In this document: positions 1 through 35,011 of the stretch, in pieces
Layout of the letters: the number at the start of each line of letters is the position of its first letter
How positions within the stretch are numbered: the stretch's first letter is position 1
NCBI GenBank assembly: GCA_902769055.1
Contig: CACXNL010000012.1
Span: 1 to 35,011, forward strand
Source: an uncultured Pseudomonadota bacterium
Lineage (GTDB): Bacteria > Pseudomonadota > Alphaproteobacteria > RUG11792
Reading direction: 5' to 3'
Length of the DNA stretch: 35,011 nucleotides
Notes under the pieces: model-generated
Told to the model about the DNA's origin: nothing
What the model saw: the letters and a program-made list of their open reading frames with translations, nothing else
The model's database searches: none
Translations under genes and position numbers: made by a program

Positions 1-110
1 ATTCTCTATAAGAAATATCAACGCGTCTGGCTCTCCTGCATATCACTGATTCCGCTCATCGCTTTTTTTATTTTGACTCTTTCATTTTTGAAATGACAGT
101 AAAGCAATAG

Positions 111-998
111 ATGCTTCACGATACAGTTGATGACTTGGTTAATGATACACCAAAGGTCGACACACCACCGACTACGGTCGGAAGCGCTGCGACAAATTCC
201 GAGAAACTTCAGATAACGACAACTCCACGAACAGAAGTGACACCTCAAACCTCTTCCCAAAATATTTTATCCGCTACGTCTCAAACCGGAAACCTTCCTC
301 CATCTTCAACGACGCCTCCAAGTGCTGAAGCCAAAAAGGTTGGATTTGTGGACATAAATGGAAACATCCTAGTTGCTCCAAGCGATATGATTTTCCCAGC
401 TGAAATGCAAGATGGTGAAATGTATATTTTTTCAAAAGATATCGAAGCCTTGAAGAAAAAATTATCAGCAAATGGGCAAAGTCTGTCACAGATGTTTCCT
501 CAAATGAGAACCGGGAACTACCAGAGCAACCCAACTCAAGCAGCACCTGGGCAAGCAATAGCAGGACAAGTAAGTCCGGAAGAACAAATGGCGCCAAATC
601 AAACAGTGCCGGGACAATATCAGACAGCGCCTTGGATAAACAACAGTAAATCTTGGCAATATAATCCACAAGATGCGACGAATGCTGGAATGCCCCCACA
701 GTATCCCAGGCAATCGCAACTGGACAATTCTCCCCAAGGAAACACCCATCAAACAAATTCCTCTCAACAGGGAAATTCTCAGTGGAAATACCCCCAAAGT
801 GGAATGCAAGGGATGCCGGCTAGAGATCAAAACGGAAATGTAATCTCGCCATCAAATAACCAGTCGGGAGCGTCGAAAACTTCAGGGATGACAGGGAATG
901 GATATAATGCTCAAATTTTAGAACAACGTATGGATACAGCTATATCTACCAGAGATCCGAATAAAAAACCGATTATGTTCCAGTGTTATTTGGCATAA
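111..998 (+). CDS. Unrecognised low-complexity Q/N/P/S-rich protein (295 aa)
   Basis: I do not recognise this protein. Residues 1-75 are rich in Thr, Ser and Pro. Residues about 77-120 form the only segment that looks folded, with a short hydrophobic stretch reading GFVDINGNILVAP. Residues about 130-270 are a long Gln/Asn/Pro/Ser-rich tract with scattered Tyr and Trp, prion-like in composition. The C-terminus ends in FQCYLA. There is no signal peptide at this start. The ATG directly follows an in-frame TAG (108-110) and has no clear Shine-Dalgarno sequence, so the true start could be further in. A good intrinsic terminator follows the stop, which supports a real transcription unit. The next gene encodes another Q/N-rich protein, so the two may be a functional pair of surface or secreted proteins; that is inference. 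Confidence 0.6.
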   Translation: MLHDTVDDLVNDTPKVDTPPTTVGSAATNSEKLQITTTPRTEVTPQTSSQNILSATSQTGNLPPSSTTPPSAEAKKVGFVDINGNILVAPSDMIFPAEMQDGEMYIFSKDIEALKKKLSANGQSLSQMFPQMRTGNYQSNPTQAAPGQAIAGQVSPEEQMAPNQTVPGQYQTAPWINNSKSWQYNPQDATNAGMPPQYPRQSQLDNSPQGNTHQTNSSQQGNSQWKYPQSGMQGMPARDQNGNVISPSNNQSGASKTSGMTGNGYNAQILEQRMDTAISTRDPNKKPIMFQCYLA

Positions 999-1010
999 AA
1001 TTAAGGCTAT

Positions 1011-1051
1011 AAAAACATCGAACAGAGTTAAATCTGTTTTCGGTGTTTTTT
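1011..1051 (+). terminator. Intrinsic terminator after the Q/N-rich gene
   Basis: An imperfect hairpin pairs AAAAACATCGAACAG with CTGTTTTCGGTGTTTTT around the loop AGTTAAAT. It contains a two-base T bulge and ends in a T run. It lies 13 bases after the stop at 998. Confidence 0.7.
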
Positions 1052-1166
1052 GTTTATAAAACATCTAAATACAAATCTTTAAGAAAAACATTTCAGATAA
1101 ATTAACTGATTATTAACTCTATTCAAGTACGATCGTAGCGTAGGGTCATTGTGATGAGAAACCAGT

Positions 1167-3794
1167 ATGAAGTTTAATATTTCAACGATTATACTTTCTA
1201 TGTTTTTAGCAGTAATTACAAATCACTTTTGGAAAGCCAGCGCAAGACCCCTTTTTACTTCAACTGAAACTGTAAATAAACGAATAAATGATGCCGTCAA
1301 TAAAGAAAGACAATCCTGGCAAAAAAAGATTTCGGAAAATGAGAATAAAATAAAGATTTTGCAAAGTGATTTAAATAAAGCTGTTGCGGAATCGAAAAAA
1401 CTATCAGATGAAAAAGTGTCTTATGAACAGAAAGCTAAAGACGATTTGACTAAGGTAAAAAAAGAAAAGGAAAATGCTATAAATGATCTAGCAAAAGCGA
1501 AAAAAGAATTTGAAACTACGAAAAAGCAGTTAGACACGTCAATAACCAACTTACAAAAGGAAGTCCAAGCAAAAGAAGCTGAGAAAAGTGTTCTTTCGAA
1601 AAAAGTTTCAGATACAGAAAATGCGCGATTGGCATCAGAGACAAACTTGAAAAAAACAATAGATACAACAAAAAAGCAGTACAATACCAAAATCAAAAAT
1701 TTAAATAAGCAAATTTCACAAAAGACGAAGCAATTAAAACAGAAAACCAATCAACTAAATGCTCTCAGCTCTGAATACAAAACACAAAACGAAAATGTCT
1801 CAAAAGCAGAGATGAACGCGTATTATGAACTTGAAATATTAAAGGGGGAAGTAAAAAAACTAAAGACTGAACTCAGAATTCTTGTTGAAAATGCTAAGGC
1901 GATTGAATCTGAAAGAGAGCAGTATGTTGAAAATATGCAAAAAAAATTCATGATCGAACGAAAAAATTTCGTGCAACAAGTTAAAGCTAACCAGGATCTT
2001 GAATTACAAAATTTGTTGAAAATTGAACAGCTCAACAATTTGATTCATCAACTAATTTTGAAAAATAGCAAGTTAGATGAAGCCGGCAAAACGTTAGAAG
2101 CGAAATTGATGGCAAAAATTGAAGCATTAAAAAAGCAACAAAAATTGTTTGCGAAAAAATATGAGTTAGTTATAAACGCATACGCGAAAGCCGAAGCAAA
2201 AAATCTGCAAACTATTGATGCACTAAATCAAGAGTTAAGTGATGCTAAAGCGAAAAATCTTGCCTTAATAAAAGTTGCTGAACAAATGAATAAATCAAAA
2301 ATTGTCGAAGACATAGCTGATTCTAGGCTGGAAGCGAACACACTCTTGAAAGTTGATGATTTGACGAACGAGCTTAACAATGCAATTCACAAAAACAAAC
2401 TTCTTGTCAGTAACATAGGAAATATAAAAGAACACATCAACAAAATAAAACAAAGTAACTCTGAAACTGAGCAAAAATATCAAAAAGATATAAAAACGTT
2501 GACTAAGGAACTAGAAAAGGCTGCTATTGAATTCAAAAAATTATCTGAGAAATATAACAATAGAGGAAACTGGAAAAAAGAAAAATTGGAATTTTCAAAA
2601 AACAATATTTCAACACAACCACAAGGACAAGGAGCAAGAAAACAAAATACAAGTGCACCCAAAGTGCCTGGTTCCGAGGAATGGAACGCAACAAGAGGTA
2701 TAAACTACGATGGGACACATAAAAACTCCTCTTACGAAAGCGATAATTTTACCACTTCTTCGAAAAAACAGGAATATCCAGCTCCTTTTTTAAGGAATAC
2801 GAATTTTGAAAAGGACAAACAAAACTATCCAAAACAGCCTTCGAACAAAGCGGGTTATTGGTACAATTCGGAAACTTTTGCGCCAATAAGCACTAGAAGA
2901 TCCCCAGCACCAATCCCAACGAGTACGGAGTACGAAAACGGCACACCGTATTTCCATCAACAACAAAATCGCACTGCTGTGCATACAAATCCCAGATTTG
3001 CCCCCTCACAAAGGAACAGCTTGATATACTCAGCAACAAGTGTTGAGAATAACAACAGTACACCTGATTTTCAATGGCAAAGCAATGGCAATGTAATGCC
3101 CGCAAATACTAGTTTATCCCCTCTCGAAGGGACAACAGTGAGTACCCGACGTCCATGGGTAATGAATGCGGAAGGATATGAAAACAACACACAATATATT
3201 CACCAGCAACAAAATCACGGTATGATACCTGCAAGTTCTGGATTTGCCCACTCGTCGCAAAAAAACAATAAGAGCTACCCAACATCAATACCAGCGAGTG
3301 AAACTACTCGGCAACAAGATCACTCGTATCCGCCACATGGTGAAAATTTAATGCCGTACCAATCGGCGATAGGCTGGAAGAAAAATCGAAACGTAAAACA
3401 CAGTTCGGAGAACAAGCAACAAAACACCCCGCATAATTATGATGAGGTAATGGCAAATTTGAATGATATTCAAATAAAACCTAAAACAAGTGAAGAAAAC
3501 CTCGTTGAATTTGCAATAGATGCAATTTTAAAAGCAATCCAAAAAATGACACACTATGACGTTGATAAAACAAATGCGGCAATGAATTTAATAGGATCTG
3601 GCGAGGAATTGCCACAACAACTGAATGCGATAATGGAAGTTACAAAAGAAAAATATAACCCCGCAATCTTTGAAAAAGCCATTACTGAAATTGCCAATAG
3701 ATATACCCAAAGAAAGAATTTTATGAATGAATCTATGAAGCATTTATACGGAAAAAATGGAGACAAGTTAATCAACTGGTCTGACATCCCTTGA
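1167..3794 (+). CDS. Large exported or membrane-anchored coiled-coil protein with Q/N-rich repeat zone (875 aa)
   Basis: I do not recognise a family. The N-terminus is a signal peptide or signal anchor (residues about 1-27, charged MK then a hydrophobic stretch, with ASA near 24-26). Residues about 35-470 are Lys/Glu/Asn/Leu-rich with heptad-like spacing, predicting a very long coiled coil. Residues about 480-750 are Gln/Asn/Ser/Pro/Tyr-rich and contain three diverged repeats of about 40-50 residues (near 574-620, 621-658 and 659-700), two of them carrying STRR and the motif HQQQN. Residues about 756-875 form a separate helical domain. A GATGAG element lies just ahead of the ATG, and TACGAT at 1128-1133 could be a weak -10. 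The 3' end overlaps the convergent nuoB gene by 23 bases. The architecture suits a surface fibre or host-directed secreted protein, but nothing here proves the function. Confidence 0.75.
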   Translation: MKFNISTIILSMFLAVITNHFWKASARPLFTSTETVNKRINDAVNKERQSWQKKISENENKIKILQSDLNKAVAESKKLSDEKVSYEQKAKDDLTKVKKEKENAINDLAKAKKEFETTKKQLDTSITNLQKEVQAKEAEKSVLSKKVSDTENARLASETNLKKTIDTTKKQYNTKIKNLNKQISQKTKQLKQKTNQLNALSSEYKTQNENVSKAEMNAYYELEILKGEVKKLKTELRILVENAKAIESEREQYVENMQKKFMIERKNFVQQVKANQDLELQNLLKIEQLNNLIHQLILKNSKLDEAGKTLEAKLMAKIEALKKQQKLFAKKYELVINAYAKAEAKNLQTIDALNQELSDAKAKNLALIKVAEQMNKSKIVEDIADSRLEANTLLKVDDLTNELNNAIHKNKLLVSNIGNIKEHINKIKQSNSETEQKYQKDIKTLTKELEKAAIEFKKLSEKYNNRGNWKKEKLEFSKNNISTQPQGQGARKQNTSAPKVPGSEEWNATRGINYDGTHKNSSYESDNFTTSSKKQEYPAPFLRNTNFEKDKQNYPKQPSNKAGYWYNSETFAPISTRRSPAPIPTSTEYENGTPYFHQQQNRTAVHTNPRFAPSQRNSLIYSATSVENNNSTPDFQWQSNGNVMPANTSLSPLEGTTVSTRRPWVMNAEGYENNTQYIHQQQNHGMIPASSGFAHSSQKNNKSYPTSIPASETTRQQDHSYPPHGENLMPYQSAIGWKKNRNVKHSSENKQQNTPHNYDEVMANLNDIQIKPKTSEENLVEFAIDAILKAIQKMTHYDVDKTNAAMNLIGSGEELPQQLNAIMEVTKEKYNPAIFEKAITEIANRYTQRKNFMNESMKHLYGKNGDKLINWSDIP
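2886..3270 (+). repeat. Three diverged protein-level repeats in the coiled-coil protein
   Basis: Translated units of about 40-50 residues recur: STRR, then a Tyr-Glu-Asn element, then HQQQN or the related QWQSN, then an F-A-x-S/P element. Units 1 and 3 are the most alike. The DNA copies have diverged, so this is an old duplication rather than a slippage tract. Confidence 0.5.
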
Positions 3795-4233
3795 TAACTT
3801 TCGCTTGCAATTCCAAAATCGCCATAGCTAGCCTTTCCGGAGGCGGCGGACACCCAGGAACAATCGCATCTATACGAATGTAGTCACCGACATTTGATAC
3901 TACGCTTTCTGATTCAGAATAAAGCCCGCCATTGATAGCACAACCTCCCATGGCTATCACATACTTGGGAAACAGCATCTGATCGTACAGTGTCAGAAGT
4001 TGAGGCAGCATTTTTTTTGTCACTGTTCCAGCAATTATCATAAGATCCGCTTGTTTCGGACTCGCTCTGAAAAGGCACCCGTAGCGATTTAAATCAACCC
4101 GACTTGCTGCCGCATGCATCATTTCAATTGCGCAGCACGAAAGCCCACAAGAAAGCGGCCACATCGATTTTCCGCTAGCCCAACGCCCCATCGCACTGAC
4201 AGTGCTAAAAAAAATATCAGTAAGACTTCTCAT
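3772..4233 (-). CDS. nuoB: NADH-quinone oxidoreductase subunit B (NuoB-like)
   Basis: This is the peripheral-arm subunit of complex I that carries iron-sulfur cluster N2 and hands electrons to quinone. All four expected ligands are visible: the CC pair in GLSCCAIEMM, the Cys in MGGCAINGG and the Cys in VPGCPPPPE. FRASPKQADLMIIAGT is a clear family signature. The segment between the third and fourth Cys is unusual: the common SCANGGG form is replaced by GCAINGG and the nearby arginines are missing. The ATG at 4233 (153 aa) is preferred; a GTG at 4248 would add five residues. The start lies inside the end of dnaQ (17-base overlap) and the end overlaps the convergent coiled-coil gene. No other complex I gene is adjacent. 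A related energy-converting hydrogenase small subunit is a less likely alternative. Confidence 0.88.
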   Translation of the reverse strand: MRSLTDIFFSTVSAMGRWASGKSMWPLSCGLSCCAIEMMHAAASRVDLNRYGCLFRASPKQADLMIIAGTVTKKMLPQLLTLYDQMLFPKYVIAMGGCAINGGLYSESESVVSNVGDYIRIDAIVPGCPPPPERLAMAILELQAKVIKGCQTS

Positions 4234-4936
4234 TCTGTTCAAAACCACTAAAAGTAAACCTATCCCAAATTGGATTTTTAATTTTTTTCAAAAATTCCGT
4301 GTGTAAATCTTTCTCATCTTGCGTTGGCGAAAAATCCCTCTGCACAAAAACCTGAACACGAGGCGCAGCAACCTCAGCGACTGTCTCCACCATACCTGTT
4401 AATTCTCCAAACAGGTTTCTTTGCAACATCTCAACCGACATGTGAAGATATACTTTCGCCAAAAGATCGGCGTCTATCAGAGCACCGTGTTTAGTTCGAG
4501 CCGAGGCATCAACTGAAAAACGGCGACACAACGCATCCAGCGTAGCTGGCGATCCCGGAAACTTCTCCTTCGCCATAACGAGAGTATCGACGACATTCCT
4601 CGGCTCAATCAGCTTTTTCCCCGCACGTTGCAATTCAAAATTCAAAAATCCAATATCAAATGGCGCGTTATGAATTACGAGCCTAGAATCGTTCACAAAA
4701 TCCAAAAACTCATCAGCAATTTCGTCAAATTTTTTATAATTCCTCAAGAAATCGTATGTCAATCCGCTAATTTCCGAAGCCTGGGCAGAAAGCTCTCTTT
4801 CAGGATTGATATACAAGTGAAATTCCCTCCCCGTAATCTTCTTGTCGACTATTTCTACACAACCGATTTCCGTTATCCTGTCACCATTAGCGAAAGAAAG
4901 TCCAGTTGTTTCAGTATCCAACGATATTTCGCGCAT
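4217..4936 (-). CDS. dnaQ: DNA polymerase III epsilon subunit, 3'-5' proofreading exonuclease
   Basis: DEDDh-family exonuclease that removes misincorporated bases for the replicative polymerase. Exo I is DTETTGL (residues 7-13), Exo II is the HNAPFDIGFL block near residue 89, and Exo III is HGALIDADLL near residue 150, giving the catalytic acids and the histidine. The 239 aa length is normal for epsilon. The C-terminal part after about 180 is the less conserved tail that binds the polymerase alpha subunit. The ATG directly abuts the TAA of xerC (stop 4937-4939, start 4936), so translation is probably coupled. nuoB overlaps its 3' end, giving a three-gene unit xerC-dnaQ-nuoB. Confidence 0.95.
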   Translation of the reverse strand: MREISLDTETTGLSFANGDRITEIGCVEIVDKKITGREFHLYINPERELSAQASEISGLTYDFLRNYKKFDEIADEFLDFVNDSRLVIHNAPFDIGFLNFELQRAGKKLIEPRNVVDTLVMAKEKFPGSPATLDALCRRFSVDASARTKHGALIDADLLAKVYLHMSVEMLQRNLFGELTGMVETVAEVAAPRVQVFVQRDFSPTQDEKDLHTEFLKKIKNPIWDRFTFSGFEQNEKSY

Positions 4937-5875
4937 TTATGCCTTTCCACCTCCTTGAACTATAAAATTTCCCGCTAGGGGATGACATTTATCATAAATT
5001 TCCGCAATATATTTCTTCGCGACATCCGCATAAATCTGAGTTGAAGATATAGATGAATGCCCCAAAAGTTCCTGAATTCCCCTCAAATCGCCGGTATTTT
5101 CCATTAAATGCGTTGCACAACTATGCCGAAGTGCATGAGGAGTTACTTTATCCGATAGCCCCAGCAATTTCCTTGATTTTTTAACCAACTTTTGTACAGA
5201 TGAAGCCGTCAATCTTTCGCCTCGATTATTCACAAACAGTGCAGTAGCGTCGGCAAACGGACAAGTATCTAAGTAATCAAGAACAACTGATTTAACAGTC
5301 TCCACAATCGGAACTACGCGCATTTTTCCGCCTTTTCCCAAAATAAAAACAGACTCAGATGAGGTTAAAAACTCATCTCTATCCACCCCCAAAGCCTCAC
5401 TCACCCGAAGCCCAACGGAATATATTAGAGTAAGCAGAGCCTTATCACGCTTAATAATCCAGCCAGTCTGCTTTATACTAGACACGGAAGTCATTATATC
5501 ATTTATTTGCGAAATATTCAATGGTCGTGGTAATGTTTTTTCAACTTTAGGAGGTTTTATAGATAAAACAGCACTATTTTCTATTTGTTTTTCTTTTATC
5601 AAAAATTTTATAAAACTTTTTACAGCCGAAAGCCCCCTTGAAATTGTTTTCGCTCTCTCCCCTGCATTTTTGCGACTAAGAAACCAGGCTCTAACATCCA
5701 ATCTGCCGAGATTTTTTAACTCATTGATATCGCATTTCTCTTCCTTATATCCTTCCAAAAAGAAAATCAGCAACTTTAAATCAGACGTATAAGAATTCAC
5801 AGTATTTTTAGATAAATTAAAGGAATGCCTCAAATATTGTTGCCATGAAGTTATAAATAAATCTAGTGAATTCAC
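4937..5875 (-). CDS. xerC: Tyrosine recombinase XerC
   Basis: Site-specific recombinase that, with XerD, resolves chromosome dimers at dif. The C-terminal catalytic domain shows the Arg in GLRVSEALG, the Lys in the LGKGGKMR turn, HALRH, LLGHSS and the nucleophile Tyr in STQIYADV. GDLRGIQELLGH and the ending IYDKCHPLA favour XerC over XerD. The N-terminal SAM-like core-binding domain begins with LDLFITSW. The frame stays open to a GTG at 5965, but that start would lie upstream of a good promoter (TTGTGT, 18 bases, TACAAT at 5907-5936). The GTG at 5875 gives 312 aa, a normal XerC length, and begins just before the conserved domain, so I chose it. Confidence 0.9.
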   Translation of the reverse strand: MNSLDLFITSWQQYLRHSFNLSKNTVNSYTSDLKLLIFFLEGYKEEKCDINELKNLGRLDVRAWFLSRKNAGERAKTISRGLSAVKSFIKFLIKEKQIENSAVLSIKPPKVEKTLPRPLNISQINDIMTSVSSIKQTGWIIKRDKALLTLIYSVGLRVSEALGVDRDEFLTSSESVFILGKGGKMRVVPIVETVKSVVLDYLDTCPFADATALFVNNRGERLTASSVQKLVKKSRKLLGLSDKVTPHALRHSCATHLMENTGDLRGIQELLGHSSISSTQIYADVAKKYIAEIYDKCHPLAGNFIVQGGGKA

Positions 5876-5906
5876 GAAATGTATCGTAAACAGAACACCA
5901 CTTCCT

Positions 5907-5936
5907 ATTGTAGCCCCTTTCAAGTCATGAACACAA
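5907..5936 (-). promoter_or_regulatory. Predicted xerC promoter
   Basis: On the minus strand TTGTGT (5936-5931) and TACAAT (5912-5907) are separated by 18 bases. The expected transcript start near 5900 lies about 25 bases ahead of the preferred GTG start at 5875. Confidence 0.55.
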
Positions 5937-5942
5937 AATGTG

Positions 5943-5951
5943 TGATACAAT
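5943..5951 (+). promoter_or_regulatory. Predicted metG extended -10 promoter
   Basis: TGATACAAT, an extended -10 element (TG-n-TACAAT), ends 31 bases before the metG ATG. No convincing -35 is present. It lies back to back with the xerC promoter. Confidence 0.5.
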
Positions 5952-5982
5952 TGCGACAATAGCACATTAGTGTTTAGTTAAT

Positions 5983-7524
5983 ATGAGCAGACTTTACATC
6001 ACAACTCCGATATATTATGTCAATGCGAAACCGCATATTGGGCACGCATATACGACTGTTGTTTGCGATGTTTTCGCTCGTTTTAATCGAATGCTAGGGG
6101 CGGATGTAAAGTTCACAACGGGCACGGATGAGCATGGCAAGAAAGTCGAGCAGAGCGCTGTAAAAGCCGGAATTTCTCCGCAGGAATTTGCTGATAATAT
6201 TTCGAAATTGTTTCGCGATCTCCTACCGGTACTAAATATATCAAATAATGATTTTATAAGAACTACTGAGCCTCGTCACAAAAAAACAGTACAACATTTT
6301 TGGAAAAAGCTGAAAGATGCGGGCTACATATACCTCGGCGAATATTCGGGGTGGTATGATATGCGGAATGAGGCGTATTTTGCTGAAGACGAGTTAGTCG
6401 ATGGAAAATCGCCACTGGGCGGCGAAGTGCAGTACATAACTGAGCCTTGCTACTTTTTCAAGCTTTCGGCGTTTCAGGACAAATTGCTGGAATTTTATGA
6501 AAATAATCCGGATTTTGTATACCCGGTACAGCGCAGAAATGAGATGCTGAGTTTCATAAAGCAGGGATTGCGCGATTTGGCGATTTCGAGGACTACTTTC
6601 AGTTGGGGCATACCGGTGCCTGATGATCCGAAACATGTTGTGTACGTGTGGCTCGACGCCCTGACGAATTATTTGACGTTGAACGGGTATCCGGACAATG
6701 AAAACCAAAATAATGATAAGTATTGGAATAATGTAATTCATTTTGTTGGGAAAGAAATAGTCAAGTTTCATGCGATATACTGGGTAGCGTTCCTGATGGC
6801 AGTCGGAATTAAGCCGCCGAAGCAGGTCGTTTCGCATGGGTGGTGGCTGAGCGAGGGCGAGAAGATGTCGAAATCCCTCGGGAATGTGCAGGATCCGTAC
6901 AAGTACTGCAGATTGTTCGGCTCCGACGCGCTGAGGTACTATATGCTGCGGGAGCTGACTTTTGGCTCGGATGGCAATTTTGCTTTAGAGGCGTTTATTC
7001 AGCGGTATAACTCCGTATTGGCGAATGCTTATGGCAATCTTTGTAACCGCGTACTTTCGTTTATATGCAAGCGGTGCAACGGAGTTGTTACTCGCCCAAC
7101 TGAGTTGTTGCCGGATGACGAAAAATTTATTGGTGAGGTTGATGGAGGTATTGAACAAGTTATACCTCTAGTAAGGCAGTACAATTTCAGTCGCTACCTC
7201 GAGAAGGTGGAGCACATGATTTCCCTGGCAAACCAATATGTGGATTACCAAAAGCCTTGGGGATTGAAGGACAGCGAACCGAAGAGAATGCAGGACATAC
7301 TGTTTATATTGGCAGAACAGATTTATAAGATCACAAAGTGCTTATACCCGGTAATTCCGCACACAGCAGAGAAGTTGCTGAAACAACTTGGGATACCGTA
7401 TGAATTAAAGTTCATACCTACTGAAAAAATACCAGATGTTATTCATATAACGGACATAGAGCCATTGTTTCCGAGAATAGATACAAGCGACATCCAGAAA
7501 CTCAATGTTTACGCCGAAGGGTAA
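5983..7524 (+). CDS. metG: Methionyl-tRNA synthetase
   Basis: Class I synthetase that charges tRNA-Met and initiator tRNA with methionine. The HIGH signature is at residues 18-21 (PHIGHAYTT) and KMSKS at 294-298. VYVWLDALTNY and FVGKEIVKFHAIYWVAF are strong family blocks. The connective segment reads GWYDMRNEAYFAEDELV, without the zinc-binding cysteines of the E. coli and Bacillus forms; this is the usual state in alphaproteobacterial MetRS. The C-terminal helical anticodon domain runs from about 370 to 500. At 513 aa it lacks the optional C-terminal tRNA-binding dimerisation domain. It stands alone, divergent from xerC and convergent with the PAP2 gene. Confidence 0.96.
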   Translation: MSRLYITTPIYYVNAKPHIGHAYTTVVCDVFARFNRMLGADVKFTTGTDEHGKKVEQSAVKAGISPQEFADNISKLFRDLLPVLNISNNDFIRTTEPRHKKTVQHFWKKLKDAGYIYLGEYSGWYDMRNEAYFAEDELVDGKSPLGGEVQYITEPCYFFKLSAFQDKLLEFYENNPDFVYPVQRRNEMLSFIKQGLRDLAISRTTFSWGIPVPDDPKHVVYVWLDALTNYLTLNGYPDNENQNNDKYWNNVIHFVGKEIVKFHAIYWVAFLMAVGIKPPKQVVSHGWWLSEGEKMSKSLGNVQDPYKYCRLFGSDALRYYMLRELTFGSDGNFALEAFIQRYNSVLANAYGNLCNRVLSFICKRCNGVVTRPTELLPDDEKFIGEVDGGIEQVIPLVRQYNFSRYLEKVEHMISLANQYVDYQKPWGLKDSEPKRMQDILFILAEQIYKITKCLYPVIPHTAEKLLKQLGIPYELKFIPTEKIPDVIHITDIEPLFPRIDTSDIQKLNVYAEG

Positions 7525-7538
7525 GTTCGCGGTACCAG

Positions 7539-7558
7539 TGTGAGCGCTAGCGCTTGCA
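7539..7558. repeat. 12-bp perfect palindrome in a hairpin between convergent genes
   Basis: AGCGCTAGCGCT at 7543-7554 is a perfect palindrome. With its flanks it can form an 8-bp stem around the loop CTAG. It spans the TAG stop of the PAP2 gene and lies just after metG. There is no T run on either strand, so it is at best a weak bidirectional terminator. Confidence 0.4.
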
Positions 7559-8269
7559 TTCGGTTGTTATTTGCTTAACAATGGGAAACACGCCGAATGC
7601 CCCAAACCAAATGCAGTAATTTAAGAACTTAGGAAAATTTCCTGCGATAAGAAGATATGTAAATAAGGTACATAAACATAATGCGATTTGATGATATCGG
7701 CGCTGTATTAAAGACGTAGCAACACCAAATCCTAAAATGCCATATGATCCGATTGCAACATCTATGGGGAGATGACCAATCAAAGTAACTGACAGTATCT
7801 GGAGCGCAAACGAAATTGTTATAAAAATAATCATAAATTTATCTTGCTCAATATTTCTTAGAAAAACATAATATATCGTTAAAAAACATACCGGCAACAA
7901 TGGTGTAAGTAGCACGTCGGAAATGTCGTGATAGCCAAGGTAAATCGTACTGAGCGATGCAAGTACAAGTGCAGCGGGACACAGGAAGTATAGCAACTTT
8001 GATTTATGCGTTATCATAAGCCAACCGAAAAACATTGTCGCGAAATTTATATGCCCACTCGGAAATCCATACTTCGTCGGCGAGGTAACAGGTGCTGGTA
8101 TCTTCAACAGATCCTTCAAAATTGCCTTATAGATCATCGCGAAAAGTAGCAGTATGATTAAATGTGCATATTCGGTACGCTTCGAGAAAATATAAAACAA
8201 CACAGCGACTAGCATCAGCAAGTAATCGTTGCTGATATACGAAAGGCACGTTGCAATTGTCGAAATCAT
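7547..8269 (-). CDS. PAP2-superfamily membrane phosphatase-like protein with altered active site
   Basis: An integral membrane protein of 240 aa with about six to eight hydrophobic segments. PAP2 enzymes remove phosphate from lipid phosphates such as undecaprenyl pyrophosphate or lipid A. The three motifs can be placed: K52 with AP at 59-60 where K-x6-RP is expected, PSGH at 70-73, and ST at 107-108 with H114 and D118 where SR-x5-H-x3-D is expected. Both phosphate-binding arginines are replaced, by Ala59 and Thr108, while both histidines and the Asp remain. Activity may be lost or the binding mode changed. The ATG overlaps the LolC/E stop by four bases (ATGA), so it is the last gene of a coupled three-gene unit. 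Confidence 0.8.
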   Translation of the reverse strand: MISTIATCLSYISNDYLLMLVAVLFYIFSKRTEYAHLIILLLFAMIYKAILKDLLKIPAPVTSPTKYGFPSGHINFATMFFGWLMITHKSKLLYFLCPAALVLASLSTIYLGYHDISDVLLTPLLPVCFLTIYYVFLRNIEQDKFMIIFITISFALQILSVTLIGHLPIDVAIGSYGILGFGVATSLIQRRYHQIALCLCTLFTYLLIAGNFPKFLNYCIWFGAFGVFPIVKQITTECKR

Positions 8270-9501
8270 ACTCGCAGCGCCTCGACCGGGTCAAGTTTTG
8301 ATGCTTTTTTAGCGGGGTATAGCGTCGCCATCAGGCACAAGACTATCGCGAATACGGCTATAAAGCACACTTCCATCCAGTCTGTTTTCGATGGAATTTG
8401 AGACAAAAAGTATATTTCTTCGCTGAACAGTTTGCTGTCCGAAAATTTCTCTAAAAATTGCTTTATCCGGTCAATATTCAGTGAAACCAGCAGCCCAAGA
8501 CTTATGCCAATACCAGTTCCCAGTATTCCAATTGCCGAACCTATCGTAAAAAATATCTGTAATATTGATTTTTTTGTCATTCCCATCGTGCGTAATATCG
8601 CTATATCTTTCACTTTACTGCTCGTCAACATTGTCAAACCCGAAATTATATTAAACACAGCGACAAGTATTATTATACTCAAAATCAATGTCATCACGTT
8701 TTTCTCGACCTCAACTGCGTGAAAAATGCTGGAATCCGAATGCTTCCAGTCGAGCACCATAAACCCACTGCCGAGCATCTGCACTATCTTTCGCGCTATT
8801 TCCTGCGAATTATCAACATTATCGATGAATATTTCAATTTGCGATACTTTCCCGGGCATTTCCCAGAAATCTTGCGCCTCAGCTAGCGGCATCAAAACAA
8901 TATTTTTGTCATACTCATTCATACCGACTTCGAATACGCCAGCAACAGTATATGTTTCACTTTTTACTGTTGTGCCCATAGTCGTAACTTCGCCATCCGG
9001 CGTCATAAGCTCCAGGGTATCGCCAATCTTGACGCCTAAAATTTCAGCCATCCGGCGCCCTATAAAAATCGACTGTTCTTTAAAAGCGGCTATCTTACCG
9101 GCTTTTATATGCTCTGAAATGAGATTTTTTTTCGTTAGCGACTGCTGTGACAACGCTTGCACAAGAGCTCCCCTGGCTTGCCCATTCGCCATAACTACTG
9201 CCTGCTGCTCTATTTGTGGAATAACTTTTAATATACGTTTGTCTATTTTCTCTATTTGCCTTACGACATCATCGTAATTATTTATACCTTTATGCTCAAC
9301 GTCGGATACCACAATGTGTCCCTTCATTCCGACGATTTTGTCCAGCAGCTCGGCTCTGAAGCCGTTCATTACCGATGTAACGATTATGAGCGTCGCGACG
9401 CCGAGAGCAATGCCGATGAATGAAAACCAGGTGACGACATACGCAAAACCCGAGCTTTTGCCGGATTTGAGGTACCGTAGCGCTATAAATCTCTCCAGCA
9501 T
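8266..9501 (-). CDS. lolC: Lipoprotein-releasing ABC transporter permease (LolC/LolE family)
   Basis: Inner-membrane permease of the Lol system, which extracts outer-membrane lipoproteins and passes them to LolA. The N-terminal block FIALRYLKSGKSSGFAYV and the following transmembrane segment with GIALGVATLIIVTSVMNGF are typical. A periplasmic domain covers about residues 50-260. Three more membrane segments follow (about 270-300, 315-345 and 375-400), ending in LYPAKKASKLDPVEALRV, the FtsX/MacB-type C-terminal signature. The length of 411 aa is normal. The ATPase gene lolD, usually next to it, is absent here. The ATG shares one base with the preceding stop (TAATG), so it is coupled to the GrpB-family gene. 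Confidence 0.93.
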   Translation of the reverse strand: MLERFIALRYLKSGKSSGFAYVVTWFSFIGIALGVATLIIVTSVMNGFRAELLDKIVGMKGHIVVSDVEHKGINNYDDVVRQIEKIDKRILKVIPQIEQQAVVMANGQARGALVQALSQQSLTKKNLISEHIKAGKIAAFKEQSIFIGRRMAEILGVKIGDTLELMTPDGEVTTMGTTVKSETYTVAGVFEVGMNEYDKNIVLMPLAEAQDFWEMPGKVSQIEIFIDNVDNSQEIARKIVQMLGSGFMVLDWKHSDSSIFHAVEVEKNVMTLILSIIILVAVFNIISGLTMLTSSKVKDIAILRTMGMTKKSILQIFFTIGSAIGILGTGIGISLGLLVSLNIDRIKQFLEKFSDSKLFSEEIYFLSQIPSKTDWMEVCFIAVFAIVLCLMATLYPAKKASKLDPVEALRV

Positions 9502-10229
9502 TATAAGGTCTCCAAATACGTATTAAATCTATTTTTGAAATACTCTGCATTTTCAGATACTTCAAAAAATCTCACTTCCTTGGATTTAGCATCAGCGTTC
9601 GCGTACCCGATTATATCTGCACCTTTATAAAAAATAACGCGAATATCATTTTCTTTAAACTTCGGAAAAACTTTTTTCTCGTAATCTTGCTCAGTATAAT
9701 GCGAAACCAACCGCATACAATATCCTGTAAATCCCGCCCTCCTCAGAACAGAAGTTATGAAATCATTCTTCGCAAGTGTGTATTCGTTCAGAAAATGTTC
9801 GTTTTCAGCAGTAGCTAGCAGCTTTTGTATCTTCAGTTTCAAATTGGAATACTCCTTGCGGGCATCTTCGTGAGTATTTAAGTAATCCCGGAAAGTCAAA
9901 AATCCTTCCAATTCAGGATCCCCAGGCAACAAAACATGCAGATGCGCACACAATGCCTCCGTCTTCTTGGAATAAAAATACCGAAACGGAATATTCAAAC
10001 AACCTTTATATTTGTAATGCAACGCCTCTAAACTTTTAGACCGCTCCAAATCTTTCACTACCAGCGCCATATCGATTTTCGGTTTCGCGTATATCTCAGC
10101 AATCGCCGTCGAACCAATATGAAAAACATCAACGAAATTTGATTGTTGGTTCTCTTTTATCGCATTGTATTCAATTTCATACAAATTTTCCCAATTTTTA
10201 TCGTGAAAAACCAGCTTATCAGATACCAT
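9501..10229 (-). CDS. GrpB/UPF0157-family protein with a C-terminal extension
   Basis: Residues about 10-170 match the GrpB family, whose fold is related to nucleotidyltransferases and whose role is poorly defined: FHIGSTAIAEIYAKPKIDMAL, then HLHVLLPGDPE, FRDYL and YSNLKLK. Family members are commonly about 170-180 aa. This one continues to 242 aa with a segment (about 172-242) of mixed strands and helices that I cannot assign; its VIFYKGADIIGYA stretch resembles part of an acetyltransferase fold only loosely. It begins a unit with LolC/E and the PAP2-like protein, joined by overlapping stop and start codons. A divergent promoter region separates it from murG. Confidence 0.82.
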   Translation of the reverse strand: MVSDKLVFHDKNWENLYEIEYNAIKENQQSNFVDVFHIGSTAIAEIYAKPKIDMALVVKDLERSKSLEALHYKYKGCLNIPFRYFYSKKTEALCAHLHVLLPGDPELEGFLTFRDYLNTHEDARKEYSNLKLKIQKLLATAENEHFLNEYTLAKNDFITSVLRRAGFTGYCMRLVSHYTEQDYEKKVFPKFKENDIRVIFYKGADIIGYANADAKSKEVRFFEVSENAEYFKNRFNTYLETL

Positions 10230-10262
10230 AACTATCCGCAGTAAAATGTCCTAGCCGACCTT

Positions 10263-10271
10263 ATTATAGCA
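10263..10271 (-). promoter_or_regulatory. Predicted extended -10 promoter for the grpB-lolC-PAP2 unit
   Basis: The minus strand reads TGCTATAAT, a perfect extended -10. The expected start near 10256 leaves about 27 bases to the ATG at 10229. No good -35 is visible. Confidence 0.65.
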
Positions 10272-10312
10272 TTCGTGCCTACTTTCGGCGTACAGCTCCC
10301 CCAAGGCTCTCG

Positions 10313-10321
10313 TGCTATAAT
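10313..10321 (+). promoter_or_regulatory. Predicted extended -10 promoter for murG-murC
   Basis: The plus strand reads TGCTATAAT, identical to the divergent element 42 bases away. The expected start near 10328 lies about 23 bases before the TTG start of murG. Confidence 0.65.
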
Positions 10322-10350
10322 GCGGAAGATTCAATGTTACAGAGAAAAGA

Positions 10351-11388
10351 TTGAAAAATCTGATAATCATAGCAGCTGGGGGGACTGGCGGACATGTGTT
10401 TCCGGCGGTGTGCTTAGCTGATGAGTTGAAAAAACGTGGGTATGAGGTATTGTTTGCGACGGATAGGCGCGGGGTAAAGTATCTGGGAGAATACGCAAAT
10501 AATGCAATAGTTCAGAGCATCGTAACTTCGTCGCGAATAAAACTTTATCTCAGTCTCATCTTTAATATTTTTAAATACTTTTTTGAGATTATTCGTTTAA
10601 ATCCCGCAATGGTCGTTGGATTTGGCGGATACCCATCTGTACCGTTCGTTCTGTTGGCGCAAATTTTGGGTAAAGAAACAGCGATACATGAGCAAAACGC
10701 CGTAATCGGCAAAGCTAATGCGCTGTTATCGCGAAAAGCAACAATAGTCGCTACGTCCTTTCCCGACACAAAAGGATTAGTAAACACTAAAAAAACAAAA
10801 TATATTGGAAATCCAACGAGGTTTGAGAAGCTATACGATAGTAACAAGCAAACTAAAAATGATGCTTGTACAATTTTGATTTTTGGAGGTAGTCAAGGGG
10901 CAAAGGTATTTTCAGAGACCGTTGTTGAAGCTATATGCGAATATGCACAGAATAAAAATGTCAAAGTACTGCATCAGGGTAGAAAACAAGATGTTGAAAA
11001 AATAAAAAAGGCGTACTCCGGTGCCAAAGTAACCAACACAGTTCAAGAGTTTTTCAATAATATTGGAGAACTGTATCAGCAATCCGATATAGTAATTTCA
11101 CGGTCGGGTGCATCGAGTGTATTTGAGATTATAGGCTTCCAAAAACCAGCGGTTTTAATACCGTATGGCAATTCGATAAATGGCGACCAGCTTGAAAATG
11201 CAAAATTTTTGGAAGCTCACGATGCGTGTATTGTTATTCGTGAGAATGAGTTAACAAAAGCGAAGTTAATACGTGTTCTGGAAAATATTCAGCACGAAAT
11301 TCCACGAATATCCGAAAATCTAAAGTCCCTCCGGGTGAGGAATTCGGCGCAAAAATTTGCGGATTGTCTAGAGGAGATAATAAAATAG
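10351..11388 (+). CDS. murG: UDP-GlcNAc transferase MurG (lipid II synthesis)
   Basis: Peripheral inner-membrane glycosyltransferase that adds N-acetylglucosamine to lipid I to make lipid II. The N-terminal glycine-rich loop GGTGGHVFPA (10-19) and the second-domain loop FGGSQGA are diagnostic, as are VGFGGYPSVP, AIHEQNAVIGKAN and the SRSGASSVFE block with PYGNSINGDQLENA. The 345 aa length is normal. The start is TTG, preceded by AGAGAAAAG; the only nearby ATG (10334) is out of frame. It lies 24 bases ahead of murC, as in dcw clusters, but ftsW and murB are not adjacent. Confidence 0.96.
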   Translation: MKNLIIIAAGGTGGHVFPAVCLADELKKRGYEVLFATDRRGVKYLGEYANNAIVQSIVTSSRIKLYLSLIFNIFKYFFEIIRLNPAMVVGFGGYPSVPFVLLAQILGKETAIHEQNAVIGKANALLSRKATIVATSFPDTKGLVNTKKTKYIGNPTRFEKLYDSNKQTKNDACTILIFGGSQGAKVFSETVVEAICEYAQNKNVKVLHQGRKQDVEKIKKAYSGAKVTNTVQEFFNNIGELYQQSDIVISRSGASSVFEIIGFQKPAVLIPYGNSINGDQLENAKFLEAHDACIVIRENELTKAKLIRVLENIQHEIPRISENLKSLRVRNSAQKFADCLEEIIK

Positions 11389-11412
11389 AGATGATGAATT
11401 GAGGAGAAGAAA

Positions 11413-12795
11413 ATGTTCGCGATTGGAAGTGAAGTAATACATTTTGTTGGAATTGGCGGCATCGGGATGAGCGGAATTGCCGAAATTATGCACTCGCTAG
11501 GGTACGTCGTTCAGGGCAGCGACAAACGGCAATCTCAAAATACCGACCGCCTGGAACGCATCGGGATTAAGGTATTCATTGGTCATGATGCGAAAAACGT
11601 TGAAAATGCGAGTGTTGTTGTTTATTCTTCTGCAATAAAGCCGAATAATCCCGAGTTGATACGGGCACGCGAGCTGAAAATCCCGTGTTTGACACGGGCA
11701 GAAATGTTGTCGCAAATCGTCAGGTTTAAGAAGTCGGTTGTAGTGTCTGGTTCGCACGGGAAAACCACGGTAACTTCGCTGTGCGCATCCATTTTGGAGA
11801 TGGCGTCGTTCCACCCGACCGTCGTCAATGGCGGGATAATTCACTCGTACAACACCAATGCCAAGTTGGGAACTGGCGACTGGGCAGTCATTGAATCTGA
11901 TGAGTCTGATGGCAGTTTTACGCAATTCTTCCCGACGATTGGAATAATAACGAATATTGACAAGGAACATATAACACACTATGGAAACTTTGAAAATTTG
12001 AAGAGCGCATTTAAAACTTTTCTTAATAATTTGCCCTTTTATGGCGCTGGGATTGTTTGTATAGACGACCCGAATATTGCGGATATTGTCAAAAATATGA
12101 CCGACCGCAAGATCATTACGTATTCCATCGAGCAGAATTCTATGTTCAGGGCGGTAAATATTAAGAAAAGTGAAAATGGTGCAGTGTTCGATGTCGCTCA
12201 TAATGATGAAATAATTCAAGATATTTCGATACCGCTTTTAGGCGACCACAATATTAAAAATGCGCTGTCCGCTATTGCAATGGCGACTGAGCTTGGGATT
12301 AGTATGGACATCGTTAAGGCGACATTATCTTCGTTTACTGGCGTTAATCGACGTTTTACTAAGGTTGGAGTAATTGGTGAGACGCTCGTTATTGATGATT
12401 ACGCGCATCACCCGACCGAAATAAAGTCACTGTTAAAGTCAGCAAGGCAAAAGGTCAGTGGCAAGATTGTCATAATACACCAGCCGCATAGATTTACACG
12501 CTTAAATACTCTGTTTGATGAGTTTTGTCATTGCTTTGACTTAGCGGATGAAATCATAATAACGCCGGTATACAAGGCTGATGATGTAGAGACTGCGCCG
12601 ATTACAGCGGATGATTTGTATAAAGCGCTAAAGTCTCAGGAAAAGGATGTTTTGTTTGCTAATGAACAAAACGAAATACAGGAAATACTTCGTGCGGAGC
12701 AATTTTCTAGAAACGATATAATATTGTTCGCCGGCGCAGGAAGTATATCGAAATGGGCGCATGATATTGTGAAGAATATCGGCAAACATATATGA
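11413..12795 (+). CDS. murC: UDP-N-acetylmuramate--L-alanine ligase MurC
   Basis: Cytoplasmic ATP-dependent ligase that adds L-Ala to UDP-MurNAc. The N-terminal Rossmann signature FVGIGGIGMSGIAE is at 11-24 and the ATP loop GSHGKTT at 113-119. ESDESDGSF, NIDKEH, GDHNIKNALSA and DDYAHHPTEI follow in the family order. The length of 460 aa is normal. A strong Shine-Dalgarno sequence (GAGGAGAAG) precedes the ATG. It is co-oriented with murG and with a small membrane-protein gene nine bases downstream. Confidence 0.97.
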   Translation: MFAIGSEVIHFVGIGGIGMSGIAEIMHSLGYVVQGSDKRQSQNTDRLERIGIKVFIGHDAKNVENASVVVYSSAIKPNNPELIRARELKIPCLTRAEMLSQIVRFKKSVVVSGSHGKTTVTSLCASILEMASFHPTVVNGGIIHSYNTNAKLGTGDWAVIESDESDGSFTQFFPTIGIITNIDKEHITHYGNFENLKSAFKTFLNNLPFYGAGIVCIDDPNIADIVKNMTDRKIITYSIEQNSMFRAVNIKKSENGAVFDVAHNDEIIQDISIPLLGDHNIKNALSAIAMATELGISMDIVKATLSSFTGVNRRFTKVGVIGETLVIDDYAHHPTEIKSLLKSARQKVSGKIVIIHQPHRFTRLNTLFDEFCHCFDLADEIIITPVYKADDVETAPITADDLYKALKSQEKDVLFANEQNEIQEILRAEQFSRNDIILFAGAGSISKWAHDIVKNIGKHI

Positions 12796-12804
12796 GGTAA
12801 TGCT

Positions 12805-13077
12805 GTGAAAAAGTGGATAATAGTTGTAGGATTATTCGGTTGCAGTGCACTTTTCTTTATATCGGGCTCGTTTGTGGGATATTTGTTATCCGAGACAAAA
12901 GATAACGTGACGACGCAAGTGAAACCGAAAAGAGCCCCCTCGGGAAAACTCGAACCGATACTTGGTCGGATAGTAGAAATACAGAAGGTCGAGCTGATAA
13001 ATAAAACCCGCGTACCGACGCCAAACGCGATATATAAGGCTCAGCAATACAAAGCACAATTTATTGGCAGTAACTAA
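12805..13077 (+). CDS. Small single-pass membrane protein, unrecognised (90 aa)
   Basis: The GTG start follows GAGGT at a good distance and lies nine bases after murC, so it is probably translated with murG-murC. Residues about 4-28 form one transmembrane segment or signal anchor with a glycine-rich end (FISGSFVGYLL). The remaining 60 residues are basic and polar, and would be periplasmic if the N-terminus stays inside. I recognise no family. In many dcw clusters murB, ddl or ftsQ sits here; this protein is too short for any of them, although a reduced bitopic division or cell-wall factor is possible. The convergent nuoN gene ends 37 bases away. Confidence 0.65.
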   Translation: MKKWIIVVGLFGCSALFFISGSFVGYLLSETKDNVTTQVKPKRAPSGKLEPILGRIVEIQKVELINKTRVPTPNAIYKAQQYKAQFIGSN

Positions 13078-13114
13078 AACGCGATGAAGAGCAGAGTATA
13101 AGATACATTTACGG

Positions 13115-14518
13115 CTAAATGAATATGAAAATTTTTGAGAAAAGCCGCAAAATAAATCCATAGAATAAAGTAGATAGTGGCAGCATAAACAGCAGCACCG
13201 TTGCGGCTGGTTTTCCCCCTACACACACCTGTTCACCCCCCGGTGATTTGAAGAAAAATCGAATCCATTTTATAACGTATGCAATCGATATAATCGAATA
13301 CATAGAAGCTATAACAAGTAACAAGTAGTTTTTGCTTTCAAGCAATATAGTAAAAATATTCAATTTTGCAAAAAAATTTCCGAATGGAGGAACTCCACAC
13401 AACGCACACATAGAAAATAACATCAATGCGCCATATGTTGGAGCCGCCTTCATAATGCCGGATAAATCTCCAAATTCCACCACTGTCCGGTATTTTTTTA
13501 AAAGCAATATCCCGGACAAGAAACAGAAAACTGCCAGCGATTGATAGCCCATGTACGTCATTATGGCTGGCGCTGCCTTCGCTATAGGAACTACTGACAC
13601 GATAAATCCGACATGCCCAACCGCGACTGATGCAATAAACCTATGTATACCTTTTTGAAAAATTGGCATTATTGCACCTAATAACATCGTTATTATCGCG
13701 GAAAATTTCAAGATAACTTTAAAAAAATGTATTCCCATAAAAATATAGACGATTTTCATAAATATAAATACCATAAAAAACTTCCAAATTGCTTCGAAAA
13801 GCAAAACTACAATACTAGAAGACTTTTCATAAACATCAAGCATCCAGCTGTGAAACGGAGCACCGCCGAGTTTAAACAGCATTGCACATAAGACTAAGAC
13901 GCTGCCAAAAGCTGTTTCCCAACCTATGGATACTTTTATATTTGAGAACGATAAACTTCCGAAATGGAAATAAAGTAAGCTGCAACCAAAAATAAGTATT
14001 GCACTCATAACGGCAGAAGTTAACAGAAAGCGTATGGCACATTTTCTATGAGAAGTATCGTTACAATCGTTAAGCAAAAGAAATCCTACAGAAAATGTAT
14101 ATAACTCTAACGCAATTATCAGCGTTACAAAATTGTTGGCAGATATTGACAAGTTGATTGCATTTGCGATGCCATATATTAGAATAAAAAAATTAGCATT
14201 TAATGCTTCATATGATCTCATGTAATATATGTATGAAAACCAGGCACAAAGGCAAACGAATAAACATGTTTTTATTTGTTCAATAGCGGAACTATATACA
14301 AATAGCTCAGTATTTAACTGTTTAGTATACGGATGACATGCTAGTACCACGATTAGTAAGATTAAGGAAAGTATCAGAGATACTTTTGGAAACACAGAAT
14401 TAAGACACTTTCCATTCAGAAAATTTTTCAAAATTATTAGAATAAACGACGCTAGTATTAGCAACATATCCGGAAATGCTAAGTTTAATTCAGAAAATAA
14501 CCTCAGCAGGGAAATCAC
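13115..14518 (-). CDS. nuoN: NADH-quinone oxidoreductase subunit N (NuoN-like)
   Basis: Antiporter-like membrane subunit of complex I, one of the proton-pumping subunits. The 467 aa form about 13-14 hydrophobic segments. Key charged residues can be placed: Glu in IALELYTFS (TM5), Lys in MLFKLGGAPFHSW (TM7), Lys in AIWKFFM (TM8) and Lys in FFAKLNIF (TM12). GAPFHSWMLDVYE is the usual NuoN signature with local differences. The start overlaps the end of birA by four bases. nuoN and birA are often neighbours in alphaproteobacteria, but there nuoN usually comes first; here birA precedes it. The other complex I genes are not in the window apart from the distant nuoB. Confidence 0.88.
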   Translation of the reverse strand: MISLLRLFSELNLAFPDMLLILASFILIILKNFLNGKCLNSVFPKVSLILSLILLIVVLACHPYTKQLNTELFVYSSAIEQIKTCLFVCLCAWFSYIYYMRSYEALNANFFILIYGIANAINLSISANNFVTLIIALELYTFSVGFLLLNDCNDTSHRKCAIRFLLTSAVMSAILIFGCSLLYFHFGSLSFSNIKVSIGWETAFGSVLVLCAMLFKLGGAPFHSWMLDVYEKSSSIVVLLFEAIWKFFMVFIFMKIVYIFMGIHFFKVILKFSAIITMLLGAIMPIFQKGIHRFIASVAVGHVGFIVSVVPIAKAAPAIMTYMGYQSLAVFCFLSGILLLKKYRTVVEFGDLSGIMKAAPTYGALMLFSMCALCGVPPFGNFFAKLNIFTILLESKNYLLLVIASMYSIISIAYVIKWIRFFFKSPGGEQVCVGGKPAATVLLFMLPLSTLFYGFILRLFSKIFIFI

Positions 14519-15033
14519 TTCTTTAAAGCGCTTATTAAAAACTCATAAAAATTTTCGACTAATTCCGTTGGCTTTACAAGTAAGTTAAACTCAGATTTTA
14601 AATCTGTAGCACGCTCTATCGGTGCATTTATAAGATTTATTCCTATCCCAATCACAGCATATGGATACGATACCTCCGTCAAAACACCAGCCAATTTTTT
14701 GCCATTCACCAAAATATCATTTGGTTGTTTTAATGTAATCCTATTGGTTTGCGTCATTTTAATCAAGTATTTATATAATACATCCATAACCATAGATGTC
14801 AAAATACTTGCCTTTCCGATGAAAATCTGAAAATCTTCAAGATTTACTATATAAGAACAATAAAAATTTCCCTTCGGGGACTGCCACACTCTTCCATTCA
14901 GGCGTCCGCGTCCTGACGTCTGCTTATCTGCGACTACAGCAATATCTGAAGTCAAATTTTCACAGTCAATAAGACTTAAAGCATAATCATTGGTACTGTC
15001 AATCTCCGCAAAATGCTTTACGTTTAAAGTCAT
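14515..15033 (-). CDS. birA: Biotin--[acetyl-CoA-carboxylase] ligase (catalytic domain only)
   Basis: Makes biotinyl-AMP and transfers biotin to the carboxyl carrier protein of acetyl-CoA carboxylase. The biotin loop QTSGRGRLNGRVWQSPKGN and the block LKQPNDILVNGKKLAGVL are present. The catalytic Lys is kept, but the Trp of the common KWPNDI is Gln here. GIGINL is also present. At 172 aa it has no N-terminal DNA-binding domain and only a short C-terminal part, so it is a minimal ligase without repressor function. It lies seven bases after aspS and overlaps nuoN by four bases. Confidence 0.92.
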   Translation of the reverse strand: MTLNVKHFAEIDSTNDYALSLIDCENLTSDIAVVADKQTSGRGRLNGRVWQSPKGNFYCSYIVNLEDFQIFIGKASILTSMVMDVLYKYLIKMTQTNRITLKQPNDILVNGKKLAGVLTEVSYPYAVIGIGINLINAPIERATDLKSEFNLLVKPTELVENFYEFLISALKK

Positions 15034-15040
15034 ACTTCCA

Positions 15041-16846
15041 CTAAGAAGCAGTTTTCTTCACCTTCGGCAATACAGATATATGCAACTCCCTCAGTTGTTG
15101 TGGTGTTACTTCCGCAGGTGAGCCCATCATTAGATCTTCAGCTTTTTGGTTGAATGGGAATGCAATTACTTCGCGTATGTTCTCCGTATTTGCCAAAAGC
15201 ATGACCATACGGTCTATCCCCGGCGCACAACCGCCGTGTGGGGGAGCGCCATATTTGAACGCTCTTACCATAGCCCTAAACTTATTATCAACAACCGACC
15301 TGTCGTATCCAGCTATCTCAAACGCCTTATACATGATCTCCGGCACATGGTTCCTTATTGCACCACTGGAAAGCTCAATGCCATTGCACACGATATCGTA
15401 CTGATATGCCTTAATTTTCAGTGGATCCATACTCTCGAGTGCCTGGAGCCCGCCTTGTGGCATCGAAAACGGATTATGTGAAAATACGATCTGCTTCAGC
15501 TCTTCATCGTATTCATACATTGGGAAATCAACAACCCAACAGAATTTATAGGTATTTTTCTCGATTAAGTTTAACGAATTGGCTAACTTTGTGCGCACTG
15601 CGCCTGCTAAAGTCGTAGCATTTTTATCACAAATAAAGAAAACAACATCTCCCGGCTTCGTATTATTTATCTTGGCTATTTCTGCAAGCTCATTTTCATT
15701 CAAAAATTTAACAATCGGTCCTTTATACTCACCTTCGCTAGTCAATGAAATATATCCCAGCCCCGGTAACCCAAGTTCCTTTGCCCAATCGTTCAATTTG
15801 TCGAAAAAGCTCCTCGGCTCCTTTGTACATCCCGGCACATTTATGCTATGTACCTTTGCACCATTTGCTATACCGTTCGCAAACGCCCCAAATCCAGAAT
15901 TTCTGAAAATTTCCGTTAAATCTTCGATAATCAACGGATTTCTTAAATCCGGTTTATCGCAACCGTAGTGCAACATCGCATCATCGAAAGTTATTCGAGG
16001 GAATGGATAGTTGGTTACTGAATAGCCACTTGGAGCAAACATAGTAAACGTACTATACAAAACCGGCTCTATAGCTTCGAAAACATCCTCTTGTGAGGCA
16101 AAACTCATTTCCATATCAAGCTGGTAAAATTCACCAGGCGACCTATCCGCGCGCGCATCCTCATCTCTAAAACAAGGAGCTATTTGGAAATATCGATCGA
16201 ACCCAGCAACCATCAAAAGCTGCTTGAATTGCTGCGGTGCCTGCGGCAATGCGTAAAATTTCCCATGGTGGATCCGGCTCGGAACGAGGTAGTCTCGCGC
16301 ACCTTCTGGCGAAGAAGAAGTTAAAATCGGCGTCTGAATTTCCAAAAAACCACGACTAGTCATCTCATTACGTATATGAGAAATTATTTTCGACCGTAAA
16401 ATAATATTGTCGTGATTTTCTTTTTTGCGAAGGTCAAGATAGCGATAAGTTAATCTCGTATCTTCCGGAAATTCGTTTTCAACATTTATTTGTAGCGGCA
16501 ATTGAGTTTCTGGCGCAGATAAAATTTCAATCTTGTCGATATAAAGTTCAATTTCTCCAGTCGGCAAATCAGAATTTACTGTATCATCGGAACGTTTGAC
16601 CACCTTTCCTGTTATCGCAACAATCGTCTCATCCTTGAGATTTTCGGCTATCTTAAACGCTTCTCCGGTCTCTTGAAGCACACACTGCGTCGTACCGTAA
16701 TGATCACGCAAATCAATAAACAACAATCCACCATGATCTCTAATACGGTGAACAAATCCACACAAAGTCACGACGCTGCCAACATCACCAATCCTAAGCT
16801 CACCGCATGTATGCGTTCTGAACGCCGTCTTCGTCGAAAATTTCAT
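15041..16846 (-). CDS. aspS: Aspartyl-tRNA synthetase
   Basis: Class II synthetase. It has an N-terminal OB-fold anticodon domain (about 1-105), motif 2 [19 protein letters not shown], a bacterial GAD insertion domain (about 290-420), and motif 3 in the GIDRMVMLL block near the C-terminus. The length of 601 aa is normal for the bacterial type. The anticodon-domain segment reads [17 protein letters not shown] His at this position is associated with non-discriminating AspRS, which also charges tRNA-Asn for GatCAB, whereas E. coli has Leu. The ATG at 16846 is preferred over an in-frame TTG at 16858 that precedes it by four codons. It heads the unit aspS-birA-nuoN. Confidence 0.96.
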
Positions 16847-16879
16847 GTGTAAAAACAAAACTCTGCAACCTACCTCACG

Positions 16880-16908
16880 ATTGTACTTCCAACTGGATTT
16901 AATGTCTA
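16880..16908 (-). promoter_or_regulatory. Predicted aspS promoter
   Basis: The minus strand has TAGACA (16908-16903), a 17-base spacer and TACAAT (16885-16880). The expected start near 16873 gives a leader of about 27 bases to the ATG at 16846. Confidence 0.65.
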
Positions 16909-16992
16909 CGCAAGCTCACGCAGGAAAATTTTCAATTATAATATCAAAAAATAAAATTAACATTAAACCCAAAATTTAGGATATAAATTTCT

Positions 16993-17038
16993 TACACTTT
17001 TCATATACTTCTTGTGTAACACTTTTCATCTTACTTCG
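16993..17038 (+). repeat. Imperfect direct repeat upstream of dsbB
   Basis: The element ACACTTTTCAT, followed shortly by ACTTC, occurs twice with starts about 25 bases apart, in the gap between aspS and dsbB. It could be a tandem protein-binding site or chance in AT-rich DNA. Confidence 0.35.
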
Positions 17039-17057
17039 TCGCCCAAACTCAAAAAAC

Positions 17058-17087
17058 TTGAGTTCAATCTAAAATCGCATGTAACAT
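17058..17087 (+). promoter_or_regulatory. Predicted dsbB-tssE promoter
   Basis: TTGAGT and TAACAT are separated by 18 bases. The expected start near 17094 lies about 21 bases before the dsbB ATG, which has the Shine-Dalgarno sequence AAAGGA. Confidence 0.5.
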
Positions 17088-17114
17088 TATTTCAAGAACA
17101 CTGAAAGGAATTTT

Positions 17115-17594
17115 ATGTTTATCTTTCGACAAAATCTCGTAAATTACACTGTTTCTTCGGTAGCATTTTGTTTATTTTGTGCTTCAGTAATTTCGCAAAT
17201 CGCATCGGATAAGCAACCATGCCAACTTTGTTTAATTACTCGCTATCTCTTCTTTGTAGTTGCAATTGTTGCATTATTCTTCCATCGACCGAAAGCACTA
17301 CTTCCCATTACTTCTTTTTGCGTTGTTGCTTTCACTTTTTATCACCTTGGAGTTGAAAGCCATTGGTGGAAAGCACCCCAAGGATGCGTTTCCGAATTAC
17401 CAACATTAGAGGCTATTCAAAACGGCGAATTATCAAATCCTAATGGCGCATATTGTGACCAAGTTAATTGGAAAATTTTCGGCATTTCCTCAACGTTGTG
17501 GAGCTTTTTATTCTCAACATTCCTGTTTTGGCTTTCTAGTGTGACCTACGTCGTAAACTATTACCTCAGAAAAACGGAAGACGACGATGATTGA
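17115..17594 (+). CDS. dsbB: Disulfide bond formation protein DsbB
   Basis: Inner-membrane protein that reoxidises DsbA and passes electrons to quinone. Four transmembrane segments are visible. The first cysteine pair is C36 and C39 (PCQLC) in the first periplasmic loop. The second is C91 and C114 in a loop containing HLGVESHWWKAPQGC and GAYC, a form typical of alphaproteobacterial DsbB. The 159 aa length is normal. Its last eight bases overlap the next gene, a TssE-like baseplate gene, so the two are probably co-translated. This ties periplasmic oxidation to the type VI apparatus; effector or apparatus folding is a possible reason, which is inference. Confidence 0.92.
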   Translation: MFIFRQNLVNYTVSSVAFCLFCASVISQIASDKQPCQLCLITRYLFFVVAIVALFFHRPKALLPITSFCVVAFTFYHLGVESHWWKAPQGCVSELPTLEAIQNGELSNPNGAYCDQVNWKIFGISSTLWSFLFSTFLFWLSSVTYVVNYYLRKTEDDDD

Positions 17595-17955
17595 CACTCG
17601 AATAGATGCTCCATTCTTAACAAAATTTAATAGAAAATCCCCATACTTAAAGCCCAATGAGTTAATCGATTCTATAACCGATGAAATAGGAAATATTCTT
17701 GCGTCAAAGACTGCACTTTCGCCCTTTCTATACGGCGTGCCTGATTTACAATCGCTGGATAATTCGCCTGAATCGCTCAACACCTTTGCAGAACATTGCC
17801 GAAAGGCAGTTTTACGATTTGAGCCGCGAGTTCGTGATGTTGAAATATCAAACTGTCATATAAACACAAACACCCAATCACTGGAACTAGAGATTAGTTG
17901 TTTTGTGCCAACATTAAATCAAAAGCTCAAAACGCAAATAAATTTACCAAACTAA
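17587..17955 (+). CDS. tssE: Type VI secretion baseplate protein TssE (gp25/lysozyme-like family)
   Basis: A baseplate wedge component of the contractile injection machine, related to phage T4 gp25. The family pattern is clear in 122 aa: an N-terminal helix, then FLYGVPDL (47-54), the helix AEHCRKAVLRFEPRV (68-82) with the conserved FEPR, then alternating strands with VEISNCHIN and LELEISCFV. The length is a little below the usual 130-170 aa. It overlaps dsbB by eight bases and has no other type VI gene next to it; tssB and tssC are about 14.5 kb further on. An isolated phage-derived gp25 is the alternative, but the lack of other phage genes and the presence of tssBC argue for type VI. Confidence 0.82.
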   Translation: MIDTRIDAPFLTKFNRKSPYLKPNELIDSITDEIGNILASKTALSPFLYGVPDLQSLDNSPESLNTFAEHCRKAVLRFEPRVRDVEISNCHINTNTQSLELEISCFVPTLNQKLKTQINLPN

Positions 17956-17975
17956 AAATTTGCTTATGTGAAATC

Positions 17976-18953
17976 TCACAAATGTTCGAAACCACGAGGT
18001 GTCACTATTCGCCCTCGTGGAGTTTTTTGAATAAGCCCTTGTTGAATTAAATACGGTTCAATAACTTCCTCAATTGTGTTTGGAGATTCACAAAGAGCAG
18101 CCGAAATTGTATCAAGCCCAACAGGTCCTCCTCCAAATAAATCACGAATTGTCTCTAAGTACTTTTTATCCTCAGCATCGAGCCCTATCGGATCAACATT
18201 AAGCTGATTCAGTGACTTCACTGCCATTTCCAAATCAACACTATTTCTCCCGCTAACACTTGAAAAATCGCGCACTCTCCTGAGCAATCTGAAAGCAATA
18301 CGTGGCGTCCCTCTCGATCTTCTCGAAATTTCAAGAGAAGCATCTTCATCAATACAGAAACCTAACAAATTCGCATTTCGATTTATGATTGAACTGAGTT
18401 CTTCTATCGTATAAAAGTTAAACCTAAGCGGTATTCCGAACCTTTCCCGAAGAGGTTGCGACAACAAGCCGAGCCTCGTTGTCGCTGCGACAACTGTGAA
18501 TGGAGCAATATCAAGCCGAAGCGACTTCGCCGATTGCCCTTCACCAATGAGTATGTCAATCTTAAAGTCCTCCATTGCCGGATATAACATTTCCTCAACA
18601 GCAGGGTGCATCCTGTGGATTTCGTCGATAAAGAGGATGTCGCGTTCATCCATGTTGGTTAAGATAGTCGCTAAATCGCCCGGCTTTGTTAGTATCGGAC
18701 CGGACGTTACTTTAATAGATGAGCCCATTTCATTTGCTATAACCTGCGCCATGGTGGTCTTGCCCAACCCCGGAGGACCTGAAAGCAAAACGTGATCAAG
18801 CGGTTCCCCACGAGCTTTTGCAGCATTCACAAAAACCTCCAAATTCTCACATATATCCCTTTGCCCGGTGAAATACTTTAGAGTCTTCGGTCTTAATGAC
18901 TTATCTGCAAACACATCCTCATTCAGCAAAGTCGGCGATACAACTCTCTCCAC
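17976..18953 (-). CDS. ruvB: Holliday junction branch migration helicase RuvB
   Basis: AAA+ motor that drives branch migration of recombination junctions with RuvA. RPKTLKYFTGQ starts the conserved region. Walker A is GPPGLGKTT (about 59-67), Walker B is LFIDEIHR, sensor 1 is VVAATTRLG and the arginine finger region is LRERFGI. The C-terminal winged-helix domain ends in TPRG. The length of 325 aa is normal. The start is GTG. An extended -10 at 18984-18992 on the minus strand gives a leader of about 25 bases. ruvA and ruvC are not adjacent. Confidence 0.96.
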   Translation of the reverse strand: MERVVSPTLLNEDVFADKSLRPKTLKYFTGQRDICENLEVFVNAAKARGEPLDHVLLSGPPGLGKTTMAQVIANEMGSSIKVTSGPILTKPGDLATILTNMDERDILFIDEIHRMHPAVEEMLYPAMEDFKIDILIGEGQSAKSLRLDIAPFTVVAATTRLGLLSQPLRERFGIPLRFNFYTIEELSSIINRNANLLGFCIDEDASLEISRRSRGTPRIAFRLLRRVRDFSSVSGRNSVDLEMAVKSLNQLNVDPIGLDAEDKKYLETIRDLFGGGPVGLDTISAALCESPNTIEEVIEPYLIQQGLIQKTPRGRIVTPRGFEHL

Positions 18954-18983
18954 AACGCCAGTGCACTTATGAAACTACCCCCC

Positions 18984-18992
18984 ATAGTACCA
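18984..18992 (-). promoter_or_regulatory. Predicted ruvB extended -10 promoter
   Basis: The minus strand reads TGGTACTAT (TG-n-TACTAT), about 31 bases ahead of the GTG start. Confidence 0.45.
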
Positions 18993-18998
18993 CACAAC

Positions 18999-19027
18999 CG
19001 AAGCCCTCCAGCACCACAAGGGCTTCG
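18999..19027. repeat. Perfect 9-bp inverted repeat between the outer-membrane protein gene and ruvB
   Basis: CGAAGCCCT and AGGGCTTCG enclose an 11-base loop, 22 bases beyond the stop of the outer-membrane gene. It has the position of a terminator, but no T run follows on either strand. Confidence 0.5.
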
Positions 19028-19049
19028 ATCGCACGCAAGCCAACCTTCC

Positions 19050-20618
19050 TTAAAACCTAAAACCAAAACCTACCTTAATGACATTCGCCCTCACCCTCGA
19101 AGTCCACCATCGATTAAATTCTAACTTGGCATACATCTTTGGTGAAATATCATACCTGATACCAGCACCAACAATCGGAGAAGTCTTCTTCCCGTGGCGG
19201 ATACCTGCCGCAACGTAAAGTCCAACATCCTTCGTCAGCATAAGCCCAACTTTCGGCATTGCAACATAATAAAAACCGCTACATTGTTCCACTTTGCCAA
19301 TCATTCCGCCAACAATGACATTAGCACCGATCAACAACTTACTATTCCGACAAGCAAGAGCGTATTCAATCTCGGCAACCGGCTTCGCCTTCCGCTTCGA
19401 TACTGGAATGTTTGAAGCAATCGGCGCCGCAGGCACCTCTTCTTCAGGAGTACCCTCTCGCCTCCTCGATAATTCCTCCTCCAATTCCCCCAGTTTAGAT
19501 CGCAAGCGAAGCAACTTATCCGCAGCGGCGCTTTCTCTCCTCTCTGCGCCAGAGCTACGTTCTCGCAATCCGTCAATCTTATTGACTAGTTCTCGTATTT
19601 TCCCATCTAGTGCACCCAACTCGCGCGATACAGCAGGAGCTAGTTGCTGCGCTTCACGCAGGCGACTCATTACGCCAGCCAAATTACGCGCACAAGTAGC
19701 ACGCACCACCCTAGCTTGGTTTGCCTTATTTCTAGAATCTACAAATGCCCCACTCATTCCGCTATACAAACTGTCCTCCGCAGTAAGAGAACTGAGGTAA
19801 CCTACAGCAGCATTACGAGCATTCAAAGCAAGCTGGGGGTTGAAAATTTGACCTACAGCAGTTGGAAGCCCCTGCCTTAGAGCCCGAAAAGAATTGCGCA
19901 CACTTGCGGCAAGAGCCTCATCCCCCGGAGCCCATATGGGATAATGTCCCCTAACTTTATCAACATCCACCATACGCGCCTCTAGTGCGTCTAACCGCGC
20001 CCCAAGAGCGTTAGCCAAACCAAGATTTACTTGCATGCCATGATACTGCACAAGCTCACACAAACCCACAACTTCCCGGGCAACCTCACCAATGGTTGTT
20101 CGTACCCTGAGGGTCACAGGAAGTTGGTTCGGTTGTTGCAGCGGTATGTTAATCGCACCCTGATTACAAATGACCGCAGCCCTGTAGACATCATCATGAA
20201 CCTTACTCTTCTCTTCGGCATCCATGTCCGCATTCCGGTAAGCCGTGTTAGCATTAGCTAACTCTCCTTGAAGGTTACCCGGAAGCTGAAGCTGAGCGAT
20301 GCGCTGGGCTCTATCTTGTTCAGCCTGTCTTTTTTCATCCTCAGCCTGGGCTTTCTCTCGTTCAGCCTGTCTTTTTTCATCCTCAGCCTGGGCTTTCTCT
20401 CGTTCATACTGCGCAATCTCCTCTTCCAACTTTCGCTTCTTTTCCTCTTTGGACTCCTTCTTTTCTTCCTCCGACTGAACATCCTTGATCTCTTTCACTT
20501 TGTGAAACGCAACACCAACATTGATGCCGATTGACTGATCCAGCATCCACCCCCGGCTCATTTCCGAAGCTAATGTAACCGGAACCAGCAAAAAAACACT
20601 CGAATACTTAACAAACAT
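19050..20618 (-). CDS. Outer-membrane beta-barrel protein with a large coiled-coil insertion (522 aa)
   Basis: I do not recognise the exact family. A signal peptide covers about residues 1-18. One beta-strand follows (SIGINVGVAF, about 29-38). Residues 42-120 are a highly charged coiled coil, and 120-400 are mostly helical with a second coil near 345-400. Residues 413-522 have alternating strand pattern and glycines, include VGAGIRYDISPKMYAKLEF, and end in VGFGFRF with a C-terminal Phe, the signal read by the BAM complex. This suggests a small barrel whose helical bundle sits in the first surface loop. A perfect 42-bp duplication lies in the first coil. An A10 run ends in the ribosome site AAAGGTGTGGT ahead of the ATG. 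The likely role is surface display or adhesion, by inference. Confidence 0.78.
   Translation of the reverse strand: MFVKYSSVFLLVPVTLASEMSRGWMLDQSIGINVGVAFHKVKEIKDVQSEEEKKESKEEKKRKLEEEIAQYEREKAQAEDEKRQAEREKAQAEDEKRQAEQDRAQRIAQLQLPGNLQGELANANTAYRNADMDAEEKSKVHDDVYRAAVICNQGAINIPLQQPNQLPVTLRVRTTIGEVAREVVGLCELVQYHGMQVNLGLANALGARLDALEARMVDVDKVRGHYPIWAPGDEALAASVRNSFRALRQGLPTAVGQIFNPQLALNARNAAVGYLSSLTAEDSLYSGMSGAFVDSRNKANQARVVRATCARNLAGVMSRLREAQQLAPAVSRELGALDGKIRELVNKIDGLRERSSGAERRESAAADKLLRLRSKLGELEEELSRRREGTPEEEVPAAPIASNIPVSKRKAKPVAEIEYALACRNSKLLIGANVIVGGMIGKVEQCSGFYYVAMPKVGLMLTKDVGLYVAAGIRHGKKTSPIVGAGIRYDISPKMYAKLEFNRWWTSRVRANVIKVGFGFRF
20321..20404 (-). repeat. Perfect 42-bp tandem duplication in the coiled coil
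   Basis: Two identical 42-base copies (20321-20362 and 20363-20404) each encode 14 residues, two heptads, of the charged coil containing AQAEDEKRQAE. A diverged partial copy adjoins at 20304-20320. Changes in copy number would lengthen or shorten the coil without shifting the frame. Confidence 0.9.
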
Positions 20619-20691
20619 ACCACACCTTTTTTTTTTAAATTTGAAAAATAAAACGATTTTCCATAACTACAGAAAAAATGAAAAATCAGTG

Positions 20692-20700
20692 TTTATACCA
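20692..20700 (-). promoter_or_regulatory. Predicted extended -10 promoter for the outer-membrane barrel/coil protein
   Basis: The minus strand reads TGGTATAAA, with GTGTGA 17 bases upstream as a poor -35. The leader would be about 67 bases, longer than for other genes here. Confidence 0.4.
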
Positions 20701-20812
20701 CCGCATGTAGTAATTCACACCCGGAACTACCGCACCCGATCATTGCCGAATAAACATCAAGTTTCGCAACTATTGTTTTTCCAAATAAAGGCAATGTATT
20801 TCATAAGTATAG

Positions 20813-20825
20813 CCCCCCCCCCCCC
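20813..20825. repeat. Homopolymeric C13 tract
   Basis: Thirteen consecutive C (G13 on the minus strand) in otherwise AT-rich intergenic DNA, about 195 bases upstream of the outer-membrane protein start and about 115 bases upstream of its predicted -10. Confidence 0.95.
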
Positions 20826-20873
20826 GAAAGGCGTTTTACTAGAAATATTCATTATTTCCTCCTGTAAATACCA

Positions 20874-20903
20874 TACAACTAACCCTAATACAACTAACCC
20901 TAA
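20874..20903 (+). repeat. 15-bp perfect tandem repeat (two copies)
   Basis: TACAACTAACCCTAA occurs twice in direct succession (20874-20888 and 20889-20903) in the gap between the outer-membrane gene and lptC. Confidence 0.9.
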
Positions 20904-21033
20904 ACTCAGTGTTATTTTATTGCATTATTTTGCAAAACGCAACATCTTTTTTAAGAAAAAAAAGCGTTACGTTAAAAATTTTGCAAACTCTGCATTTTTC
21001 ACAATAGGAATTTACAGAAAAGCTAGTGGGATA

Positions 21034-21042
21034 TGGTACAAT
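21034..21042 (+). promoter_or_regulatory. Predicted lptC-lptA extended -10 promoter
   Basis: TGGTACAAT (TG-n-TACAAT). The expected start near 21049 lies about 27 bases before the lptC ATG. Confidence 0.55.
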
Positions 21043-21075
21043 GATGCAGAGTGAAATTACAATGAATATTTAACG

Positions 21076-21594
21076 ATGTTCAAATTTATTAGGTTATCGA
21101 TAACAATAATATTTTTTACATTGGCGGGATATTACTTTGTTCAAGCTGAGGACGGCAAAAAGGTAACAAAAGAAGTGAAATCAGAAAAAAAGAACATCGT
21201 AAAGAAAGTAAGCTATAAACGCAGATTTAATGGCGGAATATTGCTTTTAACGGCAAATGAGGTCATCCAAAAAACAAAAGAAAACTTGCTCCTCTCGGAA
21301 ATTAAGGCAAGTTTTGACAAGAAAGGAAAAAATGTAACTATAGAAAGCGGAAAATGCGATCTGAGGATGAATGAAAAAAAGGCATATTTAAGAAGTAACG
21401 TGATAATAAAATCAGCAGACGCAACATGTTGCACTGAGAGCGCAGTCGTAGATTTCTCGGCGCACACCATCTTTGGAAACTCCAAGGTAACCGGCGTGAA
21501 CGCCAGGGGTAGCTTCATTTCGAACGGATTTTCCATAGACAAAGATGGCGTTATAGAGTTAAAAAGCGTTGAAATAAAAGGGAAGAAGAAATGA
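21076..21594 (+). CDS. lptC: LPS export periplasmic protein LptC
   Basis: Inner-membrane-anchored bridge protein that takes lipopolysaccharide from LptBFG and passes it to LptA. An N-terminal transmembrane anchor (about 5-24) is followed by a basic linker and a beta-rich LptC/OstA-like domain. The repeating pattern LRSNVIIKSADATCCTESAVVDFSAHTIFGNSKVTGV and GSFISNGFSIDKDG is typical of the family. The length of 172 aa is near normal. The stop overlaps the next start (ATGA, 21591-21594), and the next gene is LptA-like, which supports the call. lptB is not present after lptA. Confidence 0.82.
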   Translation: MFKFIRLSITIIFFTLAGYYFVQAEDGKKVTKEVKSEKKNIVKKVSYKRRFNGGILLLTANEVIQKTKENLLLSEIKASFDKKGKNVTIESGKCDLRMNEKKAYLRSNVIIKSADATCCTESAVVDFSAHTIFGNSKVTGVNARGSFISNGFSIDKDGVIELKSVEIKGKKK

Positions 21595-22070
21595 ATGCGG
21601 GATATTTTCTTGCTCTCCCCTTGGTAATAATTGAAGTTTTCGCACAAGACGCGTTTGAGGCAAAATCGGACAAGGCAACACTAGATGCTAAGAATGGAAT
21701 ACACTGTCTAACAGGAAATGTCCGAGCAAAGTTCAACGACAAGGTTTTTGAGGCAGCTACAATAGTTATTTACATGAGTCGCTCCAATAATAAACCGACT
21801 AGGATTATTGCCAAAGGAGAAGTTAAATATACAGATGGCGCCAATACAGTAAGAGCTAGAATGTGTGAAAGCGATATGAAAACAGTAACATTTTTACAAA
21901 ATGTAACAATAGAGGGAAAAGAATACGGAGAACTGAAAGCAGATCGGTTGGTATATGAAATATCGAGCAAAAAAATCAGAATATTCTCTCAACATAGAGT
22001 GAAATTAGTATTGAGTGAAAAAGTAGAAAACAAAATAAAGCAAGCAATGCTTAGGAAGAAAAAGAAGTAA
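21591..22070 (+). CDS. lptA: LPS transport periplasmic bridge protein LptA (OstA-like)
   Basis: Periplasmic beta-jellyroll protein that polymerises into the bridge carrying lipopolysaccharide to the outer membrane. A short hydrophobic N-terminus (about 1-18) serves as signal peptide. The body shows OstA-type repeats: KATLDAKNGIHCLTGNVRAKF, IIAKGEVKYTDGANTVRA and LKADRLVYEISSKKIRIF. The length of 159 aa is typical. The C-terminus is basic (RKKKK). It is coupled to lptC by a four-base overlap and convergent with lpxB, with only five bases between the stops. Confidence 0.85.
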   Translation: MNAGYFLALPLVIIEVFAQDAFEAKSDKATLDAKNGIHCLTGNVRAKFNDKVFEAATIVIYMSRSNNKPTRIIAKGEVKYTDGANTVRARMCESDMKTVTFLQNVTIEGKEYGELKADRLVYEISSKKIRIFSQHRVKLVLSEKVENKIKQAMLRKKKK

Positions 22071-22075
22071 TATGT

Positions 22076-23158
22076 TTATGTATTAGACCCCATGTAATCC
22101 AAAAGAACATTTGCGATTTTTTGTGAAGGAGATATATCTGAATATAGGCGCTCACGTAATTTTATAAACGAATCCGTTTGCTTTTGCGCCCCCAACGTAT
22201 TCACAGCATCAGCTATTTTCTCAGGAGTACACTCGTTTTGTATCAGCTCAGGAATTACACAGCGATCTAATATTATATTTACCAACGATATATATTTCGT
22301 TTTAATCAAAGACTTGACTATATGATACGTCAACGGCGACAATTTATAGCAACACGCCATAGGACATCCCGATAATGCCAATTGCAAAGTAGCGGTGCCG
22401 CTTGCGACTATAGCGCATTTTGCACGTTGAAAAAGCTCTTTTTTTTGCATTTCATTAGAAACGATTTCGACATTATCCTCCCGAGCAATAGAAGATACCA
22501 GATTTGTCAAATTAGGTAATGTAGGTATCACAATTCGCTCGAAACTAAGATATTTAAGCGTTTCTAGAAATATCGGCAAAAGTGTTTTCACTTCCTGCTT
22601 GCGACTTCCAGGAAGCACCAAAAGTAAATCCTGTTTTGGAACATTATTTTGTTCAAATTCATCAATCGCCGGATGCCCAACAAAAGTTGTCTTCAATCCA
22701 TACTTCGTAAAGTATGGTGGTTCAAAATCGAACAAAGTCAGCAAATGATCATACAATTCCGCCAACTTTTTGGCTCGCTTTGGTCGCCACGCCCAAACGC
22801 TAGGAGCAACAAAATGCACCAATTTTATTGACGGGTCTTTCCTTCTTACGATTTTTGCCACCCTAAAACAAAATCCCGGGGAATCTATGGTTAGCAAAAT
22901 GTCGGGCTTGGTTTCAACTATATTTTCTGCCACATATTCAATTAAGCGTTTTATCGCAAAAATATGCGGCACGATCTCCGCAATTCCCCCAACTGAAATT
23001 TGTTCTATATTTATGAGACTGTCAAACCCAGCATATTTCATTAAGTCTCCACCAACTCCAAAAACCTTTACGTTTTCGATTTGTGATAGTTTTTGCATTA
23101 TTTTCGCCCCAAGAAAATCTCCTGAAGGCTCCCCAGCTATCATATATATTTTCTTCAT
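22076..23158 (-). CDS. lpxB: Lipid-A-disaccharide synthase LpxB
   Basis: Peripheral inner-membrane glycosyltransferase (GT19) that joins UDP-diacylglucosamine with lipid X. AGEPSGDFLGAKIM (8-21), GVGGDLM, IDSPGFCFRVAK, HFVAPSVWAWRPKRAKK and FVGHPAIDEF are clear family blocks, and VLPGSRKQEV and ASGTATLQLAL follow in the C-terminal half. The 360 aa length is slightly short but complete. The ATG overlaps the rimM stop by four bases. In many bacteria trmD and rplS follow rimM; here lpxB takes that place. Confidence 0.96.
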   Translation of the reverse strand: MKKIYMIAGEPSGDFLGAKIMQKLSQIENVKVFGVGGDLMKYAGFDSLINIEQISVGGIAEIVPHIFAIKRLIEYVAENIVETKPDILLTIDSPGFCFRVAKIVRRKDPSIKLVHFVAPSVWAWRPKRAKKLAELYDHLLTLFDFEPPYFTKYGLKTTFVGHPAIDEFEQNNVPKQDLLLVLPGSRKQEVKTLLPIFLETLKYLSFERIVIPTLPNLTNLVSSIAREDNVEIVSNEMQKKELFQRAKCAIVASGTATLQLALSGCPMACCYKLSPLTYHIVKSLIKTKYISLVNIILDRCVIPELIQNECTPEKIADAVNTLGAQKQTDSFIKLRERLYSDISPSQKIANVLLDYMGSNT

Positions 23159-23658
23159 ATCAGCAAAAAATCTCTATTTATAGCTATTGTTCGAGATTGT
23201 AAATCCACACTTCGAATAGAATTCTTATTAAATGGAACTGTACCAACCTTGCGCTCAGACAGCTCTACTTCTAAAAATGCTCCAGCTCCGTAATCACGTA
23301 CTGCATCCACCACCCCTAATGGTCTGTCATCTTCATCAACCAAATTCAATCCAAGCAAATCCGTGTAGTAATACTCATCCTCGCCAGTTTCCTGCAACTC
23401 ATCACGAGCTACATAAAGCTCGCATAACCTAAAGCGCTCAGCATCCGTTCTATCATGAACGCCTTCTATCCAAGCAATCACCTCATCAGCCCCATCAACC
23501 TTAGGCTTTTGCAAACAAAGTTCACTACCATCACCCAACAACAGGTTCGTATGTGCAACAAAAAAACCAGGAGAGCTTGTATAAGAATGTATCTTAACCT
23601 GCCCTCTAACCCCAAAGGGTTTCGTTATAACGCCAACACAGACCTTTTTAAGGGTCAT
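23155..23658 (-). CDS. rimM: Ribosome maturation factor RimM
   Basis: Assists maturation of the 30S subunit head and binds S19. The N-terminal RimM barrel (about 1-85) begins VCVGVITKPFGVRGQVKI. The C-terminal PRC-barrel (about 92-167) contains DEYYYTDLLGLNLVDED and VPFNKNSIRSVDLQSRTI. The length of 167 aa is normal. The start shares one base with the rpsP stop (TAATG), and rpsP-rimM is a widely conserved pair. Confidence 0.95.
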   Translation of the reverse strand: MTLKKVCVGVITKPFGVRGQVKIHSYTSSPGFFVAHTNLLLGDGSELCLQKPKVDGADEVIAWIEGVHDRTDAERFRLCELYVARDELQETGEDEYYYTDLLGLNLVDEDDRPLGVVDAVRDYGAGAFLEVELSERKVGTVPFNKNSIRSVDLQSRTIAINRDFLLI

Positions 23659-24014
23659 TACTCCGCGGCTGCCTGCGCCTTCGCTTCAGCCTCAGCCTTC
23701 ATTTTCTCTTGAGCTTTCTTTCGTGGAGCCGACTTTTTGGGTCTATCTGCAATGACAGGCTTCTCCAACAGATTTAACTCGGCAAGCAACTTATGCACAC
23801 GCTCAGACACCTGGGCTCCAACGGACAACCAATACTTCACTCTTTCTGACTTTACAACCAAACGTTCTTGGTTTCCCTTAGCCAAAAGAGGATTGTAAGA
23901 TCCCAATCTCTCTAAAAATTTCCCATCTCTAGGAGCTGTATTTTCAGCAACAACCATCCTGTAAAAAGGACGCTTCTTTGAACCACCACGTGCTAACCTA
24001 ATCCTTAACGCCAT
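23658..24014 (-). CDS. rpsP: 30S ribosomal protein S16
   Basis: Small-subunit ribosomal protein. [21 protein letters not shown] and the following [21 protein letters not shown] are diagnostic. Residues 1-80 are the conserved domain. The tail from about 85 to 118 is a Lys/Ala/Glu-rich extension common in alphaproteobacteria. It heads the unit rpsP-rimM-lpxB. I could not identify its promoter with confidence in the 250 bases upstream. Confidence 0.97.
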
Positions 24015-24205
24015 TTAAAAACCTTTTACCCAGTATCAAAATAAAAAACAAATCACCACAGGGGATGGTAACACAACTTGTCTAACACCTCAAGTCCAGA
24101 AACGCAAAGCGGTCGAATAGGCGCAAAGCTCCCTTTCTGAAAAGGTGCATCACAACTAACAGGTATTTTCAATGTACGTAACTGCTTCTGCAATACCGAA
24201 AATTT

Positions 24206-24233
24206 TTGCTAAAAAATTCACGCATGCTATTAT
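24206..24233 (+). promoter_or_regulatory. Predicted rseP-bamA promoter
   Basis: TTGCTA and TATTAT are separated by 16 bases, with the extended form TGCTATTAT. The expected start near 24240 lies about 26 bases before the preferred rseP ATG. Confidence 0.6.
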
Positions 24234-24265
24234 GACCAGTATGGCTGGTGGATTTCGTGGATAGG

Positions 24266-25378
24266 ATGCCGTACTTTTTATCTACTTTGGCTTTTTTCGT
24301 TCTTTTAGGAGTAGTGGTCGTCGTTCATGAACTAGGACACTTGGTAATAGCTCGCATGAATGGCGTTTTTTGCGAGGCATTCTCGTTTGGTTTTGGTAAC
24401 GTTTTGTTCAAAAGGAAAGATAAAAGGGGCACCGAATGGCGCATTTCGCTTCTGCCATTAGGCGGATACGTCAAGATGCTTGGCGACGCTGATGTTTCAA
24501 GCGTACGGGAGACAATTCCAGAAGGATACACGGAAGAGGACATGGAACGCCTGTCTGCACATCGCAAAAAGCCTTGGCAAAGGTTGTTAATTGCCGCGGG
24601 CGGACCTCTTGCTAATTTTGTTTTTGCTGTTTTGGTATTTTTTGCACTATCAGAAATAAATGGATTGCCCGAATACAACAACACGATATCAGTCGTTTCA
24701 GAACAAAGTCTTGCATACAAATCTGGCTTGAGAACTGGAGATGTCATCACGAAAGCAAACGGCGTAAATGTATCAAACTTTGTTGACATAGCAGGTCAAA
24801 TAAAAAAATCAGCTGGGGGATCCTTAGACTTGGAACTTTTACGAGACAACAATCGGATAACTCTGAACATTGATATGTGGGTGAAGAACGGAGAGAAAAC
24901 GAAACCGATAGATAATCTTGGCATTGCGCCGAATGGATATAAATACACGAAGGTCTCCACTTGGGAAGCCCTGAAATCGTCCGCAATGATGACGTACAAC
25001 ATAGCGTATAAGAATATGCAGGCGATATTTAAAATCGTAGCTGGGAAAATGAGCACAAAAAATGTCGGCGGAATAATTTCGATCTTCAAAGTAACATCGA
25101 GTAGCGCTGAAGCCGGTATTGCCACTTTCGTAACGTTAATAGCGGTGATATCGGCGGTATTGGGAGCGATAAATCTGTTACCGATACCAGTACTGGATGG
25201 TGGTTCAATAGCTATTTCTGCGATTGAATGGATTATTGGACGCCCATTAAACAAAAAAGTGGTAAATGCAATATTTACCGCGGGATTGGTCATTGTTGCT
25301 GGGCTTATGCTTCTAGGACTTTGGAATGACCTAGAAAACATTAGGTTTTTGAACTGGATGGAGAATTTGTTCAAATGA
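24266..25378 (+). CDS. rseP: Site-2 metalloprotease RseP
   Basis: Intramembrane zinc protease that cleaves membrane-embedded anti-sigma factors and leftover signal peptides. The zinc motif HELGH is at residues 21-25, near its position in E. coli RseP. The first membrane segment, one PDZ domain (about 130-205, with GLRTGDVITKANG) and the second active-site motif PIPVLDGG in a later membrane segment follow. The length of 370 aa is usual for alphaproteobacteria. In-frame GTG codons exist at 24248 and 24257, but the ATG at 24266 gives the family-like N-terminus and the usual leader length. It overlaps bamA by four bases, a conserved pairing. Confidence 0.95.
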   Translation: MPYFLSTLAFFVLLGVVVVVHELGHLVIARMNGVFCEAFSFGFGNVLFKRKDKRGTEWRISLLPLGGYVKMLGDADVSSVRETIPEGYTEEDMERLSAHRKKPWQRLLIAAGGPLANFVFAVLVFFALSEINGLPEYNNTISVVSEQSLAYKSGLRTGDVITKANGVNVSNFVDIAGQIKKSAGGSLDLELLRDNNRITLNIDMWVKNGEKTKPIDNLGIAPNGYKYTKVSTWEALKSSAMMTYNIAYKNMQAIFKIVAGKMSTKNVGGIISIFKVTSSSAEAGIATFVTLIAVISAVLGAINLLPIPVLDGGSIAISAIEWIIGRPLNKKVVNAIFTAGLVIVAGLMLLGLWNDLENIRFLNWMENLFK

Positions 25379-27879
25379 GAAAAATAATTGTGAAGACGAT
25401 CCTAGGATTGCTAGTAATTGGTAATGCTAGTGCTGTAAAAGTTTCTAGCATCAAATACTTTGGATGTGAGCGAATAGATAAGGAGACGATAAGTGCGTAT
25501 TTTCCGATAAGGGTAGGAGACGAGTGCAATACCGAAACAATAAACGAAGCACTAAAAGCTCTTCAAGAAACGAATTTTTTTGCTGATGTGAAAGTAAGAT
25601 TGTCAGGTTCTACCGTTATCGTGGAGGTAAAAGAGGAGCCGATGATAAATAAGATTTCATTTGAAGGAAATTCCAAAATATCGGATTCGGATATAAAGAA
25701 AGCTATAAAGCTCGGGGCGCGGGAAACATTATCTCCCGTTAAGGTAAAAGAAATACAGCAGTCGTTATTGGCACAATATCGAAAAATGGGAAGGTACAAC
25801 GCCTCTGTTAATCCCAAAATAATAAAATTAAAGGACAATCGCGTAAATTTAGTTTTTGAGATAAATGAAGGCACAGCCGCCAAAATAAATAAAATAATAT
25901 TTATTGGTAACGATAAAATCTCATCATCTGACCTGAGGGACATAATACACTCGAAAGTATCCAAGTGGTTTAGATTTTTCGTCACCGACGATATATACGA
26001 TGCTGATAGACTTGAAGAAGATAAGCAGGCTTTAACAAAGTACTACCATGAGCAGGGCTATATAAATGCAAGAGTAACATCAGCGGTAGCCGAGCTTTCT
26101 CGGGATAAAAAGTCGTTTGTAATAACTTTCACGATAGATGAGGGAGATGAATACAAATTCGGTAGGATATCCGTTAAATCGCAAGTGGCGAAAGTTGTAA
26201 CGGAAGGTTTGGATAATGATTTGTATTGCCGCGCGGGAGATGTATACAAAGAATCTTTTGTTGAAGCGGATTCTACCAAGATCTCCAGAGTGATTGGGCA
26301 GCGCGGTTTTCCTACCATAAAGGTGACCCCTGTAATGAATAAAAGTGATAAAGCCAGAACTGTCGGTGTAGAGTTTAATATCACCGAAGGTGAAAGGATA
26401 TATGTGTCGAAGATTGTAATAACTGGAAACACAAAGACACGGGATAACGTGATAAGACGTGAGATAGTTCTGGAAGAAGGAGATGCCTATAACCAATCGT
26501 TTGTTAAAATGTCAGAGAACAGACTTAACGCACTGGGCTTCTTCAGCAAGGTTGATATTCAGGCTATTCCGGATCCGAGCGCTCCCGACAAATGTATATT
26601 GCATGTGATTGTAGAAGAGGCTCCGACCGCTGAGGCAATGGCACAAGCGAGTTACGCAACGACAAGTGGGCTTGGAATTGATTTACGGTATAAAGAAGAT
26701 AACTTTTTAGGCACCGGGAAAGCATTAACCGTGTATCTAGGTTCAAGCCGGTCTGTATCGGGAAGAAGTAGCATAACAAACGAGGATGGCTCTTCAGGAA
26801 AGGAGGACAGGAAAGCCAAATTCAGGTTTTTAAACAACGTACAGGTAGCGGTATCGGATCCGCATATATTTGACAAAGACATGACAGGCACAGTGTCATT
26901 TCATAGGAACGTAACCTCTCTATTTGACGGATTTAACTCTAAAGAGATAGGAACAAGTTTAGGATTAAGTTATGAGCTCAGTCCTAAATGGTCGCAGAGT
27001 TGGGACTACACCATTGATCGACGTAGGTTTCAGGATGTAAGTAAAACAGCTTCACCATTGATCTTAGCGCAAGTGCAGAAAAAGAGTGGTGGTACTTTGT
27101 CCGATAGAAGCGCCACGAACATATTGTCTGAAATAACGCATGTCATAAGTTACGGGACGTATTTCATACGTGGGTTAAAAGGAACGGTAAACGTATCGCT
27201 TGAGACATCGATAGCGGGCTTAGGAGGAAATGCGCGGCATATAAAGAACGTATTAACAGGAGTGTATGTGATGCCAGTACTTAGAAATACGGCGCTAAAA
27301 TTTGTAGGTTCAACCGGAATAATAAATAAGTTGGGAGGAAAGGATCCGCATATAATGGATAGCTTCATAATGGGAGCGGATTCGTTCAGAGGATTTGAAT
27401 ATGCCGGTGTTGGTCCTATTGCTTCGACATTAAGAGATGTAACTCCTACAAGATTACCGACGTATACAAGGTACAGCTCACGAAGAGATTTCCTTGGGGC
27501 AAAAAAATTCTGGAAGGGAACAGTAGAGTATAAGTTCCCAATAGGATTGCCTAGAGAGTTACAGTTTTGTGGATTTGTGTTTACAGATATAGGTTCATTG
27601 TGGGATGCGCCTAACAAAAAGAATAAATATGTAACTGAGGAAACTGGAACTATAAAGGATGCGAAAGGGCTTGAGCATAAAAAGATAAAATTTACATACG
27701 ATGACAAGGTTGTTGGGCAGAAGATATTTGACAAATGCAAAATAAGGCAATCAGTGGGAGTTGGAATATCGTTTGTCACACCGTTTGGACCAATAAAGTT
27801 AGAGTACGCGAAGCCGATCAAAAAGCAATGGACAGATGAGCAACAACGAGTATTGCTTGGGTTCAGTAGCTCATTTTAA
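25375..27879 (+). CDS. bamA: Outer-membrane protein assembly factor BamA
   Basis: Central subunit of the BAM complex, which inserts beta-barrels in the outer membrane. A signal peptide (1-20) ends in ASA. Five POTRA domains follow, beginning near residues 21, 90, 170, 258 and 340; each has the paired strand/helix pattern, for example FEGNSKISDSDIKKAI. The barrel runs from about 430 to 834. The conserved lid-loop motif appears as FRGF (about 671-674, in GADSFRGFEYAGVGP), where VRGF is common. The last residue is Phe. The length of 834 aa is normal. The ATG overlaps the rseP stop. skp, lpxD, fabZ and lpxA, which often follow, are absent. Confidence 0.97.
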   Translation: MRKIIVKTILGLLVIGNASAVKVSSIKYFGCERIDKETISAYFPIRVGDECNTETINEALKALQETNFFADVKVRLSGSTVIVEVKEEPMINKISFEGNSKISDSDIKKAIKLGARETLSPVKVKEIQQSLLAQYRKMGRYNASVNPKIIKLKDNRVNLVFEINEGTAAKINKIIFIGNDKISSSDLRDIIHSKVSKWFRFFVTDDIYDADRLEEDKQALTKYYHEQGYINARVTSAVAELSRDKKSFVITFTIDEGDEYKFGRISVKSQVAKVVTEGLDNDLYCRAGDVYKESFVEADSTKISRVIGQRGFPTIKVTPVMNKSDKARTVGVEFNITEGERIYVSKIVITGNTKTRDNVIRREIVLEEGDAYNQSFVKMSENRLNALGFFSKVDIQAIPDPSAPDKCILHVIVEEAPTAEAMAQASYATTSGLGIDLRYKEDNFLGTGKALTVYLGSSRSVSGRSSITNEDGSSGKEDRKAKFRFLNNVQVAVSDPHIFDKDMTGTVSFHRNVTSLFDGFNSKEIGTSLGLSYELSPKWSQSWDYTIDRRRFQDVSKTASPLILAQVQKKSGGTLSDRSATNILSEITHVISYGTYFIRGLKGTVNVSLETSIAGLGGNARHIKNVLTGVYVMPVLRNTALKFVGSTGIINKLGGKDPHIMDSFIMGADSFRGFEYAGVGPIASTLRDVTPTRLPTYTRYSSRRDFLGAKKFWKGTVEYKFPIGLPRELQFCGFVFTDIGSLWDAPNKKNKYVTEETGTIKDAKGLEHKKIKFTYDDKVVGQKIFDKCKIRQSVGVGISFVTPFGPIKLEYAKPIKKQWTDEQQRVLLGFSSSF

Positions 27880-27898
27880 GCTAATCGCAAAGAATAAC

Positions 27899-28933
27899 TT
27901 AAGAGTTTGCATTACTTAGTTGCCCGCATGCCGCCATAATGTCAACACCGCGACGAGTTCTAATGGGTGCTGGGATGCCGGACTTTTCCAAGATTGCTGA
28001 GAATGTCGAAGCTCTGTTGGACGCTTGGAACTCGCAGCCACACCATGAATTGAACTGGAGTATATTTACCTTGGCATTCAAGTTGCTGAGGAGATTGGTG
28101 AGTTCAAAAGCACAAACATCTGAATCATTGACATCCTTCAGTAACAGATACTCAAAAGTAATCTTCAAGTAGCTATGGCAATCTGAATATTTTTCACAAG
28201 CATCAATAATACTCTTAATGTTATAAATATCATTTATAGGCATAATGCGACTACGAATTAAATCGTTTGGGGCATGCAGTGAGATTGCGAGGCGACAGGG
28301 AAAAGTTGGAGCTAACTTTTCAATCATAGGCGCTATCCCCGAAGTAGAAGTAGTAATTTTTCTCCTCGAAAGCCCGGTCTTAGAGTCAAACATAAAATTG
28401 CTAACAGCCTTTAAAACATTTACATGGTTGTATAAAGGCTCACCCATCCCCATAAAAACAATATTCGAAAGTCTTTCAGTTCCCTCTTGCCAAAGATTTA
28501 AATAATCCTTAATGACAAGGAACTGCGCCACAATCTCTTCGGTAGTTAAATTTCGAATAAAGCCGTTATACCCAGTGTTACAAAATTTGCACCCGACTGC
28601 ACATCCGACTTGCGAAGAAATACAAATTGTATTTCTTTTCAACTCCGGGATAAACACGGTTTCAATCTTGTTCAAGTCATGCAACTGCAACAAAAACTTA
28701 ATTGTTCCATCCACTGACTTTGATACCTTGGCGATCTGTGGTCTAAAAATGTAGAACGCTCGATCCAACTGCGCTTGAAGTTCCTTGCCAATATTTGTCA
28801 TCTCAAAGAATGACGTTTTACCAAATCTGTATACCCATTCAAAAACTTGTTTGGCGCGGTATTTTGGTATTCCAATTCCAAGGAATGCCTCTTCCAACTC
28901 CTCAATAGTGCAATTTAATATACTTTGTTTCAC
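27899..28933 (-). CDS. rlmN: Dual-specificity 23S rRNA/tRNA methyltransferase RlmN
   Basis: Radical SAM enzyme that methylates C2 of A2503 in 23S rRNA and A37 in some tRNAs. The cluster-binding motif is CAVGCKFC (C-x3-C-x2-C) followed by NTGYNGFIRNLTTEEI. FMGMGEPLYN, RKITTSTSGI and LAISLHAPND are family blocks. The C-terminal catalytic Cys lies in GVDIMAACGQL, and the other conserved Cys is in the motif above. The length of 344 aa is slightly short but complete. It is monocistronic and convergent with bamA (19 bases between stops). Confidence 0.96.
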   Translation of the reverse strand: MKQSILNCTIEELEEAFLGIGIPKYRAKQVFEWVYRFGKTSFFEMTNIGKELQAQLDRAFYIFRPQIAKVSKSVDGTIKFLLQLHDLNKIETVFIPELKRNTICISSQVGCAVGCKFCNTGYNGFIRNLTTEEIVAQFLVIKDYLNLWQEGTERLSNIVFMGMGEPLYNHVNVLKAVSNFMFDSKTGLSRRKITTSTSGIAPMIEKLAPTFPCRLAISLHAPNDLIRSRIMPINDIYNIKSIIDACEKYSDCHSYLKITFEYLLLKDVNDSDVCAFELTNLLSNLNAKVNILQFNSWCGCEFQASNRASTFSAILEKSGIPAPIRTRRGVDIMAACGQLSNANS

Positions 28934-29188
28934 TTAGATTTTTAATTTCACAATAGCTAATACCGATACTATCATATATCTTTCTCACCAACAGGGCATT
29001 ATTTATACCTTCAATAATCGATACTCAGATTTGCCAGATAACGCCTCATCCCTTGTATCCCTTAGTGCCAATTAATATTTGTGAACTACGAATCCTTTAT
29101 TTTACAGAAGTATAAAAAATCAATCATTATATTTCACTCATAAATCAAAAACTTATCTTTCAATTTCTAAACTCCGGAAACTTTATTA

Positions 29189-29217
29189 TTGAAACATCCA
29201 TTAAGTTGATATATCCT
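29189..29217 (+). promoter_or_regulatory. Predicted promoter of the small exported protein
   Basis: TTGAAA and TATCCT are separated by 17 bases. An overlapping alternative extended -10 reads TGATATATC (29207-29215). The leader would be about 58 bases. Confidence 0.5.
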
Positions 29218-29224
29218 TAGGATA
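29212..29224 (+). promoter_or_regulatory. 13-bp palindrome overlapping the -10 (possible operator)
   Basis: TATCCT, a central T, then AGGATA, a perfect inverted repeat that covers the predicted -10 hexamer. A protein bound here would block transcription. Confidence 0.4.
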
Positions 29225-29281
29225 AGGGGAGATGATCTTCCTAAAAAGCGTAGTTAGTCTTTTTTTGAAGGAGATAAAAAA

Positions 29282-29818
29282 ATGAAAAAAACAACAATAC
29301 TGACAAGTGCGTTATCCATAGCGCTTTGTGCGTTTCAAGGAGTATACGCAGACGAGGCACCAGCAGATCAATATGAAGGAAAAACCTTTATGTGGGGAGA
29401 GCCAATAGCAAATAAAGGCGATCTAGTGGAACGCATACAGAAGGAAATAGCAGCGACAGACGAACTTAATGACGAATTGTTCGACAAAAACGTGCCAGAA
29501 TACCTCGAATTGGCGGAAGGTCTCGCAATGGCACTAAAAGATGGATATGCCATATACGACGCGTCATCTGATGAATACGAAAAGGCAAAATCACTGTATG
29601 AACAAATGAAGATTGCACAAGAAATCTTCGATGATGCTTGCTCAGCCGACAAAACTGTAAATAGTGGCGAACTTTCTGAGAAAGATAAAGAATCGCTCTA
29701 CACTATAGACAACGCAAACCTTTCACCGGAGGATAAACAAACTTTGCTAAATGCAAAGGAACAGGTTCCGGAAATGATAAACAAGTTAAAAGAACTGTTA
29801 ACAAAAATAGAAGCATAA
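29282..29818 (+). CDS. Small acidic exported helical protein, unrecognised (178 aa)
   Basis: I recognise no family. A classical signal peptide (MKKTT, hydrophobic core, GVYA then cleavage near residue 23) indicates export to the periplasm or beyond. The mature part of about 155 residues is strongly acidic and almost entirely helical, with one Cys (in DDACSAD) and Leu-rich amphipathic stretches such as MINKLKELLTKIEA. The gene has a strong ribosome site (GAAGGAGAT), its own promoter and its own intrinsic terminator, so it is monocistronic and probably well expressed. A periplasmic chaperone, a binding protein or a host-directed secreted factor are all possible. Confidence 0.8.
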   Translation: MKKTTILTSALSIALCAFQGVYADEAPADQYEGKTFMWGEPIANKGDLVERIQKEIAATDELNDELFDKNVPEYLELAEGLAMALKDGYAIYDASSDEYEKAKSLYEQMKIAQEIFDDACSADKTVNSGELSEKDKESLYTIDNANLSPEDKQTLLNAKEQVPEMINKLKELLTKIEA

Positions 29819-29837
29819 CGGCAACCAAGTAAAAATT

Positions 29838-29864
29838 AAGGCTGTGTTTACAACAGCCTTTTTC
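29838..29864 (+). terminator. Intrinsic terminator after the small exported protein
   Basis: AAGGCTGT and ACAGCCTT pair around a seven-base loop, with TTT continuing after the stem. It begins 20 bases after the stop. Confidence 0.8.
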
Positions 29865-29948
29865 TGTTGTTGGGTGACAAAAACTTTCTAGTCCCATATA
29901 TGTATAATGAACATAACATTGCAGATATTTTATATTCCTGAGATAAAT

Positions 29949-30656
29949 TCAGAATTTGGAACTTACATTTAATATTTCTCCAGTTTTCATGTCGTTTAAT
30001 TCGTATTCGCCATATTTGATACGAATTAGTCTGTTAACGCTCAGTCCAAAATGCTCAAAGATTTTGCGAATTTCTCGATTTTTGCCTTCGGTCAAAACAC
30101 ATTCGACCCAATGATTTTTCCCATCTGTCTCGCGCAAAACCGAAACCTCCATTGGCGCATATTTTATTCCATCCACAACAACGCCTCTTCGAATTTGTGT
30201 CAGTATGTCCTCCGTAATATCCCCAAACACCCTGACCTTATAGTGTCGTTTCCACCCTGTTTTCGGCGATTCAGCATACCTTGCAAACTCGCTATCGTTT
30301 GTTAGCAAAAGTAGCCCCTCAGAATTGATATCCAGGCGCCCAACGGATACCACTCGCCCATTGAGCTTTGTGCGAACATCATCAAAGACCGTACGCCGTC
30401 CTTTCTCATCCTTATGCGTAGTAACAAGTCCGACCGGCTTGTAATATAACCAAACCTTCGTTTGCTTTTTGTCATCAAAAATATACTCTCTATCGCAAAC
30501 TCTAATTTTATCATTCAACGATACTTTCGCGCCAAGTTCATTAACCTGACAATTATTTACGAAAACCTCTCCGGACTTTATGAATTTATCCGCATCTCTT
30601 CGAGAACACACCCCAAGCATTGATAGTGCTTTATTCAATCTTATTTCTTTATTCAT
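29949..30656 (-). CDS. rluB: Ribosomal large-subunit pseudouridine synthase (RluB/RsuA family)
   Basis: Converts a uridine in rRNA to pseudouridine. An N-terminal S4 RNA-binding domain (about 3-60) has LNKALSMLGVCSRRDADKFI. The catalytic domain has YYKPVGLVTTHKDEKGR and the catalytic Asp in VGRLDINSEGLLLLTND, then ECVLTEGKNREIRKIFEHFG. At 235 aa and with this pattern RluB is most likely; RluE/RluF/RsuA specificity cannot be excluded. It overlaps tadA by eight bases. Confidence 0.9.
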   Translation of the reverse strand: MNKEIRLNKALSMLGVCSRRDADKFIKSGEVFVNNCQVNELGAKVSLNDKIRVCDREYIFDDKKQTKVWLYYKPVGLVTTHKDEKGRRTVFDDVRTKLNGRVVSVGRLDINSEGLLLLTNDSEFARYAESPKTGWKRHYKVRVFGDITEDILTQIRRGVVVDGIKYAPMEVSVLRETDGKNHWVECVLTEGKNREIRKIFEHFGLSVNRLIRIKYGEYELNDMKTGEILNVSSKF

Positions 30657-31095
30657 TTTTTCTTATCCCTTCAAAAAATTTTTTAATTACATTCGAGCAT
30701 CGCTGCTCCTGAATTCCGCCAATTATGTGAGGTTTCACCATCGAATGATCGAATAGCCGTATACCATTCTCGATAGCACCGCATTTCATGTCGTATGCAC
30801 CAAAAAAAATATCTTTTATACGAACCTTTTCTAACAAACTTGCGCAAAATGCACAAGGCTCGAGATTCACATATATGCTAGCCTTGTCTAAATACTTCGT
30901 CTGGAGCTTTTCACAGGCATCGGTAATCGCCAAAAACTCCGCGTGATACCAAGGTTTCTTGCGACGCTCCACTTGATTTTCTGCATGCGACACCATTTCA
31001 TTTTCTACCGCAACCGTCGCAACAATGGGAACTTCATCGCCACACATAACTTCCGACGAAGAAATCACAAACTCCATTACTTCACGTGAATACAT
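30649..31095 (-). CDS. tadA: tRNA adenosine(34) deaminase TadA
   Basis: Zinc deaminase that makes inosine at the wobble base of tRNA-Arg(ACG). The zinc and proton-shuttle motif HAE is at 51-53 and PCAFC, of the PCxxC type, at 80-84. IKDIFFGAYDMKCGAIENG is the TadA-type block that separates it from cytidine deaminases. The length of 148 aa is normal. The ATG lies only four bases from the 3' CCA of a tRNA-Asp gene on the same strand. The message is therefore probably released by tRNA 3' processing and would have almost no leader. Confidence 0.92.
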   Translation of the reverse strand: MYSREVMEFVISSSEVMCGDEVPIVATVAVENEMVSHAENQVERRKKPWYHAEFLAITDACEKLQTKYLDKASIYVNLEPCAFCASLLEKVRIKDIFFGAYDMKCGAIENGIRLFDHSMVKPHIIGGIQEQRCSNVIKKFFEGIRKNE

Positions 31096-31099
31096 AAAC

Positions 31100-31176
31100 T
31101 GGCGGGAGAGACGGGACTTGAACCCGCAACCTCCGCCGTGACAGGGCGGCGCTCTAACCAGTTGAGCTACTCCCCC
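31100..31176 (-). tRNA. tRNA-Asp (anticodon GTC)
   Basis: On the minus strand the 77-base gene folds as a cloverleaf. The acceptor stem pairs GGGGGAG with CTCTCCC, the D arm is AGCTCAACTGGTTAGAGC, the anticodon arm CCGCC-CTGTCAC-GGCGG has GTC in the loop, and the T arm is GCGGGTTCAAGTCCCGT. The discriminator is G, and CCA is encoded. It is followed at four bases by tadA. Confidence 0.97.
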
Positions 31177-31190
31177 GATCTATCGATCGG
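31175..31190. repeat. Inverted repeat at the 5' edge of tRNA-Asp
   Basis: CCGATC and GATCGG flank TATC. The left arm includes the first two bases of the tRNA gene, so it may affect processing of the precursor end, or be chance. Confidence 0.4.
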
Positions 31191-31203
31191 TTCGCATGTG
31201 TGT

Positions 31204-31233
31204 ATGCTACCACGCAATCTCTGGAAAAGTCAA
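31204..31233 (-). promoter_or_regulatory. Predicted promoter of tRNA-Asp-tadA-rluB
   Basis: The minus strand has TTGACT (31233-31228), an 18-base spacer ending in TGG and TAGCAT (31209-31204), giving both a good -35 and an extended -10. The expected start is near 31197, about 20 bases before the tRNA. Confidence 0.6.
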
Positions 31234-31242
31234 ACGAACACT

Positions 31243-31273
31243 AAAAAAAATTAAACAAAGGTAGCTTTACCCT
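31243..31273 (-). terminator. Possible intrinsic terminator of the tssB-tssC-HtrA-like operon
   Basis: On the minus strand AGGGTA and TACCTT pair (one G-T) around AAGC, followed after a few bases by a run of eight T. It starts 26 bases beyond the stop of the HtrA-like gene. The stem is short. Confidence 0.5.
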
Positions 31274-31298
31274 CTTATATATTAAATAAATTTCAAAT

Positions 31299-32510
31299 TC
31301 ACTTATATATCTCCATTTCTAACAAATTATTGTTTCGAAGAAGTTTTAGTGATATTGCATTGCTACCAATGGAATATTTTTCAAGCCGTCGAAATGTGTC
31401 TTCGTCAGTAACTAATTTATTGTTGAACTTCAGAATTACATCGCCGGGACGAATTCCAGCATTATCCGCAAGCGATTTTAGTGCGACAGACTTTACTACG
31501 GCGCCCAAGTGCTTTATCCCTTTTGGGATTTTGAGAAGTTTTTCCAGATTTTTAGTAATTTTGACATTCCTCTTGTCATCAAATTCAATACCTAGAGATC
31601 CCCCATCTCCAAATTTTATAATGCCCGGAATCGCAATACGTGCTGCCTTTTTAATAACCGACACCGGAATTGCTGTTTGGTTTGTATTGCCTATGAAATC
31701 GATGGTGGGCGCTGCAATTCCGATGAGCTTACCATCCATATCGAGGATGGCACCTCCCGCCGTTTCCGCAATAATCGCCGGATTTGTTACTGGATTTTCT
31801 GCAACCAAAACATCATTTCCATTTTCTTTCTGGTATTTCAGGCGCTCTATGCCGGTCGCGAATAAAGAAAAATTGTTTGTCCTATTTGCTGATTTTAAAG
31901 CATTAACAAAATTTTCACCTTTAGCCTTACCGATAACTACCGCGCTATTCAAAAGTATTCTATCTTTACCATTTATAAATGGTGCATCGTTCCCGAGTTT
32001 GACATACGGGAAGTTGCATTTTTTATCTGACTTTATTCTAAAAAAAGCCAAATTTAAGTTTGGAATAGCTTTTATAAGTTCCGCTTTATAATCGTTGTTC
32101 CCAAGCGTAATTTTGTTGTTGTCCACCTGGGGACGCATTTCACTATTAACGGAAATCACAAAATTATCAGCATTCATTACTCCGGAATAAGTTGTACATA
32201 CTATTCCGCCTGAAGAAATAAGAATACCTGAAATAACTCCTATTCTGTAATGGTGTTTCTTCAGTCGCTGTCTCACTGACGAATTGTATATAAATCCGTC
32301 ATCGTCGGCTTCATTACTTATTGTATATATCAAAACGACTGCGCTGGCGCAATCGCGGATGACTGTTTTAATTCCGTTTATTTCAAATTTATCGATTTGT
32401 TCTTTTTGTTTTTTCGCCAACTCGGATTTTGTTACGACATTATACGCCGCGCACGAATACGTAAGCGATGCGGCGCAACATGTCAACAAAAACCGCTGCA
32501 AAACCATCAT
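31299..32510 (-). CDS. HtrA/DegP-like protein with PDZ domain and no catalytic triad (predicted pseudoprotease)
   Basis: An exported trypsin-fold protein of 403 aa. A signal peptide covers about residues 1-22. The protease-like domain (about 45-290) aligns with HtrA proteins at SGILISSGGIVCTTY, NLNLAFFRI and AGGAILDMDGKLIGIAAP. The His position is Tyr108, the Asp position is Asn153 and the Ser position is Ala251 (ETAGGA in place of GNSGG), so proteolysis should be impossible. One PDZ domain follows (about 302-403, with GAVVKSV and AGIRPGDVILKFNN). The ATG overlaps the tssC stop by four bases, so it is coupled to the type VI sheath genes. A scaffold, chaperone or substrate-binding role in the periplasm is inferred. 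Confidence 0.87.
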   Translation of the reverse strand: MMVLQRFLLTCCAASLTYSCAAYNVVTKSELAKKQKEQIDKFEINGIKTVIRDCASAVVLIYTISNEADDDGFIYNSSVRQRLKKHHYRIGVISGILISSGGIVCTTYSGVMNADNFVISVNSEMRPQVDNNKITLGNNDYKAELIKAIPNLNLAFFRIKSDKKCNFPYVKLGNDAPFINGKDRILLNSAVVIGKAKGENFVNALKSANRTNNFSLFATGIERLKYQKENGNDVLVAENPVTNPAIIAETAGGAILDMDGKLIGIAAPTIDFIGNTNQTAIPVSVIKKAARIAIPGIIKFGDGGSLGIEFDDKRNVKITKNLEKLLKIPKGIKHLGAVVKSVALKSLADNAGIRPGDVILKFNNKLVTDEDTFRRLEKYSIGSNAISLKLLRNNNLLEMEIYK

Positions 32511-33973
32511 CCAGCTCTTGCAGGAAGCGTCGCAACTAGCCGTATCGAAGCGGTCAGTTCCTCCATCTGGAAGTGCGGACGCAGGTATATGACAGACTTA
32601 TACGCCCCCGGCGAGCCCGGAACATCGTAAACATCTATCCTCCCTTCTCGAAGTGGGTACGCCGCCTTTATCGAAGCTGGCGCATCATCATTCAGGAGGA
32701 TGTACGACGAAAGCCAAGTGTTTAGGTAATTCTCGACATTTTCCTTAGTCAAGAAGGCTCCAATTTTGTCTCGCATCAAAACTTTGATGTAGTGCGCAAA
32801 TCGAGATGCCGCCAATATATAAGTTATCCTTGCCGACAGTGAGGCATTGGCGTTCGCATCGTCCAGGTTGTATACCTTCGGTTTTTGCGTTGTCTGTCCT
32901 CCGAAAAACACAGCGTAATCGGTGCCTTTGCAGTAGCACGCTGCGATAAATCCAAGGTCGCTCAGCTCTTTTTCCCGGCGGTCAGTTATCGCAACTTCAG
33001 TCGGACACTTGACTGTTTTGTCACCTTCAAGGGTTTTGAAAACATACGTCGGAAGCCCCTCGATTACTCCTCCGCCCTCAACTCCTCGAATAGCGGCAGT
33101 CCAGCTGTATTTCGCAAAAGCGTCAGTTATCCTTTGTCCGAGCGCATACGCCGGATTTCCCCAGCAGAAGCGGTCGGTATCTCCAACTCCGACATCCTCT
33201 TTGAAGTTAAATTCCGCAACTGGCAACGTATTTGGTCCATACGGCAATCTCATTAAAATTCTCGGAAGTAGCAGCGCAACATACCTAGAATCCTCGGTGT
33301 TTCTGAAGGAATTCCACTTGATGTAATCAGGCGATTCAAAAATCTTCGCCAAATCCCTCGGAAGCGGCATATCTTCAAATTTGTCCAAATTGAAAAACAG
33401 CGATGAAACAGCCGAAATAAATGGGGTATGCGCCATCGCTGCCAAGCCCGAGATATGTTCCAAAAGCTGGATATCCTGAGGGTGATTTGTAAACTCAAAA
33501 TCCCCAATCAAGCACGAATATGGTGAACCACCGAAAGTGCCGTATTCCTCCTCGTAAATCTTCTTGAATAAAGCGCTCTGGTCAAACTCGATAGCTTTCG
33601 TCAAATCGTCCCGAATGTCTTTCATCGACGCATTCATAAGACGAATTTTCAGCCTCGTACTGGTCTCGGTATTCATCACAAAATAGTAAAGCCCACGCCA
33701 CGACCCTTCGAGCTTCTGGAAATTCGGATTATGCAGTATCTCGTTGATTTGCGCAGTCAAAAGCTCATCAATCTCCGCAATCCTTCGCGTCAAAAACGCA
33801 ACGATGCCGGATTCCTGTGGCGCCTCTTTCAAATCCTGAAGTTCATTGACAAGCTCAGCCAGCAAGTCAACAGCGTTGTCCTCTTGCTCAGGGTACCTCG
33901 CCATTTTCCTTTCGTGAAGCAGTATATCGAGGAGTTTTGCTTCATCTGGTATTATGATTACTTCGTCCGCCAT
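32507..33973 (-). CDS. tssC: Type VI secretion contractile sheath large subunit TssC (VipB)
   Basis: Large sheath protein that, with TssB, forms the contractile tube around Hcp. At 488 aa it has the usual length. Family blocks are FQKLEGSWRGLYYFV (about 86-100), LIGDFEFTNHPQDI, PFISAVSSLFFNL, RYVALLLPRILMRLPYG, FCWGNPAYALGQRI, LPTYVF and, near the C-terminus, YILAASRFAHYIKVLMRDKIG. A good ribosome site (AAAGGAGATG) precedes the ATG, 21 bases after tssB. tssB-tssC is the conserved type VI order; the next type VI genes (hcp, tssE, tssF) do not follow, and the HtrA-like gene takes their place. Confidence 0.96.
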   Translation of the reverse strand: MADEVIIIPDEAKLLDILLHERKMARYPEQEDNAVDLLAELVNELQDLKEAPQESGIVAFLTRRIAEIDELLTAQINEILHNPNFQKLEGSWRGLYYFVMNTETSTRLKIRLMNASMKDIRDDLTKAIEFDQSALFKKIYEEEYGTFGGSPYSCLIGDFEFTNHPQDIQLLEHISGLAAMAHTPFISAVSSLFFNLDKFEDMPLPRDLAKIFESPDYIKWNSFRNTEDSRYVALLLPRILMRLPYGPNTLPVAEFNFKEDVGVGDTDRFCWGNPAYALGQRITDAFAKYSWTAAIRGVEGGGVIEGLPTYVFKTLEGDKTVKCPTEVAITDRREKELSDLGFIAACYCKGTDYAVFFGGQTTQKPKVYNLDDANANASLSARITYILAASRFAHYIKVLMRDKIGAFLTKENVENYLNTWLSSYILLNDDAPASIKAAYPLREGRIDVYDVPGSPGAYKSVIYLRPHFQMEELTASIRLVATLPARAG

Positions 33974-33994
33974 TTTTACATCTCCTTTCCATAA

Positions 33995-34573
33995 CTACTT
34001 AGCCTCCTCCGGCTTTGCCCCTTCCGACTTTTCGGTCTCAGGGGAACCTTCACCCTCAGGTTTTGGTCTTTCCGCCAACTTCGCCTCTACTTCAGTTTTT
34101 AACTTTTGCAAATTATCGTTATTTTTCATTATTTGTGTTAGGATAGCCTCCAACGCATCATTCCCATCCATTTTTGTTATCAAGTTTTTGAGATTGTTTC
34201 GTTTTTGATAGAGAGCAGCCAAGGCGGGGATATTTTTTGCCAAGTTCTGAGGTTCGAAATCAGACATATTCTTGAACATCAACTCGACGCTTATTTCGGG
34301 ATTATCGTCAGATAGCTTATTTGCGACACGAATGACCAATCTCGGATGTATGACTGCCATTACATCCATAAAGTTGTCCCTATCTATCTCGACAAATTTG
34401 CGATTTTTTATGGGAGGGAGTGGATTTTCAGGATTTCCAGATAAATCAGCCAAAACTCCGACAACAAACGGTAATTCCTTCTTTTCAATGGCATCACCAA
34501 TCTCCACATCATAGGTAATCTGCACCCTAGGCTTTCTCACTCTATCAAGGGTATGTTGTCTGCTCTCCGCCAT
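33995..34573 (-). CDS. tssB: Type VI secretion contractile sheath small subunit TssB (VipA)
   Basis: Small sheath protein that interlocks with TssC and carries the site recognised by the recycling ATPase ClpV in many systems. RVQITYDVEIGDAIEKKELPF (17-37) and VGVLADLSGNPE are diagnostic, followed by FVEIDRDNFMDVM and FKNMSDFEPQNLAK. Residues 1-165 are the family domain. The tail (about 166-192) is Pro/Glu/Lys-rich, probably disordered, and longer than in many homologues. It is the first gene of the operon in this window. I found no convincing promoter upstream. Confidence 0.95.
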   Translation of the reverse strand: MAESRQHTLDRVRKPRVQITYDVEIGDAIEKKELPFVVGVLADLSGNPENPLPPIKNRKFVEIDRDNFMDVMAVIHPRLVIRVANKLSDDNPEISVELMFKNMSDFEPQNLAKNIPALAALYQKRNNLKNLITKMDGNDALEAILTQIMKNNDNLQKLKTEVEAKLAERPKPEGEGSPETEKSEGAKPEEAK

Positions 34574-34888
34574 ACGAACTCTGTGCCTTGCTACTATCCT
34601 GCCTTCAGAATAAGACCAAATTTATTAAAATTCGGTTAATTTTTTGCAGATTTTTTCAAAGAGTTACAAAAGCAAATCACAAAATACACCATTTTTATGC
34701 AGCACTCAAAACTATCCACCTTAAAAAAACTCATGGGACTTTCTTGTTTTTGACTTTTCGACAAGGCATGCTGTAGTCTGAAGGTACGGGAGGAAAAAAT
34801 CTCAAAACTTTTGTAGAAACACTTATGTAAAGTGCGAATTTCCTCTCTTGATATGTATAATCAAAACTTTTTTAAATGGAGGATTAAA
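34574..34888. other. 315-base gap between tssB and the partial right-end gene
   Basis: AT-rich. The left part should hold the tssB promoter, but no good pair of elements is visible. The right part holds the promoter and inverted repeats of the right-end gene. An open frame at 34588-34776 has no ribosome site and looks noncoding. Confidence 0.5.
34820..34864 (+). promoter_or_regulatory. Predicted promoter of the right-end gene, with two inverted repeats
   Basis: TATAAT at 34856-34861 is a consensus -10, about 27 bases before the ATG. CACTT-ATGTA-AAGTG (34820-34834) and TTGAT-ATGTATA-ATCAA (34848-34864) are inverted repeats; the first lies near the -35 position and the second covers the -10. 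They may be operators. Confidence 0.45.
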
Positions 34889-35011
34889 ATGAAATTGCAA
34901 TTTAATAATCAAAGATTCATAGAACAAGCTAAAACTATCTATGGAGGTGACATAATTGATGAATGTCAAAAACTCAATTCAAAGAAGCTTTTAAATACAA
35001 AAACCAAGTAT
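34889..35011 (+). CDS. Start of an unrecognised gene, cut by the window end
   Basis: The ATG follows a strong ribosome site (GGAGGA) and a consensus -10. The 41 codons visible read without a stop and begin MKLQFNNQRFIEQA; they are basic and Asn/Lys-rich, with no signal peptide. This is too little to assign a family. It is divergent from the type VI operon and could belong to that locus or be a host-interaction gene. Confidence 0.6.
   Translation, partial: MKLQFNNQRFIEQAKTIYGGDIIDECQKLNSKKLLNTKTKY

Follow-up and report, generated by a model that had tools for sequence, protein, structure and literature searches.

A poly-G tract in a genome of a rumen alphaproteobacterial lineage as a probable relic of a phase-variable gene start

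Poly-C tracts are found in the fim promoters of Bordetella. As in that system, the locus described here has a homopolymer beside a -10-like hexamer, which is close to how an earlier note on this DNA had read it; unlike in Bordetella, the hexamer here falls within coding sequence that is conserved. Frame-shift phase variation through 5' poly-G tracts, with length variation shown, is described for Helicobacter canadensis in the relevant passages of PMC2823697. For Neisseria, passages of PMC3639595 describe translational phase variation of lgtG through a poly-G tract, again with length variation shown, and transcriptional phase variation of porA, in which 11 G lie between the -35 and -10 elements.

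Like the H. canadensis and lgtG tracts as those passages present them, the tract that we analysed lies in a reading frame, of a kind in which full-length translation would depend on the tract length modulo 3. In the rumen gene family to which we relate it, the G tract is close to the start codon, as in the H. canadensis cases described. Unlike either system as described there, the arrangement is that of a single family, with the tract between the start codon and the signal peptide; its host belongs to a reduced-genome rumen alphaproteobacterial lineage and the copy considered here is apparently truncated. The likeness to porA, as given in the same passages, concerns other tracts of this genome, which lie in TTGACA promoter spacers. 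Unlike porA, our tract has no -35 box, has no minus-strand promoter in our scan and does not lie between two promoter hexamers.

The tract and the start site around it

The window (the whole stretch of 35,011 nucleotides analysed) contains a run of exactly 13 C at positions 20813-20825, which is G13 on the minus strand, with a G on either side. Among the other C or G runs of the window, the longest has 6 bases. Under a first-order Markov model, the expected number of runs of at least 13 is 5e-5 for C and 1e-5 for G (about 6e-5 together), which puts the tract far beyond chance; the earlier note had likewise called it highly unlikely by chance. Our own assembly, G000 (807,469 bases in 20 contigs, 76% complete), holds 35 C or G runs of at least 8 bases, against about 3.8 expected from the window rates scaled to the genome. 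The tract lies, as that note also had it, between a surface protein gene and its divergent neighbour lptC. The former (19050-20618, minus strand) encodes a secreted protein of 522 amino acids with a barrel-like C-terminus and a Pfam OMP_b-brl match below the family cut-off; the latter (21076-21594, plus strand) has a Pfam LptC match above the cut-off. The longest A or T run in the window, T10 (A10 on the gene strand) at 20627-20636, immediately precedes the surface gene's ribosome site, and tssC and tssB, which encode a type VI secretion sheath, lie at 32507-34573 (Pfam VipB and T6SS_VipA).

Read on the minus strand, the tract follows a strong ribosome-binding site and start codon, GGAGGAAATAATG (20850-20862), with the ATG at 20852-20850, 27 nt before G13. 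The order is CAGGAGGAAATAATG, eight codons, G13 and CTATACTTATGA, and the letters directly after G13 on this strand, which is that of the surface gene, are CTATACTTA. A GGAGG-N4-9-ATG arrangement is unremarkable by itself (the window has 4, against 3.1 expected), and what counts is its placement before the tract. At the present length of G13, the frame runs for 31 codons to a TGA (20757-20852). When the tract was set to lengths from G9 to G18, the frame closed after 15 to 32 codons, so a long gene is not opened at any of them; the three frames after the tract extend for 4, 14 and 18 codons. Just upstream of this start lies a perfect 15-base tandem repeat, ATACAACTAACCCTA, in two copies (20873-20902).

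A secreted-protein family with a G run behind the start codon

When the intergenic region was used as a DNA query, the sister genomes returned sites with a G tract that proved, when read out, to be gene starts; the best E value was 3e-5, to which the G run itself contributed. The sister genomes are the goat-rumen MAG RGIG3458 (G001) and RUG11852, RUG14374 and RUG14192 (G002-G004), which we take from their names to be rumen MAGs; the collections searched hold one genome per species. The family layout is the same as that at the window tract: a ribosome site, an ATG, about eight codons, a G run, CTA-TAC-TTA and a signal peptide, which we judged by eye, without a predictor. The 5' end reads ATG TTA AAT AAA AAG TGT TTA TTC Gn CTA TAC TTA GCT AAT ACT..., followed by the signal peptide and a conserved body. 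A relocated copy of the intergenic region was also considered and rejected, as the 457 intergenic bases searched yielded just these family 5' ends and weak matches.

Searching 35 genomes of the taxonomic family with the family alignment (A1) gave matches in eight: 3 in our own genome, 46 in G001, 36 in G002, 41 in G003, 25 in G004, 21 in G008, 9 in G018 and 1 in G015. This secreted-protein family with a 5' G run, with 25-46 matches per sister genome, is undescribed. Pfam gave no match above cut-off for four members, nor for the member L188, and NCBIfam gave one weak match among ten members. L188 has a PHROGs match whose function is not annotated (E 1e-4), and its AlphaFold model (mean pLDDT 70.7, pTM 0.67) had no match in the PDB at E <= 0.001.

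The motif GGGGG-CTAKRYTTA (GGGGGCTAKRYTTA) occurs at 27 sites in five genomes of the genus, and its reverse at none in the same five. The window tract is the single site in our own genome. All 26 sister sites lead into the family body with positive HMM scores, including low ones at several sites cut by contig ends (for example, 5.4 at L264 and 8.8 at L253). At 24 of the 26, the best body match starts right after the tract in the frame CTA-TAC-TTA; the other two, L263 and L265, are frame-shifted, broken members that retain the body. The window site alone has no family body after the tract (HMM score -1.0).

Tract lengths and reading frames suggest that the family itself is translationally phase variable. 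We assessed 62 loci, comprising those whose match reaches the 5' end and two members from our own genome, with an ATG preceded by a Shine-Dalgarno (SD) sequence as the preferred start; 61 matched the profile and one (L237) did not. The start was in frame in only about a third of the loci with runs of at least 8 (8/26), compared with 14 of the 18 with runs of 5-7 (Fisher p 0.005); the remaining 17 had no run of at least 5 near the match. A laxer rule, accepting any ATG or GTG, weakened the statistic (13/26 long tracts in frame versus 27/35 others, p 0.03). At 23 of the 26 sister sites, each of the two wrong frames reaches a stop no more than five codons past the tract (L247, L252 and L255 are the exceptions), and near-identical 5' ends in G003 carry runs from G6 to G17. 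The phase distribution and the early wrong-frame stops support what would be a tight translational switch in the relatives.

The window tract shares part of this anatomy. Its distance of 27 nt from SD-ATG to G run falls within the range usual for the family (mostly 24-33), and the run is followed by CTAKRYTTA. With the G run excluded, the 36-nt downstream flank (20777-20812) scores best against the family profile of the 69,950 positions in the window; the margin is small (11.8 versus 10.8 for an unrelated runner-up) and the score is far under the family median of 38.9. That profile was built from 28 sister loci with runs of at least 6, picked by us from the 61, with own-genome loci left out. 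The 14-nt upstream flank fits the family poorly: its score of -11.2 is reached by 19,981 of 69,994 positions, and it shares with the family only the final TTC. Among the 35 tracts of our own genome, the window tract (0.6) groups with the true family members L066 (3.7) and L070 (-3.7); the next scores -23.3.

What follows the tract is different. The family frame meets a TGA at once after CTA TAC TTA (20801-20812), four codons past the tract, and no family body follows in any frame. Nor did a search of all six frames of the whole window, reading through stops, find a body; its best score (3.8) fell in lptC. With the family frame closed and the signal peptide and body no longer open, we read the window copy as a relic and not as a family member; tract length would decide full-length translation in the relatives and does not do so here.

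We therefore think it likely that the window tract once served as the slippage switch of a gene under translational phase variation, and that this gene was later truncated. On an intact family member, a ribosome would start at the ATG and translate some eight codons before it passes through the G run. A run length correct modulo 3 would keep the frame CTA-TAC-TTA, allowing the signal peptide and the secreted protein to be made, and other lengths would lead to a stop within a few codons. What is left in the window is a start site with its tract and, behind them, roughly a dozen degenerate codons of the signal peptide; the body is absent, presumably through truncation. Slippage at the tract now would alter only a peptide of 15-32 codons, presumably with no effect on the surface gene. 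By itself, the window tract is probably a dead switch in a dead copy, of an ordinary mechanistic class. The earlier note's proposal of slippage and phase variation holds as to class, the tract being one of the poly-G tracts of this genus that look phase variable; its target and mode were probably mistaken, the tract lying at the coding start of a truncated gene.

Control of the surface gene and other readings

That note had placed the tract upstream of the surface gene as a candidate switch of its expression; that the tract tunes transcription of this gene through spacing or DNA shape is a reading that we consider unlikely. The tract is on the correct side, 195 nt upstream of the ATG of the surface gene, and the TATAAA taken as the -10 element is indeed present at 20697-20692, about 115 bases away. 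A TATACT hexamer begins one base past G13, promoter-spacer poly-G tracts occur elsewhere in this genome and, by analogy, poly-C or poly-G tracts tune surface genes in some pathogens. However, no TTGACA-like box lies at a usable distance before TATACT, a consensus promoter scan of 20560-21130 found no promoter on the minus strand, which is that of the surface gene, and family members use CTATACTT as coding sequence. All four sister genomes have homologues of the surface gene, and the fetched loci contain no C or G run of at least 7 near any of them (4/4). With neither runs at the homologues nor a minus-strand promoter, we have no positive evidence that the tract serves the surface gene, a role that we consider conceivable but unlikely. 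A promoter shared with lptC was also considered and rejected, since conservation is lacking upstream of lptC: another ORF lies there in G001 and, in G002 and G004, a gene that we take from its translation to be valS.

Leader control, in which translation from the relic start would yield a peptide whose length alters the stability or termination of an mRNA continuing into the surface gene, seems to us improbable. It would draw on the strong SD-ATG, on the strand shared with the surface gene and on three different short frames, with peptides of about 15-18, 26-28 or 30-32 codons depending on tract length. Against it, the frame at the present tract length stops 138 nt short of the surface ATG (20757 versus 20618), a distance too great for translational coupling. 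The surface gene also carries an SD-like AAGGTG of its own, and a terminator-like hairpin (20703-20687) lies in between on the same strand.

We give very little credence to a role of the tract within a plus-strand gene or in the service of lptC: a TTG-initiated ORF of 137 amino acids (20641-21054) is open through the tract, but its start has no visible ribosome site, it has no Pfam or PHROGs match, the minus-strand homology accounts better for the sequence and lptC starts 251 nt away. An assembly or sequencing artefact is equally hard to credit, for while one own-genome tract (C4:38507) runs into an N gap and some relatives have C or G runs at contig ends, the window tract lies mid-contig with specific flanks common to independently assembled genomes, and only its exact length is doubtful.

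Other tracts and a possible phase-variation repertoire

A second type of tract occurs in our own genome, where TTGAC[A/G] shortly precedes a G run of at least 7 at 12 sites; a further such match lies at the end of contig C6. Two of the 12 (L051 and L245) have neither a -10 element nor a gene. The other ten are promoter-like and lie on contigs C3, C4 and C14 (L056, L058, L059, L063, L064, L065, L079, L241, L242 and L243), with spacer runs of G7-G11 except at L242, where G23 runs into an N gap. In the nine with a readable 3' side, a TAGAAT/GANAAT-type hexamer stands at a spacer of 14-18 in eight (the -10 of L065 is poor), and all nine have an ORF with a signal-peptide-like start within 40 nt. 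The spacer pattern gave 20 overlapping matches in G000, none when reversed in that genome and none in G001-G004.

On a reading that we would neither favour nor discount, the genus has a large phase-variation repertoire with two modes: one is the family, switched by the G run that separates start and signal peptide, the other a set of about ten secreted-protein genes with poly-G spacer promoters in the species of the window. The window tract would then be a fossil from the former set, stranded when the species moved to the latter. Our literature search found no report of poly-G phase variation in this rumen genus and no papers naming the four sister MAGs; 'phase vari' is likewise absent from the searched text of a review on a neighbouring topic, the Holosporales (PMC11909080). 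More than the tract itself, the interesting part is the wider repertoire to which it leads, which looks like a large, stochastically varied surface and secretome set in an uncultured rumen lineage with small genomes. If real, it may let these bacteria vary what they display to the animal, to phages or to protists that host or graze on them.

Further runs were seen in passing. Long C runs stand at contig starts in relatives (C8, C24 and C29 of G017, and other contig ends); they are perhaps assembly or base-calling artefacts and call for caution in tract counts. Two related genes of our own genome (L061 and L062, on C3 at about 89.9 and 91.9 kb) carry G10 mid-gene, and both are frame-shifted at the run. 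The DUF285 repeat protein of L080 (C14:7930) has a G9 tract close to its start, and L052, L068 and L073 resemble L080 by eye.

Follow-up and report, generated by a model that had tools for sequence, protein, structure and literature searches.

The window, by which we mean the whole analysed stretch of 35,011 nucleotides, belongs to an 807-kb draft genome that is 76% complete and, judged by TssC, is closest among named relatives to a goat-rumen MAG, to other uncultured MAGs and to termite-type Holosporales MAGs. Three genes on its minus strand form an operon. tssB (33995..34573, 192 aa) encodes the small subunit of the type VI sheath (TIGR03358, 183 bits; PF05591, 186 bits), tssC (32507..33973, 488 aa) encodes the large sheath subunit (TIGR03355, 651 bits; PF05943, 428 bits), and the third reading frame (31299..32510, 403 aa), assigned by means of Trypsin_2 and PDZ families, AF2 modelling, Foldseek and a family alignment, is referred to here as pseudo-HtrA. 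The TGA stop codon of tssC and the ATG of pseudo-HtrA share the sequence ATGA, giving an overlap of 4 nt, while a second ATG immediately following the first leaves the possibility that translation starts one codon later. Outside this operon, a probable tssE of 122 aa is located on the plus strand (17587..17955), matching PF04965 with 33.7 bits, above the cut-off of this family, and TIGR03357 with 47.1 bits, below the cut-off of 53.2.

The trypsin-fold domain of pseudo-HtrA, delimited by PF13365 and by the secondary structure of the AF2 model, spans approximately residues 58-300 (31611..32339, minus strand), with the Trypsin_2 family (PF13365) matching residues 94-265 at 39.8 bits (cut-off 27.6). 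It is followed by a PDZ domain at approximately residues 303-403 (31302..31604, minus strand), supported by PDZ_2 (PF13180, 38.2 bits, cut-off 27), PF17820 (34.5 bits) and column conservation, including the LGI loop at residues 306-308, which is conserved across the family (G307 in 24/25 members). The AF2 model has a pLDDT of 86.8, and a Foldseek search with it ranks DegQ and DegP first (E ~1e-19), so that the fold predicted by the model is of HtrA/DegS type with a trypsin domain and a single PDZ. A signal-peptide-like stretch is seen at approximately residues 1-22 (32445..32510, minus strand) upon manual inspection of hydropathy, and a hydrophobic N-terminus is found in essentially all members of the family. 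Export to the periplasm is inferred from this hydropathy, without a dedicated predictor of signals or cleavage sites and without experiment. Attribution of pseudo-HtrA to lipoproteins was ruled out, as the family does not retain the Cys located close to the N-terminus.

Family-wide loss of the catalytic site

The catalytic triad was mapped using MAFFT, hhalign and hmmsearch against H. pylori HtrA or solved HtrA chains, with the intact DegP that is also encoded in the source genome serving as a yardstick. All three alignments place Ser109 (codon 32184..32186, minus strand), Asn153 (32052..32054, minus strand) and Ala251 (31758..31760, minus strand) at the positions of catalytic His, Asp and Ser, respectively. 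A full His-Asp-Ser triad is present in none of the 25 aligned family members. The columns of catalytic His (2.76 bits) and Ser (2.73 bits) are highly variable against domain means of 1.8-2.0 (n=25), and the Asp column contains N or G in all members but one. Around the former nucleophile, E249, G252 and G253 are invariant, thus forming an E-x-x-GG signature (25/25) in which Glu249 (31764..31766, minus strand; assigned by alignment) stands where the first Gly of GNSGG, the oxyanion Gly, belongs. No His column is conserved anywhere in the family alignment, the maximum being 10/25, which excludes a conserved His-based triad elsewhere in the protein; a conserved Cys column is likewise missing (n=25). 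Since the triad and any conserved His are lacking throughout, the protease site is lost in the entire family rather than in one damaged gene. Values of dN/dS between relatives amount to 0.10-0.19 with dS being partly saturated, demonstrating purifying selection, and the possibility of a decaying pseudogene was ruled out by these values far below 1 together with the open reading frames.

A preliminary description of the locus, made from sequence alone, had proposed an operon of tssB, tssC and a third gene overlapping tssC by four bases, and both the genes and the overlap were confirmed. It had further described the third product as an exported protein with trypsin fold and PDZ domain, of which the fold and the PDZ held (Pfam, AF2, Foldseek) and export remains inferred. 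As for the triad, the proposed replacements of Asp by Asn153 and of Ser by Ala251 were both correct, while that of His by Tyr108 failed by one residue, the three alignments pointing to the adjacent Ser109. The conclusion of triad loss is not changed thereby, and the intact triad elsewhere in the protein, which would have refuted it, was not found in the family as a conserved His-based one.

Linkage to tssC and the type VI repertoire of the order

Linkage was surveyed in 35 genomes of the order to which the source belongs; all of them are drafts, and absence of a gene at low completeness is weak evidence. tssC was found in 30 of the 35, and pseudo-HtrA was recognised in 28 of these 30, being located directly downstream of tssC in every case (28/28). 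In genome G003 the slot behind tssC is occupied by a strongly diverged reading frame with HtrA/PDZ matches, and in G009 the contig stops ~320 bases beyond tssC so that the slot is not visible. Among the genomes of the order devoid of tssC none was found to contain pseudo-HtrA, a weak match in G028 covering only the portion common to ordinary DegP. The gene order around the trio is scrambled, no other family recurring in more than 4 of 13 loci. This linkage behind tssC amid rearranged surroundings is beyond chance. The commonest recurring neighbour of the trio is a gene for glycerol-3-phosphate acyltransferase. Between genomes, pseudo-HtrA is only 28-74% identical, as compared to 75-98% for TssC. 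The family HMM applied to 385 genomes of the class yielded 237-558 bits within the order, with no score above 90 bits elsewhere, the outside matches being confined to parts common to ordinary HtrA/DegP, and no relatives were detected by this HMM in L047-L112.

Behind tssC, the sister lineages (L047-L068) mostly carry a gene for a diverged Hcp of ~190 aa. Pfam PF05638 detects Hcp in none of the 35 genomes of the order, while a profile built from the sister lineages reveals a protein of 216-220 aa in 26/35 genomes, including the source. Its comparison with sister Hcp gives an hhalign probability of 85%, and we assign it as diverged Hcp only tentatively, no usable AF2 model being available. Given this candidate encoded elsewhere, the idea of pseudo-HtrA functionally replacing Hcp was dropped, and it appears that only the gene slot behind tssC has changed.

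Other components of the secretion system are widely retained, TssK being found in 33/35 and TssF in 30/35 genomes of the order, the source genome included in both cases, and tssK, tssL and tssM adjoin each other where contigs permit. A gene for a ClpB/ClpV-type ATPase adjoins tssK. TssM of the order comprises ~1460-1600 aa with an IcmF-related N-terminal domain and no recognisable IcmF_C; the absence of TssM, first suggested by PF06744 (0/35), proved wrong, the protein being present with a diverged C-terminal part. TssJ (PF12790) was detected in 0/35 genomes of the order, although one that has diverged very far could have escaped detection. The type VI system of Holosporales relatives was described as scattered islands, including [tssB-tssC-x] and [tssK-tssL-tssM], with diverged Hcp and a TssJ that is hard to find (PMC8163844, PMC11909080). 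The order studied here has the islands, a tentatively assigned diverged Hcp and the elusive TssJ in common with them. It differs in that x is hcp in the sisters and pseudo-HtrA in the order, where the Hcp candidate is encoded elsewhere, as well as in the C-terminal tail of TssM.

The C-terminal tail of TssM

Behind its conserved periplasmic part, TssM of the order continues with a variable low-complexity linker (positions -30 to -45 have an entropy of ~3 bits) and ends with a common peptide of approximately [IV]-E-[IV]-[SA]-E-E-P-I-x-COOH, a feature shared by 22 of the 24 TssM sequences that are complete. Pro occupies position -3 in 21/22 and Ile position -2 in 20/22, and the motif always stops exactly one residue short of the C-terminus, the last residue being mostly Gly or Glu, with Arg, Asn or Thr also encountered. 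TssM of the source genome itself is truncated by the contig end. None of 16 TssM proteins from the sister lineages carries the motif (0/16), and among 6206 reading frames of at least 80 codons in the examined loci, which do not represent whole genomes, 22 end in the pattern, all of them being TssM. It should be mentioned that the pattern was formulated post hoc from sequences already viewed.

The conserved tail and its match to the lineage possessing pseudo-HtrA are thus demonstrated, with only two TssM proteins of the order lacking it. One belongs to G003, the genome with the diverged pseudo-HtrA, and the other to G004, which is 96% complete, has a long TssM branch and revealed neither of the two genes, tssC and pseudo-HtrA. 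The order forms one clade in the TssM tree with G004 nested inside, so that this case looks like joint loss, whereas G003, possibly basal, has no resolved position. In three drafts of 64-79% completeness (G005, G018 and G028) the tail is present, and tssC and pseudo-HtrA are absent from the assembly. Since the pairing of tail and pseudo-HtrA is observed in one lineage, with two exceptions and sister controls, shared ancestry accounts for part of it.

Proposed role, rival explanations and significance

The idea central to the preliminary description, a dead HtrA-like protein produced with sheath genes, held across the order, and homologues never linked to type VI genes, which would have spoken against it, were not the case, recognisable homologues in the order always lying behind tssC. 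Among the three roles then proposed, that of a periplasmic scaffold for the membrane complex gains support from the TssM tail, although no interaction is shown; TssJ, one of the partners suggested, is undetected in the 35 genomes, while TssM and TssL are present. The reading we put forward, for which the arguments on either side seem to us balanced, is that pseudo-HtrA is a periplasmic non-catalytic adaptor holding the membrane complex via the tail of TssM. It would be produced together with the sheath proteins, then exported, and would act by binding rather than cleavage. Its likeliest ligand may be the TssM tail, held either in the PDZ domain or in the dead substrate groove, and pseudo-HtrA would in this way anchor, cluster or gate the TssL-TssM complex in the periplasm without a recognisable TssJ. 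Tail binding is suggested by the fixed distance of the motif to the free C-terminus, by the flexibility of the linker and by the conserved PDZ of the supposed partner; the groove is considered as an alternative site because the last residue is not hydrophobic and the motif is strand-like. Export, tail binding and the role in assembly are all inferred, neither interaction data nor a modelled complex being at hand.

Several observations go against this adaptor. PDZ domains of HtrA proteins usually prefer a hydrophobic C-terminus, and the last residue of the tail does not conform to this preference. G003 keeps a diverged pseudo-HtrA yet has no tail, and the sister lineages seem to lack standard TssJ too and manage without pseudo-HtrA. 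One-for-one replacement of TssJ is therefore not shown, since sister lineages, reportedly without standard parts (PMC11909080), have no pseudo-HtrA, and in the scanned sister TssM, too, the match to the TssM model is limited to the N-terminal portion of this model. A bolder version, toward which we are more sceptical than toward the adaptor itself without dismissing it, would make the former HtrA protease a core lineage-specific periplasmic subunit of the type VI system, docking on a dedicated peptide evolved on TssM, with this peptide clamp assuming part of the work of TssJ and of the TssM C-terminal domain.

Comparison with known systems gives partial precedents. HtrA, DegP, DegQ and DegS (MEROPS S1C) share with pseudo-HtrA the trypsin fold and the C-terminal PDZ, as well as export, which for pseudo-HtrA is only inferred, and provide the best sequence and structure matches, DegS also having the one-PDZ layout; the distinctions of pseudo-HtrA are the triad missing from every member, the oxyanion Gly replaced by Glu and the fixed linkage to tssBC. 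MamO, likewise alphaproteobacterial, has an HtrA-type active site that is degenerate and serves a large membrane-bound assembly without catalysis (PMC4794232), a role that for pseudo-HtrA is only inferred; pseudo-HtrA scores 33 bits with the MamO model NF040961, far under the cut-off of 800. However, pseudo-HtrA has no magnetosome context and is linked to type VI secretion, and a surface di-His metal site of MamO type was not met in it (His columns at most 10/25). AsaA of Acinetobacter, a periplasmic protein restricted to its lineage whose gene accompanies type VI genes, reportedly binds TssM and is required for assembly (PMC6602968). By analogy, and in the absence of TssM-binding data for pseudo-HtrA, it may serve as a functional model, although the gene for AsaA opens a large cluster and that for pseudo-HtrA is the third one of the tssBC operon.

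Among rival explanations, a periplasmic holding chaperone, protecting exported type VI parts or cargo in general as DegP can without proteolysis, not fixed in the membrane complex and having the TssM tail as one client or no relation to it, remains possible. It is favoured by DegP and DegQ as nearest folds, by the conserved PDZ and by the fast evolution relative to TssC, expected with varying clients. Against it stand the single PDZ, without the second one of DegP, the intact DegP already available in the genome and the tail itself, as a single dedicated conserved peptide on one protein exceeds the needs of a general chaperone. It is unlikely that pseudo-HtrA is a dead partner activating or steering this intact DegP at the type VI membrane complex, in the way the repurposed HtrA MamO activates MamE (PMC4794232): the precedent and the presence of DegP in the same genome speak for it, but the linkage is to tssBC rather than degP, and no sequence feature examined indicates DegP as a partner. 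Somewhat harder still to favour is a DegS-like envelope sensor signalling to the type VI system through its PDZ without a structural role. The layout, with an N-terminus near the membrane, a protease-type domain and one PDZ, is that of DegS, but signalling of this kind needs the cleavage that pseudo-HtrA has lost, and the operon did not reveal a partner for signalling.

Two further possibilities we consider very improbable. Compact operons of small genomes may retain unrelated neighbours, and pseudo-HtrA could be a mere passenger on the tssBC promoter with no type VI role; nevertheless, the trio is kept in 28 genomes with all other neighbours scrambled, and pseudo-HtrA was never seen without tssC. 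Residual enzymatic activity by a non-standard mechanism, for instance a Ser-Lys dyad, might be supposed from K195, kept in 24/25 members, and from some well conserved Ser columns (S123 in 22/25). It is opposed by the lack of any conserved His or Cys column and by Glu replacing the oxyanion Gly in all members, although distances between K195 and Ser were not obtained.

No earlier report of an HtrA, PDZ or pseudoprotease component of type VI systems was found in the open-access literature searched. According to a 2025 review, the Holosporales-type system is probably non-standard (PMC11909080), and how Holosporales and their relatives build type VI machinery without recognisable standard parts is an unresolved question. 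Pseudo-HtrA provides a concrete lineage-specific part, spread throughout one order of gut-associated bacteria, and the TssM tail offers a short defined peptide for testing pseudo-HtrA. If binding proves true, this would be a rare instance of a degraded protease turned into a part of an injection machine, for which a single lineage would allow tracing not only the dead family but also its active relative and the ligand that matches it.

Longer pseudo-HtrA versions and window ORFs without a Pfam match

At two loci (L029, in genome G031, and L044) the HtrA-like protein lacking the catalytic triad reaches 655 aa, its trypsin domain being interrupted after the initial strands by a long acidic insertion. 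Within the window, no Pfam match was obtained for three forward-strand ORFs of 295 aa (111-998), 875 aa (1167-3794) and 178 aa (29282-29818), the last of which has a signal-peptide-like start.

Genes on other contigs of the same genome

A diverged Hcp candidate of 220 aa is encoded on contig C3 (locus L160, 1489-2151, minus strand); neither Pfam nor NCBIfam gave a match for it, nor was a usable AF2 model available, and it is kept in 26 of the 35 genomes compared within the order. On contig C15 (locus L121), a ClpB/ClpV-type AAA ATPase (2657-5224, minus strand) lies immediately upstream of tssK; it might be ClpV, the ATPase of type VI secretion, or equally the cell's general ClpB. Close to tssK-tssL, paralogous ORF families are arranged in tandem (5600-13600), and two of them weakly resemble Peptidase_M91, a family labelled "effector protein"; the tandem paralogues may represent type VI cargo together with partner genes.

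A probable tssE within the window

A probable tssE (17587-17955, plus strand) was matched by PF04965 with 33.7 bits and by TIGR03357 with 47 bits, slightly below the cut-off of the latter model. It is adjoined by a dsbB-type gene and is distant from the sheath genes tssBC, and is likely one more of the type VI genes that lie scattered over this genome.
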